From contig JANLFY010000017.1 in NCBI GenBank assembly GCA_024653485.1, positions 1-54,205 of the forward strand: a stretch of 54,205 nucleotides of DNA. Reading direction: 5' to 3'. Every line of letters starts with the position of its first letter. Position 1 is the first letter of the stretch. The notes beneath the pieces are model-generated. The model was not told the DNA's origin, did not search any database, and saw only the letters and a program-made list of their open reading frames with translations. The position numbers and the translations under genes are program-made. Origin of the DNA: Bacillota bacterium (lineage in GTDB: Bacteria; Bacillota; SHA-98; UBA4971). Below, piece by piece: positions 1 to 54,205 of this stretch.

Positions 1-363
1 AACATGAAACTACCATCTGTTAGAGCCTAATGTCCAAAACCAGGGGGTCGGTCCGTGACTAGCTTCTAGGCCACGCCTTGGATTGAAGTCCCTAAGAAGC
101 TCACAAATCCCTCTCACCAAAAAGTGGACCGTCGCCACCATATGCCGAATGTCCATCATTGAGAGACCCCTCCCTCCATCCAAGGGAAGTGCAGCCATCC
201 TCGCGGCAACTGCTTGGGACGACTGCCCTAGGTCTCTCTTCTTCATTGCTCCACACTCATGTGCAAAGACTTTACGCTACCAACTACTGAACCGTTCTCT
301 CGCGGCTCGGCCGCGGCCGTCCGCCGACTAAGGCCGGACGACGCCGGCCCGATCAGCCCGGCC
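1..363. mobile_element. Non-coding left edge with insertion-sequence end remnant
   Basis: No convincing gene is seen here. The stretch at about 200-280 closely resembles the stretch that follows the dead transposase at about 14313-14393: both share the blocks GGGACGACTGCC, a TC-rich run ending in TCATTG, CCACACTCA and ACGCTAC in the same order. Because the second copy directly follows transposase coding sequence, this is most simply a decayed end of the same insertion-sequence family. The transposase itself is absent here. A GC-rich stretch with inverted-repeat potential (about 300-355) just downstream of the phosphodiesterase gene could help end its transcript, but it has no clear T-tract. 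Confidence 0.4.
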
Positions 364-1617
364 CTAGTCGCCGAGTCCCCCCAGGAGCTCGGCTGTGACT
401 GCCGCTATCTCAACCGTGTCGCGGACTTTGCTGAGGTCAACCCTGCCCGCCTGAGGACCGTACACTATCAATGGAACGGTCACGTCTGTGTCTAGAAGCG
501 CGCCATGGCTGCCCTTCGTGTACTCCATGAACGCGGCGGATTCGATGAACATGTAGCCTCGTTCTGCAATCGCGATGATCGGCGCGCTCCTCGGATGGCC
601 GGCGTGAAGGGACGCACGCTCTGCGCTCGAGGTCGTGATCACTCCCAGCACACCCTCGGCGCCCTTGAGGGCCGCCACCACGGCGTCCTGCTTCGTCGCT
701 GCGGGCCACACGCCCATTACTCCTCCGTCGAGGCTGTACACACAGTCAGCCTCATCGAAGCCGTCCAGGAGGTCCGCCGGTGTGATCGCCTTGTCCACGT
801 AGGTCATTCCGTGGTCCGCGGTCACAACCACGGCCCAATTCGTGCCCGCGACCTCCTCGAGAGTTGCCGTCAGTCTCTCGAGGGCCTCTCCGGCCGCAAC
901 GAGACACCTGGTGGTCTCACGAGCCGGCACAGGTCCGCACCTGTGGCCCACCTTGTCCGGTCCGGCAAGGTTGAGCACGATGAACGAAGAAGGCCCCGCA
1001 TCCTTCGCGAAGGCACACGCCACGTCTACCACCCATCCGTCGAGCTTCTCGTACCAGCCGCAGTAGTCCTCGTACTGAGCGGATTCGTCCGGAGGGGGTC
1101 CAACGGTTTCGAGCACCCATGGCGGTGCCGTCGCCGGACTTGCGGCCAGGTCCGCACCTTCGCAGAAAAGCGTTCGAACGCCTTCCTTCCCGGAGACCAA
1201 CGCTGTCCGTATGCCAAGTTCAGCTGCTCGCTGAATGATGGTGCGCGCCTCGAGCAGCGAAGGGGAGCTGAAGCCTGATAGCTCCCCGTCTTCCCCAACG
1301 AACTGCTTGCCAGTTATTCCGTTCTCCTCCGGCCACTTGCCGGTCAATATCGCTGCATGCCCGGCAGCCGTGGAGGACGGGAACACAGTCTTCACATGCT
1401 GGTAAAGCCCTGTCGACGCCATCCGTCTGAGGAATGCCTCCGGCGGAAGCGCGTCTAGCGACTGAGCCGGGCAGCCATCGAGGATTACGAGCGCTACCAC
1501 AGCACGAGTCTGATCGCCAGGGCCGCCGCTGGCGGCCGCAGTCGCAGCGGCCGCCAGGAAGCATGCCGTGAGCACAAGGAAGGCCCGATACAACCCCTTG
1601 AGCCACTGGGAAGTCAT
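364..1617 (-). CDS. Secreted alkaline-phosphatase-superfamily phosphodiesterase/pyrophosphatase
   Basis: 417 residues. The N-terminus has a hydrophobic signal peptide (about residues 10-30, Ala-rich), so the enzyme should act outside the membrane. The alkaline phosphatase superfamily core is visible: a first metal-binding Asp in VILDGCP, a Thr/Ser nucleophile region in FPSSTAAGHAAILTG, a metal-binding TADHGM, and a C-terminal KGSHG motif. This layout fits type I phosphodiesterase/nucleotide pyrophosphatase relatives, which hydrolyse phosphodiester or phosphomonoester bonds of extracellular nucleotides or other organophosphates; the substrate cannot be read from sequence. The start ATG overlaps the stop of the preceding gene by four bases (ATGA), so the two are translationally coupled. 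It is the last gene of the MFS operon. Confidence 0.8.
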   Translation of the reverse strand: MTSQWLKGLYRAFLVLTACFLAAAATAAASGGPGDQTRAVVALVILDGCPAQSLDALPPEAFLRRMASTGLYQHVKTVFPSSTAAGHAAILTGKWPEENGITGKQFVGEDGELSGFSSPSLLEARTIIQRAAELGIRTALVSGKEGVRTLFCEGADLAASPATAPPWVLETVGPPPDESAQYEDYCGWYEKLDGWVVDVACAFAKDAGPSSFIVLNLAGPDKVGHRCGPVPARETTRCLVAAGEALERLTATLEEVAGTNWAVVVTADHGMTYVDKAITPADLLDGFDEADCVYSLDGGVMGVWPAATKQDAVVAALKGAEGVLGVITTSSAERASLHAGHPRSAPIIAIAERGYMFIESAAFMEYTKGSHGALLDTDVTVPLIVYGPQAGRVDLSKVRDTVEIAAVTAELLGGLGD

Positions 1618-2132
1618 GGCTTCGCTTTCACCTCTAGCGTCACGACATACCAGTTCCAGGCGTTCTTATCGTAGGCCTTCTCCACCTCTGGATGCGTGTC
1701 GTACGGGAACACCAACTTCACCGGGCCGCCGAGACCGGTTCCTATCGCCTTACCGCCGTCTTTCGTGGCAAGGATTATGGGATACTTGGCGACATCCGCG
1801 GCCTTGACAGTGACCTTCTTTCCGTCCTTCGCGACCACCACGACTTCGTCGGCTGTGTCAGCCGCTCCCGCGTGCCTGAGAATCGCACTTATGAGGACTC
1901 CCTCATACACCTTCTTGCCAAGCCAGGGGTCTTTCACTTCGCACTTGGTCAAGCCGAGCCCCTCGAGCATGGCCATGTCGAACTCAAGCCCGGCGTCGGA
2001 GTTCTTGACGGCGATGTCTCCGGTCACAGTGACCACGACTTTCCCTGTTGGCTTCGCCGTTTGGGCCAACGTGACAGGCGCAATACATGCAACGACGCAC
2101 ATGATCACGAACAAGACGAGAGTCCTACGCAT
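1614..2132 (-). CDS. Small secreted molybdopterin-binding-fold protein
   Basis: 172 residues with a signal peptide ending near VTLAQ. The rest matches the sulfite-oxidase-type molybdopterin-binding fold (PF00174-like): a repeated DPW-GKKVYEGV-L segment, a central DGKKVTVKAADV strand pair, a TGLGGPVKLVFP segment and a final WNWYVVTLEV strand. Catalytic members bind molybdenum through a conserved Cys; the only mature-region Cys here (in TKCEV) is not in the usual setting, so a cofactor-free or sensory role is possible. A good ribosome binding site (AGGAGGG, about 8 bases before ATG) supports this start. The gene overlaps both neighbours (MFS transporter upstream, phosphodiesterase downstream). 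Confidence 0.65.
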   Translation of the reverse strand: MRRTLVLFVIMCVVACIAPVTLAQTAKPTGKVVVTVTGDIAVKNSDAGLEFDMAMLEGLGLTKCEVKDPWLGKKVYEGVLISAILRHAGAADTADEVVVVAKDGKKVTVKAADVAKYPIILATKDGGKAIGTGLGGPVKLVFPYDTHPEVEKAYDKNAWNWYVVTLEVKAKP

Positions 2133-3390
2133 CTCTTGTCCCTCCTAGGTAAGAGTTAGTCAGCGGAGAACCGTCCGAAAGCGCAGGTGCCCCTGGATGA
2201 ACCACCTCCCCGCTCTCCTTATTGTGGCATGATCTGCGTCCGCCCAAGAGTAGCACCAACGACAGTAAAGCGGATGCTCCTGCGGACGCAAGGAACGGCG
2301 CAGTCGACGATCTCTCGTACAAGATGCCGCCGGCGTACGGACCGACTATCGAGCTTGCGGCCACGGCCAGGTTGAAGAGGCCGAAAGCTCGCCCCGTGGC
2401 CGACCCGCCGAGGGCTTCTCCGACACCTGCGAGAGCTACCCCTTGACCGGCCATGAACGCGCCCGCGAGGAACACGACCACGGCAAGCAGCGCGATGCTG
2501 CGCACTGTCACGAGGCCGAGCACGGCCACGGAGAACACGAATCCGTTCCCCCCAAGAGCGACAGCTGTGCCCCACTTGTCTGCACATCGACCGAGCACGA
2601 GCGTTATGGTCGCCTGGCCGAGCGACATGATGGACCCGGTCAACCCGATGAACGACAAGCTCGCTCCCATCTCATCTCCCAAGTACTGGGACACGAGGGG
2701 CTGGATCATGTAGTAGGCGATTGCCATGCACGAATAAGTCGCGACGAATCTGCGGAATCGCCCCTGTCGTAGAAGGCCTGCGTACCCTTGCGTTGAGCGT
2801 CCCGGCGTGGCGTTGTTCCGCGCGTGCGATTCGCAAGCGGCGCAGCCGGGCGACTGAGAGCCGATTAGGCACAGCACCGCCACGGCAACCGCAAAGAATG
2901 CAAAGCTGATCAGGAACACGTTCCTCGTGCCGACGATCTCCGCAAGCCATCCGCCCAACACAGGACCGACTATCATTCCAGCTGCGTATCCGGAGTTGAT
3001 CACGCCGAATGCGAGGCCGGACATGCCTGCAGGGGCTTTCTGCGCCGCGTACGCGTTCATCGCTGGATAGCCTACCATCGACAGCGAGTAAAGCGCGGCT
3101 CCGGCCGCGATGACCTTGTAGTCAGCGGCGAAGTAGTAGAGGAGAGGCGCAGGAACACCTATGAGCCAGGAAAGGAGAATCGTTCGCTTCCTCTCACACC
3201 TATCCGCGATAATCCCGCCGGGCACGTACGAGACGGCAAGGGCGATCAACATGATGGAGAAGACGGCTCCGACTTCGCCCGGCAAGGCACCTAGTGACCG
3301 GATGTGCAATGGAAAGACGTACGCATACAGACCGTACCCCCATCCCCAGAGGAACAGGCTCAATGTCATCAGCTTGATATCTCTCGGCAT
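2125..3390 (-). CDS. Major facilitator superfamily transporter
   Basis: 421 residues with about twelve hydrophobic helices and the MFS loop 2-3 signature in the first half (GGIIADRCERKRT), with a related GRCADKWG in the second half. It should move a small solute across the cytoplasmic membrane by secondary transport. Substrate is unknown; the family relatives are multidrug or sugar-phosphate-like exporters. The ATG is preceded by GGAGG with a seven-base spacer. It is the first gene of a tightly overlapping trio with the molybdopterin-fold protein and the phosphodiesterase. A 181-base gap separates it from the FGGY kinase upstream, so it may be a separate transcript or continue the large catabolic operon. 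Confidence 0.85.
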   Translation of the reverse strand: MPRDIKLMTLSLFLWGWGYGLYAYVFPLHIRSLGALPGEVGAVFSIMLIALAVSYVPGGIIADRCERKRTILLSWLIGVPAPLLYYFAADYKVIAAGAALYSLSMVGYPAMNAYAAQKAPAGMSGLAFGVINSGYAAGMIVGPVLGGWLAEIVGTRNVFLISFAFFAVAVAVLCLIGSQSPGCAACESHARNNATPGRSTQGYAGLLRQGRFRRFVATYSCMAIAYYMIQPLVSQYLGDEMGASLSFIGLTGSIMSLGQATITLVLGRCADKWGTAVALGGNGFVFSVAVLGLVTVRSIALLAVVVFLAGAFMAGQGVALAGVGEALGGSATGRAFGLFNLAVAASSIVGPYAGGILYERSSTAPFLASAGASALLSLVLLLGGRRSCHNKESGEVVHPGAPALSDGSPLTNSYLGGTRDA

Positions 3391-3571
3391 ACTTCGTCCT
3401 CCGAGTCTCGCATCGACTCACCGCATCAGTGCCGATCCGTTCAGCACATGGCGCCCGCCAACGGCACAAGGACACCGGAGCGTGAGGTCATCGGCCCAAG
3501 CTGGGCTCAGGGGATCTCCTCTGCTCTCCGCGACCTTCCCCCCGTCCCTAGCGGGCTTGACGAAGAGATTC

Positions 3572-5062
3572 TCACCATCTGATGCCTGCCAGCGTCTTCT
3601 GAGCGAGCCCAAGACCTGCGCTCGCCTCTCGGTAGGCCTGGTACATGGCCTCATATACGCGGCAAGCCTCGTCGCGGGGTTCGAAGACCCGCCTGTTCCG
3701 CACGAATCGCCCCGCAGCGTCCTCGATCGACGTGAACGCCCCGCAACAGTATCCCGCGAGTATGGCGGCTCCGAGCACGGCTCCCTCCGTGACGGCCATG
3801 CCTGTATACGCAACGCCCATCACGTCCGCCTTGATCTGAAGCCACGGATCGTGCCTCGCCCCGGAACCAACCGCTCTCACTTCTCTCACCATGTGGGCGC
3901 TACTCATCCGAAACAACATTGCTTCGAGGCTCTCCCTGACGGCGTAGGCACACCCCTCGAGCACGGCCGTCAGCATGTCGGCCCTGGTGTGTCCTGGCGC
4001 GAGTCCGACGAACGCGCCTCTTGCGTGCGGATTCGCCTGAGGGCTCCTCTGGCCAACGAGGTGCGGGACAAAGAGGAGTCCAGAAGCCCCAGGTCGAGAA
4101 GAGGCACCGGCCTCGGCTATGAGGCGACTCCAATCTCGGGTGGCGCCGCATTCCCCGGGATAGAGTACGGACAGGGCCCACTTCAGCGAGCCACCCGTGT
4201 ACGACACTGGGGCGACGTTGATGATCTTGCCCGATACCACATGTCTGATCGATCCACCCCTGCCCTCTTCCGCTGGCTGCACCACCGAGACGCACGTGGA
4301 CGTGCCTGTAGCGTCACATGCAGCCCCCGTGTCGACGAGCCCTGCGCCCAGGGCTTCCATGACCGCGTCTATCCCGCCCGAGGCTACTGGAATGCCGGCA
4401 GGGAGCCCTGTTGCGCGGGCGGCCTCAGCCGTGACGACTCCACACGCCTCCCATGGGTGGACAACCGAGGGCAGCAAACCGGCGATATCGAGGTCTTGTC
4501 CAACGTTCCAGCCTTTGGCCCCATCGTACCACCGGAAGCAAGAGGCGGACGAAGAGTCAATGCACGTCCTGCCGGTGAGGCGAAGGGCGATGAAATCTTT
4601 CGGCTGGAGCAGTGTCTTCTCGCTGTCCTCTCGGCATTCAGGAAGACGAGCGATCCACCGCGCGGTAGCCTCAAACGACGGTCCATCACCGATAGCTCCG
4701 CAGTCGTGGCCTGCCGAGGCGTGGCACGCGGAACAGTGTCCGTGCTCCAGCGGTCTTCTGTCCATCCACGTGATCACCGGGGTGAGTGGGTCTCCTGAGA
4801 GTGTTGCAGCCAGCAAGGAAGGGCTGTGTCCCGAGAGGCCGACCGCTTCCACGCGCGGTCCTCCCGATGCCCGCAATACCTCACGGGTCGCCTCCGCCAC
4901 CGTGACCCACAACATACGAGCGTCCTGTTCAGCTGCGCCGGCCGCAGACGTACTCAGACCGGCCGGACGGGTTATAACGCGGTATGAGTCCCCCGCGAGA
5001 AGACCAACCTTCACAGAGGACGTGCCTATGTCTATCCCAACGAACGCTCTGTCACCACTCAT
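3572..5062 (-). CDS. FGGY-family carbohydrate kinase
   Basis: 496 residues, the normal length for the family. It starts with the ATP-binding GIDIGTSSVKVGL motif, has the FGGY_N substrate lobe with WMDRRPLE, and contains the conserved catalytic-Asp motif SGGIDAVMEALGAG followed by the FGGY_C lobe (TGTSTCVSVV, then VGSGARHDPWLQIKADVMG). These kinases phosphorylate sugars or polyols (xylulose, gluconate, glycerol, and in Lsr systems autoinducer-2). Substrate cannot be assigned; the neighbouring LsrF-like aldolase and SorC regulator make an Lsr-like role worth testing. The ribosome binding site (GAGGGTGGG) is weak. It lies 153 bases after the alcohol dehydrogenase on the same strand. Confidence 0.85.
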   Translation of the reverse strand: MSGDRAFVGIDIGTSSVKVGLLAGDSYRVITRPAGLSTSAAGAAEQDARMLWVTVAEATREVLRASGGPRVEAVGLSGHSPSLLAATLSGDPLTPVITWMDRRPLEHGHCSACHASAGHDCGAIGDGPSFEATARWIARLPECREDSEKTLLQPKDFIALRLTGRTCIDSSSASCFRWYDGAKGWNVGQDLDIAGLLPSVVHPWEACGVVTAEAARATGLPAGIPVASGGIDAVMEALGAGLVDTGAACDATGTSTCVSVVQPAEEGRGGSIRHVVSGKIINVAPVSYTGGSLKWALSVLYPGECGATRDWSRLIAEAGASSRPGASGLLFVPHLVGQRSPQANPHARGAFVGLAPGHTRADMLTAVLEGCAYAVRESLEAMLFRMSSAHMVREVRAVGSGARHDPWLQIKADVMGVAYTGMAVTEGAVLGAAILAGYCCGAFTSIEDAAGRFVRNRRVFEPRDEACRVYEAMYQAYREASAGLGLAQKTLAGIRW

Positions 5063-5215
5063 TCGCGCCCACCCTCGCCATTCTCGCCGTCCTCGCTATC
5101 ATCGCTACCCTCGCCATTCCCGATATCTCCGCTATCTCCGCCCATCATCACGAGTACTCCGGCGATACCGGGGGAGCGCCCCAAACCGCCTAAGGAGCGT
5201 CGCCCGTGCCGAGCC
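5063..5215. repeat. Degenerate CTCGCYAT-type short tandem repeats
   Basis: The spacer between the alcohol dehydrogenase and the FGGY kinase reads on the plus strand as a run of imperfect 9-12 base units such as CTCGCCATT, CTCGCTATC, ATCGCTACC and ATCTCCGCT (about 5080-5150). No gene or terminator is seen. The same type of decayed short repeat fills several other spacers of this window. Confidence 0.6.
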
Positions 5216-6256
5216 TCAAGAGCACCTCAAGAGCACCTTCAGGGTCTCTCCGGAGGCCCCGGCGTCCAGGGCGAGCCCAACGTCTTCAAGGGTGAACTCT
5301 CGGCTCACGAGGTCCTCGACGTCGAGTCTTCCCGACCCGAGGAGCCTCATGGCCATGTGAAAGTGACGAGGAGCAAAGCCGAAACTACCAAGGATCGCGA
5401 CCTCACGGTAGTGGATAGCATTCGGGTCCAGAGCCACGCTCGATCCGCTCGGGAAGCCCCCGAAGACGTTCACCTTGCCGCCGGGGGCGACGGACGCCAC
5501 AGCATCCTTGAGGGCGTCACCTGCGCCCACGCATATGAAGGCTGCATCGGCGCCATCGCCTCGTGTCTCCGACGAGACTCGAGCGCGCACATCTTCTTGC
5601 CGCGGGTCAATGACCTGGGCGCCGCGCCGCTGGGCCTCGGAACGTCTCGCGTCACACGGTTCGCTCACGAGAATCGACCCAGCTCCCCTCGCCTTGCACA
5701 GCTCCAGCATGAGAAGGCCCATGGGGCCGGCGCCATGGACGAGCACGCAATCACCCGGGTCGAACGGTGTGACTTCCAGCGCGTTCAGGCAGCACGCCAG
5801 GGGCTCGGCGAGACATGCAACCCTCGCCGACAAGGCGTCGGGGATCCTGGACACCCCCTTGGCCAGGACTTGGCTGGGGACTCTGACGTACTCGCAAAAT
5901 GCGCCTGATATCCCGTCCTTCGAAGCGCACATCTCCTGCCTTCCTTTGAGGCACTGCCGACAGTTGTCGCACGGAACGTAGGGCGCTACCGCCACCTTGT
6001 CTCCGACCGAGAAGCGTTCCATCCCCCGCCCAGCACGGCCTTGACGCACTTCCACGATCTCGCCCACCGGTTCATGGCCGAGGATGCACGGCGGCTCAAA
6101 CATGGGGTGTCCCCTCAGGTACGTCTTGACGTCCGTCCCGCAGACTCCACAGTACTCGACCTTCAGGAGGGCCTCACCCGCCTCGAGTCTCGGCATGGGG
6201 ACTTCCTCCACGCGCACGTCCCTCGGGCTATAGTACACAGCCGCCTTCACCGCCAA
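5216..6256 (-). CDS. Zinc-dependent medium-chain alcohol/polyol dehydrogenase
   Basis: 346 residues, typical MDR length. The catalytic zinc site is visible (VEYCGVCGTDVKTY and LGHEPVGE), as is the structural-zinc Cys cluster (CDNCRQCLKGRQEMC) and a nucleotide-binding VLVHGAGPMGLLML Rossmann turn followed by SEPCD, which suggests NAD preference. It resembles sorbitol, threitol and L-threonine dehydrogenases, so it likely oxidises a polyol or reduces a sugar-derived ketone. The start is a TTG at 6256 preceded by GAGAGG with suitable spacing; it overlaps the aldolase stop by ten bases, so the two are translationally coupled. GTG at 6250 is the alternative start. Confidence 0.85.
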   Translation of the reverse strand: MAVKAAVYYSPRDVRVEEVPMPRLEAGEALLKVEYCGVCGTDVKTYLRGHPMFEPPCILGHEPVGEIVEVRQGRAGRGMERFSVGDKVAVAPYVPCDNCRQCLKGRQEMCASKDGISGAFCEYVRVPSQVLAKGVSRIPDALSARVACLAEPLACCLNALEVTPFDPGDCVLVHGAGPMGLLMLELCKARGAGSILVSEPCDARRSEAQRRGAQVIDPRQEDVRARVSSETRGDGADAAFICVGAGDALKDAVASVAPGGKVNVFGGFPSGSSVALDPNAIHYREVAILGSFGFAPRHFHMAMRLLGSGRLDVEDLVSREFTLEDVGLALDAGASGETLKVLLRCS

Positions 6257-7005
6257 GACACTTCCTCTCGTCCATCTCCGTGGACCACCCTTGCAAGCTC
6301 GCGCGCCATAGCCCCAGGGTCTTCCGCCTCGAAGACGTTACGGCCGAACGCGATCCCCGCCGCCCCTGCGTCAAGGGCCTCTCTGGTCACGCTGATGGGG
6401 TCCGATGTGCGCGGTCCGCCCGCGATCACTATCGGGACCCTGCACGCGTTGACGATCCTATCGAAGCCCTTACCGGTGAAGTAGGTCTTGATGAAGTCCG
6501 CGCCAAGCTCGTACCCTGCTCTGGCACACATCGCTATGCACTCAGTATCGTTGTTCATGCTCGTGTCGGCTGGAATGACCTCAGCGAGCACGGGCAAGCC
6601 GTACCTTGCGGCCTGCGACACGACACGCGCCATGTTCTCGAACATGCGCTGCTCCTGAGAGGCACCCACGATGACCATGACACACACAGCGTCGGCCCCC
6701 AGCGATACAGCCTCTTCCACGCCGCAGACGAGCGTGTGGTAGGACATGTCGGGATTGTAGCGAGTCGCGCCTCCCGTGAGACGGACAATGAGCCCACACC
6801 GCCCGGCATACGTCGGCCACTCGCTCCTGGCCACGCCCGGGTTGACGAGAATGGCGTCCGCGCCACCCTCCACGACCTGTCGTACGATGGACGCTGGATC
6901 GTGTATCCCTGGGGCCGGTCCCATGAACGCACCGTAATCGAGGGCGCTGACAAAGCTCCTGCCCCCTCGGAAAATCCTCCGCAGCCTGACTTCCTTGCCT
7001 GTCAC
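6247..7005 (-). CDS. DeoC/LsrF-like class I aldolase
   Basis: About 252 residues from the GTG at 7005, which follows GGAGGG by a normal spacer and overlaps the upstream stop (GTGA); a longer open frame to 7119 has only Arg/Gly-rich shadow sequence. The TIM-barrel strands are clear, with the Schiff-base Lys in GADFIKTYFTG and a phosphate-binding IVIAGGPRT. Within the FbaB/DeoC group the closest match from memory is LsrF, the autoinducer-2-phosphate thiolase (compare NPGVARSEWP and KTYFTGKGFDRIV), rather than fructose-bisphosphate aldolase. It should cleave or transfer carbon from a phosphorylated ketose-like product made by the kinases in this operon. Confidence 0.8.
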   Translation of the reverse strand: MTGKEVRLRRIFRGGRSFVSALDYGAFMGPAPGIHDPASIVRQVVEGGADAILVNPGVARSEWPTYAGRCGLIVRLTGGATRYNPDMSYHTLVCGVEEAVSLGADAVCVMVIVGASQEQRMFENMARVVSQAARYGLPVLAEVIPADTSMNNDTECIAMCARAGYELGADFIKTYFTGKGFDRIVNACRVPIVIAGGPRTSDPISVTREALDAGAAGIAFGRNVFEAEDPGAMARELARVVHGDGREEVSWR

Positions 7006-8051
7006 GATTCGTCCCTCCGAACGTCTCCGGCCTCCAGCCTGCGAGCACGAGCCTCGATGAGCTGCTTGGCCAGGATCTCGCAATTGAGATCGTTCATCCG
7101 CTCCACCGTCGTCACCCAATCCGGCGGCAAGGCATCGATGCCGCCGAGCGCCCCTGAGAGAGCGCCAACCATGGCCGCAAGCGTGTCTGTATCTCCCCCC
7201 ATACTTGCGGCGGCCGGGATCGCAGCGCGCGGACGTCCATCATAGAGCACGACCAGGCCGAGAGCTGTCGCCACGAGCTCGGCCGGGCACATGCCGACCC
7301 CGACGGTTTCGTAAAGGGCCTCCTCGGCTTTCTCGGGCTCGTCCTTGTAGCGTCGGACCAAGTCGAGCGCCAACATCATGCGTGCCGGCACCGTGGCGCC
7401 CGCCCACTGGACTCCTAGACGCTGCCCGGTAGCTGCACCGGCCAGGACAGCCTCGACCACGGCGTCGAGCGATCCTCCAGCCACAGCACACGCAACGCCG
7501 GCCGCCAAAGCGCACGCACCCGCTATTGCGATGTTGACACCGTGTGTAGGGAGCGATGAGAGGTACGCCTCGTTTGCTGCTGCCGCCGGGTCCCCGGCGT
7601 TCACGATGCCGATAGGCGCAACACGCATCGCAGCTCCGACAGTCGCCCCTTTCTCGCCCGTGCGCGTCGGGTCTTCCCCTGAGCGGAGGCGCTCTAGGGC
7701 ACTCCTCGAACTAGGGCCGAGGAAGGACGTCTCGAACGCGTTCGTACGGTCCGCCCATTCGAGGTATGCGTCGGCCGCCACGCGTGGCGTGATGCGTCCC
7801 GAGGCCAGGAGCGCCCGCGCGAGCGCCCATGTCTGTTCGGTGTCGTCCGTCACCCTACCCGCCGGTGTGCCCGTGTGGACGTGTCCTGGAAGGGGCTGGA
7901 GGAATCGATCGACCCTGCGGAACTGCTTCCTGATCTCTTCCCTCGTCATGAACTCGACCGCCATTCCCATCGCATCGCCCACTGCCAATCCTGCAAGGCA
8001 ACCCGTTGCCCTAAGCAAGAGCTCGCTATTCACTCGCCGGAGCACTTCCAT
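7002..8051 (-). CDS. ADP-ribosylglycohydrolase-family hydrolase
   Basis: 349 residues. The DraG-type di-metal motifs are intact: an N-terminal GLAVGDAMGMAVEF, a TDDTEQTWALA metal-binding segment and a C-terminal SMGGDTDTLAAMVGALSGA. Members remove ADP-ribose from proteins, but many operon-borne relatives sit with sugar or nucleoside kinases and probably cleave N- or O-glycosidic bonds of small ribosyl compounds. Here it lies between a PfkB kinase (26-base overlap) and the aldolase (four-base overlap), inside an ECF-transport operon, which argues for small-molecule catabolism rather than protein de-ADP-ribosylation. The ATG at 8051 is preceded by GGAGAG. Confidence 0.85.
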   Translation of the reverse strand: MEVLRRVNSELLLRATGCLAGLAVGDAMGMAVEFMTREEIRKQFRRVDRFLQPLPGHVHTGTPAGRVTDDTEQTWALARALLASGRITPRVAADAYLEWADRTNAFETSFLGPSSRSALERLRSGEDPTRTGEKGATVGAAMRVAPIGIVNAGDPAAAANEAYLSSLPTHGVNIAIAGACALAAGVACAVAGGSLDAVVEAVLAGAATGQRLGVQWAGATVPARMMLALDLVRRYKDEPEKAEEALYETVGVGMCPAELVATALGLVVLYDGRPRAAIPAAASMGGDTDTLAAMVGALSGALGGIDALPPDWVTTVERMNDLNCEILAKQLIEARARRLEAGDVRRDES

Positions 8052-9048
8052 CTTCTGTGTCTCTCCAACTCCTTGTGCTCGATTTACTCGATGTGCCCGA
8101 TGGCCGTCCAGGCGGCGCGATCAAAGCGCGAACCTCTTCCCAGACGGGCAATGCCTCCCTCGCTCCCATCTTCGAGACTGCGAGCGCCCCGCATGCGTTG
8201 CCTAAGGCCAAGCACTGGTCGCGCTCGAGGCCGGCGACGACGCCCCGTATGAATCCCGATGTAAAGGCGTCTCCAGCACCTGTCGTATCCACAACTGGAA
8301 CCTTCAAGGCGTCACGATGCCATCTCTCAACGGTCCCAGCTGGCGTCCCCCCGTCCACGTTTAGCTCGAAGAGATCCGCCCCCCTGTCTCCTTGAGTCAC
8401 CACTACACGCGTCGCGCCCGCGTCCGTGAGCGCGGTCATGGCCGCATCAAGGTCTGCCTTTCCGGTAAGGAGGCTCACTTCGCCTCGGCTGAGCACGAGA
8501 TAGTCCGCGAGGCGTATCATGTCGGCAAGCGCGTCCGTTCCCAGGCCGGAGAGCGCGCCGCCCGGGCCATAGACAATGAGAGCCCCTCTGTCCTTTGCGG
8601 CTCTCATGACCCTCACGCCGACGGAGGGCATTGCCTCGCCAACGTAGAGGGCGGCCGCACCTTCAAGGGCTTCTTCCCGGAACTCCCCCGGTGCCTCGAG
8701 AATGGCCGTGCCACCCAGCGAGAATATGACCCGCGTGCCCTTGCGATCAACAGCGATGATGGTTTCGGCGGTCCTCCCTTGGTCATCGACAAGGACGAAC
8801 GAGGAGTCCACCCCCTCGCGCTCGAACGCCTCGAGGAGTCGCCTCCCGTTGTCGTCACGGCCGACCTTCCCTACGAAACGCGAGGTCAATCCCAGGCGAG
8901 CCAGGCCCACGGCGATGTTCGCGGTTGAGCCGCCGGGCAATAGATAGGGACCGTCTTCAGCGAATACCATCTCATCAGGCCCCGGAAGCCTGTCCACTCT
9001 GAACAACATATCGATGGCAGCGGCACCCAGCGCAACAACGGTCTTCAT
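8026..9048 (-). CDS. PfkB-family carbohydrate/nucleoside kinase
   Basis: 340 residues. It carries the two PfkB signatures: an N-terminal substrate-binding PGGSTANIAVGLARLG and the C-terminal anion hole and catalytic Asp in DTTGAGDAFTSGF. This family includes ribokinase, adenosine kinase and pseudouridine kinase. With the hydrolase downstream and an importer upstream it probably phosphorylates either the imported compound or the sugar released from it. It begins three bases after ecfT ends, with GGGAG about eleven bases before the ATG, and overlaps the hydrolase gene by 26 bases. The last 20 residues are Ser/Thr-rich and probably disordered. Confidence 0.85.
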   Translation of the reverse strand: MKTVVALGAAAIDMLFRVDRLPGPDEMVFAEDGPYLLPGGSTANIAVGLARLGLTSRFVGKVGRDDNGRRLLEAFEREGVDSSFVLVDDQGRTAETIIAVDRKGTRVIFSLGGTAILEAPGEFREEALEGAAALYVGEAMPSVGVRVMRAAKDRGALIVYGPGGALSGLGTDALADMIRLADYLVLSRGEVSLLTGKADLDAAMTALTDAGATRVVVTQGDRGADLFELNVDGGTPAGTVERWHRDALKVPVVDTTGAGDAFTSGFIRGVVAGLERDQCLALGNACGALAVSKMGAREALPVWEEVRALIAPPGRPSGTSSKSSTRSWRDTEDGSAPASE

Positions 9049-9051
9049 AGT

Positions 9052-9885
9052 TCAGAGCGCTCCCACCTTGTAGACGGCGAGACCCACTACGCTCGCGATC
9101 GCCGCACCAATGCACGCCAAGACCACCACATAGTCAGGCGTCTTGAACCTATATGGCCGCAGGAAGGTGAACCGCTTGCTCGAGCCGAAAGCGCGCGACT
9201 CCATGGCCAGGGCGAGTGTATCTGCCATAAAAAGGGCGTTGGCGAAGAGGGGCGACACTACCCGTGAGGTTTTCTTGAGCCTTTCCACGAAGCTGCCCCG
9301 CTCGAGCTCCACCCCTTTTGACTTGTGAGCGTCCATCAGGGATCGCACTTGGGCTTGGACCACAGGAACGAACTTCCATGCAGTCGAGACAATGAACCCC
9401 ACCTGATACGGCATCTTGGGAATCCTCGCGATGAGCTGGACTATCTCTGACGGCGAGGTCACATACCCCAGCACAGCGACGGCCACCAGGACGGTGAGGA
9501 CCTTGAGTGTCATCCCGATCCCGTAGAGAAATCCGCCAAGCTTCACAGGCCACGCCGGACCGATGCCCGGCACCCATGCCGGCACGACATGGAAGAGTAC
9601 CCGGCCTGGTGTCCGCAGATGCGCGACAGCCGGGGTGTACGACACGCCCTGGGCAAGCGTGATCACCACTGCTACCACTGCCAGGAAGGTCACGAGCCCC
9701 TTGAGCCTCCCCCACGGGAACCGAGCGAAGGCTCCGAAGAGGAACACGCTCGCCGCTAGCCCGGCAAGGTACACGGGATCCGACCAGATAACGCTGACGA
9801 CCACGACGACCAGAAGCCAGAGGATCTTGGCCCTTGGGTCGAGGGAATGTATCGGAGTGTCCTTGCTCTCATACTCGACGATCAT
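9052..9885 (-). CDS. ecfT: ECF transporter transmembrane component EcfT
   Basis: About 277 residues from the ATG at 9885 (MIVEYESKDTP), which overlaps the ATPase stop (ATGA); an upstream in-frame start at 9963 would lie inside the ATPase gene and is unlikely. It has four to six hydrophobic helices and the EcfT family coupling helices with short Ala/Arg motifs (MDAHKSKGVELE, and AMESRAFGSSKR near the end). EcfT connects the substrate-specific S protein to the ATPases. It sits directly after the ATPase gene and three bases before the PfkB kinase, so import and kinase are co-expressed. Confidence 0.85.
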   Translation of the reverse strand: MIVEYESKDTPIHSLDPRAKILWLLVVVVVSVIWSDPVYLAGLAASVFLFGAFARFPWGRLKGLVTFLAVVAVVITLAQGVSYTPAVAHLRTPGRVLFHVVPAWVPGIGPAWPVKLGGFLYGIGMTLKVLTVLVAVAVLGYVTSPSEIVQLIARIPKMPYQVGFIVSTAWKFVPVVQAQVRSLMDAHKSKGVELERGSFVERLKKTSRVVSPLFANALFMADTLALAMESRAFGSSKRFTFLRPYRFKTPDYVVVLACIGAAIASVVGLAVYKVGAL

Positions 9886-11654
9886 CGCAAGCCCTCCCTT
9901 GAGGCCTCCAGGTGCATGAACGCCTCGACCGCCTCCTCGGGTGTGAGGGCCACTAGGCCACACAGCGCGGTCGACAGCTCTGCAATGGCAGGGGGCTTCA
10001 AGTTCGCCTCCGCCATCAGCTCACAATCGGAGAACACTTCGCGCGGTGAACCATCGCCAACCACTCGGCCTCTCGCCATGACCACGACGCGCCTTGCATA
10101 CAGGCTGACGATGTTCATGTCGTGCGTGATTATGAGGATTGTCTTGCCTCGTTCCTCGCCAAGCCTCTTGAGGTAGTCCATGATCTGTAGCGACTCCGAC
10201 CAGTCAAGTCCGGTGGTCGGCTCGTCCACGATGAGCACTGCGGGATCCATGGCCACAACCGAAGCGAGAGCCAGCTTCTGGCGCTCGCCTTTCGTCAAGT
10301 ACTTCGGCCACACGTCGCGGTACATGGCGAGCCCTATGTCCTCAAGGATCTCCTGAACCCTTTCATCGATCTCTTTGCCGATGAGTCCTATGTTGCTGGG
10401 CCCGAACCGTAGTTCCTCTTCCACGCTGTTGCAGAATAGCTGCTCGTCAGGGTTTTGGAACACATATCCGACCGTTCGTGACACTTGGGCGGCCGTCAGA
10501 TCCTTGATCGATCTGCCACCGATCCGTACGTCCCCTCTCGTCGGCTTGAGCAATCCGTTGAGGTGGCGCGTCAGAGTGGTCTTGCCAGCACCGTTCTGCC
10601 CGACTATCGCCACGAATTCACCTTCCTTGACCGTTAGGCTCACGCCGCGCAGTGCAACGGAGCCCTGTGGATACACGTGTTCGAGCTCTTTCACCTCGAT
10701 GAGTGCGTTTCCAGGTTTGATCCGCACGGATTCCGAAGGGGCTGACCGCGCAACGCAGGTCGCCTGGCGGTCTTGCGCTGTGGCCTGACCTTCGCCAGCG
10801 CTGACGTTGTCCGCCTTCCGCCACGCGCCCCTCTCCACGAGCTCGACAGCTTCGTCCAATGTGAAGGGGACCTTCTCCGCCTGCAATAGGGTGCCAAACT
10901 GGACCAGATGTGGGACGCGGACCCCGGCGGCCGCCACCTCGGCCACGCGACTGAAGACCTCGCGAGGTGTGCCTTGCAAGACGAACCTCCCCGCCCCCAT
11001 CACGAACACCCTGTCGGCCAGCTGGAGGACGTCGTCTACCTCCTGCTCCACGAGGACCACCGTGATCCCGAGCTCTTCTTTCAATCGCCTGATGATCTCG
11101 AAGACGCGAGCCTTGCCTTGTGGATCGAGCATTGAGGTAGGCTCATCGAGGACCATGATGTCGGGAAGCATAGCGTATACGCCGGCTATGGCCGTGGCCT
11201 GCTTCTCACCGCCGGAGAGTCTGTACGGAGCGCGCCTCTCGAACCCCGCAAGGCGCATGTCGACAAGGCTCTTGCGCACGCGCTCCATGATCGTTCGGTA
11301 ATCCAGTCCGAGGTTCGCTGGGCCGAACGCCACATCTTCCTCGACTGTCATCCCGAAGAGCTGCATGTCAGGATCGCCGAAGACTAGCCCAACATGAGCC
11401 GCCATCTTGGCTGTGCCGACCCTGGCGGGCACCATGCCGTCCACCACCACGTCGCCTTGGAGATCGCCCTCGAGGAAGAGAGGCACCGTGCCGTTCATCA
11501 CGCCGCACAGGGTGCTCTTGCCAGAGCCTGTGGGGCCCAACACCGCTACGCACTCGCCCTTTGCGACTTCAAGCGACACACCGTCCAGCGCCCAGCGGCC
11601 AGACCCCTTGTACTTGAACCTCACGTCTTTCAACGATATGACCTTGTCCGTCAC
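9882..11654 (-). CDS. Fused double ATPase of an ECF transporter (EcfA-EcfA')
   Basis: About 590 residues in two complete ABC ATPase halves. Half one has Walker A GPTGSGKST, signature LSGGEKQ and Walker B IMVLDEPTSMLDP. Half two (from about residue 345) has GQNGAGKTTL, signature LTKGERQ and VLIVDEPTTGLDW. A linker of about 80 residues joins them. ECF importers normally use two separate ATPases (EcfA1/A2); here they are one chain, as in YkoD/CbiO-like dedicated systems. The GTG at 11654 is chosen because AGAGGTG precedes it with good spacing and the first NBD strand starts soon after; an earlier in-frame start at 11720 is less likely. Its stop overlaps ecfT by four bases. Confidence 0.9.
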   Translation of the reverse strand: MTDKVISLKDVRFKYKGSGRWALDGVSLEVAKGECVAVLGPTGSGKSTLCGVMNGTVPLFLEGDLQGDVVVDGMVPARVGTAKMAAHVGLVFGDPDMQLFGMTVEEDVAFGPANLGLDYRTIMERVRKSLVDMRLAGFERRAPYRLSGGEKQATAIAGVYAMLPDIMVLDEPTSMLDPQGKARVFEIIRRLKEELGITVVLVEQEVDDVLQLADRVFVMGAGRFVLQGTPREVFSRVAEVAAAGVRVPHLVQFGTLLQAEKVPFTLDEAVELVERGAWRKADNVSAGEGQATAQDRQATCVARSAPSESVRIKPGNALIEVKELEHVYPQGSVALRGVSLTVKEGEFVAIVGQNGAGKTTLTRHLNGLLKPTRGDVRIGGRSIKDLTAAQVSRTVGYVFQNPDEQLFCNSVEEELRFGPSNIGLIGKEIDERVQEILEDIGLAMYRDVWPKYLTKGERQKLALASVVAMDPAVLIVDEPTTGLDWSESLQIMDYLKRLGEERGKTILIITHDMNIVSLYARRVVVMARGRVVGDGSPREVFSDCELMAEANLKPPAIAELSTALCGLVALTPEEAVEAFMHLEASREGLR

Positions 11655-11802
11655 AAGGAACACCTCTCTACCAGCCACGAGCCCCGCCCGTGCGCCGTGC
11701 GATTCGAGGCGCGCCCACACCGCGCGCCCGCACCGGCGTTCTGGCGCTGATACCCTCGTCCGGCTGTCTTCACAACACAGACGAGCTCACGCTACGACAA
11801 GC

Positions 11803-12420
11803 TCACGCTACCTGCTCAGGCCTCTTCCTGTGCTGGGCGGTCCTCAACATTCCAGCAACGACCAGACCGATCGCTGCGTTCGCCGCCGATCCAATGACCT
11901 GCGATGGAAGGATGGCCAGCATGAGCGGCATCCCGATCATGATCACCCAAGGTCCCAGGCACGTCACGGTATTCGCGATCGTGCCGACTATGACGGCAGG
12001 CACTACCCCCGCCTTCTTCGCCACGAACGCGGTCAGCGTCACGGTAAGCGCCATCCCCGAAAGGTATATCGGCACCATGGGGAGCCAGCTCGCGAAACCA
12101 CCGAGAGCATTGCTGATGAAGCAGCCAATGGCAGCGACCGTTGCGCCCACCGGCCAGCCGAAGAACACCGCTGCGAAGTAACCCGCCGACGCATCAAGAG
12201 CTATAGTAGTGGCGGGCCCAGGAACCTTTATCATCGCTCCCGCGCCGGACACCGCAGCCAGGATGGTTACCCTGGCGATGGTCCGCGTGTCCCAGCGAAC
12301 GTTGTGTTCCTCGGGATAATGTGCCGTAAGGTATCGCCCAATTACCCACATGAGGACGAGGTACCCGACGGCGAGAAGGTAGGACACCCCGAGACCGAGA
12401 GCCCCCTGACCAAGCCCCAC
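11803..12420 (-). CDS. ECF transporter substrate-binding S component
   Basis: About 205 residues with six hydrophobic helices. Gly/Ala-rich segments such as ATVAAIGCFISNALGG and SGYFAAVFFGWPVGA-like turns are typical of S components that bind vitamins or similar small solutes. GTG at 12420 is preferred because GGAGG lies eight bases upstream; the longer frame from 12429 would put the ribosome binding site against the start codon. The S component sets transporter specificity, but I cannot match it to a known class (thiamin, riboflavin, biotin, queuosine and others) by eye. It follows sorC and precedes the double ATPase after a 148-base gap that shows no clear terminator. Confidence 0.75.
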   Translation of the reverse strand: MGLGQGALGLGVSYLLAVGYLVLMWVIGRYLTAHYPEEHNVRWDTRTIARVTILAAVSGAGAMIKVPGPATTIALDASAGYFAAVFFGWPVGATVAAIGCFISNALGGFASWLPMVPIYLSGMALTVTLTAFVAKKAGVVPAVIVGTIANTVTCLGPWVIMIGMPLMLAILPSQVIGSAANAAIGLVVAGMLRTAQHRKRPEQVA

Positions 12421-12473
12421 GAAAGACACCTCCAGTCAGCCTAGATGTGGAGTGAACAGCCCGCCGAGCTTCT

Positions 12474-13418
12474 CTAGGCCAGCGACATCACCCCTCTCGC
12501 TGCAGCATCGTCAGTAATGATCACATCCACGACCTTGCTGCGCAGGGCACCAAGGATCGCCTCGGTCTTGTTGGCCCCGCCCGCAACGGCTACGACCTTC
12601 TTCATGCGGCCGAGCTCTTCCAGGGTCACCCCGATGATCCTGTCGTTCAGCGGCGTCTCGAGAGGACTGCCATGGACGTCGAAGAAGCGCATGCACATGT
12701 CACCCACCGCACCCATTCTCCGCAGCTCACGGAGCTCCGCATCGGGAAAGCCGCCTCTTTCGAGGAGAGTGGAAGGCGGCCTGAAGGTCCCTACTCCGAC
12801 CAGTGCTACGTCCACGTGCTCCCACAACTCAACGACCCGCTTTATGTTGCTATCAGCCATGATGGCCGCCTTCGCCGCAGGGGTGTCAACGAACGATGGC
12901 GCGTGGAGGTAGAGGTTGACTCCGCCAAGCGACTTCGCAACCCTCGCGGCAAGCTCATTGATCTGGAGATCGGCTGCGACCTGGCCGAGCCCGCCAAGCA
13001 GTGGTACCACGGTGACCTTGAGCGATGCCGACACGGCACCGTCGAGCGTCGTCGCGACCTCCCGCAGAGTCGCTCCCCATGAGACTCCAATCACCGATCC
13101 GTCTTTGACGGAGCGGGCAAGGTAGCTCGCTGCAGCACGCCCCAGGCTCTGCGCGAGGAGTCGCGGCGAGTCAATCCCCCCTGTTACGAGGGCGTCCTTG
13201 AGGTCGAACCTCTCCTTCAGCGCCCTCGCCAGGTCACTATAGTCGACGTCAGGATCAATGACCTTCAGGAGCACGATGCCGGCATCGCGTGCCTGTTTCA
13301 GCGCCCGCGATACCTGACTCCTCGACATGCCCAAACTCCTCGCGATCTCTTCTTGCGTGCGCTCGAGCTCGTAGTACTGGTGAGCGATTTCATGGAGAAC
13401 CCTCTTGTCGAAAGACAC
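12474..13418 (-). CDS. SorC/LsrR-family transcriptional regulator
   Basis: About 314 residues from the GTG at 13418, which has an excellent ribosome binding site (AAAGGAGG, six bases before it). An N-terminal helix-turn-helix (TQEEIARSLGMSRSQVSRAL) is followed by the sugar-phosphate-binding SorC effector domain with a VIGVSWGATLREVA segment and a late VAGGANKTEAILGAL phosphate loop. SorC-type proteins (SorC, DeoR of Bacillus, CggR, LsrR) sense phosphorylated sugars made by the pathway they control. It is first in the operon, directly downstream of two palindromes that are probably its own operators, so autoregulation and substrate induction are likely. Confidence 0.9.
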   Translation of the reverse strand: MSFDKRVLHEIAHQYYELERTQEEIARSLGMSRSQVSRALKQARDAGIVLLKVIDPDVDYSDLARALKERFDLKDALVTGGIDSPRLLAQSLGRAAASYLARSVKDGSVIGVSWGATLREVATTLDGAVSASLKVTVVPLLGGLGQVAADLQINELAARVAKSLGGVNLYLHAPSFVDTPAAKAAIMADSNIKRVVELWEHVDVALVGVGTFRPPSTLLERGGFPDAELRELRRMGAVGDMCMRFFDVHGSPLETPLNDRIIGVTLEELGRMKKVVAVAGGANKTEAILGALRSKVVDVIITDDAAARGVMSLA

Positions 13419-13431
13419 CTCGATCCTCCTT

Positions 13432-13457
13432 TGCACATCTGTGCAGCACACTTGTGC
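13432..13457 (-). promoter_or_regulatory. Two abutting palindromes, probable SorC operators
   Basis: Two perfect inverted repeats touch end to end: TGCACA-TC-TGTGCA (13432-13445) and GCACA-CT-TGTGC (13446-13457). They share the half-site GCACA/TGTGC with a two-base centre. The first abuts the ribosome binding site of the SorC gene (13425-13432). Their place just before a sugar-responsive regulator gene suggests autoregulatory binding sites. No clean -35/-10 pair was identified next to them. Confidence 0.6.
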
Positions 13458-13526
13458 ACCAGCAGGGTGTTACTTCGACGTGGGTTTCGGAAATCCTCCT
13501 TCTCGCAGCTTCACCGGACAAGAAAA

Positions 13527-13565
13527 GGCGGGGGCTCCGCGACTTGATGTCGCGCAGCCCCCGCC
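13527..13565 (-). terminator. Strong hairpin terminator reading leftward
   Basis: A long GC-rich stem (GGCGGGGGCT paired with AGCCCCCGCC, continued by CGCGAC/GTCGCG with a one-base bulge) closes over a short loop; on the minus strand it is followed at once by TTTTCTTG. This fits a Rho-independent terminator that stops leftward transcription before the SorC operon. It could instead act as a leader attenuator if the operon promoter lies further right, but I see no riboswitch or T-box signature. Confidence 0.7.
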
Positions 13566-13596
13566 AGAGTGGATGATGAACGGTCTCGCCGCGGCC

Positions 13597-13740
13597 TCAC
13601 CAGTCCTTCCGGCAACTTCTGTCGCACCCAGGTGCGGCACTCAGGTGCGGCACCCCGGCACCAGTGGCCGCGCCGTGCTCACCAGTCGTATGCAGGCCAC
13701 CACAGTGTGTCCCTTGATGCAAGGCTCTTCCCTGGTTCAT
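13597..13740 (-). CDS. Possible 47-residue ORF with upstream gene scrap
   Basis: The ATG at 13740 is preceded by GAGGTGA with good spacing and opens a 47-residue frame rich in Gly, His and Cys (MNQGRALHQGTH at the start). I recognise no family. Four bases upstream ends another open stretch (13745-13839) whose 31 codons (KKGGSIVEALVPAGPIKLHM in the middle) read like the end of a real protein but have no start, because an in-frame stop and the insertion-sequence remnant lie before it. The whole may be the tail of an interrupted gene, ending at the hairpin at 13527-13565. Confidence 0.25.
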   Translation of the reverse strand: MNQGRALHQGTHCGGLHTTGEHGAATGAGVPHLSAAPGCDRSCRKDW

Positions 13741-13948
13741 TTCTTCACCTCGAGACGTCGAGCATGTGCAACTTGATGGGGCCTGCAGGCACAAGAGCTT
13801 CCACGATACTCCCGCCTTTCTTACCGAGTACGGCTTCCTACAAGCCCCCTAACTGGTTTAAACAGGGGAGCCTGGGGGTGGTGGAGAAGGAGCGGGAGGA
13901 AGCGTAGATGTGACGCTGAGGAGGTACATGGAGTAGCGGAATCTTGCG

Positions 13949-14302
13949 GTGACTCGAGAAGCGGTCGAGACTGGCAACGGCTCGATGGAAGGAAGCCATT
14001 ACATGGCGACTACAGGCCTGCGATACGGACAGATGACAGGCCACAGTATAGCAGATGTATTTCAGGAGGCCTACAGCCGTTACGGCGTGAAGCATGAGAG
14101 AATGCACGCAAGCACCCCTGACAAGAACGCCCAGATGGAGGCGTTCCACAGGTTGCTGGAAGAGGAACGCTTATCGCTACATGGGTTTGAGACTTATGCC
14201 ATGGATACGAGCAGGCGGCAGAGTACATGGAGTTCTACAACACCGGGCGGATGCACTCGTCTCTTGAGTTCATGACACAGCAGGAGTGTTACCGAGCAAC
14301 TC
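13949..14302 (+). pseudogene. Dead IS3-type transposase fragment
   Basis: The frame from 13949 matches the second half of an IS3-family OrfB integrase core: VFQEAYSRYGVKHERMHAST, then NAQMEAFHRLLEEERLS holding the conserved Glu, then GFETYA. The frame then shifts and continues from 14227 as MEFYNTGRMHSSLEFMTQQE, the usual end of such transposases. The segment that should carry the second catalytic Asp (TDNG-like) reads ATTGLRYG, so the Asp is lost. The first part of the gene is missing. It is therefore a non-functional remnant, followed at about 14313-14393 by a conserved non-coding end that recurs at the left edge of the window. Confidence 0.75.
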
Positions 14303-14393
14303 AATGCGATCCTCATGACAACTGCCCGGGACGACTGCCTGGAGGTCTCTTTTCATCATTGACCCCACACTCACCCACAAGAGCTTCACGCTA
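14303..14393 (+). mobile_element. Insertion-sequence end following the dead transposase
   Basis: This non-coding stretch follows the transposase remnant and stops exactly where the asparagine-synthetase-like gene ends. It aligns by eye with about 200-280 of this window (shared GGGACGACTGCC, TC-rich run, TCATTG, CCACACTCA and ACGCTAC), and a shorter part (CTCTCTTCTTCATTG) recurs at about 28444-28458. I read it as the right end of an IS3-type element. Confidence 0.45.
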
Positions 14394-16067
14394 CTACAGT
14401 CGCTGGTCCATTTGCGTGAATACGGGGTCAGGGGTCGCCCGATCTTGGTAAAGCACCTTCGTCCGGCCCACCGGAGGCAGCGAGATGGCGTCAGGGTCCG
14501 TGGTGGTGTCTTGGAAAGACCTCCTAAACACGAGGAAGTAGTGCAGCTCCTCCTTATTCCTCAGCCCCCAGCGCGCGATAGCCTCACACTCGCGCCTCAC
14601 GTCCTCGTCGCTAACCTTGGACGCAAGCGCCCTCTCGAGCATGTGCATGGACCCCGCCCCCTGCGAGAACATCTGCTTCTTGCGCCAGGCTATGGATGGT
14701 GGCAGTTCCTTCTCGAAGGCCTTGCGCAATATCCACTTCTCCACCTTGGTCTCGCCTTCCCCGGCGATCTTCAGCGAAGGATGTATTGTCATCGCAGCCC
14801 TTACGAAACGCTCGTCGAGGAAAGGAGCCCTCGCCTCCACGCCCCATGCCATCGGCATCCTGTCACAACGCTGGAGGCCTGTATTGTGCAAGGACTTCAG
14901 CAGGTCGACCAAGTCATGGTGCAAGAGACCGGGCTCGATGGCGCGAAGATGCGAGTATCCCGCGAATAGCTCGTCACCCCCCTCCCCTATCAAGACCACT
15001 CTGACACCGTGGCGCGACGCCATCTCGGCGACCATGTAGTTGGGGACGCAGCTCCTGATGAGAGGGGCATCGTACGACTCCATGTGGTATATCGCCTTGG
15101 GAAGCACCTCCTCCATATCTGCGAGGGAGAAGGTCCGAACGTGGTGCTCCACTCCGAGATACTCCGCGAGCTCCGTGGCTCGCGCCACATCCTCCGAGCC
15201 TTCCACGCCCACGGAGAAGAACTTGAGGTCGCTGGTGAGCTCGCGGGCCAGGCACGCGATTATGCTGCTGTCGAGTCCCCCGGACAGGAAGACGCCACAG
15301 GTTCCAGAACACGCAGAAGACTCGGAGGACTCGGAGGAGGATGGCAACCCGGAGGAAGCAGGGGACGCGGAAGACGTGGAAGGCAAGGAAGACACGGAGG
15401 ACAGAGAAGACGAGGAAGACACGGAAGACGGCAGCTGACGCGCGACGGCCGCCCGAAGCTCGCGACGTATGATCTCCACGGCCTCGTCAACATCGGTGAC
15501 CTCAGGCGGAGGGAACTCCAGGGAGGCAAACTTGTGGAAAGTCCTTCCGTCGGTCGACACGGTCCCGCACGGAAACTCGACGATGTCTTTCGCGATCCCG
15601 ACTAGCGCCTTCATCTCCGATGAGAAGAGAACCTTGTCGCCGTCGTAGCCCAGGTACAGCGGCTTCTTGCCAAGCACGTCCCGGGCGATTATGACGACGT
15701 TTCCGGGTAGAGTCGCGCAGTGCGGCGGGACGGAAGTACCCTTGCCGCCTCGGAGAGCCGCCACCAGGGTGAAGCCGCCGGTCACGCCCGCGAGGGCGGC
15801 CTCGGGGCCTTGTGTTGCGAGCCTCCGTAGGAGAGCCGAGGGGGTCAGCAGGCTCGTGCCGTCAGCAAAGGCCCGCCCGTCCAGGAATAACGCACCTTCA
15901 TCCTGAATCGAACGAGCTGATGCGTCGGTCGGAAGCTCAATATGGCCGATGGCCACCTGGCCTCGGCTGACGACGGTCTTTTCTTCCCCCCTGTGCCGCA
16001 TCTTCTCGAGCATGTGGAGAACGATATTGTGATCCGCCGCTCCTAGGACGCCTGCTATAGCGCTCAT
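14394..16067 (-). CDS. Asparagine-synthetase-like protein with degenerate glutaminase domain
   Basis: About 557 residues. The C-terminal synthetase half is complete: pyrophosphatase loop GVFLSGGLDSS, LIGEGGDELFAGY, and EARAPFLDERFV, so ATP-dependent amidation or adenylation is plausible. The N-terminal glutaminase domain has the fold (SAIAGVLG, HRG) but lacks the nucleophile Cys at position 2 and the Arg, Asn and Asp that bind glutamine (GHIEL replaces the usual LGHRRL; LDGRAF replaces NGEIYN). It would have to use free ammonia or another partner. A Ser-rich linker (about residues 213-255) separates the halves. ATG at 16067 is chosen to align with the family N-terminus; GGGAG lies eleven bases upstream. 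Confidence 0.8.
   Translation of the reverse strand: MSAIAGVLGAADHNIVLHMLEKMRHRGEEKTVVSRGQVAIGHIELPTDASARSIQDEGALFLDGRAFADGTSLLTPSALLRRLATQGPEAALAGVTGGFTLVAALRGGKGTSVPPHCATLPGNVVIIARDVLGKKPLYLGYDGDKVLFSSEMKALVGIAKDIVEFPCGTVSTDGRTFHKFASLEFPPPEVTDVDEAVEIIRRELRAAVARQLPSSVSSSSSLSSVSSLPSTSSASPASSGLPSSSESSESSACSGTCGVFLSGGLDSSIIACLARELTSDLKFFSVGVEGSEDVARATELAEYLGVEHHVRTFSLADMEEVLPKAIYHMESYDAPLIRSCVPNYMVAEMASRHGVRVVLIGEGGDELFAGYSHLRAIEPGLLHHDLVDLLKSLHNTGLQRCDRMPMAWGVEARAPFLDERFVRAAMTIHPSLKIAGEGETKVEKWILRKAFEKELPPSIAWRKKQMFSQGAGSMHMLERALASKVSDEDVRRECEAIARWGLRNKEELHYFLVFRRSFQDTTTDPDAISLPPVGRTKVLYQDRATPDPVFTQMDQRL
15300..15440. repeat. Imperfect GAAGACACGGAG-type repeat inside the asparagine-synthetase-like gene
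   Basis: On the plus strand this reads as many copies of a roughly 12-base unit (GAAGACACGGAG, GAGGACTCGGAG and similar). On the coding minus strand it gives a Ser/Pro-rich linker between the glutaminase and synthetase domains that relatives lack. It looks like a tandem expansion inside a conserved gene. Confidence 0.7.
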
Positions 16068-16375
16068 GCTAGACACCACTCCCGACTGCCGTTTTGCTCT
16101 GCTCACATCTGTGGGCTCGTGCGTCTGGGGCTCACATGCGCGGCGCTCATGTGCCTGGCGCCGTGTGCGTGGCGCTCATGTGCGCGACGCTCCCGTCCAC
16201 GGCGCTCCTGTGTGCGGCGCTCCCGCGCTTGGTGCTCGCACACGCCGGCCCCTCACGCGGGGCTCCGGCTGACGCGCTCTCGGGCCTGCGCGCGGAGCGC
16301 GCGACGCCCGTGGGCGGCCCCCCGCTCAGGCCACCCGTACCGGCAGGAGCCGCAGGAGCCGCAGGAGCCATGGTA
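16068..16375. repeat. GC-rich repetitive leader upstream of the asparagine-synthetase-like gene
   Basis: No gene is seen. At about 16135-16240 units such as GGCGCTCATGTGC and GGCGCTCCTGTGTGC recur, and at about 16341-16371 CAGGAGCCG repeats three to four times. If the promoter at 16381-16409 drives the gene at 16067, this would be a leader of about 300 bases. Confidence 0.55.
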
Positions 16376-16380
16376 TCCAC

Positions 16381-16409
16381 ATTGTAATGTAAAGCACCCG
16401 AAATGTAAA
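16381..16409 (-). promoter_or_regulatory. Sigma-70-type promoter, TTTACA-17-TACAAT
   Basis: On the minus strand the -35 hexamer TTTACA (16404-16409) and -10 hexamer TACAAT (16381-16386) are 17 bases apart, in AT-rich sequence that stands out from its surroundings. The octamer TTTACATT occurs twice here, once over the -35 and once just before the -10, which could be a binding site. It points toward the asparagine-synthetase-like gene. Confidence 0.6.
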
Positions 16410-16774
16410 CCTCGCGTCCGCGGATCCGGCATTTCGGCGCTCAAACGCTCGCGCGCTTCCGCGCTTTCGAGCTTTCGCGCCCGTGCAGCTTCATGCGAAG
16501 ACCGCTCGGTCTGCCGAGAGGACGAATTTCCTTGCCGGCTCGGCGACTCTCCGGTACGATCAGGCCGTAGACGAGACGCAACGCCTGAGGCTGCTTCCGC
16601 GGTCCGTGGGCCCTCGGGGTCTCGTGAGGGGGCCTTGTGAGGGATTGGTGAGGGAATGGCTCGGTGCCCGCGGGTGGTGCAAGACCAGCGAGCACAAGCG
16701 AGTTGTCAGGTGACGCCACTGCCACGAAAGCACGCGAAGCCAGCACAAAGCACCGGGCGTATGCGGACAGTGAA

Positions 16775-17035
16775 ATGTCGCAGATTTCAATGACATTCAA
16801 GCGGCACTTCGCATCGAGAGCTGACGTGGTCCTGGCATTTCTCTTCGGGTCGTATGCCATGGGAAAGGCAACCAGACGCTCGGATGTGGACGTAGCGGTG
16901 TACTTCCCGAGCGCTCACGAAAGGCCTTCCTTGCCCAAGGCCGCTTCGACGCTCAAGCTTTCTCGGGCTATCCTGGACAGGATCGAGGAACGGATGGCTG
17001 CCAAGAACGGAAATACACAGGTTGAGCTTGTGTAG
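16775..17035 (+). CDS. Orphan minimal nucleotidyltransferase (MNT) domain protein, possibly truncated
   Basis: About 86 residues. It contains the nucleotidyltransferase signature FLFGSYAMGKATRRSDVDVA, with both metal-binding Asp residues, as in the antitoxins of HEPN/MNT (type VII) modules. The start is uncertain: ATG at 16775 or 16790, neither with a good ribosome binding site; the open frame runs back to 16664. The C-terminus stops at VELV, where relatives continue with a short VDLN-type strand and helix, and the stop falls inside a 15-base tandem repeat (AGGTTGAGCTTGTGT, AGGTTGCGCTCGTGC). No HEPN partner follows. It is probably a worn toxin-antitoxin remnant. Confidence 0.55.
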   Translation: MSQISMTFKRHFASRADVVLAFLFGSYAMGKATRRSDVDVAVYFPSAHERPSLPKAASTLKLSRAILDRIEERMAAKNGNTQVELV

Positions 17036-17214
17036 GTTGCGCTCGTGCAGGTTGCTCATGGGGGAGCTGCGCGTCTGCACGATGCCCTTGTGCGAGTTGC
17101 GCCAGACGTGCAAGTTACACCTGACCGAGCCTCTAGGAGAAGGAATCGGCGCGTCCCTGCTGAACGTGACAACAAGATGCGACAACAAGGCGCGACGTTC
17201 CGGGAGGAGTGGCC

Positions 17215-18144
17215 ATGCTGACCATGAGAGAGTCAATCACCTTTGCAAACGAAGGGCAAAAGCTCATAGGCGTCCTCCATCGTCCCGCTCGTCCGGTTAC
17301 GCCGGATCACGACAAGGCCCCGGCGGTAGTCCTCTTCCACGGGTTTACGGGAACCAAGGTCGAACGCCACCGCATCTTCGTGAAGACAGCGGAGGCACTG
17401 GCGCGCGAGGGAATCGTCGCCTTGAGGTTCGATTTCCGTGGCTCGGGCGACAGCGAAGGGGATTTCGAGGACATGACCCTTCCGGGGGAGATCTCGGACG
17501 CGAGGGCTTCGCTGGACTATGCATCCGGCCTTCCAGGGGTAGACGGGAACAATCTCGGCATACTCGGCCTCAGCATGGGCGGGGCTGTCGCTGCGTGCGT
17601 CAGCGATGATCCGAGAGTTAGATCTGTGGTGCTGTGGTCGGCGGTGGCGGACTTGGAGGCGACTTTCCTTGACGCCGTACGATCGGGCGCGTGGCGGGAA
17701 GCCCCCGGCTCCGGCGTCACGGGCGCTGAAAGGCCTGGCCCTGCCCCTGGCCAGCCGGCATCGCCTGGGGCCGATGAGGCCACCGGCAAGTCTCCTGAGG
17801 GACATGGCAACGAGCACATACCAGCGCTTGCAGCGTTCGCGATACCGCGTAGAGTTGACGTGAAGGGCAACGTCGTCGGAAGGGAGTTCATACTGACCCT
17901 TACTGAGGCGCGACCGCTCGAGACCGTGCAGAGGTGCAAGGCCCCGGTCCTCGTGATCCACGGTGACCGTGACGAGTCCGTTCCGGTCAGTCACAGCGCG
18001 ATGTATGAGAGGGCCATAAAGGAAGCGGACGGAACCGTCGAGGTACACATAGTCGCCGGAGCCGATCATACGTTCAATTCAGCGGTGTGGGAGGCCGAAG
18101 TGCTAAGCAAGACGGTCGCATGGTTCAAGAGGAGCCTGCTGTAG
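17215..18144 (+). CDS. Alpha/beta hydrolase (serine esterase/peptidase-like)
   Basis: About 309 residues. The alpha/beta-hydrolase core is clear: oxyanion strand VVLFHGFTGTKVE, RFDFRGSGDSEG, nucleophile elbow GLSMGG, acid in HGDRDESVP and His in GADHTF. Relatives are cytoplasmic esterases or acyl-peptidases of the FrsA/dienelactone type. A Gly/Pro-rich insertion of about 45 residues (near residues 163-210) sits in the cap region and looks disordered. The ATG at 17215 follows GGGAGG by seven bases; an in-frame GTG six bases earlier is less well placed. No operon partner is evident. Confidence 0.85.
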   Translation: MLTMRESITFANEGQKLIGVLHRPARPVTPDHDKAPAVVLFHGFTGTKVERHRIFVKTAEALAREGIVALRFDFRGSGDSEGDFEDMTLPGEISDARASLDYASGLPGVDGNNLGILGLSMGGAVAACVSDDPRVRSVVLWSAVADLEATFLDAVRSGAWREAPGSGVTGAERPGPAPGQPASPGADEATGKSPEGHGNEHIPALAAFAIPRRVDVKGNVVGREFILTLTEARPLETVQRCKAPVLVIHGDRDESVPVSHSAMYERAIKEADGTVEVHIVAGADHTFNSAVWEAEVLSKTVAWFKRSLL

Positions 18145-18271
18145 CGGTGAGGCTCGCGGGCGCGCGGTAAGACAGGAGCCGGGCACCTGCCAAACGACCA
18201 GACTAACAGACCAATACAGGCAAACGGGGATGGCGAGACGGCTCGCGTCGCGCCGCAGGGTTTCACACGTG

Positions 18272-18730
18272 CTACAGGGACCCGGCGCGCAAGTGGGCTA
18301 AGTCGAGCGCCATAAGTATCCTACGTATCGTGGCTTGGCTGACACGCGTGCCATATTGCCTGACGAGGTGAAGCGAAAGATTGATCGTGGTCCATATGCT
18401 AAACAGGTAGCCTTTTGACGCCGGGGAGGCAAGCACATCCCTTTCGATGAGGGGAAGGGTGGCCGCCGAAACCTTCGGCGGCCTGCCGGAACGAGGCCTG
18501 TCGGCAAGGCAGTCAATGCCTTCTTTCTCAAAGCGCTCGATCCAACGCCGGACGGTACCCTGAGTGGCATCGAATAGCCGAGCTATCTCCGCCACACAGT
18601 AGTGCCGGTTCGAAAGAAGAATCATGTGAGCCCTTTGAGATACCCGACCAACTTCGTTGCGTCGCGTGACTTCCAGCTTTCTTACCTCCTCATCTGATAG
18701 GGACCGAACATACCTCAACCTATACAGCAC
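18272..18730 (-). pseudogene. Truncated IS630-family transposase (helix-turn-helix half)
   Basis: 152 residues matching the N-terminal DNA-binding part of IS630-type transposases: RAHMILLSNRHYCVAEIARL, TQGTVRRWIERFEKEGI, the linker LADRPRSGRPPKVS, and a second helix-turn-helix ending RVSQATIRRILMALDLAHL. The DDE catalytic half is absent, and the sequence to the left is unrelated hydrolase-flank DNA. A perfect 9-bp inverted repeat (CCTGCTAGC, 18733-18741 and 18751-18759) lies just before the gene and may be part of the element end. It is a remnant and should not transpose by itself. Confidence 0.7.
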
Positions 18731-18759
18731 CTCCTGCTAGCAAATGAGCAGCTAGCAGG

Positions 18760-19136
18760 CATTATACATGGAAAACCGAGATATGTCGATCACTTTTGAG
18801 CAGTCACTTAGACACAGCCGCCCGTGAGTCCGCCGTTAGGCTGCAGTCTAGACCTACGGGAGGTGACCGTTTGTGGGTGCGTAGCACTCCGCGATGGCCG
18901 AATCATCGTGTTCGGAAGCCTGCGGAGCGCCAGAGTGGCGTATGCAGTCATTCAGCTCCCGGGATCGGTATGTGCAGGAGAACAAGGAAAAGTGTAGTAA
19001 ACACAACATTGTAAGATAGTTTAACCGCCTGATGCTATCAAGCCTCATCGACTGCGGCGTTTAGGCACGACAGCCGGGAGGGTTGGCTAAAAAGACTACT
19101 AGGATTCGCTTGGGTTTCGCGGCTGCTTAAGCCTGC
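18760..19136. other. Non-coding spacer at island entry
   Basis: No gene or RNA is recognised. Base composition shifts toward AT from about 18970, where AACACAACATTGTAAGATAG begins. This marks the left boundary of the restriction-modification island. Confidence 0.4.
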
Positions 19137-19544
19137 ATGGAGAGAATGGCCCCTGCGAAGGGGGCGATAGCGAACTTTGATACGGGATTTCGCGAAGAGG
19201 TCTTGAACGTGGTACTGGCGGAACTGCTTGATGAGCGGGGCATAGTCTCTGCCCCAGAGTCCATCAAGCGCGGACCTGGCAGGGCTCACAGGACGACGCC
19301 TGATGTCTTTGTCTCCTCTAGAGGGTTGAGAACGGTGCTCAAAGGCAGAGTTGATGACTCGCCTAACCAGGGACGGCACGTCGTATCGGGTGCGAAGATG
19401 CGTCCGGAGCAAGGTATTACCCATGTCTCAACATACGCGGCTTACAATGAGCGCTTTCGAAGAAGAGACCTCATGAGACGACAGCTGACAAGAAACACAC
19501 TGCGCATGGGTTTCTTGCCGTCACTGGGGCCACCCGGAAAGTAA
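19137..19544 (+). CDS. Unrecognised island protein, probably a truncated nuclease-like N-terminus
   Basis: 135 residues. The first 100 residues look like genuine protein: ANFDTGFREEVLNVVLAELL, then TTPDVFVSSRGLRTVLKGRV and MRPEQGITHVSTYAAYNE. The pattern (acidic helix, a PDVF-strand, then a strand with an E-Q-like pair) recalls the start of PD-(D/E)XK-like domains in larger restriction-associated proteins, but this is a weak resemblance and no family is assigned. The tail after YNE is basic and likely out of frame. The gene lies 28 bases before an HNH nuclease on the same strand, so it was probably part of the same restriction unit. Confidence 0.4.
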   Translation: MERMAPAKGAIANFDTGFREEVLNVVLAELLDERGIVSAPESIKRGPGRAHRTTPDVFVSSRGLRTVLKGRVDDSPNQGRHVVSGAKMRPEQGITHVSTYAAYNERFRRRDLMRRQLTRNTLRMGFLPSLGPPGK

Positions 19545-19572
19545 CAGGCTTCCATCTAGGAGGAAGGGTGTT

Positions 19573-20307
19573 TTGAGTAAGGGCAGACGCAATGGCTTCG
19601 GCAGTTCGAGGCAACCCGTAGCAAAACTGAGTAGACGAGTCAGGATCGTGCTTGAGCACATCAGGCAACAAGGGCGAGTCACCACCGAAGAATTGAGGAA
19701 TATGGGTTACAACCATCCTCCGCGCGCAGCCAGGGGTGTGCGTGAGGCCGGTATTCCGTTGAAAACTATCAGGGTAAGGTCCTCGACCGGTAGAGCCATT
19801 GGTGCGTATGTGCTGGATACTGATACGCCGGCAGAACGCCGTAAGCAGGGAGGACGCCGCACTTTTTCAAAGGCCTTCAAGAAGCGCTTGGTCGACCATT
19901 ACAGCTCAAAGTGTGCAATGTGTGGCACAAAATACGATAACCGATATCTTCAAATTGACCATCGCGTCCCCTATGAGGTGGGCGGCGATGAGAGCACGAC
20001 AGAGGATTCACTAGAACCCTTCATGCTGTTATGCGGGGCCTGCAACAGACGAAAGAGCTGGTCTTGCGAACATTGTGACAACTGGCGCAAGACCAAAGAT
20101 CCCAAGCTATGTAGGACTTGTTATTGGGGGTCACCTGAGTCCTACACACATGTGGCCCTGCGTCGTATCCGCCAACTGATAATCGCGTGGCTCGAAGATG
20201 AAGTAGACGAGTATGACGCAATAGCAGCTAGGGCGGAAAAGGAGGGAATACCAGTGCCGGAACTCATAAAACAGCTGCTAGCTCAGACATTAAACAGACA
20301 TGCCTGA
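19573..20307 (+). CDS. HNH endonuclease of a restriction-modification island
   Basis: 244 residues. The centre carries a zinc-bound HNH motif: CAMCGTKYDNRYLQIDHRVP, then CGACNRRKSW; a second Cys cluster (CEHCDNW, CRTCYWG) follows. The N-terminal 90 residues resemble a small helix-turn-helix (VTTEELRNMGYNHPPRAARGV) that could read DNA. TTG at 19573 is chosen because AGGAGG lies about ten bases upstream. Its 3' end overlaps the convergent adenine methylase gene by 25 bases. The pairing of an HNH nuclease with a D12-class methylase suggests a restriction-modification system in which this protein is the cutter. Confidence 0.8.
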   Translation: MSKGRRNGFGSSRQPVAKLSRRVRIVLEHIRQQGRVTTEELRNMGYNHPPRAARGVREAGIPLKTIRVRSSTGRAIGAYVLDTDTPAERRKQGGRRTFSKAFKKRLVDHYSSKCAMCGTKYDNRYLQIDHRVPYEVGGDESTTEDSLEPFMLLCGACNRRKSWSCEHCDNWRKTKDPKLCRTCYWGSPESYTHVALRRIRQLIIAWLEDEVDEYDAIAARAEKEGIPVPELIKQLLAQTLNRHA

Positions 20308-21197
20308 CTGTGCTCAGGAGCTGGCCTCTCTTCGTGTTCGAGACGGTCTAGTAAGGCTGGAGAAAGGTATAATGATTCTACGGTCACGTCGTCTCGTCCA
20401 AGCAATGTGGCTTGACTTGATCTTCCTGCTGGCAACAGTATCCTCTTAAGTTTGAGGTGTGAAGGCAGTTCCCGTCCGTAGGTTCGCATACCACATCTGC
20501 CATCGAAACTTATCATGAAGGAAATGCTTTTCTTGTTCAGCCGTTCGAGCTCCTCAATAAACACCTGCACATCCAGCGGCTTAACATAACGGCGATCCTT
20601 ATTTCCACTCACTCCTTGATAGGGAGGGTCCATATAGACTAGATCCTCAGGTTCTACCAACCGTAGGACGTCCCGATAGTCTTCTGACAGCACTACAGTT
20701 CGCCCGGCAAGAAGATGATGAGCGCGCAGAATCTCTCCTCTCATCTTGGCCGGTCTCATACCGAGCCGGCGATTGTCAGGTGACTGGTTGAATTTCCCCT
20801 CAGAGTTAAATCGCACGGCGTTCTTGACACACCGCGCTAACAAGTAGAGTAGCTTACTCGGTTGTTGATCCTGATTGAACTCGTCTCGAATACGATTGTA
20901 GGTAGCCTTTGGATCGCCCAACTGAGAGCGCCAAATCTCCTCGTATTCCCGCGCAAGGCGGTGAGGGTCCTGAAGGAGCAACACCCAAAGCTCAGCGAGC
21001 GGTTTCAGGCAGTCAGAAATGAGAAAACGCTGTGCTTTGTTCATACTCGCTGCAGCAAGCGAAATCGCAGCGAACCCTGCAAATGGTTCAACTAACCGCC
21101 CTGTAGTGACTGCTGGTGCCAACGCAAGGATTCTAGGGGCTAGGAGCCGCTTACTTCCTTGGTAAGGGATGGGACAAGGGATCTTGCCCGTCATCAC
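20283..21197 (-). CDS. D12-class N6-adenine DNA methyltransferase
   Basis: 304 residues. The Dam-type layout is present: S-adenosylmethionine-binding PYQGSKRLLAPRIL at the start, VEPFAGFAAISLAA (motif I), and the catalytic DPPY in DLVYMDPPYQG (motif IV). It should methylate adenine at a short DNA target. It is convergent with the HNH nuclease and overlaps it by 25 bases, and the 78-residue protein gene lies just upstream on the same strand. The region is visibly less GC-rich than the flanks, which suggests horizontal transfer. Confidence 0.85.
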   Translation of the reverse strand: MMTGKIPCPIPYQGSKRLLAPRILALAPAVTTGRLVEPFAGFAAISLAAASMNKAQRFLISDCLKPLAELWVLLLQDPHRLAREYEEIWRSQLGDPKATYNRIRDEFNQDQQPSKLLYLLARCVKNAVRFNSEGKFNQSPDNRRLGMRPAKMRGEILRAHHLLAGRTVVLSEDYRDVLRLVEPEDLVYMDPPYQGVSGNKDRRYVKPLDVQVFIEELERLNKKSISFMISFDGRCGMRTYGRELPSHLKLKRILLPAGRSSQATLLGRDDVTVESLYLSPALLDRLEHEERPAPEHSQACLFNV

Positions 21198-21257
21198 GGC
21201 GCCACCTCCAGATACAGTCGAGGGTAGTTTGCTACGCGGTCTTCTTAGTCTCTTGCT

Positions 21258-21494
21258 TCATCTATCTTGCTCCACCCTAAAGCCCAAGCGGCTAAGGATT
21301 CTATACGCGTCCTGAGACGTAAAGCCTATGGGCGGGAGCCCCGTGACCTGAGATATGACTTGCTTTATGGGATACGCCTTGCCGTTCACTCTCACCAGAT
21401 ACTTAGACTTGCCCTCCGGCTCGACATATTCAAGCTTTTCCTCAACATCCGCCATGCTCAGATTGAAGACTGTCCCTCGTATCACGAACTGCAT
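21258..21494 (-). CDS. Small island protein with YPIKQ/LGF domain
   Basis: 78 residues, apparently complete. The pattern SKYLVRVNGKAYPIKQVISQ, then GFTSQDAYRILSRLGF, recurs in small proteins and as an N-terminal head in some McrA-type restriction nucleases (ScoMcrA-like head is the nearest comparison I can make; uncertain). It lies 60 bases before the adenine methylase on the same strand and is probably co-transcribed with it. It may be a DNA-recognition accessory of the restriction island. Confidence 0.45.
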   Translation of the reverse strand: MQFVIRGTVFNLSMADVEEKLEYVEPEGKSKYLVRVNGKAYPIKQVISQVTGLPPIGFTSQDAYRILSRLGFRVEQDR

Positions 21495-22085
21495 GGTACA
21501 CCTCCTACATTTCCACTTCCTACACTTAATATACCATCGTCACCCTCAAGTGACAAGTCAACCCTAATTCCAGATGCAAGAAGTAGTCTCCTAACCGCTC
21601 TGTCATCCTTGCATGATCTCTCTGCTTCTCACCGTACTAGACCGCTCACGGCAGGCTGAGGGGACAAGAGTCCACAGCTAAAGGAAGGGGCACGCACGGG
21701 ACGCGGGGACAACACCCTCCCGTGCGAGTCCTTCAGCCGCAGTTGAGGGTCAGACTGAGGACTCACGTAATGCACCTGTATGTGCGCGGTCAGGCACAAG
21801 CATGCTCCGAGATGCTTCGTAGACCAGCAAACCATCGCGGCACCCGGCGCGAGGCATAGCCTAGTTCAAGATGGTTCCCCATGTTCTTCCCGGACAGGGA
21901 ACGCTACCCGAGGGTTCGGTATTCTTTGCAGACACACGGAATTCTGCTCATCCCGCTGTTGCTACGCATAGCGACCAGACAGGCGTTTAGTAGTCGCATA
22001 TGGCGTGTCCGCCAAGCTGTCTTGGCGGACACGCAAACCTCCCAGCCGCAGCAATGCCTTGCGATGGCATCCTAATGGGAGCACT
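21495..22085. other. Spacer with a perfect 14-bp hairpin
   Basis: No gene is supported. The notable structure is a perfect inverted repeat at 22003-22034: GCGTGTCCGCCAAG, loop CTGT, CTTGGCGGACACGC. It lies about 50 bases beyond the thiL stop, so on the minus strand it could end the thiamine operon, though no T-tract follows. It may instead be a mobile palindrome. Confidence 0.5.
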
Positions 22086-23231
22086 CTACGAAATGGGGAC
22101 GGCAAAGTGGTCGTATCCCGCTCGGGACAGTGCCCGGGTCTCCCCGCCCGCCATAGCAAGGCTCACCCCTCTCTCGCCGGGCAGAATCTCGCCGACGACT
22201 TGAAGGCGTCCCCCTACGGCGGCCAGCGCGCGCGAGACGGTTTCCATCCGATCGCGTGGGAAAGTGAACACGAGCTCGTAGTCCTCGCCGCCAAACAGCG
22301 CCCAGTCGAGGGGATCGCGCCCCAGAGCGCGCGCTGCTGACGCGGTGGCCTCGCTGATGGGCACGTCCACCGCGTACACCACGGCGCCGACACCGCTTTC
22401 CTCTGCGATGTGATTGACCTCGTTCGCAAGGCCGTCGCTGATGTCCATCATGGCGGTGACTGCTCCGCTCTGGGCCAGTGCCTGGCCCTCGGGCACCCGG
22501 GGCATAGGCTGAAGGTGCGCCCGGACAAGCTCCTCCACCCAGGTGGGGCTGGCGAGGCTGGCGGGGCCGGAGCTGATCGCGGCACTTACTCCGCTATCAG
22601 TCGTCCGTGGCCGGCGTGGGCTTGCCATCGTCCTAGAGGTCCCAGACTGAGAGGGACTGGCCACTGCATCATCAGTCCGGCAATGAAGGAGCCACGCGAG
22701 TCCCGCCGCGGAGGCGCCCAGGTGGCCCGTGACGGCCACGAGATCGCCAGGCCGCGCGCCAGCCCTGGTGACGGGGCTGTCCGCCTGTCCCATGATCGCG
22801 ACGTCTATGACGATAGCTTGCGGGGACTTGACCGTATCTCCGCCCACGATCTCAACGACGAAGCGCTCAGCGACAGCCAGCATGCCGTCGTAGATGGCGT
22901 CCACGTACGCGTCGCCGACGCTGTTGTTGAGCCCAACCGAAGCGAGAGCGTAGAGGGGAACGCCGCCCATGGCGGCGATGTCGCTCACGTTCACGGCGAG
23001 CGCCTTCCATCCGAGCTGCCAGGGGGTGATAAGGCGCCTATCGAAGTGGACGTCCTCGACGAGCATGTCGATGCTGGCCAGGAGGTGTCCGCGGGGCGGC
23101 CGCAGTACGGCGGCGTCGTCACCTATCCCCAGGATTGCCGCGCACGCCGCCGAGCGTGCCGCTGCCACGCGCCGCCTTATGCGGCCGATGAGACCGAACT
23201 CGCCACCCTTAATACCAGTCCCGGTCGTCAT
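22086..23231 (-). CDS. thiL: Thiamine-monophosphate kinase
   Basis: About 381 residues from the ATG at 23231, which follows GGGAGG by five bases; the longer frame to 23318 is rejected. ThiL converts thiamine phosphate to thiamine diphosphate, the last step of the pathway. Family motifs are present: IGDDAAVL, SIDMLVEDVHF, NVSDIAAMGG, GGDTVKSP, MMDISDGL and ALFGGEDYELVF. Between GLAWLLHC and WVEELVRAHLQPMPRV there is an insertion of about 50 Ser/Thr/Arg-rich residues that ordinary ThiL proteins lack. It is the last gene of the thi operon. Confidence 0.92.
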   Translation of the reverse strand: MTTGTGIKGGEFGLIGRIRRRVAAARSAACAAILGIGDDAAVLRPPRGHLLASIDMLVEDVHFDRRLITPWQLGWKALAVNVSDIAAMGGVPLYALASVGLNNSVGDAYVDAIYDGMLAVAERFVVEIVGGDTVKSPQAIVIDVAIMGQADSPVTRAGARPGDLVAVTGHLGASAAGLAWLLHCRTDDAVASPSQSGTSRTMASPRRPRTTDSGVSAAISSGPASLASPTWVEELVRAHLQPMPRVPEGQALAQSGAVTAMMDISDGLANEVNHIAEESGVGAVVYAVDVPISEATASAARALGRDPLDWALFGGEDYELVFTFPRDRMETVSRALAAVGGRLQVVGEILPGERGVSLAMAGGETRALSRAGYDHFAVPIS

Positions 23232-23459
23232 CTCAACCTCCCGGCTTTCTGCCCCTCGACGCCTGCACTCTCGGCTTTCGTCTCCGTGACGTTCCATCTT
23301 AGATCGACCGCCTCCCAAGCCCTCAGGGGCTTTCAGGATCCCAGGCCCTCCCCGGCTGTCTGCGTCCCTCTACGCGTCCCGCTCGTCTCAGGCTCCAGTC
23401 GCTATCCAGCCGCTACCCAGCAGCCACTATAGGTGGCCACCTGCGAGAGAGGTCAGCGG

Positions 23460-24473
23460 CTACCTGCAAACCCCTCCGCGTAAGACCCCTCCGCGCAGCG
23501 CAAGGGCTTCGTCTACGATCGTCCGAAGTTCCCGGGCCGCCGCCTGGATGTCTTCCGCGGCCACGACCGCCGATACGACGGCGATCCCGGCGACCCCCGT
23601 CGCTATTACCTGCGCCGCGTTGCTCCTAGACACCCCGCCTATGGCGACCACGGGCAGGCGCGTAGCCTGCACGATCCCCGCCAGGCCCGCGAGTCCAAGG
23701 GGGGCCACTGCCGCGTACTTCTTGGTGTCGGTCGGGAACACCGCAGCGGTCCCGAGGTAGTCGGCGCCTAGAGCCTCCCCCTCCGCGGCTTGCTGGGCGT
23801 TGTGCACGGTCAAGCCGACTATCTTGTCCGGCCCCAGTAGCTTGCGGGCGAGCGGCACGGGGAAGTCTTCCTGGCCGAGATGGACGCCGTCGGCGTCCAC
23901 GGCGACCGCCACGTCAACGCGGTCGTTCACTATGTAAAGCGTGCCCGTGTCCCTCGTGATTCGCCTCAGCCTGAGCCCTACCTCCACCATCCGCCCGGCG
24001 TCCCAGTTCTTCGCGCGGAACTGGACGGCCGTCGCGCCGCCCGCTATGGCGAGAGACACGACCTCCTCCTCGTCTCGTCCCTTCGCAAGATCCCTGTCGG
24101 TCACCACGTAGAGCTTCAGGCTCTGGAGGAGCCTTTCCTGCATATCCTGCATAGCCTGCACCACCTCCGTAGCCTCCACCGCACTCACCGGTCTTGCCAC
24201 CCTCTCCGCCCCTTCCGCATGCGTTACCTCCGGTCGGTGCCGCGTCTGCGGCTCCGGGGCAGCCTCCCGCGTCGTCACATGCCCGAGTGTCGATCCTGGC
24301 GTTCGGGAGCTGCTCCCGCCTCCGTTCCTACCGCCCGCGCCTTTGACTCCGCCTTGGTCTCCGCTTTCGCCTCCGCTTTGACCTCCGCGACCATCCACGC
24401 CCCCGCCTCCACGGGCACGGGCCTTGCCGTCCTCGCCGCCGAAAGCCCTCATCCCTAGCACCCCGCGTCGCAC
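23460..24473 (-). CDS. thiE: Thiamine-phosphate synthase
   Basis: 337 residues if started at the GTG at 24473, but the enzyme core begins near LKLYVVTDRDLAKG. The first 105 residues are Gly/Arg-rich and unlike the family; an ATG at 24152 with GGAGG eleven bases upstream would give a normal-sized protein of about 230 residues and may be the true start. Core motifs: AVQFRAKNWDAG, LYIVNDRVDVAVAVDADGVH (pyrophosphate site), LGQEDFP, and PVVAIGGVS. ThiE joins HMP-PP and thiazole phosphate. It lies seven bases after thiM and is followed by a 228-base low-complexity spacer before thiL. Confidence 0.9.
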   Translation of the reverse strand: MRRGVLGMRAFGGEDGKARARGGGGVDGRGGQSGGESGDQGGVKGAGGRNGGGSSSRTPGSTLGHVTTREAAPEPQTRHRPEVTHAEGAERVARPVSAVEATEVVQAMQDMQERLLQSLKLYVVTDRDLAKGRDEEEVVSLAIAGGATAVQFRAKNWDAGRMVEVGLRLRRITRDTGTLYIVNDRVDVAVAVDADGVHLGQEDFPVPLARKLLGPDKIVGLTVHNAQQAAEGEALGADYLGTAAVFPTDTKKYAAVAPLGLAGLAGIVQATRLPVVAIGGVSRSNAAQVIATGVAGIAVVSAVVAAEDIQAAARELRTIVDEALALRGGVLRGGVCR

Positions 24474-24480
24474 ACTCCGC

Positions 24481-25335
24481 CTACATCCTCACCTTGAGGC
24501 CGCTCCCGAGCTCCTCGGGAGTCATGTTGAACAGGCAATCGAAGAGCGCCGCCTCGAAGCTCCCCGGGCCCTCGCTCCTCGCCGCGGCGAGCTCCGCTGC
24601 GTAGCCGTAGTACGCGAGAGCCCCCGCCGTCGCCAGGAGCAGGTCGCCCTCGCCCTCCACCGCCGCGAAAGCCGCCACGACCGAGGTGGCCATGCACCCG
24701 GTGCCGGTCACGTGACGCAGCAAGGGATGGCCGTTTTCTACAACGGCCAGGCGGTCCCCGTCGCTCACGAAATCCGCCGCTCCTGTCACCGCGACCACGC
24801 ACCCGAGCTTTCTCGCGGTCTCGCGCGCGAGGGAAGCCTTGTCGTGGTGTCCGCTCACGGAGTCCACGCCTTTGATGGTGGCCCCGAACCCGCCGATGAC
24901 CGAGACCTCCGCTTCGTTTCCGCGCAACACGGATACACGCACTTCTGACAGGATGCGCTCGACGCTTTTGGTTCGTAGGGGCGTCGCTCCCGCGCCCACC
25001 GGATCGAGCACTACCGGGATCGAGCGCTCGTTAGCGGTCTTTCCCGCAAGGATCATGGCTTCGACAAGCTCGGGAGTGAGTGTGCCGATGTTAAGGACGA
25101 GCGCACTCGCCGCGCTCGCCATGTCACAGACCTCTTCCAGGGCGTGCGCCATCACCGGGGACGCGCCCACCGCCAAGGTAACGTTGGCGGTTATGTTCGT
25201 GACCACGACGTTCGTGATGTGGTGCACAAGGGGAGCCTGCTCCCTCACCTTTCGAAGAACCTCGGGAATGCGTGCTACGAGACTCGGATCTCCTATCGGA
25301 CCTGCTGGCTCTCTCGTTGCGTATCCGGTCGTCAT
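24481..25335 (-). CDS. thiM: Hydroxyethylthiazole kinase
   Basis: 284 residues. Ribokinase-fold ThiM motifs are present: PLVHHITNVVVTN, NVTLAVGASPVMAHA, LNIGTLTPE, PVVLDPVGAGATPLR, and the ATP site HVTGTGCMATSVVAAF with the catalytic Cys. ThiM phosphorylates the salvaged thiazole alcohol. Its presence with thiD, thiE and an NCS1 permease, without thiC or thiG in this window, points to salvage of thiazole and pyrimidine. The gene is 420 bases after thiD; that spacer is filled with tandem repeats. Confidence 0.93.
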   Translation of the reverse strand: MTTGYATREPAGPIGDPSLVARIPEVLRKVREQAPLVHHITNVVVTNITANVTLAVGASPVMAHALEEVCDMASAASALVLNIGTLTPELVEAMILAGKTANERSIPVVLDPVGAGATPLRTKSVERILSEVRVSVLRGNEAEVSVIGGFGATIKGVDSVSGHHDKASLARETARKLGCVVAVTGAADFVSDGDRLAVVENGHPLLRHVTGTGCMATSVVAAFAAVEGEGDLLLATAGALAYYGYAAELAAARSEGPGSFEAALFDCLFNMTPEELGSGLKVRM

Positions 25336-25754
25336 GACCTCTCTGCCCCTCCTCTAGTCCTCTTCGTCCTCCACATCCTGCTCATCCTCATCATCCCCTT
25401 CACCTGCTTCATCTGCTTCACTCCGCTGCAGCCACTGTATCCGCTTCCTCCGCTTCATCTGCTCTATCCGCTTCATCCTGCTCATCTTCCTCATCCGCTC
25501 TAGCGGCTTCAGCCCGTTCATCCGCTCCAGCCGGCCAGCCGGCTCAGCCCCCTCAAGTTTAGGGGGGCGGCCGCACGTGTGCACGCTCGCGCGCTCGTAC
25601 ACCTGTGCCGCGCACACCCGTACGCCGGCACGCGCACACCTGCGCGCCGGTACGCACATACTCTCGCGCCCGATCTCCCGCACGTCGCCACCCTCGCGAG
25701 AGCGCTCCCTGACTCTCCCGCTCCTGGACCGCTCCACCGTCGGAACCGCCCTAC
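25336..25754. repeat. Operon-internal spacer of short tandem repeats
   Basis: From about 25370 to 25540 the plus strand is an imperfect series of roughly 12-base units of the type CTGCTTCATCCG/CTCCGCTTCATC. From about 25575 to 25690 it becomes a GC-rich series with CGCGCACACC and similar units. An open frame across it on the minus strand encodes only Arg/Lys/Met/Glu repeats and is not regarded as a gene. It separates thiD from thiM without a visible terminator. Confidence 0.65.
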
Positions 25755-26606
25755 CTACCGGCGGAAGTAGAAGTGGTTAGTTGGCCCGCACCCGTGGCCG
25801 AGGGAAAGCGAGTTCGCCACCGCCCACGTGATGTAGTCCTTCGCGGCACGAAGCGCCTCCTGAACCTTCATGCCTAGGGCGAGATACGCCGCTATGGCCG
25901 CGGAGTACGTGCACCCGGTCCCATGTGTGTTCGCGGTGGCGTAACGCTTGGCACGGAGCTCGATGAACTCCTCACCGTTGAACGCTATGTCCACCGAATC
26001 CCCAGGCTGCTCCCGCAGGTGACCGCCCTTTACCACGACCCACTCCGGTCCCATGTCCTTTAGCCGTTGCGCAGCTAGCCGTGCTTCTGACGAGCTCTTG
26101 ATTGCGACGCCCAGGATAGCCTCGGCCTCGGGGATGTTGGGAGTGAGCACGGTAGCGAGCGGCAGCAGGCGCCGGACGAGCGCGTCTCTCGCGTCGGGCG
26201 ACAGGAGCGGCACGCCGGTCTTGCTCACCATCACGGGATCCACGACCAACTTCCGCACCGAGTGTCGCCTGATGGAGTCCGCCACCGCCTCTATGATGGC
26301 CGCGGTGGCGAGCATTCCGGTCTTGGCCGCGCCAACCTGCAGGTCCATCAAGACCGCGTCGAGCTGGGCGACGACGAAGCCGGGGTCAAGCACGGACACT
26401 CCCGGCACGCCGAGGGTGTTCTGAGCGGTCACCGCGGTGAGCGCGACCGCCCCGAACACGCCGAGGGACGTGAACGTCTTGAGGTCCGCTTCTATCCCCG
26501 CTCCCCCGCCGCTGTCCGACCCGGCGATCGTAAGAGCCACCGGGACCGTATCCGGCTCGGTTCGCTCGAAATTGGGCGCTACATACTTCGAGATCCTCAC
26601 CATCAA
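25755..26606 (-). CDS. thiD: Hydroxymethylpyrimidine/phosphomethylpyrimidine kinase
   Basis: 283 residues. Ribokinase-fold ThiD motifs: [56 protein letters not shown], and the anion hole [18 protein letters not shown]. It phosphorylates HMP and HMP-P to give HMP-PP for ThiE. The C-terminus (GPTNHFYF) is typical. It follows the NCS1 permease after 71 bases and begins the enzyme part of the TPP-controlled operon. Confidence 0.93.
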
Positions 26607-26677
26607 GTCACCTCAGGCTTTCTTGAATCAAGACATGTCCTGTTTTCGTGCGGCAGAGCGTCGTGCTGCAGAGAACA

Positions 26678-27970
26678 TCACGTGACAGCACCGTCGGTTG
26701 GCGCACTGAGCCGGGACGCCCGCCGGATCATTCCCAACACGTAGATGAGACCAGCAGCTATAAGGCTTGGTATCGATGCCCCTATCGAGAGACCATTCTC
26801 AGTGCACGCGTAGTACGTGACCACGCCTATGACCCACGCAATCATGGCATGAGGGTTCACGCCGTGAACATACCAGTACGCACCTCCGTGTTTGAACAGC
26901 TCCTGAACCAACAGCTTTCTCCTCCTAACAAGGAAGTAGTCCGACAAGACGATCCCGAACAGGGGTACAAAAACGCCCCCTATGAACAGAAGGAAGCTTT
27001 CATAGCGCTCGATGGGGAAGATGGCCGCCACCAGAGTGCCGATGAACCCAGCCGCGAGAATGAGATGGCGCTCAGGCAGCCGTGGGAATAGGTTCTGAGT
27101 GGACACCGCAGTTGAGTACACATCGAGGAAGGCGGTTGTGATCGTAGAGAAAGCCACTATGACCAGCGCGACTGCCCCAATCCCCAGCCTTATGAGGATC
27201 CCGACTACATCGGCTGTCCCCGCGGCTAGAGCAGAGATCAAGCCTAACGCATACATGAGGAAACTCGAGACGAAGTATCCTATCCAGGACCCGAAGAACC
27301 AGCCTTTCGCCCCTCTCCCAAACCTTGAGTAGTCGGCAACTAGGGGAAGCCATGACAGAGGCATCGCTATTACCAGGTCAGTCGCGTACCCAAGGCTCAT
27401 CCCCCCGCCCCCGTTTGCCGCCTGGAGGTCGCCTAGACCCCGCGTCGATAGGATCCTGTACCCTACATAGAGGGTTAGCACGAGAAGCAGACCAGAGACA
27501 ATGGGCCCGAGCCATCCCCAACCCTTACGACCCGCCCAGGCCCAGGCGGTCGTCGCCGCGCCCATCACCACCACCCACGTCAGGTAACCGGAGAAGCCGC
27601 AGATCTGCGAGCTTAGAGTGTTCAGTGCCCTCGCCGCGACGACCAACATCACGGCCGTCCATCCTACGAGCTGGATCACGTTCAACACAGCCGCCAGATA
27701 CGAGCCTCTAACCCCAAAAGACGGCCTCACCGAGACCATCGACGGGATCCCGTGATCCGTGCCGACCACACCGCCAAGCGTGAGGAACGTGTTGCCCAGA
27801 AAATGCCCTAGGAGATTCGCCGCAGTTCCCATCAGAAGACCGGCTGGGGCCAGAAAGCCGCCTGCCAGCACCTCAGCAAGGGATATGCCCGCGCCTACCC
27901 ATATGAAGAAGAATGCCCCTGGCCCCATGGTTCGTTGGTCCACTGGAATTGGTTCAACCTCTGTTGCCAC
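26678..27970 (-). CDS. cytX: NCS1-family permease, probable hydroxymethylpyrimidine importer (CytX-like)
   Basis: 430 residues with about twelve hydrophobic helices and the nucleobase:cation symporter-1 pattern (an early [17 protein letters not shown], and a central [18 protein letters not shown] that is strongly conserved in CodB/CytX proteins). As the first gene after a TPP riboswitch and immediately before thiD, it most likely imports the thiamine pyrimidine. The GTG at 27970 follows GGGAG by six to seven bases. No in-frame upstream extension is needed. Confidence 0.85.
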
Positions 27971-28106
27971 ACCTATCTCCCTTCCTCAAGGGCTCGCGTG
28001 GCCGCGCTCGTCCGGCCTCTCATCTCCTCTGCCCCTGATCTCCTCTCACCTGCCCGCCAACGAGCAAACGGCGAGCACAACGAACACAACAAACGAACAC
28101 AACAAA

Positions 28107-28134
28107 GGAGCCGTGCCACTTGGGTCACGGCTCC
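28107..28134 (-). terminator. Riboswitch-controlled intrinsic terminator
   Basis: On the minus strand GGAGCCGTG pairs with CACGGCTCC over a short loop, followed by TTTGTTGTG. It lies between the TPP aptamer and the permease start, as expected for transcription attenuation: thiamine diphosphate binding would favour this hairpin. Confidence 0.8.
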
Positions 28135-28189
28135 CGGACTTACAGTCTCGGCGACGAGCTCGGCAACGCAGCCGCCGGCTGTCTTGCCG

Positions 28190-28300
28190 CCCGCTTCCCT
28201 ACGGTGGCATTACCCACATCAGGTTCAAGGGGTTCGGGTCGCACCCGTCTCAGCTCAAGCCACCACAGACCGCCGCGCAGCTGCGTCGCTGGGGTTCCAC
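28190..28300 (-). promoter_or_regulatory. TPP (THI-box) riboswitch aptamer
   Basis: On the minus strand the conserved THI-box core is readable: CTGAGA, then ACCCCTTGAACCTGAT, then GGGTAATGCCACCGTAGGGA. The P4/P5 arm (TGG, GTAATG, CCA) is intact. It lies downstream of a strong promoter and upstream of a terminator and the NCS1 permease, so thiamine diphosphate should repress the whole cytX-thiD-thiM-thiE-thiL operon. The 5' limit is approximate. Confidence 0.93.
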
Positions 28301-28389
28301 GCAGCCGCTCTAGCCGTCGCCTCGCGCCGCTCGCCCGCATGGTGGCTTTCGCTCCCCCACGGAACGGTCATGTGTAGTTTTTCAAGAGG

Positions 28390-28419
28390 ATTATAGTCCG
28401 GCACTTCCCCTTCAGTCAA
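28390..28419 (-). promoter_or_regulatory. Promoter of the thiamine operon, TTGACT-18-TATAAT
   Basis: On the minus strand the -35 TTGACT (28414-28419) and a perfect -10 TATAAT (28390-28395) are separated by 18 bases. Transcription would start near 28382 and run straight into the TPP aptamer. Confidence 0.8.
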
Positions 28420-28573
28420 CGTATCTGATAACCGTACTGGGACCTCTCTTCTTCATTGACCCGAGACTTACCTTCAGTAACCGTGCGCTCGCTTCCATCA
28501 GGCGCCCGACTCGACTCCCCAAGCGTTTCAACGCCGCAGTATACTCGATGCCTCAGTCAACTCGTTGTCTTGG
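28420..28573. other. Spacer with a short insertion-sequence-end match
   Basis: No gene is seen. CTCTCTTCTTCATTG at about 28444-28458 matches the insertion-sequence-end stretch at the left edge of the window, suggesting a third, very short remnant of that element. Confidence 0.3.
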
Positions 28574-29014
28574 CTAGCATCGCTGCCAGGTCACGGCAGG
28601 CAGCATTTCGAAACCCATCTGCCCGAAGTGAGAATCGAACGTGAACGCCTTGTCGCACCCGATCCTCGACATGATGACGAAGCTTAGGCAATCAACGAAG
28701 CTGAAGTCCTTGTCATGGTACTTCTGTGCGAGCTGCCAGGCAGCTTCTTCATCCGCCGGACTCGCACGGATGTACCGCAAGACCTTGCTCTCTCGAATGT
28801 AGGTGCCTACTGATATTGCGTCAGCGTGGGTCCTGCGGAAGTAGGAGTATACCTCGGCGAAGACGAAATTCGTTGTGACCAACTGGACTCGCAGGTCGCG
28901 CATGCGTTCAGGGGTGAAGAACCCCTTCGCCGCCTCGTGGTGTCTGTCGCTCGCGTCGTGCAAGGCAATGAACGCCGAGGTGTCTATGAAGAGCCAGTCA
29001 CCTGGACGTGCCAT
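28574..29014 (-). CDS. PIN-domain ribonuclease toxin (VapC-like)
   Basis: About 146 residues from the ATG at 29014. PIN-domain acidic residues are visible: FIDTSAFIAL near the start, FVFAEVYSYF in the middle and FSFVDCLSFV near the end. This matches VapC-type toxins that cut tRNA or other RNA. The start overlaps the upstream RHH antitoxin gene by 17 bases, the normal arrangement for a toxin-antitoxin pair. The open frame continues upstream to 29140 but only in the shadow of the antitoxin gene. It appears intact. Confidence 0.82.
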   Translation of the reverse strand: MARPGDWLFIDTSAFIALHDASDRHHEAAKGFFTPERMRDLRVQLVTTNFVFAEVYSYFRRTHADAISVGTYIRESKVLRYIRASPADEEAAWQLAQKYHDKDFSFVDCLSFVIMSRIGCDKAFTFDSHFGQMGFEMLPAVTWQRC

Positions 29015-29324
29015 CCGGCCTACCTTCTGTTTCCGCGGGCGTTCCTTGGCGGCGAGATCGAGCGGGTCTCGTCCGGTAGATGTAGCGGTCGTGGTCCACG
29101 GAACCCTCCTTGCGCCCTGTCGCCACAGCAGTTGCCGCAATGCGGAACAGCGGGTCGCCGTCCGCGACGATCTCGGCGCCTCCCATTTCCTTGTCTATCA
29201 GACTCCGGACCACTTCGGCGATGCTCGTGTTGTACTTGGCCGCGCTTTCTTTGAGAAAGAGGTACTGGGCCTCGTCCAAGTAAAGCTGCGTCCTGTACTT
29301 ATCCCTTCTTGCCATTCTTGCCAC
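28998..29324 (-). CDS. Ribbon-helix-helix antitoxin partner of the PIN toxin
   Basis: About 108 residues. The N-terminus RRDKYRTQLYLDEAQYLFLK followed by NTSIAEVVRSLIDKEM is a CopG/RHH DNA-binding domain; the basic tail should bind and neutralise the PIN toxin. GTG at 29324 has GGAGG six bases upstream; ATG at 29315 is a close alternative. As in other such pairs the complex probably represses its own promoter. Confidence 0.8.
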   Translation of the reverse strand: MARMARRDKYRTQLYLDEAQYLFLKESAAKYNTSIAEVVRSLIDKEMGGAEIVADGDPLFRIAATAVATGRKEGSVDHDRYIYRTRPARSRRQGTPAETEGRPDGTSR

Positions 29325-29493
29325 ACCATCCGCCTCCACTTACAGGACAATGCATTACAGCATGTGCCCCAATCACCCGTTCTTACGTTCTCACTGGCCA
29401 GCCGTGTTTGCGACGTCCGCCGGCCGTGTCCGGGGGAGCTCGTTCCCTGACGAGGAGGGGATGAGCGAACGCGGTGAGTTCCTCGGCTCCGGT

Positions 29494-30681
29494 CTAGAAC
29501 CACTCGAGCGCGCGGTCCGCGATGGCAGCAAGGGTCCCGCGGCGAAGGGAGATGGCTCCTTCAGGACACATCTCGTGGCAGCAGAAACACCGTATGCACC
29601 TGTGGCGATCTATCATCGCGGTCCCCACCGAATCCACCGTTATGGCCTCGGGCGGGCATGACTGCGCGCAGACCCCACATGCGACGCACTTCGCTGCGTC
29701 CACCCACGGGCTTGCGGTGACGTGCTTCCGGACCGCCCTGATAAAGGTGAATATCCCCGAGGTCGCTCGCGCCGCAGGCGGCAAGGCGAAGTCGGTCACG
29801 TGGAAGTCCTCGGGTCGCGCCCCCACAACCTCTATCTCCTCGGGGCGCGTGCCCCGCTTCCCGATCTCCCTCGCGGCTCGTAAGTACGGCACGCGCATGG
29901 GATCCACCCCGGCGAGCCGAAGGGATACGACATCCAGGGCGACCGGGTCCTCCGACGCCAGTATGGCCCCGATGTGCCTGGTCCGCCCGTGCGAAGGCCC
30001 GTTGCCGTCCATGGCCACCACCGCATCGAGAATCGACAGGCTGGGCTTCACGAGGTCTACGAGGTCCAGCAACACTAGGGAGAAGGTGCGGGGATCGTTA
30101 TACCTCAGGTGCATGCGCAGTTTCTCCTTGCCCGCGATGCACCCAAAGAGATTCTTCACGGCCCCCGTGAACGTCGTGAATCCGTGGGTCTTCATCTTGG
30201 CCACATTGATGATGGCAGAGACGTCAGCGACTGGCCGGCCAAGGACGAACTCCTTGCACACCCGCCCGGCCGGGTGCTTTCGCGCCACGCCCTCGCCGAG
30301 AGACACGAGGTCCACGCCCGCCTCATGGCAGACCGCGGCTATCCCGCACTTCGCAGCGACATCGGACACGCTGCCGTGGCCGGGGCTGTCTCCCACCACG
30401 ACGCTCGCCCCGGCCCGCTTCAGAACATTGAGGACGGCGCCCACGACCGCGGGATGGGTGGTCACGGCCCTGTCCGGCGGGTAGGGTGAGAGCATGTTGG
30501 GCTTGACCAGCACAAACCCTTCACTTGGCAGGAATGCCTTGGCGCCGCCGAGGAGGTCGATGACCGAGCCGACCGCCTGTGAGACATCGTCCCGCAAGTA
30601 CGACCCGCACACACCGAGAGCTACCCTGGTCTTCAGGGTGATCCCTCCAATCCGCATCTCTCCAACCCACATCCCCGGCAC
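29494..30681 (-). CDS. DUF362 protein with two 4Fe-4S clusters
   Basis: 395 residues. An N-terminal DUF362 domain (FVLVKPNMLSPYPPDRAVTT; VAKMKTHGFTTFTGAVKNLFG) is followed by a C-terminal ferredoxin-type pair of cluster motifs, CVACGVCAQSCPPEAI and CIRCFCCHEMCPEGAI. Such proteins are common in anaerobes and probably transfer electrons, but their reactions are mostly unknown. It begins 37 bases after glnS ends on the same strand, so it may be expressed with it. A start nearer LKTRVALGVC (residue 16) is possible. Confidence 0.85.
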   Translation of the reverse strand: MPGMWVGEMRIGGITLKTRVALGVCGSYLRDDVSQAVGSVIDLLGGAKAFLPSEGFVLVKPNMLSPYPPDRAVTTHPAVVGAVLNVLKRAGASVVVGDSPGHGSVSDVAAKCGIAAVCHEAGVDLVSLGEGVARKHPAGRVCKEFVLGRPVADVSAIINVAKMKTHGFTTFTGAVKNLFGCIAGKEKLRMHLRYNDPRTFSLVLLDLVDLVKPSLSILDAVVAMDGNGPSHGRTRHIGAILASEDPVALDVVSLRLAGVDPMRVPYLRAAREIGKRGTRPEEIEVVGARPEDFHVTDFALPPAARATSGIFTFIRAVRKHVTASPWVDAAKCVACGVCAQSCPPEAITVDSVGTAMIDRHRCIRCFCCHEMCPEGAISLRRGTLAAIADRALEWF

Positions 30682-30717
30682 CGGTAGGCGACCTTCGAAG
30701 CACGTTTTCGGGGCTCT

Positions 30718-32541
30718 TCAGCCTTCTGGTCCGACAGTGCCGCCGACAGTGCCGCCCCCCTTTTGCAGCCGGGCCCACTCGTCCTTCAGGTCCACCGTGC
30801 GGTTGAACACGAGCCGCCTCGCCCCGCGCGCCCCATCTGCCTCGCCCGAGGCAGCGCCAACGCAGCCCGCATCGCCCGAAGCAGCGACCCCACAGCCCTC
30901 ACTATCTTCAGCAGCGCCCGCGGCGCCTCGCGACGAATCCGGATCCACGCAGAAGTACCCGAGGCGCTCGAACTGGAACCTGTCGCCCGGCACCGCTTCC
31001 GCCAGCGACGGCTCCACTTTGCACCCCGTGAGCACCTCGAGGGAGTCCGGGTTCACGCACGAAAGGAAGTCTTCCTCGGCCGCCGGGTCTTCCTTTGTGA
31101 AAAGCCTATCGTACAGCCGCACCTCAGCGTCCACCGCGTGCGCTGCCGACACCCAGTGCAGCGTGGCCTTTACCCGGCGCCCGTCCGGGGTCGAGCCCCC
31201 GAGCGTGTCCGGGTCGTACGTGCAGTGCAACTCCGTCACCTCGCCCGTCGTCTCGTCCTTCACCACCCCGGTGCACCTGACGAGACACGCGTACCTCAGC
31301 CTCACCTCGCGTCCGGGCGCAAGACGGTAGAACTTCGGCGGCGGCTCTTCCCTGAAATCGTCCCGCTCGATGTAGAGCACCTTCGAGAACGGCACCTTTC
31401 GCGTCCCCATGGACGGGTCCTCGGGGTTGTTCACTGCCTCGAGCCACTCAACTTTGCCCTCGGGGTAGTTGTCGATGACCACTCGGAGCGGACGCAGGAC
31501 GGCCATCACGCGCTGGGCCCGCCGATTCAGGTCCTCGCGGACGCAGTGCTCGAGCAGGGCGATATCCACGACGCTGTTGGCCTTGGCAACACCGATGCGT
31601 TCGCAGAAGGCGCGAATCGACTCCGGCGTGTAGCCGCGCCGCCGCAGGCCCGATATGGTGGGCATCCTGGGGTCGTCCCAGCCGGACACGAGCCCGCGCT
31701 TAACAAGCTCTAGGAGCTTGCGTTTGCTCATCACGGTGTAGTTCAGGTTGAGCCGGGCGAACTCGATCTGACGGGGCCGGCTCGGTACGCTCACGTTCTC
31801 GATGAGCCAGTCGTAAAGCGGCCGATGGTCCTCGAACTCCAGAGTGCAGATGGAGTGGGTGATCCCCTCGAGAGCGTCGGAGAGCGGGTGGGCGAAATCG
31901 TACATCGGGTATATGCACCACTTGTCACCCGTCCGGTGGTGCGCCGCCCTCAAAATGCGGTAGAGAACGGGGTCGCGCATGTTGAGGTTCGGCGACGCCA
32001 TGTCTATCTTCGCTCTGAGAACGCGCGAGCCGTCCGGGAATTCCCCAGCCCGCATGCGCCGGAAAAGATCGAGGTTCTCTTCGACCGAACGGTTACGGTA
32101 CGGGCTCTCTCTCCCGGGCTCGGTGAGCGTGCCCCGATACTCCTTGATCTCCTCTGGGCTCAGGTCGCACACGTATGCTTTGCCCGCCTTGATGAGTTCG
32201 ACCGCAAACTCGTAGAGCTGCTCGAAATAGTCGGACGCGTAAAACAGCCTGTCCTCCCAGTCGAAGCCCAGCCACCGGATGTCATCTTGAATGGATTCGA
32301 CGTACTCCACGTCCTCTTTCGTCGGGTTGGTGTCGTCGAAGCGGAGGTTGCACAGGCCGCCGTACTTCGCCGCGATTCCAAAGTTCAGGCAAATCGCCTT
32401 GGCGTGCCCTATGTGCAGGTATCCGTTGGGTTCGGGCGGGAAACGCGTGTGCACGCGGCCCTCATTCTTTCCTCTCTTCAGATCCTCGTCGATGATGTCC
32501 TCGATGAAGTTTGAAGGTGCCGTCATCCTGTAGACTTCCAC
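30718..32541 (-). CDS. glnS: Glutaminyl-tRNA synthetase
   Basis: About 607 residues from the GTG at 32541, which has GGAGG eight bases upstream; ATG at 32526 is the alternative. Class I signatures: HIGH as [12 protein letters not shown] and a KMSKS variant VMSKRKL. The GlnRS-specific [14 protein letters not shown] and anticodon-binding beta-barrels follow. Near the end, between YFCVDPDSS and [18 protein letters not shown], is an insertion of about 35 Gly/Ala/Glu residues that the E. coli enzyme lacks. Many Bacillota have no GlnRS and make Gln-tRNA by amidation, so the gene may have been acquired. Confidence 0.92.
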
Positions 32542-32579
32542 CGCCTGAACCTCCTCGGATCTCGCGCTGACGTAACTAA

Positions 32580-32608
32580 ATTCTACCACACGACCGTGCC
32601 CAGGTCTA
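32580..32608 (-). promoter_or_regulatory. Probable glnS promoter with extended -10
   Basis: On the minus strand TGGTAGAAT gives an extended -10 (TAGAAT, 32580-32585), with TAGACC (32603-32608) as a weak -35 at 17 bases. The same TGGTAGAAT occurs in two other promoter positions in this window. Confidence 0.5.
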
Positions 32609-32745
32609 GGCAGGACGCCGGATGCAGGCGTATACTCCACTCGTGCTTTCTCCGCTCTCGTCTGCCCTCGTCTCGTCTTCCCTGATTTCGTCCCCCTGCC
32701 CTAGTCTGCCCCGCCCTCGAGTCTGCCCGCCTTCGTCTCCCCTGC

Positions 32746-32774
32746 TTTACACAAAGCTCAAACCCGCATATACT
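32746..32774 (+). promoter_or_regulatory. Promoter of the DegV gene, TTTACA-17-TATACT
   Basis: TTTACA (32746-32751) and TATACT (32769-32774) are 17 bases apart on the plus strand. Transcription would begin near 32781, leaving a leader of about 80 bases. The stretch to the left (32633-32745) is TC-rich degenerate repeat with no gene. Confidence 0.6.
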
Positions 32775-32859
32775 CTCCCTTGGGATGTCATTTGCGCCAT
32801 CACGTGGGATCAAAGGCTCATTCTTCCATACACAGTCTTCTCGGGAGGTGCGTTTCCCA

Positions 32860-33711
32860 GTGCCGGGCGTCAAAGTCATCACTGACTCCACTTCTGACCT
32901 CTCTCCGGAACTCATCAGTAAGTATGGAATCACCGTGATCCCCTACGTCGTCAATTTCGACTCCGACAGCTTCCAGGACGGGGTGGACATCTCAACAGAG
33001 AAGCTCTTCGCACTGGTCGCAAAGCGGCAGATGCTTCCCAAGACCGCAGCCCCGAGCCTCGGGCATTTCCGGCGAGTCTTCGAAGAGGCGTTGAAAGACG
33101 GGAGCGACATCGTGTACATCGGCATCTCGAGCAAGTTCTCGTCGGGCACGCCCACCGCGAAACTCGCCGCCGCGGACTTCGACGACGGAAAGGTCACCGT
33201 GATCGACTCGGCGAACCTCTCAACTGGCATCGGGCTCCAGGTGCTCCTCGCCTGCGAGTTGGCCGCTGCGGGCAAGACCGCGAGCGACATAGGGACCGCT
33301 GTCGCCGATGTCATCCCTCGCGTGAAAACGTCCTTCATCATCGACACCTTGGACTATCTCAGAATGGGCGGAAGATGTTCGGGCGTCCAAGCCCTCGTCG
33401 GAAACCTCCTCCGGATACGGCCGGTGATCTCTGTGGTTGACGGCGGCATGGTGGTATCGGCCAAGGTGAGAGGTCCGAGGAAGAAGGCCCTTGACAAACT
33501 GCTCGACGATTTCAGAGCCGACGCGGACCGCGTGGTGCGGGATCGAGTCTTCGTGACTCACACCGGGTGCCATGAAGACGCCCTCTATCTGATGGACGGG
33601 ATCCGGGACGCAGCGCCTGCAGTGAAAGAAGTCCTCGAAACCATCGCCGGAGCCGTTGTGGCCAGTCACTGCGGCCCGGATACCATAGGGATACTATACA
33701 TCGTGGAGTAG
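32860..33711 (+). CDS. DegV-family fatty-acid-binding protein
   Basis: About 283 residues from the GTG at 32860 (VPGVKVITDSTSDLS), preceded by GGGAGG; an ATG at 32785 extends the frame with sequence unlike the family. DegV/FakB proteins hold a fatty acid for the FakA kinase. Family features: ITDSTSDLSPEL, the NFDSDSFQDGVDIS strand, the SQPSPG-equivalent (TAAPSLGHF), SKFSSG, DSANLSTGIG, DTLDYLRMGGRCS and the C-terminal SHCGPDTIGILYI. No fakA is adjacent. It is transcribed divergently from glnS. Confidence 0.9.
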   Translation: MPGVKVITDSTSDLSPELISKYGITVIPYVVNFDSDSFQDGVDISTEKLFALVAKRQMLPKTAAPSLGHFRRVFEEALKDGSDIVYIGISSKFSSGTPTAKLAAADFDDGKVTVIDSANLSTGIGLQVLLACELAAAGKTASDIGTAVADVIPRVKTSFIIDTLDYLRMGGRCSGVQALVGNLLRIRPVISVVDGGMVVSAKVRGPRKKALDKLLDDFRADADRVVRDRVFVTHTGCHEDALYLMDGIRDAAPAVKEVLETIAGAVVASHCGPDTIGILYIVE

Positions 33712-33847
33712 AGCTGTGGGACGGCACCCGAGCCACCACGGCTAGGACGTTCCGTGCCGTTGGGTCTCGCCTCGCATGGCGTTTGGCGGGACCAGTCTCG
33801 CGTGCTCGATGGGCACGCCCGCCGCCCACCTTGCAATGTGGGTTGGC

Positions 33848-36190
33848 CTACGCACCTTTCGGCGCGACAGGCAGCACCACCGTAAACGCGGACCCTTCGC
33901 CGGGTGCGCTCTGGGCACGTATAGTGCCGCCGTGCTGCTTCGCGATTTGCATGGAAATGGTGAGCCCCAGGCCTGTCCCGTGCTTCTTAGTGGTGAAGAA
34001 CGGCCGGAAGAGATGGGACATGACGTCTGCGCTCATCCCCGGCCCGGTGTCGCGGAACTCGACTTCCACAAAGCGCCCGTCCGCGGAGGTCCGGGTGGAC
34101 ACGCGTAGTTCGCCGCCTCCCACAGGAGCCATCGCCTCGAGGCCGTTCCTGCAAAGATTCAGGAATACCTGCCCCAGCTTCGTGCCGTCGGCCATGACCT
34201 CCGGCGTGTCATCGGCGTACGCCCTCACGATCGTGATTCCGGCGTCCAAAGCCTGGGGTTCCACGGCCTCGAGAACCTCTTCGAGCATGCCCGTGAGAGA
34301 AAGCGGCTCGAGCTCCGGTGTCATGGGCTTCACGAGCAGTGAGAAGTCCTCCACGATGTTGCTGATCTGATCGACCTGACGAAACAGCCGCTCTATCCTG
34401 CTCTTCATGGAGTCAGGCACGGACGGGTCGGACTGCATCACCTGCAGATAACCTTTGATCACCGCAAGCGGATTCTTGATTTCATGGGCGGCTCCCGCAG
34501 CGAGTTGCTCCAGGGTCGCTATCCGCTCCGCCATGGCCTGTTGCCCTGCGCCTAACGCACGGCGAGTTCGAAGCGACATGTTCTCCCAAGGAGCGGCGAT
34601 GTCGTCGCACACGGCATCCAGGAACTCGAGTTCCGCCTGGGAAAACGCCTCGCCGCCCGGCCTGCCCAGTACCAGGACGGCGCTGACGGACGCACCAGTC
34701 CAGAGCGGCGCGATTACCCCTGCCTGCCAACGCGGGTGCGGAAGGGAAACCCTCTGTACCCCAGGCGCGCTCCCGAATGGTCTCGCATTTCGCAGTGCCT
34801 GGTACACCCATGCCTCTGCGTTGGGATCTCCGCTCGAGCGTCGCGCAGCGTCCTCAGACAGCATCGGGACCTCGGCAGCCGATGCCGCTTCGCCTGCTTC
34901 CCTCGTTCCCTTGTGGCTGGGACCACTGCCTGGGTCGACTATGGAAAACAAACATGATTGGACGACCGCGAAATCCTCGGACCCGTTGCGACGCTCCGCA
35001 AGCGCACCAACCTCAAACTCGACGCCAGCTCTCAACCCTCTGAGGAGTACTTCAGCCGCATGTGCGGGACTGCTGCACGTCTTGCTGACGGCCTCGAAGG
35101 CTTCAACGAGACTAGACCTTGTTTCCCCCGCAGCTTCGAGACGGTGCACGCTCGTCTCCGCAAAGGCCTCGCTGAGCGCCTCGGCCACGGCTTCCATGAG
35201 TCGCGTGTCCGCGAGTTCCAGTCTCTCGCCCTGGGAAACCCAAAGCTCAAGCACACCTACGGTCTCCCGCCCGCACCGGACCGGCAGGCAGACCACTGTG
35301 CCTTCCGCACGTCCTCTGGCCTTGTACACCAGCGGGCATGCATGTCCTTCAGACCCTGCACTGATTCCTCCAGCCTCATTCCGCGCGAGCAATCCACACC
35401 TCGAGGAGTGAACCGGCTCCATTCCCCTCGCGGAGGACGGCCGTCCGGATGATGCCAAGACTTCGAGCTCCCCTGTCTCGAGGTTCAAGACCCTGAACAC
35501 CGCGGCATCAACGAGGCAGGCCTTGTGAAGGAGTAGGACGGCAGCGTCCAACAGGCAGCACAGCCGGCTCGCGGTCCGGAGCACAGCTCGAGCTCTCAGC
35601 ACCTTGAGAAGGCGAGGAGCTCCTCGGGCAAACTCCCTATCGTGAAGTAGCCGACGCGCGACGTCTGCCAGCTGATCCGTTATCGCGCGAAGGAGTTGTT
35701 CAGACTCGGTCGTAAACGATGGCGACGATCTCCCCCGGAAGACCGCGATCGCCGCCACCAGGCACCCGTCCTCGCCGAGCACGGGCGCAACCAACATCGA
35801 CGACACGTCGAGCGCGTCCCGCACGTCGCTCGGAAGCTCCGCCCTGGTGCCCTGCCGGGCAGCAACCGCAACGTAGCCGGCCACGTACGTCCAGAGGCGT
35901 CGAAGCCTCTCGGATGGCGGCTGCGGATCGACGTTCGCGAAAGACTGGGTCGTCGACTGCGCGGTAGGATCCACCTCGACGAGCAGGGCATGGTCTGCCC
36001 GGCACGCGAGGCGAACGACGCGTAGCAGCTCGCGACAGAATCTCGCTCTCCCGCTGCGGTCGCCGATGAAGAAGATGTCCTTCGCCGCCAGCGCAACCCA
36101 GCACGTCCCCTGAGGTGAGCGCGACATCCCTGCAAACGCGGCGTGCGGCACGCGAGAGTCTCCCCTGTCGCGATGTCGACCGTAAGTCAC
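33848..36190 (-). CDS. Soluble GAF-containing sensor histidine kinase
   Basis: 780 residues with no membrane helix or signal peptide. The first 530 residues hold three GAF-like regions (for example SSMLVAPVLGEDGCLVAAIA, VVCLPVRCGRETVGVLELW, and VIAPLWTGASVSAVLVLGRP). The kinase core follows: H-box AAGAAHEIKNPLAVIKGY, N-box LCRNGLEAM, G1 DTGPGM, F-box FFTTKKHG and G2 GTGLGL. It should autophosphorylate on His in response to a cytoplasmic ligand. No response regulator gene is adjacent, so its partner is elsewhere. GTG at 36190 has GAGGT upstream; ATG at 36127 is an alternative. Confidence 0.88.
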   Translation of the reverse strand: MTYGRHRDRGDSRVPHAAFAGMSRSPQGTCWVALAAKDIFFIGDRSGRARFCRELLRVVRLACRADHALLVEVDPTAQSTTQSFANVDPQPPSERLRRLWTYVAGYVAVAARQGTRAELPSDVRDALDVSSMLVAPVLGEDGCLVAAIAVFRGRSSPSFTTESEQLLRAITDQLADVARRLLHDREFARGAPRLLKVLRARAVLRTASRLCCLLDAAVLLLHKACLVDAAVFRVLNLETGELEVLASSGRPSSARGMEPVHSSRCGLLARNEAGGISAGSEGHACPLVYKARGRAEGTVVCLPVRCGRETVGVLELWVSQGERLELADTRLMEAVAEALSEAFAETSVHRLEAAGETRSSLVEAFEAVSKTCSSPAHAAEVLLRGLRAGVEFEVGALAERRNGSEDFAVVQSCLFSIVDPGSGPSHKGTREAGEAASAAEVPMLSEDAARRSSGDPNAEAWVYQALRNARPFGSAPGVQRVSLPHPRWQAGVIAPLWTGASVSAVLVLGRPGGEAFSQAELEFLDAVCDDIAAPWENMSLRTRRALGAGQQAMAERIATLEQLAAGAAHEIKNPLAVIKGYLQVMQSDPSVPDSMKSRIERLFRQVDQISNIVEDFSLLVKPMTPELEPLSLTGMLEEVLEAVEPQALDAGITIVRAYADDTPEVMADGTKLGQVFLNLCRNGLEAMAPVGGGELRVSTRTSADGRFVEVEFRDTGPGMSADVMSHLFRPFFTTKKHGTGLGLTISMQIAKQHGGTIRAQSAPGEGSAFTVVLPVAPKGA

Positions 36191-36785
36191 AGCGGCATTA
36201 CCTCGCTACCTTCTCGAACCCCCCTCTTGCCATGGTCAATACGGCGGGGGATTCAGGCTCGAGTGCTCGAACCTCTGCCGAGGTCCACACGGCCGCCGGC
36301 GCGTCCAGCGCTCCGCAAATCCGCACAGGGCAAGACGCTCGACGACCACCAGCAACCACGGCCTTTGCGCACGCACTGGGCCGGGACCACCGATGGTCGC
36401 GGACTTCGCCGCAGCCACATCACGTTGACACTGCCCGGAGCTTTTCTGCTCCTCCGCGCACTCGAATCGGGCGCGCTCAGTCCCTCCCTGCTGGCCCGCC
36501 TCCAGCCGGGAGCGGTCGTCTGGGCGCAGCGGTAACACTACGTAGCTCTACCATCCGATGCAGCGGAAAGATGCAGCAACGATGCTTCCCAAGGAGCCCC
36601 TAGGAGGGCAGCTGGGCTCAAGTCTTGCCAGGACAAGTTGTATTGCTTTCTCCAAATGTATTGCTTTCTCTAGTAGCAACATTCGACGGGACAATAGTAT
36701 TCCCTGCCATTAGGAGCGATTTCAGCCCAATTTGACGGCCGTCTGCAGGACCGATGAATCCCGCCGTGGCGCCGTCCATGCCCTC
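36191..36785. other. Spacer with an 18-base-period direct repeat
   Basis: No gene is supported; open frames here are low-complexity Arg/Pro/Ala shadows. TGTATTGCTTTCTC occurs twice with an 18-base period (36639-36652 and 36657-36670). This AT-rich patch lies beyond the stop of the DMT gene and before the kinase gene, both on the minus strand. Confidence 0.45.
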
Positions 36786-37229
36786 TCATCCGAGCAAGAG
36801 CTTGGCTCCAGCCGCGAGCAGCAGTAAGCCTAGACCTTTCAGCCACGTAAGAGGCATAGAGCGAAGACCGAAGAGGCCAAAGTGATCTATGAGCAACGCG
36901 GTGAGTACTTGCCCAACTATTATCGAGGTGGTAGCTATGGCCGCGCCCAGCTTCGGTATGCTCGACATCACTCCCCACACTATGAGCACTCCGATGATGC
37001 CGCCGAGCGGGCCGTACCAGGGCCCTTTCGTGACTCGACCGAGATCGCCCCCACCCATCTTCATCGCAAACAACAGGAATGACACGCTGACGAGGCCAAC
37101 GATGTGGACGACGAAGACGGCCTCCCATTGGCCTACCACCTTGCCGAGCCTGGCGTTAATTGACCCTTGTACTGCCATGGCGACCCCGGAAACGAGGGCG
37201 ACGAGCAGCGCAACGACTTTGGCGGACAT
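36786..37229 (-). CDS. DMT-superfamily transporter of the YdcZ (DUF606) type
   Basis: 147 residues with five hydrophobic helices, the size of YdcZ-type half transporters. MAVQGSINARLGK in helix 1 and the final LTWLKGLGLLLLAAGAKLLL are typical. These proteins are thought to pump small organic solutes, often as pairs, but no second copy is adjacent. ATG at 37229 gives the usual N-terminus (SAKVVALLVALVSG); the frame extends to 37244. No good ribosome binding site is visible for either. Confidence 0.75.
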   Translation of the reverse strand: MSAKVVALLVALVSGVAMAVQGSINARLGKVVGQWEAVFVVHIVGLVSVSFLLFAMKMGGGDLGRVTKGPWYGPLGGIIGVLIVWGVMSSIPKLGAAIATTSIIVGQVLTALLIDHFGLFGLRSMPLTWLKGLGLLLLAAGAKLLLG

Positions 37230-37285
37230 GTCTGCGGTAAACACCCCACACGGGTCTCGAGATCCTCTGCCGCTTTCCAGACGGT

Positions 37286-38158
37286 CTAGGAGCCCTGGCT
37301 GCCCGCCCCCGCCGGGCTCCCGGCTCCGGTGGCGCGCACACTCACATCACCGGAGACAACTCGAAGATCCCCGGAGCTCGTCCTTATCACGAGGGCGCCG
37401 TCCGCGTCGATGTCCACAGCGGTCCCGCGCACCACGCCGCCTGAACACGCGGCCTCTATCTCCCGCCCGAGCGTGTCAGAGTAAACCCTGACTCTCTCAA
37501 GTATCTCCAAAAACCCGCCTGACAAGAACCTCCCGTACAGGAAGCCGAGCTTCTCCAGCGCGAGATCCAGTATCTCCTCCCGGAGCGCCGCGGCGCTCGG
37601 GTCGAAGGGGGGCACGAGCGTTCCCGCAAGCGCCCTCACATCCTGGGGCAGATCCGTCACGTCCACCGCGACATCGATGCCTATCCCCACCACGACATGC
37701 CCAACTCGTTCGCCGCGCCATCTTCCCTCCATGAGCGTGCCGCTTACTTTCTTCCCGTTCACGACCACATCGTTGGGCCACTTCATCATGGCGGGTAGCC
37801 CCGCTGCCTCTCGGACGGTCTCAGTGACTGCCACGCCAGCCACGAGCGAGAGCTTGCCCAAATCCTTCGGCGGAACCGTCGGCCGAAGCACGACAGAGAA
37901 CCACAATCCGCCCCGCGGAGAATGCCACACGCGTCCCATGCGGCCCCTGCCACCGGTCTGGGTCTCGGCGACCACGCAAGTCCCCTCGGGCGCCCCGGCC
38001 TCAGCCATACGCATCGCGACGGCATTCGTGGAGTCCACTTCTTTGAGGCGTATCACCTTCCATTCTAGGGAGCGGGGGAGCAGCCCCTCCGTGTCTCGCC
38101 TTGCTCCGTCCCACGCCGCGCGGCGCTCGTCATCCGCGGCGTCCTCTCGTCGCACCAT
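37286..38158 (-). CDS. birA: Biotin--[acetyl-CoA-carboxylase] ligase
   Basis: About 290 residues from the ATG at 38158. The catalytic core is complete: LKEVDSTNAVAMRMAEAGAP, ETQTGGRGRMGRVWHSP (biotin loop), MMKWPNDVVVNGKKVSGTLM and VVGIGIDVAV. The open frame reaches back to 38407, but those 83 residues are Arg/Gly-rich and lie over the low-complexity tail of folK. The N-terminal DNA-binding domain of BirA repressors is absent, so it is an enzyme only. The start overlaps folK by 29 bases. The end carries a short Gly/Ala/Ser tail. Confidence 0.9.
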   Translation of the reverse strand: MVRREDAADDERRAAWDGARRDTEGLLPRSLEWKVIRLKEVDSTNAVAMRMAEAGAPEGTCVVAETQTGGRGRMGRVWHSPRGGLWFSVVLRPTVPPKDLGKLSLVAGVAVTETVREAAGLPAMMKWPNDVVVNGKKVSGTLMEGRWRGERVGHVVVGIGIDVAVDVTDLPQDVRALAGTLVPPFDPSAAALREEILDLALEKLGFLYGRFLSGGFLEILERVRVYSDTLGREIEAACSGGVVRGTAVDIDADGALVIRTSSGDLRVVSGDVSVRATGAGSPAGAGSQGS

Positions 38159-38870
38159 GCCGAGGTATGTGCCCCCTTCCTGTTTCAGCCTGCTTCGTTT
38201 CAGCCTGCCTCGAAGACTGCTCACCGAGCGGCGCTTCCCGTCCCCCGCATTCAGTGTCCTCTTCCGTGCCTGCCTCCCCCATGTTGGCAACCCCCATGTC
38301 TGCTTCCCCCGTGCCCGCCGACCCCGTCCCCGCCGTCCCCGTGCCCGCCGCGTCCTCCCCGTCAAGCCCTCGCCACCACTGCCCGGTCGTGTGGAGAGCG
38401 ACTCCATCGCACATCGCAGGCGCGCGGGCGAGATCGCCCGCGCGTGTCCCGCTCGGGGTCCTCAAGTCGGGAGCGATCTCTGCGAGAGGGACCATGACGA
38501 ACCCCCTCTCCCACATGCGCGGATGGGGAACCTCGAGGTTCTTCGAACGAATTCGGCGGTTCGCGTACAACAGGATGTCTATGTCGATGGTCCTCGGGCC
38601 CCACCTTATGGTGCGTTCGCGCCCGAGGCCGTCCTCTATGCCCTGACACAAACGCAAGAGCCTGAGGGGTGAAAAGTCGCACGTGATCGCAACGACGGCG
38701 TTGAGGAACGGCCCTTGTTCCTCGTACCCCACAGGCTCTGTCTCGTAAAGGGACGAAATCTTCTCGACCGCAACCCGTCCCGACCCTTCGAGCATCCTGA
38801 TAGCCTCAGCCATGTTACGCCGGCGGTCCCCCACGTTCGACCCCAGCCCGAGGTACGCCAGGACCGTCAT
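38130..38870 (-). CDS. folK: 2-amino-4-hydroxy-6-hydroxymethyldihydropteridine pyrophosphokinase
   Basis: 246 residues; normal HPPK is about 160. The enzyme part is intact: YLGLGSNVGDRRRNMAEAI, SSLYETEPVGYEEQGPFLN, RWGPRTIDIDILLY, and LEVPHPRMWERGFVMVPLAEIAP. It transfers pyrophosphate from ATP to the pterin alcohol in folate synthesis. After about residue 165 comes an 80-residue tail with GTGTAGTGSAGTG and MGVANMGEAG repeats, encoded by imperfect GGCACGGGGAC-type DNA repeats. It overlaps folB by one base (TGATG) and birA by 29. Confidence 0.92.
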   Translation of the reverse strand: MTVLAYLGLGSNVGDRRRNMAEAIRMLEGSGRVAVEKISSLYETEPVGYEEQGPFLNAVVAITCDFSPLRLLRLCQGIEDGLGRERTIRWGPRTIDIDILLYANRRIRSKNLEVPHPRMWERGFVMVPLAEIAPDLRTPSGTRAGDLARAPAMCDGVALHTTGQWWRGLDGEDAAGTGTAGTGSAGTGEADMGVANMGEAGTEEDTECGGREAPLGEQSSRQAETKQAETGRGHIPRHGATRGRRG

Positions 38871-39247
38871 CAGCGTGCCGGCCTCCTGACGATCTCAACC
38901 CCAACGTAGTCCAGTACTCCGCCCATGGCCACGTCGGGCTTGCGGACCCTCACGATGACCTCGTCCACTTCGTGAGCGGCCAGGATCTCCTGCGCGATAG
39001 TCTCGGCCAGGGCTTCAATGAGGTTGAACTCGCGCTCCTCCACTATGTCCTTTACGAGCGTGTATACGTCCACGTAGTTTATGCCGCCCGCATCGAGATC
39101 ATCGGCTTGAGCGGCTGTGGACAGGTCGGTCGCGAGCTCCACATCCACCTCGAACCTCTGGCCAAGTTCCTTCTCCGCCGGGAAGACCCCGTGATACCCG
39201 TAGAACACCATGTTCCGGAGGACGATTCTGTCACTCGGCCCCGCCAC
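38870..39247 (-). CDS. folB: Dihydroneopterin aldolase
   Basis: 125 residues, normal length. Motifs: IVLRNMVFYGYHGVFPAEKE, the RFEVDVELATD strand, NYVDVYTLVKDIVEE and a C-terminal VIVRVRKPDVAM. It cleaves dihydroneopterin to the hydroxymethylpterin used by FolK. It overlaps folP by 17 bases at its start and folK by one base at its end, giving one transcript for three consecutive folate steps. Confidence 0.93.
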   Translation of the reverse strand: MAGPSDRIVLRNMVFYGYHGVFPAEKELGQRFEVDVELATDLSTAAQADDLDAGGINYVDVYTLVKDIVEEREFNLIEALAETIAQEILAAHEVDEVIVRVRKPDVAMGGVLDYVGVEIVRRPAR

Positions 39248-40472
39248 GCTCTGCCCCTCCTCTCACGATGGCGTCAGCCATCCTCGCCACCCTACTCATG
39301 TATCGTACGTCGTGGACCCGCACGATGTCCGCGCCGGACGCGATGGCGAGCGCCACCGTGGCGGCGGTGCCCTCCAGCCGTTGGTCCACCGGGAGGTTCA
39401 GCACCTTTCCGATGAGAGACTTGCGTGACGTCCCCACCAAGATGGGGAGGCCGAGGCTGCGAAACTCCTTCAGTCGTCTGAGGATCTCGAGATTGTGTGC
39501 GACGGTCTTGCCGAAGCCGATCCCGGGGTCGATGACTATGCTGTCGCGGGGGATTCCGTACGCCTCGGCCCGGGCCACGGCATCTCGGAAGAAGCCCAGG
39601 ATCTCCCCAACCACGGAGTCGTACTGCGGGTTGTCCTGCATGTCGCGAGGAAGCCCCTTCATATGCATGAGCACGACCGGAACTCCCGCCCGCGCCACGA
39701 CCTCGCCCAGACGTTCATCCAGGCGTAGACCCGAGATATCGTTAACCATGTGGGCACCTGCCGCGAGCGCGGCCTCCGCGACTTCGCTCTTGTAAGTATC
39801 CACCGAAATGGGGACTTGCACCTCGGCGGCCAGGCGCTTCACGACGGGGATGACGCGCGCCATCTCTTCCTCGAGCGGAACGGGCTCGGCGCCTGGTCTG
39901 GTCGATTCCCCGCCTATGTCGACTATGTCGGCACCCTCCTCCACGAGGCGCCGGGCGTGCTCAACCGCAGCCTCGGTCGTACAGTGCTGTCCGCCGTCCG
40001 AGAACGAGTCGGGCGTCACGTTTACTATGCCCATGATGTAGGTTCTCTCGCCAAGCGCAAGTGTGTGCTCCCGCAGCTTGAGCGTCCGCCGCGTCCGCGC
40101 CACCGGAGGCTCGCACGTGTCAAGCACCTCAATGATCTCACGGGCGATGTCACGCAGGCCGAACGGCTGCCGCAAGAGCCCTTCCGCAGCGCGACGCAGC
40201 GTGCGAGCTGTGCCCATGAGGAGGACGTCAGTGGAATCAGTGGAAAGGGAGGCAACTCCGTCGCTGACCGCCGCCTCCCCACCTTTGGAAAGCATCTCCT
40301 CTTTGATGAGGATTGCGGCCCTGAGCGGCACCCGCTCGAGACGGATGACCCTGAATACTCCTTTGGGCACCATTATCGACACGCCTTCGGGCGCGACACC
40401 TATGTCGCGCATCTCTCGCTCCAGGTCGCCCTCGTCGTTCACGAGGATCAGGCGTGCGTTGTGAGAAGCCAC
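39231..40472 (-). CDS. folP: Dihydropteroate synthase with N-terminal extension
   Basis: About 413 residues from the GTG at 40472 (GGAG nine bases upstream). The C-terminal 270 residues are a complete DHPS barrel: IMGIVNVTPDSFSDGG, VDIGGESTRPGA, PISVDTYKSEVAEAALAAG, MVNDISGL, VLMHMKG, DPGIGFGKT and ILVGTSRKSLIG. It joins pterin pyrophosphate with p-aminobenzoate. The first 135 residues form an extra domain (GVSIMVPKGVFRVIRLERVP, then ILIKEEMLSKGGEAAVSDGV), known from memory in some other DHPS proteins but of unknown role. Confidence 0.92.
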   Translation of the reverse strand: MASHNARLILVNDEGDLEREMRDIGVAPEGVSIMVPKGVFRVIRLERVPLRAAILIKEEMLSKGGEAAVSDGVASLSTDSTDVLLMGTARTLRRAAEGLLRQPFGLRDIAREIIEVLDTCEPPVARTRRTLKLREHTLALGERTYIMGIVNVTPDSFSDGGQHCTTEAAVEHARRLVEEGADIVDIGGESTRPGAEPVPLEEEMARVIPVVKRLAAEVQVPISVDTYKSEVAEAALAAGAHMVNDISGLRLDERLGEVVARAGVPVVLMHMKGLPRDMQDNPQYDSVVGEILGFFRDAVARAEAYGIPRDSIVIDPGIGFGKTVAHNLEILRRLKEFRSLGLPILVGTSRKSLIGKVLNLPVDQRLEGTAATVALAIASGADIVRVHDVRYMSRVARMADAIVRGGAERGGAE

Positions 40473-40591
40473 GCCTCGCTTCTCCTGCTCTCGAGCGCGC
40501 TCCCCGTCCACTGCGGTCACCCCGTCTTCCACTGCCCGGGCTCTTGCGCCCCTCAGCTCCCGACTCTCAGCTCTCAGCGCGCGGCCGGGGT

Positions 40592-41113
40592 CTAGACCAC
40601 CTTGACCCCGAGCGTGCGTTCCATCTCTTTCAGGGCAAACTCGTGCGCCGCTTCGTCGAACGACGCCACGCAGTCACGCGGCACGACTACTCTATAGTTC
40701 AGCATTCGCGCGTCAACGGCGGTATACAGGTCGCAGATGTTCGTACACACGCCTACGAGCACTATCTCATCGACACCGAGCTCGCGCAAGGTGAGGTCGA
40801 GATCCGTCTGAAAGAACCCGCTGAACCTGCGCTTCGGAATCACCTTGTCCCCCGGACGAGGACGGATCTCGTCCACGACTTCGGCGCCGGGTGTGCCGGC
40901 CACGCAGTGAGGCGGGAACATGGCGAATTCCGGGTCATCCGCAGCATGCCTGTCGCAGACGTAGATCACCGGCCATCCAGCTGCGCGCGCCTCGTCGATC
41001 TTGCGCGCGACCGCCTGCACGACCTTCGCCGCCGGTGGGCCTATCGAGAGCTTCCCGTCGGCATCGATGAAGTCCTTCAACATGTCGATCACCACGAGCG
41101 CTTTGCCAGGCAT
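40592..41113 (-). CDS. Isochorismatase-family cysteine hydrolase
   Basis: 173 residues, normal length. The catalytic triad is visible: Asp in LVVIDMLKDF, Lys in VIPKRRFSGF, and Cys in VGVCTNICDLYTAVDA. The family includes nicotinamidase (PncA) and amidohydrolases; the metal-site pattern DADGKL and the CDRH segment fit a nicotinamidase-like enzyme, but other amides are possible. It lies 120 bases before folP on the same strand and may head that operon, without an obvious functional link to folate. Confidence 0.8.
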   Translation of the reverse strand: MPGKALVVIDMLKDFIDADGKLSIGPPAAKVVQAVARKIDEARAAGWPVIYVCDRHAADDPEFAMFPPHCVAGTPGAEVVDEIRPRPGDKVIPKRRFSGFFQTDLDLTLRELGVDEIVLVGVCTNICDLYTAVDARMLNYRVVVPRDCVASFDEAAHEFALKEMERTLGVKVV

Positions 41114-41130
41114 AGCTCACACTCCCTTCA

Positions 41131-41148
41131 CGCGGCCGCGCGGCCGCG
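41131..41148. repeat. Perfect 18-bp GC palindrome
   Basis: CGCGGCCGCGCGGCCGCG reads the same on both strands and contains two overlapping GCGGCCGC sites. It lies between the cysteine hydrolase start and the cyclodeaminase stop. It might act as a hairpin at the end of the cyclodeaminase transcript, but no T-tract follows. Confidence 0.5.
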
Positions 41149-41213
41149 AGACCGCCACGCTCAAGTGCTATCGCAGCTGGGGCACGAGCCCAGATCCCAT
41201 CTCAAGTTCCTGC

Positions 41214-41975
41214 TCACTCCAGCGTCTCGCGAACCCGGGCCATGACCTCGTCGCGTATGATTTCCGCGGACTTCAGCGCCTTCGCCATCTCTTCGCGCAT
41301 GGCGGAGACGAAGGCCTGGTCCTTTATGGAGCCAAGGTTTATCAGGACATTTAGGTACGCCCCGTGCAGGGCGGCGTCCGCCGCGAGGCAAGCCACTGCC
41401 GCGTCGGACAGGGCGCTCTGCGCTCCTTCCCTCACCGCGAGGTCAGCGAGGCGCATCACCTCCACCGCCCCCTTCGCGACTTGCGAGGGCACTCGGCACG
41501 CTTCCTTGAGGGCGTCCTGGATAGCGGCGCTGCGAGACCTCTTCTCTTCGTCAGAGGACTTGGGCAACCGGTACGCGGCCATCACCGCTTCGAAAGCCGC
41601 CGCGTCCTCGTCTACGAGCCTCTCGAAGTGGCGCCTGAGGCCGCCCGCTATCTCCACGACCATGGTCATGTCCGCCTCCACGTCCGCCGGCCTGCGCGAG
41701 GCCTCGCCTTCATGGGACGACTCTGGCGGCGTGACCGGTCTAGCTTTGACTAGCGCTGATTCGACGGGAGGGGTCGCACCCGACTCGTGCGCAGACGTGG
41801 GCGTTTGCGCGCGTCCCCCGGCGCTCAACTTACGAAGCGTGAGCGAACCCACCATGCTCACGAGAGCGGCGGCGAGCGCCGCCGCGAGCGCCGACACGCT
41901 GCCTCCTCCCGGCGTTGGAGAGCCTGCCGCGACCTCGTCGATGAAACTGCTGACCGTCAGGTTGGTAAGGCTCAC
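41214..41975 (-). CDS. Cyclodeaminase/cyclohydrolase (FTCD C-terminal domain type)
   Basis: 253 residues. The family hallmark PTPGGGSVSALAAALAAALV is near the start and the helical core follows (AAFEAVMAAYRLPK; DAALHGAYLNVLINLGSI). It should convert formimidoyl-tetrahydrofolate to methenyl-tetrahydrofolate and ammonia, the step after FtcD. Between TLRKLS and ADVEADMTMV is an insertion of about 45 Thr/Pro/Ser/Glu-rich residues. Its start overlaps the hutI stop by four bases, so it is coupled to histidine degradation. Confidence 0.85.
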   Translation of the reverse strand: MSLTNLTVSSFIDEVAAGSPTPGGGSVSALAAALAAALVSMVGSLTLRKLSAGGRAQTPTSAHESGATPPVESALVKARPVTPPESSHEGEASRRPADVEADMTMVVEIAGGLRRHFERLVDEDAAAFEAVMAAYRLPKSSDEEKRSRSAAIQDALKEACRVPSQVAKGAVEVMRLADLAVREGAQSALSDAAVACLAADAALHGAYLNVLINLGSIKDQAFVSAMREEMAKALKSAEIIRDEVMARVRETLE

Positions 41976-43252
41976 AAGACCCGCCTCCCCTCGCTCACCA
42001 CGAGCTGTCCGCGCTTTATCACCTTGTCAACGAAGTTCGTTCCAAGTTGGTACGGAAGCTTGAGATGAGTGTCCACGTCGGCGACGATGATGTCTGCGAA
42101 CTTCCCCACCTCGATGCTGCCCATCTCGTCGCTTCGCCCGAGAGCGTGCGCCGCGTTTATGGTGCACGCGCATATGACCTCCGCGGGATGGAGCCTCATG
42201 CCCAGGGCCGCCAGGTTCATCACGAATTGCATCGAGAGCGTGGGCGACGTGCCGGGGTTGAAGTCCGTGGCAAGCGCGACGTGGCACCCGGCGTCGATGA
42301 AAGCCCTCGCGTCGGCATACCTCCCGAGCATGAGCGTAAACGAGGTGGCCGGAAGCAGCGTGGCCACGACGCCTGCCTCCGCCATGCGGCGAATGCCTGA
42401 AAGCGACGCACAAAGGAGGTGGTCCGCGCTGGCCGCACCGACCTCAGAAGCTAGCTCAGCGCCTCCCATGGGCGCGATCTCATCCGCATGCAGCTTTGGA
42501 GCGAGCCCGGCCGCCTTGCCGGCCTCGAGCACGCGGCGGCTCTGTTCAACCGAGAAGACTCCTTCCTCGCAGAACACGTCGCAGAACTCCGCGAGCTTAT
42601 CGGACGCCACGCGAGGAATAATCTCCTCGATGACGCAAAGCACGTACCCATCGGGATCTCCGCGGTACTCCGGCGGCACGGCGTGCGCCCCGAGGAAGGT
42701 TGCGACGATGTCCATGGGGTGGCGCTCGGCGAGCTCCCTGGCAACGCGAAGGCATTTGAGCTCCTCGTCTAGGGACAGCCCGTACCCGCTCTTGACCTCC
42801 ACGGTAGTCGTGCCGTAGCAAAGCATGGCGTCCAGGCGTCTCATGGCAATGTCGACGAGTGCCGAGGCGGGAGCGGCGCGGGTCGCTCTCACCGTCGACA
42901 GTATGCCCCCGCCGGATGCCAGTATGTCCATGTAGGAGCGCCCCTCGGCTCTCTGGATGAACTCGTTCTCCCGAGAGCCCGCGAACACCAGGTGCGTGTG
43001 GGAATCGACGAGGCCGGGCAGAACCACCTTCCCGGAGGCGTCAACGACTCTAGCGTCGGAGGTCAAGTCCACCTTCGCCCTCACCTCAGAGGACGTGCCT
43101 ACCGCGACTATGCGATCGCCCATCGCGGCGACGCTGCCGCCCTCGATGACGCCGAGATCGCGCATGGCCTGACCGGTGCGAGGCCCGCCCGCGACGGTAA
43201 CTAGTTCGTTCGCGTTCTCCACGATGAGGTTGGCCCGGATTCTCACGTTCAT
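41972..43252 (-). CDS. hutI: Imidazolonepropionase
   Basis: About 426 residues from the ATG at 43252 (or the GTG six bases later, which is better spaced from GGGAGG). Amidohydrolase motifs: GLVDSHTHLVFAGSRENEF (metal His pair), CYGTTTVEVKSGYGL, KLHADEIAPMGGAELA, and ATDFNPGTSPT (metal Asp). It opens the imidazolone ring to formimidoylglutamate, which FtcD uses. The frame continues upstream to 43435 but without family similarity. Hut genes for histidase and urocanase are not in the window. Confidence 0.92.
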   Translation of the reverse strand: MNVRIRANLIVENANELVTVAGGPRTGQAMRDLGVIEGGSVAAMGDRIVAVGTSSEVRAKVDLTSDARVVDASGKVVLPGLVDSHTHLVFAGSRENEFIQRAEGRSYMDILASGGGILSTVRATRAAPASALVDIAMRRLDAMLCYGTTTVEVKSGYGLSLDEELKCLRVARELAERHPMDIVATFLGAHAVPPEYRGDPDGYVLCVIEEIIPRVASDKLAEFCDVFCEEGVFSVEQSRRVLEAGKAAGLAPKLHADEIAPMGGAELASEVGAASADHLLCASLSGIRRMAEAGVVATLLPATSFTLMLGRYADARAFIDAGCHVALATDFNPGTSPTLSMQFVMNLAALGMRLHPAEVICACTINAAHALGRSDEMGSIEVGKFADIIVADVDTHLKLPYQLGTNFVDKVIKRGQLVVSEGRRVL

Positions 43253-43349
43253 ATCCTCCCGCTCGTCTTCCGACCGGCGTCTTTGTCCCCGATCGAGTCC
43301 CGTTTCAGGTCGCATCCAGTGGTATCCGGCCGTATTCCGCTGCGGTGGC

Positions 43350-44249
43350 CTATTCCCACACGCGGGCCTCCAAGACCTGCTTGCGGCCGAAGCTCTCGAG
43401 GCGAAGGTAGTGCTCAGCGGCGGCGAGGAGAGCATCCAGCGGAACGAGGCCCACGATCTCGCTGCCGACTATTGGGACGCCGTATCGCTCGGCCTCGGAT
43501 CTCACCAGGTTGAACACTACGTGCATGGGGGTCTTCTTGAAGTTCGTGAGATTCATGGAGACCTGAGCCAGGTTGCGGTCCTCGAGTCTGATCCCGAGAG
43601 CCTTCACGTACATGAGCCCGCCGCTCGAAGCCCGGACTACGCGGGCTATTCTCTTCGCTATGGACACGTCCGGAGTGCCAAGGTTGATGTTGAAGGCGAT
43701 GAGGAACTCTCGCGCCCCGATGACCGTCGCCCCGGCGGTTGGGTGCATGACGGGGTCGCCGAAGTCCGGGCGCCTTTCGGGGAGGTGGATCTCTTTCTTC
43801 AAGCCCTCGTACTCGCCTCTTCTGATGTCCGCGAGGTTTCTTCGGTCGGGTCGGGTCGCGGCCTCTTCGTAGAGGTATACGGGGATGTGTAACTTCTCGG
43901 CTACCTCCGCGCCCAGCTCGCGCGCTAGGGCGACACAATCCGCCATGGTAACGCCGGAGACGGGCACGAACGGGACCACGTCGGTGGCGCCGATGCGAGG
44001 ATGCTCCCCCCGGTGCTCCTCCATGTTGATGAGCTCCGCGGCCTTGCCGATGGCTCGGAACGCCGCCTCCTTTACTAAGGCGGGCTCGCCGATGAACGTC
44101 AGCACCGACCTGTTATGGCTGGGATCTGACGAGAAATCGAGAAGCTGCACGCCCGGAACGCTCTCGACGGCCGCCGCGATCTCGCGAACGACCTCGGGCC
44201 TGCGTCCCTCGCTGAAATTCGGAACACATTCGACGATCTGCCTCGACAT
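43350..44249 (-). CDS. ftcD: Glutamate formimidoyltransferase
   Basis: About 299 residues from the ATG at 44249, which has GGGGAG nine bases upstream. Motifs: IVECVPNFSEGRRPEVV, SDPSHNRSVLTFIGEP, HRGEHPRIGATDVVPFVP, and GAREFLIAFNINLGTPD. It moves the formimidoyl group of formimidoylglutamate to tetrahydrofolate. The cyclodeaminase that completes the reaction is a separate gene two positions downstream instead of being fused as in animals. First gene of the ftcD-hutI-cyclodeaminase operon. Confidence 0.92.
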   Translation of the reverse strand: MSRQIVECVPNFSEGRRPEVVREIAAAVESVPGVQLLDFSSDPSHNRSVLTFIGEPALVKEAAFRAIGKAAELINMEEHRGEHPRIGATDVVPFVPVSGVTMADCVALARELGAEVAEKLHIPVYLYEEAATRPDRRNLADIRRGEYEGLKKEIHLPERRPDFGDPVMHPTAGATVIGAREFLIAFNINLGTPDVSIAKRIARVVRASSGGLMYVKALGIRLEDRNLAQVSMNLTNFKKTPMHVVFNLVRSEAERYGVPIVGSEIVGLVPLDALLAAAEHYLRLESFGRKQVLEARVWE

Positions 44250-44254
44250 GCCTT

Positions 44255-44449
44255 TCATCTCCCCCACAGGCCGCGTCGCACGTCCAGTCGCAAGCTGCTT
44301 CGCACGACCTTGGAAGGCTCGACATCCAAGTCGACATCCAGGTCCGCGGGACGAGCCTCCTCAACCGCCTCGTCGAGGCATCGTATAGCTCGTAGATCGC
44401 TTTGGATCTCTGCCTTCAGGACGCGGAGTTGCCTTGCATCAACAACCAT
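44255..44449 (-). pseudogene. Truncated HEPN-like toxin remnant
   Basis: 64 residues from the ATG at 44449, which overlaps the MNT gene by eleven bases and has AGGGAG upstream. The first 30 residues (VVDARQLRVLKAEIQSDLRA) look like the opening helix of a HEPN protein, the usual partner of an MNT antitoxin. The rest (ADLDVDLDVEPSKVV and a basic end) is low-complexity and lacks the RX4-6H ribonuclease motif. The frame runs almost into the ftcD start. I read it as a toxin gene that has lost most of its length. Confidence 0.4.
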
Positions 44450-44861
44450 GCGAGAGGTCCTCTCCCTCCTGAAAGACTCGGCGGCGGAGCTCGGGCGAAG
44501 CGTCTTCAAGCACAACCAGGTCGACGCCGAACGAGGTCAGCTTGGAAACCTCCGAGAAGACACGCCAGTATTCGGACCACGTAATGCCCTCTACTGCGAG
44601 GTCGATGTCGCTCAAGGGCGTAAAACCGTCTCCGCTGGCGAGTGACCCGAAAAGTATCACTCTGGCTGCGCCAGCTTCCGAAAGGCGCAGCGCGATCTTC
44701 TTCGCGTCCGCCTTGGCCGCGCGCTGCGCTTTCTCGCACTCCTTCGCCCAAAGCCGCGCCCTCCGCCTTATGCCGTCCACATAGGGCCCAACATCTACCG
44801 CAGACCCTTCCACCGCAGACCGCGTCTCTATCGGCGAGTCGGAGTCTCTCATATCACTCAC
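44439..44861 (-). CDS. MNT-domain nucleotidyltransferase antitoxin
   Basis: About 140 residues from the GTG at 44861 (ATG at 44852 is an alternative). After an N-terminal helical part, the minimal nucleotidyltransferase signature appears: VILFGSLASGDGFTPLSDID with the two Asp residues, then GVDLVVLEDASPELRRRV, a complete C-terminus. In intact modules the MNT protein AMPylates and silences a HEPN ribonuclease; here the partner is only a fragment. A strong promoter lies immediately upstream. Confidence 0.7.
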   Translation of the reverse strand: MSDMRDSDSPIETRSAVEGSAVDVGPYVDGIRRRARLWAKECEKAQRAAKADAKKIALRLSEAGAARVILFGSLASGDGFTPLSDIDLAVEGITWSEYWRVFSEVSKLTSFGVDLVVLEDASPELRRRVFQEGEDLSHGC

Positions 44862-44904
44862 CGCCTTGCCTTCCCCGTGTCGCCGTGCGCGCCCTTGTAA
44901 CCTG

Positions 44905-44933
44905 ATTCTACCAGACGAGTGAGGGACGGTCAA
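44905..44933 (-). promoter_or_regulatory. Promoter of the MNT gene, TTGACC-17-TAGAAT
   Basis: On the minus strand TTGACC (44928-44933) and TAGAAT (44905-44910) are 17 bases apart, with TGG before the -10 (extended -10). Transcription would begin near 44898, about 37 bases before the GTG start. Confidence 0.7.
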
Positions 44934-45002
44934 CGCTATCGCAGGGCCTGCCGGCCTCGCGGATCACCACAACACCGCATTCAGTGGACACTCGGAAACA
45001 GC

Positions 45003-45032
45003 TTGAAGGTGCCGCACGGATCGTGGTAGAAT
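45003..45032 (+). promoter_or_regulatory. Promoter of the ABC exporter operon, TTGAAG-18-TAGAAT
   Basis: TTGAAG (45003-45008) and TAGAAT (45027-45032, preceded by TGG) are 18 bases apart on the plus strand. It faces the ABC ATPase gene, leaving a leader of about 200 bases that contains GGACGTGGCGC direct repeats near 45062-45084. Confidence 0.6.
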
Positions 45033-45236
45033 CTGCCTAAAGCTAGACTCTGCCAGAACCGGACGTGGCGCGGACGTGGCGCGGCGCCGACCGGGTGCCG
45101 AACGCTCTGCACGACCGCTGGCCAGACCGACAGCGGGCCGCTCGTCCAACCCGCGCGATGGCGCGCGGCGCGAACACCCAGGGTGCGAACAGCGCGGTGC
45201 CGCACATATCAAGGGGGGGTAGAGGGAGGGGTGAAG

Positions 45237-46433
45237 GTGGAACGAGCGATCACCGTAAGGGATCTGACGAAAACCTTTGCTGTCCGGCAGAGGGAGGCAG
45301 GGCTGCGGGCGAGCGTACGCTCCATCCTCAAGCCCCAGGTGTCACAAGTCCGCGCCGTGCGGGGCATCTCGTTCGAAGTGAACCAGGGTGAAACGGTGGC
45401 CTTCATCGGCCCCAACGGGGCGGGGAAGTCTACCACCATAAAGATGCTTGCGGGAATACTCTTCCCGACATCCGGGCAGGCGAGTGTGCTCGGGTTCACG
45501 CCGTGGCGAGACCGGGAGCGACTGGCGTTCCTAATCGGCTCCGTCTTCGGCCAGAAGTCTCAGCTCTGGTATCATCTGCCCCCGCTTGACACCTTCGACC
45601 TCTTGGCCAGGATATACGAGCTCGACCGGAAGGAATACCTGGCCCGACGGGATCACCTCATCGAGACCTTTGAGATAGGGGAGTTTCAGCGCACTCCTGT
45701 ACGCAAGCTCTCCCTTGGCCAGCGGATGCGCTGTGAGTTGGCAGCGTCCTTGCTGCACAGACCGCAACTCGTGTTCCTGGACGAGCCCACAATCGGGCTG
45801 GATATCGTGGCGCGTCAGAGCATCCGGACGCTCATAAGGCAGGCTAACGAGGAGGAAGGGACGACGGTTTTCCTCACGTCCCACGATGTCGGAGACATCG
45901 AGGGTCTCTGCAAGCGCGTCATCGTCATAAACCATGGCGAGCTCATCCTCGATGAGAGCACGTCCTCACTCAAGCGGAGCTATCTCAAGAGCAAGGTGGT
46001 CGACCTGAGGCTCGCTTCACCGGTCGGCGAGGAGCACCTGCAGCTTCCGGGGGTGCAGATCCTGAAGGCGAAGGGGTATGGCCTGAAACTGGAAGTGAAT
46101 ACGAGAGAGCAGCGGATAGAAAACGTGGTCAGCCTCATCCTTCAGCGCTTCAACGTTGTGGACATCAACATATCGGACCCGCCGCTCGAGGACATCATCG
46201 CCGCTATATACCAAGAGACAGCCCCCAGCCCCGCCGCTGCGCCTGCCTCGGCTGAGACTCGGACTGCGAATGCGGCCTCTGCCACAGCCGGGAGCGACGG
46301 CCGATGCGACGGCGAAAGCGAAAGCCGTTGGAGCGGTGAAGCGCGGGACCGAGAGGCACCGCAAGCCCTGTCAGGCAAACGCGCCTTACCCGATGACACC
46401 GACGCTTCGAGCCGCGGAGGTGGCACCGCATGA
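45237..46433 (+). CDS. ABC-2 exporter ATP-binding protein (COG4586-like)
   Basis: About 398 residues. Walker A GPNGAGKSTTIK, signature LSLGQRMRCELA, Walker B QLVFLDEPTIGLD and the switch His in FLTSHDVGDIE are all present. The VFGQKSQLWYHLPPLDTF segment is typical of the COG4586 group, whose operons contain two ABC-2 permeases, as here. GTG at 45237 follows GGGAGG by seven bases; GTG at 45231 is less well placed. A 70-residue Ala/Ser/Asp-rich tail after AAIYQETAP is outside the family norm. It overlaps the permease start (ATGA). Confidence 0.9.
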   Translation: MERAITVRDLTKTFAVRQREAGLRASVRSILKPQVSQVRAVRGISFEVNQGETVAFIGPNGAGKSTTIKMLAGILFPTSGQASVLGFTPWRDRERLAFLIGSVFGQKSQLWYHLPPLDTFDLLARIYELDRKEYLARRDHLIETFEIGEFQRTPVRKLSLGQRMRCELAASLLHRPQLVFLDEPTIGLDIVARQSIRTLIRQANEEEGTTVFLTSHDVGDIEGLCKRVIVINHGELILDESTSSLKRSYLKSKVVDLRLASPVGEEHLQLPGVQILKAKGYGLKLEVNTREQRIENVVSLILQRFNVVDINISDPPLEDIIAAIYQETAPSPAAAPASAETRTANAASATAGSDGRCDGESESRWSGEARDREAPQALSGKRALPDDTDASSRGGGTA

Positions 46434-47407
46434 TCCGAATCATCCGACGGCGCGGATCCGCAGGGGCGCAGCGCTTACATCAGAAGTCTAATGGCTCGGG
46501 ACACGGCGCGTCTCGTGGCTCGGGGCGCGGCACATCTCGTGGCCCGGAATACGGCGCGTCTCGTGGTCCAGCGGACGATTGCGGCTGTGGTCGCAGGCAT
46601 CGACGCCACCACGCGTCTGCAAGCAAGTACCTGGCTGTGTTGGGGCTCTCGGTCGAGACCGCCGCGGCGTATTTCCCGGACACCGCTGTCCGGACCATCT
46701 TCATGGCGGTTGTGATCTTCGTGTTCGTTCACCTCTGGCACACGACGTACACGGTAACGGGCAGTACGGCCATAGCGGGGTTCTCCGTAGCACAGATGAT
46801 CTGGTATCTAGTCATCACGGAAAGCATCATCACCGGAAGGATTCGCTACTGGCGTAACATGGACGAGGAAGTCCGATCCGGACAGATCGCGTACTCCCTG
46901 AACAAGCCGGTGAACTATCTTACCTTTCACTACGCGACTTTCCTTGGGGAGTCAATAGTCAAGGTCGGAGCGAACCTTCTCGTTGGGAGCGTGGTGGCCA
47001 TTGTCATGGTGGGCCCGATAAGCGTGCCGCTGCGGGCAGCGCCGTTCGTGGCCGCGTCGATGCTGCTCGGCCTCACCGTGGATTACATGACGGCAGCGGC
47101 CATCGGCCTCTTGGCCTTCTGGGTGGAGGATACCGCCCCGTTCGGTCTCATATACAACTGCCTCGCGCTGATTCTGGGCGGGACCCTCCTGCCTCTCGAG
47201 CTCTTTCCGGCAACGCTGCGAAGGGTGGCCGCGGCGCTTCCCATGAATCAAGTGGTCTATGCTCCCGCCAGACTGCTTGCCGATTTCTCGAGCTCGCAGC
47301 CGTTCTCCATCCTGGCGCGACAGGTCGCCTGGGTCGCCGTGACCGGTTGCGTGCTGTCGTGCGTGTTCCACCTCGGAAGGAGGCGCCTGGATGTCAACGG
47401 AGGGTAG
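46430..47407 (+). CDS. ABC-2 permease subunit 1 with repeat-encoded N-terminus
   Basis: 325 residues. The first 65 residues are Gly/Ser/Arg-rich with repeated SRG units and are not seen in relatives; six membrane helices follow (for example TIFMAVVIFVFVHLWH, IAGFSVAQMIWYLVI, GGTLLPLELFPATLRRVAAA). It forms half of the export channel with the next gene, powered by the ATPase upstream. ATG at 46430 overlaps the ATPase stop and has GGAGG upstream. Substrate is unknown. Relatives usually begin near KYLAVLGLSVETA. Confidence 0.85.
   Translation: MIRIIRRRGSAGAQRLHQKSNGSGHGASRGSGRGTSRGPEYGASRGPADDCGCGRRHRRHHASASKYLAVLGLSVETAAAYFPDTAVRTIFMAVVIFVFVHLWHTTYTVTGSTAIAGFSVAQMIWYLVITESIITGRIRYWRNMDEEVRSGQIAYSLNKPVNYLTFHYATFLGESIVKVGANLLVGSVVAIVMVGPISVPLRAAPFVAASMLLGLTVDYMTAAAIGLLAFWVEDTAPFGLIYNCLALILGGTLLPLELFPATLRRVAAALPMNQVVYAPARLLADFSSSQPFSILARQVAWVAVTGCVLSCVFHLGRRRLDVNGG
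46495..46566. repeat. Three 24-bp tandem repeats in the permease N-terminus
   Basis: Three exact-length 24-base units (46495-46518, 46519-46542, 46543-46566) each end in TCTCGTGG and keep the reading frame, encoding repeated SRG-type octapeptides at the start of the first ABC-2 permease. A multiple-of-three unit inside a gene fits in-frame expansion by slippage or unequal recombination. Confidence 0.8.
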
Positions 47408-48311
47408 AGCGGGTAAAAGGGGCAATTGCGATGGAGATCTTGACCCTCGCCCTCGTCGCGTCGTCGGCACGGGACGCGTTACTAGAGGCACATCGGGAGC
47501 TGCGCGTGCATCTTCAAGGACAGGGCTCTTGGCGGACATGCGGCTAATAGCGGCCTATGCCCGACTCAACTTGCAGGCCGCCATGGAATACAGAGCCAGC
47601 TTTATCTCGCAGGTATTCGGCATGTTCTTGAACGACGGCATATGGCTTGCATTCTGGTGGCTGTACTTCACGAGGTTCCCGGTGCTTGGGTCATGGCAGC
47701 GCGAGGATGTGGTGGTGCTGTGGGCGGTTCTGGCCACGTCCTTCGGCGTGGCAACGGGGGTATTCGGAAACGCGCTTGGTCTTTCGGGGCTCATCCTTCG
47801 GGGCGACCTCGACTACTACCTCGTGCTCCCCAGGGATGCGCTCTTGCACGCCCTCGTGAGCCGCATGAGCACTTCAGCGTGGGGCGATATCGCCTTTGGC
47901 ACCCTGGTCTTCCTTGCTTTCGGGAACGCGACCCCGGTACGTCTCCTCCTCTATGTGCTGTCGGTGAGCCTCGTCGCCGTCTTTTTCGTGAGCTTCTTCG
48001 TGCTCGCGAACTCGCTTGCGTTCTTCATCGGCAGCTCTCAGGGGCTCTCGGAGCAGCTTCAGATGACGCTGGTTCACTTTTCGTCCTATCCGACCACGAT
48101 CTTCCAGGGCGCTACGAGGGTGATCCTCTTCACGCTGATCCCGGCCGGGTTCATCAGTTCGGTTCCGGTGAACGTCCTGCGCCGCTTCCATCCTGGCTTC
48201 TTCGCGGCCCTCGTCGCCGCTACCCTGGTTCTGGCTACGGCCGCGCGCGCCGTCTTTAGTCTGGGCCTACGACGCTACGAATCCGGGAACCTCATGACCG
48301 TTAGGATCTAA
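47391..48311 (+). CDS. ABC-2 permease subunit 2
   Basis: 306 residues. ATG at 47391 has a very good ribosome binding site (AAGGAGG, seven bases before) and overlaps the previous gene by 17 bases, so the 49-residue Arg/Gly-rich N-terminal extension is probably made; relatives begin near MRLIAAYARLNLQ (47538). Six membrane helices follow, with YYLVLPRDALLHALVSRMS and GSSQGLSEQLQMTLVHFSSY typical of the COG3694-type partner. It completes the exporter. Confidence 0.85.
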   Translation: MSTEGRAGKRGNCDGDLDPRPRRVVGTGRVTRGTSGAARASSRTGLLADMRLIAAYARLNLQAAMEYRASFISQVFGMFLNDGIWLAFWWLYFTRFPVLGSWQREDVVVLWAVLATSFGVATGVFGNALGLSGLILRGDLDYYLVLPRDALLHALVSRMSTSAWGDIAFGTLVFLAFGNATPVRLLLYVLSVSLVAVFFVSFFVLANSLAFFIGSSQGLSEQLQMTLVHFSSYPTTIFQGATRVILFTLIPAGFISSVPVNVLRRFHPGFFAALVAATLVLATAARAVFSLGLRRYESGNLMTVRI

Positions 48312-48881
48312 GGGAAGACCGGGAAGATCTGTTGTGGGACAGCTATGGCGACGGAGGCAGAGCGGGCGAACCTGAGCTGTTGGATGGCTTGCGTGGCTTG
48401 GTCCAACACCTACCTTGGTCCCGCACCTGGCGCCCCGCCTGCTGCGGTGAATCCGACGCCACTGCCGGCCCTCCGCGTTCTCGTGTCTCCTAGCCCCAGG
48501 AGGAATCAGAAGCGGCCTACCGAATAACCCTGTGACCGCAGAACAATGGAGAACAAGCACGTTCGGCTCGAGGCGCAGGGCGCTTAGGACGCCGACCCCG
48601 AGCACTCACGCTCAAGTGAGTTCCAGGACGTGCCCAGCTTCCGCAAGTCGGCAAATACAAGTCGGCAAACATGGACGAGATTCGCGGTCACGGCCATGTG
48701 CTCACCCCGGGGCGGTACATCAGCGGGAGGGTTGCGGGCAGCCGGCGGCGAGCTGCTCGAGGACAGGGTTCGGTGACTCCTGGCCCGCCTGCGCGAACAA
48801 GGCACGAATAGCGCATGGGCGAACGCTCGGCTGAGCTATCGCCCGTAAGCTCGCCCAGCTAGGGTATTCGAAGGAGGAGCC
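48312..48881. other. Spacer between exporter operon and defence island
   Basis: No gene is supported; short frames lack ribosome binding sites and family similarity. AAGGAGGAG just before 48882 is the ribosome binding site of the next gene. No terminator with a T-tract was seen after the exporter operon. Confidence 0.4.
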
Positions 48882-50576
48882 ATGACGCGTGAAGCCTTGC
48901 GCAATCCGATCGCGGGTGGCGAGACCCTTGACGCAGAGTTGAGGGGTGAGGAGAGGGCTCTGCTCTCAGACCGCGATTTGGTCGAGGCAGTGGTGTGCCT
49001 GGCCAAGCGCCCCAGCTCCGAGTCCGCCTGGTTGTTGATTGGCGTTGAAGACGACGGCCGCGTCACGGGTGCGCGCCCGCGCCACGAAACCGGGCGTACC
49101 GGCACTGCGCGGCTTACAGCCACGATCTCCAATCGCACCCGGCCGTCCCTAACGGTGCGCGTGCAACTTGTCCCGATGGACGGCAGGGAAGTGCTGGCCA
49201 TCGAGGTGCCGCCGAGCCGCGCCCGCGTCGGCACAACCGAAGGGCACTACCTGCGACGCGCCATCGGCGGCGATAGCCGCCCCGCGTGCGTTCCTCTGCA
49301 CTTTCATGAGATGCAAGCCCTCCAGGCTGATCGCGGACTTCTTGACTATACCACACTGGTCGTCCCTGCGGCCCGCTGGGAAGACCTCGACCCCCTGGAA
49401 TTCGAGCGGTTCCGGCGCAGCATCCGCGAAAGGCGGGGCCGCAGCGACGAGACCTTGCTCGATCTACCAGACCTTGAACTGGCGAAAGCCCTCGGTGCCG
49501 TGGAGGCCAACGGCAATGTCAACGCCGTACGGGTGCTCGGGCTGCTGCTGTTCGGCAAGGAGGAGTCGCTCCGCCGCCTGCTACCCGCCCATGAAGTAGC
49601 CTTCCAAGTGTTGCCCGGTCAAGCGGTGGAAGTCAACGACTTCTTCCGCTGGCCGCTGTTGCGCGTGATTGAGGAGATCGAGGCGCGCTTTCGCGTCCGC
49701 AACCGCGAAGGGGAACAGCTCGCGGGATTGCTTCGCATAGGCGTGCCCGACTACCCGCCCGCCGCCTTCCGCGAGGGCTTGGCCAACGCCCTCATCCATC
49801 GCGATTACACCCGGCTAGGCGCGGTGTATGTCCAGTGGCACGATGACCGCATCGAGATATCCAATCCCGGCGGTTTCCCGGAAGGCGTGCGCCTCGACAA
49901 CCTGCTGGCCACGGCTCCGCGCCCACGCAACCCCTTACTGGCCGACGCTTTCAAGCGCGCGGGAGTCGTTGAGCGCACCGCCCGCGGGATCGACACTATC
50001 TTCTACGAGCAATTGCGCAACGGCCGCCCCGCGCCTTCCTACGCGCGCAGCGACGCGACGCGTGTTGTGCTGGTATTGCCCGGCGGCGAGGCCAACCTCG
50101 ACTTCGTGCGCTTGCTTGTCGAGGAGGGGCAGGCCGGGCGAGACCTGCGCTTGGACGAACTGCTCGTGTTGAACGCATTGTGGCAAGAGCGCGCCCTTAC
50201 GACGGAGGAGGCCGCTCGGCTGATTCAGAAGCCCGAAGCCGATGCCAGGGGCGTGTTGAACCGCCTCGTGGAGGCTGGATTAGTCGAGGCGCGGGGCGAG
50301 AGAAAAGGGCGTGCCTGGCACCTTTCCGTCTCTACCTACCGGCGGCTCGGCGCAAAGGCCGCTTACGTGCGCCAGCGCGGCTTCCAACCCCTGCAGCAGG
50401 AGCAGGTGGTGATGCAATATGTGGCGAAGCACGGCCGCATCACTCGCAAGGAGGCGGCGGAGCTGTGCCGGTTGTCGCCGGATCAAGCCTATCGGCTACT
50501 CACGCGGCTCACCGAGGAAGGCAAGCTCGCACGACATGGAACCAAGAAAGGGGCCTGGTATGAGCGTCGCGTGTAG
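48882..50576 (+). CDS. AlbA_2 (Schlafen-like) DNA/RNA-binding protein with GHKL-like domain
   Basis: 564 residues. An N-terminal AlbA_2 domain (about residues 15-145, with AWLLIGVEDDGRVTGARP) is followed by an HATPase_c_4-type region (FREGLANALIHRDYTRLG, then DDRIEISNPGGFPEGV at about 290-335) and C-terminal winged-helix segments (LTTEEAARLIQKPEADARGV; ITRKEAAELCRLSPDQAYRL). The layout is that of RecG-like or Schlafen-like proteins often found beside type I restriction genes. Role is unknown; it may sense nucleic acid. ATG is preceded by GAAGGAGGAG. Confidence 0.8.
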   Translation: MTREALRNPIAGGETLDAELRGEERALLSDRDLVEAVVCLAKRPSSESAWLLIGVEDDGRVTGARPRHETGRTGTARLTATISNRTRPSLTVRVQLVPMDGREVLAIEVPPSRARVGTTEGHYLRRAIGGDSRPACVPLHFHEMQALQADRGLLDYTTLVVPAARWEDLDPLEFERFRRSIRERRGRSDETLLDLPDLELAKALGAVEANGNVNAVRVLGLLLFGKEESLRRLLPAHEVAFQVLPGQAVEVNDFFRWPLLRVIEEIEARFRVRNREGEQLAGLLRIGVPDYPPAAFREGLANALIHRDYTRLGAVYVQWHDDRIEISNPGGFPEGVRLDNLLATAPRPRNPLLADAFKRAGVVERTARGIDTIFYEQLRNGRPAPSYARSDATRVVLVLPGGEANLDFVRLLVEEGQAGRDLRLDELLVLNALWQERALTTEEAARLIQKPEADARGVLNRLVEAGLVEARGERKGRAWHLSVSTYRRLGAKAAYVRQRGFQPLQQEQVVMQYVAKHGRITRKEAAELCRLSPDQAYRLLTRLTEEGKLARHGTKKGAWYERRV

Positions 50577-50642
50577 AATAAACGCGTACTGTCATTGTAT
50601 TACCGCGCGCGCAAATACAGCCGCGATGCTCCTGCGGCGGGT

Positions 50643-50768
50643 ATGGCGGGTAAGTGTCCGAACCCGGACTTCGAGAAAGGCAACTGGTACGGCGAGTGCC
50701 CGCGCGAGGTCAACCGCTGGAAGTACGACGTGCCGGGTGTAGGAATGAGAATGATACCTAGCCTATAG
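50643..50768 (+). CDS. Possible 41-residue protein before hsdM
   Basis: ATG at 50643 opens 41 codons ending 16 bases before hsdM. The sequence has CPNPDFEKGNWYGECPREVN, a spaced Cys pair with aromatic residues, and reads like genuine protein, but I know no family. The ribosome binding site (GGCGGG) is poor. It may be a real small gene or a gene fragment left by island assembly. Confidence 0.3.
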   Translation: MAGKCPNPDFEKGNWYGECPREVNRWKYDVPGVGMRMIPSL

Positions 50769-50784
50769 CAGGGAGTTGCGACCG

Positions 50785-52935
50785 ATGAACCACAGCGAAA
50801 TCGTCAGTTTCATCTGGGGTGTTGCAGATCTCATTCGCGACACTTTTAAGCGCGGCAAGTATCAGGACGTGATCCTGCCGCTCACGGTGCTGCGGCGCCT
50901 GGACTGCGTGTTGGCACCTACCAAGGAGCAGGTGTTAGAGACGCAGGCGCGTTTCAGGGACAAGCTCGAAAACCTCGAGCCTCAACTACGCAAAGCATCG
51001 GGCCTCGCCTTCTACAACACCTCGCGCTACGATTTCGAGAGGCTCCTGGCTGATGCACCGCATCTTGCCGCCAACCTCCGGAACTACATCGCGGGGTTCA
51101 GCCCCAACATGCGGGAGGTGCTCGAGCGGTTCGACTTCGATAACACCATCAGCAAACTCGATGAGGCCGGACTGCTCTTCAAAGTACTCGAGCGCTTCAA
51201 GAACGTGGACCTGCATCCGGATAAGGTCGACAACCCGACGATGGGGACGATCTTCGAGGAGCTGATACGCCGCTTCAATGAGGCCCTGAACGAAAACCCA
51301 GGCGAGCACTTCACGCCTCGCGACGTGGTGCACCTCATGGTAGACCTTATGCTTGCAGGTGACGAGGAGGACATACGCCGCGAGGGGGTTGTGCGTACAG
51401 TGTATGACCCATGCTGCGGTTCCGGCGGCATGTTGACGATAACTAAGGAGCATGTCACCATCGGTTGGCGGCGCAACGGCGAAATCATCCGGCAGCCTAT
51501 CAACCCTAATGCCACCATCTACCTCTTCGGCCAGGAGGTAAACCCCGAGACCTGGGCCGTCTGCAAGTCTGACCTGCTCATTAAGGATCCCACCGGTCAC
51601 GATGCTGACAGGATCGCCTTCGGAAGTGTGTTGTCCAAGGATTCCCACGACGGCTGGACATTCGACTACATGATCGCTAACCCCCCGTACGGCAAGGACT
51701 GGAAGCGCGATGAGGAAGCCGTGCGTGCCGAGCATGAACGGGGCGTGGCGGGCCGCTTCGGCCCGGGGCTGCCGCGCATCAGCGACGGCCAGCTCCTTTT
51801 TCTGCTGCATATGCTCGCGCACGCCAAGAAACCCGAAGAAGGTGGCTCGCGCATCGCCATCATCATGAACGGCTCGCCGCTGTTCACCGGCGATGCCGGC
51901 AGCGGCGAGAGCGAGATCCGCCGCTGGCTCCTGGAGAACGACTGGCTCGAGGCGCTCATTGCCCTTCCCGAACAGCTTTTCTATAACACCGGCATAGCCA
52001 CCTACGTCTGGGTGCTCACCAACCGCAAGGCACCCGAGCGCCGTGACAAGGTGCAGCTCATTGACGCGTCCGCCTTCTGGGCGCCGATGCGCAAGAGCCT
52101 CGGCGACAAACGCCGCGAGATCCTTCCCGACCAGGCGGCAGACATCGTCCGCATCCTGCGCAACTTCCAGGATGGTGAAACCCGCCGCATCGTGAAGGAC
52201 GGCAAGGAAGAAGAAGTGGTGGTGAGCCGCATCTTCCCCACAACCCACTTCGGTTACCGCAAGATCACCGTGGAGCGTCCGCTCCGGCTGAACTTCCAGG
52301 CGAGATCCGAGCGCATCGCACGGATCGAAGAAGAAAGGGCGTTCCAGAACCTCGCCCAGTCCAAGAAGAAGGGGGCTGCAGGGGAACGGGAAGCCGCTCA
52401 GGGTCACGCGCAACAGGAAGCCATCCGCCAGTTTCTCCAAGGGCTTCCGCAAACGCTTTATAAAGACCGCGAGGAATTCCAGCGCATGCTCGAGAGCGAA
52501 GCGGAGAAGGCCGGCCTAAAGCTCCCCGCGCCCGTGGAGAAAGCCATGCTCTCAGCTCTCTCTGAGCGCGACGAGACCGCCGCCATCTGCCGCGATGAGG
52601 GTGGGCACCCCGAGCCTGACTCTGAGCTGCGTGACACGGAAAACGTGCCCCTGCCTGGAGGCGACGACCCCGTGGATGCCGAGGGCATGCCGGCAAGCGT
52701 GCGCGCGTTCTTCGAGCGTGAGGTCAAACCCCATGTGCCCGACGCCTGGATCGATACCAGTAAGCGTGACCCGAAGGACGGCAAGGTCGGCATCGTGGGC
52801 TACGAGATCAACTTCAACCGTTACTTCTACCGCTACACCCCACCGCGGCCCCTCGAGGAGATCGAGGCCGACATCCGCGCCATCGAGCAGGATATCGTGC
52901 GGATGTTGGCCGAAATGACTGGTGGCTCGTCATGA
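50785..52935 (+). CDS. hsdM: Type I restriction-modification methylase subunit
   Basis: 716 residues. HsdM_N helical domain at the start (MNHSEIVSFIWGVADLIRDT), then the N6-adenine methylase core with DPCCGSGGML (SAM site) and the catalytic NPPYGKDW. With HsdS it methylates adenine within a bipartite DNA target. ATG at 50785 has GGGAG about ten bases upstream. The C-terminal 200 residues include charged helical segments (EEERAFQNLAQSKKKGAA) that contact HsdS. hsdS follows after the AbiE pair; hsdR is not in the window and may lie beyond the right edge. Confidence 0.93.
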   Translation: MNHSEIVSFIWGVADLIRDTFKRGKYQDVILPLTVLRRLDCVLAPTKEQVLETQARFRDKLENLEPQLRKASGLAFYNTSRYDFERLLADAPHLAANLRNYIAGFSPNMREVLERFDFDNTISKLDEAGLLFKVLERFKNVDLHPDKVDNPTMGTIFEELIRRFNEALNENPGEHFTPRDVVHLMVDLMLAGDEEDIRREGVVRTVYDPCCGSGGMLTITKEHVTIGWRRNGEIIRQPINPNATIYLFGQEVNPETWAVCKSDLLIKDPTGHDADRIAFGSVLSKDSHDGWTFDYMIANPPYGKDWKRDEEAVRAEHERGVAGRFGPGLPRISDGQLLFLLHMLAHAKKPEEGGSRIAIIMNGSPLFTGDAGSGESEIRRWLLENDWLEALIALPEQLFYNTGIATYVWVLTNRKAPERRDKVQLIDASAFWAPMRKSLGDKRREILPDQAADIVRILRNFQDGETRRIVKDGKEEEVVVSRIFPTTHFGYRKITVERPLRLNFQARSERIARIEEERAFQNLAQSKKKGAAGEREAAQGHAQQEAIRQFLQGLPQTLYKDREEFQRMLESEAEKAGLKLPAPVEKAMLSALSERDETAAICRDEGGHPEPDSELRDTENVPLPGGDDPVDAEGMPASVRAFFEREVKPHVPDAWIDTSKRDPKDGKVGIVGYEINFNRYFYRYTPPRPLEEIEADIRAIEQDIVRMLAEMTGGSS

Positions 52936-52951
52936 TATCATTGTAAAAACG

Positions 52952-52979
52952 TTGACATATAAATATAAGTGGGTACAAT
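52952..52979 (+). promoter_or_regulatory. Promoter of the AbiE pair, TTGACA-16-TACAAT
   Basis: A perfect -35 TTGACA (52952-52957) and -10 TACAAT (52974-52979), 16 bases apart, lie in an AT-rich patch after hsdM. The AbiEi ATG is at 52987, only eight bases after the -10, so the transcript would start at or next to the start codon (leaderless). ATTGTA at 52940-52945 mirrors TACAAT and could be half of an operator for AbiEi. Confidence 0.75.
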
Positions 52980-52986
52980 ATTACAC

Positions 52987-53592
52987 ATGAGACGCTCACA
53001 GCGTGAAGAGGTACTGGAACTCGTTTACAAGCATGGGTGCCTTACTGCCCACGAGGCTGCCCAGAGGGGGATCCACAGCCAGATCCTCACACACCTCGTG
53101 CGGGAAGGTGCCCTGGAACGCGTCGCCCGCGGACAATACTGCCTGCCCAACCAGCCGCTCACCGAGCATCACAGCCTCGCCATCGTTGCCCGCGCCACCC
53201 CATCTGGCGTGGTCTGCCTGCTCTCTGCGCTCGCTTTCCACGGCATCGGCACGCAACTCCCCGCCGAGGTTTGGGTTGCCATCGACCGCCGCGCCCGCCG
53301 GCCGAACCTGCGTTATCCTCCCCTGCGCGTCGTGCGTTTCAGCGGCCAAGCCTTCACGGCAGGGATCGAGACGCATTCTGTCGAAGGACAGTCAGTTAGA
53401 GTCTATAGCATCGCTAAGACGTTGGCCGATCTGTTCAAGTACCGGAACAAGGTCGGCCTGGACGTAGCGCTCGAAGCCCTGCGCGAAGCATGGCGTGAAC
53501 GCAAGTTCACCATGGACGAGCTGGACCGCTACGCAGGCATTTGCCGCGTCCAGCGAGTGATGACCCCTTACCTGGAGGTGCTGGTGTATTGA
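52987..53592 (+). CDS. abiEi: AbiEi-type antitoxin/transcription factor
   Basis: 201 residues. An N-terminal winged-helix (EEVLELVYKHGCLTAHEAAQ, RGIHSQILTHLVREGALERV) is followed by the AbiEi antitoxin domain (SGVVCLLSALAFHGIGTQLP; VYSIAKTLADLFKYRNKVG). AbiEi proteins repress their own operon and neutralise AbiEii, a nucleotidyltransferase toxin that aborts phage infection (type IV system). The GTG at 52969 lies inside the promoter, so ATG at 52987 is chosen. Confidence 0.87.
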   Translation: MRRSQREEVLELVYKHGCLTAHEAAQRGIHSQILTHLVREGALERVARGQYCLPNQPLTEHHSLAIVARATPSGVVCLLSALAFHGIGTQLPAEVWVAIDRRARRPNLRYPPLRVVRFSGQAFTAGIETHSVEGQSVRVYSIAKTLADLFKYRNKVGLDVALEALREAWRERKFTMDELDRYAGICRVQRVMTPYLEVLVY

Positions 53593-53990
53593 GCGGCACA
53601 ACCAGTGGTCTGGCGCAATCTGTCCATACACGCCTGATACGACATGCCCAGTCGCTGGGAGTGGACCCAAACCTGGTGCTGACCCGCTTCGCCACTGAGC
53701 GCCTGCTCTACCGGCTGTCCCGATCTCGGCATGCCGAGCGCTTTGTGCTCAAAGGAGCGCTCCTGCTTTTCATGTGGCTGGGCGAGACCATCCGCCCGAC
53801 GCGCGATGCAGACCTCCTTGGCTTCGGCGATGTTTCGGATGAGACCCTGGCCGCGACTTTCGCGGAGGTCCGGGCTGTAAACGTAGAACCGGTCCTCGGT
53901 GCCGCCGCGCGAGCAGGGGATTTTCGTTTCGTCTGGCAGCCCGGCGGCCCCTGGATGCCGTCGCCCCGGCGGGAGGGGGTCGCGTCTTGA
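53589..53990 (+). CDS. abiEii: AbiEii nucleotidyltransferase toxin, C-terminally truncated
   Basis: 133 residues, where family members have about 250-300. TTG at 53589 overlaps the abiEi stop (TTGA) and GGAGG lies about ten bases upstream. The core nucleotidyltransferase region is present (RHAERFVLKGALLLFMWLGE, TRDADLLGFGD). After FAEVRAVNVEP the sequence leaves the family pattern and ends; the second half with further catalytic elements is missing. The toxin is probably inactive, leaving AbiEi without its target. Confidence 0.75.
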   Translation: MSGTTSGLAQSVHTRLIRHAQSLGVDPNLVLTRFATERLLYRLSRSRHAERFVLKGALLLFMWLGETIRPTRDADLLGFGDVSDETLAATFAEVRAVNVEPVLGAAARAGDFRFVWQPGGPWMPSPRREGVAS

Positions 53991-54205
53991 AGCCCTACCC
54001 GGCATACAAGGATTCCCGCGTCGAGTGGCTGGCAGAGATTCCGGCGCATTGGGAGGTAAAGCGGCTTAAGCGCATCTTCTTCGTTCTGAATGGCTCGACC
54101 CCCCAAAGTGGAGTCGCCGAGTATTGGGATGGCGACATCCCGTGGGTTACTCCCGAGGACCTTGGTGATCTACAGAGCTCCGAGATTGCCAGAACCCGGC
54201 GCTAT
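53987..54205 (+). CDS. hsdS: Type I restriction-modification specificity subunit (5' part)
   Basis: The first 73 residues, cut by the window edge. TTG at 53987 overlaps the abiEii stop (TTGA), with GGGAGGGGG upstream. The start KPYPAYKDSRVEWLAEIPAH, then WEVKRLKRIFFVLNGSTPQ and WDGDIPWVTPEDL, is the classic HsdS target-recognition-domain opening. HsdS sets the DNA target of the HsdM complex. Confidence 0.92.
   Translation, partial: MKPYPAYKDSRVEWLAEIPAHWEVKRLKRIFFVLNGSTPQSGVAEYWDGDIPWVTPEDLGDLQSSEIARTRRY

Follow-up and report, generated by a model that had tools for sequence, protein, structure and literature searches.

A probable type II restriction-modification pair of an HNH nuclease and a D12 methylase in a variable slot of a Bacillota genome

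Gene content of the locus

The locus lies in a stretch of 54,205 nucleotides from a Bacillota bacterium (GenBank assembly GCA_024653485.1, contig JANLFY010000017.1), which at its full length is referred to here as the window. Four reading frames are flanked by an alpha/beta hydrolase gene on one side and by thiL on the other, and a transposase fragment sits at the left edge of the island that they form:

18141-21717, no strand: variable slot from the alpha/beta hydrolase gene to thiL; both flanks align to a congener (G010)
18272-18730, minus strand: IS630-type transposase fragment of 152 residues, the N-terminal helix-turn-helix half (NCBIfam transpos_IS630)
19137-19544, plus strand: ORF of 135 residues, read as a decayed remnant of a type IIG-like N-6 methylase protein (its N-terminal, PD-(D/E)XK-like domain)
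19573-20307, plus strand: HNH restriction endonuclease ORF of 244 residues, with a TTG start and GGAGG directly 5' of it
HNH protein, about residues 18-94: winged helix (predicted model; weak match to Pfam HTH_39)
HNH protein, about residues 96-191: HNH core, with CxxC pairs around it and C165/C168/C180/C183
HNH protein, about residues 199-244: ribbon-helix-helix-like C-terminal segment (model; weak match to Pfam RHH_1)
20283-21197, minus strand: D12 (Dam-family) N6-adenine DNA methyltransferase ORF of 304 residues, the presumed protective partner
21258-21494, minus strand: ORF of 78 residues, a free-standing head-like module; either a passenger or an accessory gene, and not conserved as a partner

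The HNH and D12 genes are convergent and their 3' ends overlap by 25 nt, and the 78-residue gene is encoded on the methylase strand, 60 nt upstream of the methylase gene. By reading, the HNH, D12 and 78-residue genes each have a good ribosome site, and no clear one was seen upstream of the 135-residue frame. The four genes have a GC content of 0.51-0.56, versus 0.63 for the hydrolase gene and 0.67 for thiL in the flanks. The transposase fragment matches positions 1-110 of the 299 in its profile (E 4.7e-21), and a genome-wide search found no second copy of it. An earlier interpretation made from the letters of the DNA (hereafter the sequence-only reading) had described the four frames, the convergent overlap, the small gene ahead of the methylase, the AT-richer DNA, the IS630 fragment at the border and an N-terminal helix-turn-helix in the nuclease; all of these hold, the last as a winged helix indicated by the weak HTH_39 match and the predicted model.

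The nuclease and the methylase

The HNH protein matches the PADLOC type II restriction enzyme model REase_II (PDLC03566) over residues 17-237, nearly its full length (E 6.2e-53), and Pfam HNH at 4.3e-5; further matches, to Pfam HTH_39 (E 0.005) and, at the C-terminus, to RHH_1 (E 0.0095), are weak hints below the Pfam cut-offs. In an alignment with 90 relatives, the family-invariant residues (D129, H130, N158, R159, and the KSWSCE.C motif) are kept and the cysteines C114, C117, C154, C165, C168, C180, and C183 are intact. The predicted model (36-row alignment, mean pLDDT 87, pTM 0.62) consists of a winged helix, the HNH core, and then a C-terminal helix pair. Residues 6-88 match winged helices (best Z 7.4), residues 96-191 the HNH domain of Cap5 (Z 7.2), and residues 199-244 Arc (Z 6.6, rmsd 1.1 over 43 residues), middling Z values that indicate a common arrangement only. 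Sequence searches of the PDB returned no close relative of the HNH protein. Among its relatives, those at L004 1633-2364 (Aeromonas) and L018 2004-2648 (viral) lack the first zinc-type cysteine pairs around the HNH core and retain the DH motif and the second cysteine set in the alignment.

The D12 protein matches PADLOC MTase_II (PDLC03341) nearly over its full length (E 7.6e-81) and Pfam MethyltransfD12 at 1.5e-28, and its YQGSKR, EPF.G, and DPPY motifs are intact in an alignment with 93 relatives.

Linkage of the two genes across genomes, plasmids and viral contigs

With a 13-row HNH alignment as query, genome contigs gave at least 591 candidates, of which at least 573 were confirmed; linkage was assessed in the best 80 loci, with the more distant HNH relatives lying outside this sample. 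A D12 gene adjoins the HNH gene, within 236 bases, at 77 of these 80, in methylase-first tandem at 74 and convergent, like the window, at three. The remaining three loci (L047, L070, and L095) are cut by contig ends: the contig begins 226, 122, and 93 bases away from the HNH gene, respectively, and at L047 the tail of a methylase is still visible. By record titles, the best 80 loci come from Bacteroidota, Chloroflexi, Planctomycetes, Acidobacteria, Pseudomonadota, archaea, and further groups.

Used alone as query, the HNH protein found no relatives in viral contigs, single-protein pattern scans missing them at such divergence; they were reached instead through the D12 search, in which 12 of 15 viral-contig D12 relatives have an HNH relative nearby. 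At L017 only part of the HNH protein is matched, and at L023 the match includes a stop. The closest relative, L013 (69% identity for D12, 56% for HNH), shares the convergent arrangement and the overlap of the gene ends; next to it is a serine recombinase, recognised by reading. The three viral-contig loci without an HNH relative comprise two distant methylases (L026 and L027) and L014, where an orphan D12 relative of 56% identity (4992-5873) stands in a 529-kb viral contig, an indication that such a methylase may also stand by itself. Plasmid HNH relatives were found in two records, both also carrying D12: Hymenobacter pHsw3, with the genes in tandem, and Aeromonas pWP2-W18-CRE-05_9, with the genes convergent and accompanied by a helix-turn-helix (HTH) gene. 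These REase_II/MTase_II pairs resemble that of the window in being adjacent genes (about 47-51% identity), whereas the window pair is convergent with overlapping ends, a minority arrangement, and lacks an HTH controller gene.

Distances among the HNH proteins correlate with those among the D12 proteins (r 0.82 over 88 pairs, being the window and 87 loci), a value that none of 999 permutations reached (largest permuted value 0.20); host relatedness also feeds this correlation, which by itself supports the partnership without proving it. Taken in this way, the correlation supports co-evolution of the two proteins. Judged by profile matches and distribution, the pair belongs to a large, widespread and already known family, and the partial texts returned by a literature search included no paper recognisably about it.

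The sequence-only reading had proposed a four-part set, of which the HNH–D12 core stands. At none of the best 80 HNH loci does either the 78-residue or the 135-residue protein find a match below E 0.01 (a single row, at E 0.28, was disregarded), and the co-occurrence elsewhere that had been expected of these neighbours is therefore not seen for either. This search finds 38%-identity relatives of the 78-residue protein at E about 1e-11. Clustering of neighbouring ORFs around 87 pairs gave no family present at more than three loci, an HTH controller-like gene being among the families at three or fewer. On the gene neighbourhoods, the system travels as two genes. One system of all four genes was rejected on these grounds (0/80 best loci and no recurrent third gene) and on the occurrence of the 78-residue relatives elsewhere; the puzzling four-gene cluster is better described as an ordinary restriction pair accompanied by the dead remains of another restriction enzyme and by a presumed passenger, the head-like module.

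The 135-residue frame

The 135-residue frame has no family match in Pfam, NCBIfam, or PADLOC. A plasmid search gave a single match (E 7e-3), to the N-terminus of a 947-residue N-6 DNA methylase of Aminobacter pUSP4, a type IIG-like protein whose N-terminal 90 residues align with the frame at 34% identity (pairwise E 7e-14); a Sulfuricystis relative aligns at 33% over 91 residues. Both proteins carry PD...EGK, which we take to be the PD-(D/E)XK nuclease motif. Compared with the Aminobacter enzyme, the window copy is truncated and reads PD...KGR at this position, as it does when set against the Sulfuricystis protein. With either protein as query, no row in the window for the remainder of a type IIG-like enzyme rose above chance level (all at E 2 or higher). 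Two weak genome matches of the 135-residue query (L121 and L122) were set aside, since the ORFs that contain them show no evident relationship on reading. We read the frame as a probable decayed remnant of another restriction enzyme, corresponding to a type IIG-like N-terminal nuclease domain. The frame had earlier been called a broken partner: broken it appears to be, with its parent family recognisable, and its absence from the best 80 loci speaks against a partner.

The 78-residue protein

The 78-residue protein scores 36.3 bits (E 4.5e-9) against NCBIfam SCO5918_fam (NF038312), for which the curated cut-off is 60 bits, and on this score it is a relative of that family, not a member. A literature search, which reached its sources in part, returned no paper naming SCO5918. 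In an alignment-based search, five of 398 genomes match, that of the window included. Relatives form the N-terminal part of proteins of about 260 residues on Pimelobacter and Nocardioides plasmids, the C-terminal part of which weakly resembles UPF0102/Mrr nucleases, below curated cut-offs. Another genome of the phylum, distantly related, encodes a free-standing relative of 49% identity (L128/L132).

The module, with the pattern YP.KQ...TG.P...F...L...GF, is also shared with three McrB-like AAA motors (L133-L135), where it lies inside open frames of 690-809 residues with an AAA_5 motor domain; the window copy, in contrast, is free-standing. Each of these frames is followed by a McrC-like protein with DUF2357 and PD-(D/E)XK domains, DUF2357 being linked to McrC (PMC11090510). 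HNH or D12 relatives are absent from all six loci of 78-residue relatives that were checked. The protein has no matches in viral contigs, one of its plasmid relatives used as query has none in phages, an alignment made for a further search of it offered no conserved stretch, and PDB sequence searches gave chance-like rows only.

The predicted fold (mean pLDDT 84, 5-row alignment) places ScoMcrA (PDB 5zmm) at ranks 1-3 in Foldseek, with a best E of 0.086 that is not significant alone. Superposed on the ScoMcrA head (residues 4-94), the model gives a Z of 7.1 (VIA; rmsd 2.6 over 60 residues, 17% identity; next entry Z 2.6), although a Z under 8 is no proof of a shared fold. The head is described as a small and flexible domain with no known function (PMC6224610). 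In ScoMcrA the head precedes sulfur-binding, SRA, and HNH domains, whereas the window module stands alone. Because the module occurs in McrB-like proteins and is predicted to fold like the ScoMcrA head, the label "reader-like" given to it earlier is a plausible and fair guess, and such a free-standing module may link stand-alone proteins, McrB motors, and ScoMcrA, and so provide a modest entry point to the function of the head. At L132 (259-801, minus strand), the free-standing relative is followed by a 180-residue protein that has no Pfam match and whose RVDVV...LIAECG stretch is PD-(D/E)XK-like by eye; if that likeness is real, it would fit a recurring pairing of head and nuclease.

The hydrolase–thiL slot

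None of the 12 other genomes of the family that were compared, five of them congeners, contains the HNH protein. The alignment between the window and congener G010 stops at about 18140 and restarts at about 21717; in this one congener, on which the slot comparison rests, the hydrolase gene and thiL are both present, 13 kb apart, with a fill of 12.3 kb. The G010 slot contains BrxA, PglZ, BrxHI/HII, PglXI, BrxC, and BrxF (L123, G010:C20:63000-82500, 2955-14930), which we take to be a type III BREX set. Since type III BREX occupies the same slot in G010, the interval between the hydrolase gene and thiL can be regarded as a defence slot, and different defence systems seem to replace one another there in related species, the same chromosomal position holding a type II restriction-modification system here versus type III BREX in the congener. 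In two further congeners, G009 and G012, other genes come after the hydrolase gene, and a search for thiL at E 0.001 found none in either. The claim of a recently arrived restriction island is supported by the absence from the 12 genomes, the low GC content, and the alternative slot content of G010. Elsewhere in the window, an ORF at 16664-17035 contains a GSYAMGKATRRSDVDVAVYF stretch that resembles a minimal nucleotidyltransferase (MNT) fold by eye.

Interpretation of the pair

We interpret the HNH and D12 genes as a conventional, intact type II restriction-modification system that was horizontally acquired into a variable defence slot (probability roughly 0.88). The D12 enzyme would methylate adenine within a short target sequence, and the HNH enzyme would bind DNA through its winged helix, probably as a dimer, for which the Arc-like C-terminal part of the model offers a possible interface. 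It would cut the same target when unmethylated, methylation blocking cleavage, so that incoming phage or plasmid DNA would be destroyed, and the pair would thereby serve against phages. Its arrival between the hydrolase gene and thiL would have been by horizontal transfer. The 78-residue protein would be an unrelated free-standing module that by chance comes first in a presumed operon with the methylase gene.

A different role for the nuclease is suggested by winged helix-HNH proteins of 224-283 residues, described in one study as m6A-dependent type IV enzymes and reported there near methylases with non-conflicting targets (PMC11037411). The HNH protein shares their domain order and size class, and its predicted model runs from winged helix to HNH; it might on these grounds be an m6A-dependent type IV nuclease that merely neighbours a methylase. 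Such an enzyme, cutting the methylated target of its own cell, would kill that cell, or serve no purpose, unless the two targets differ, which disfavours this possibility, as an intact adenine methylase adjoins the nuclease at 77 of the best 80 loci and co-evolves with it. The best profile match of the HNH protein is moreover a type II restriction enzyme. We consider the type IV alternative very unlikely.

Returning to the type II reading, its limitation to two genes can be questioned from the position of the 78-residue gene, 60 nt upstream of the methylase gene on the same strand. Small first genes in restriction-modification operons are often controllers, and this one has a GGAGGT ribosome site and, at 21556-21528, a promoter-like site with 10 of 12 matches (the region has two such sites versus 1.6 by chance). 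HTH controller-like genes are present at a few relatives of the pair, and the module is common to McrB-like motors. A three- or four-component system, in which the module works as controller or target reader of the pair, is nevertheless highly improbable, given that the protein occurs at 0/80 best pair loci, that the six loci of its relatives that were checked lack HNH and D12, and that it has no helix-turn-helix family match in Pfam or NCBIfam. Recruitment of a working ScoMcrA/McrB head module into the methylase operon, tuning target choice or expression of the pair, is likewise unlikely; if true, it would give the head module of ScoMcrA a separable, testable role.

HNH domains are also common in homing enzymes, and a phage collection gave low-scoring, partial HNH matches, over 28-30% of the length, in Streptococcus phages. 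A homing-type endonuclease carrying the cassette is hardly credible despite these matches: no intron or intein context was seen, the restriction enzyme model is matched over the full length, and the methylase partner is constant. The homing reading was rejected on the REase_II match and the D12 linkage, the nuclease matching the PADLOC type II restriction enzyme model (6.2e-53) and not homing enzymes.
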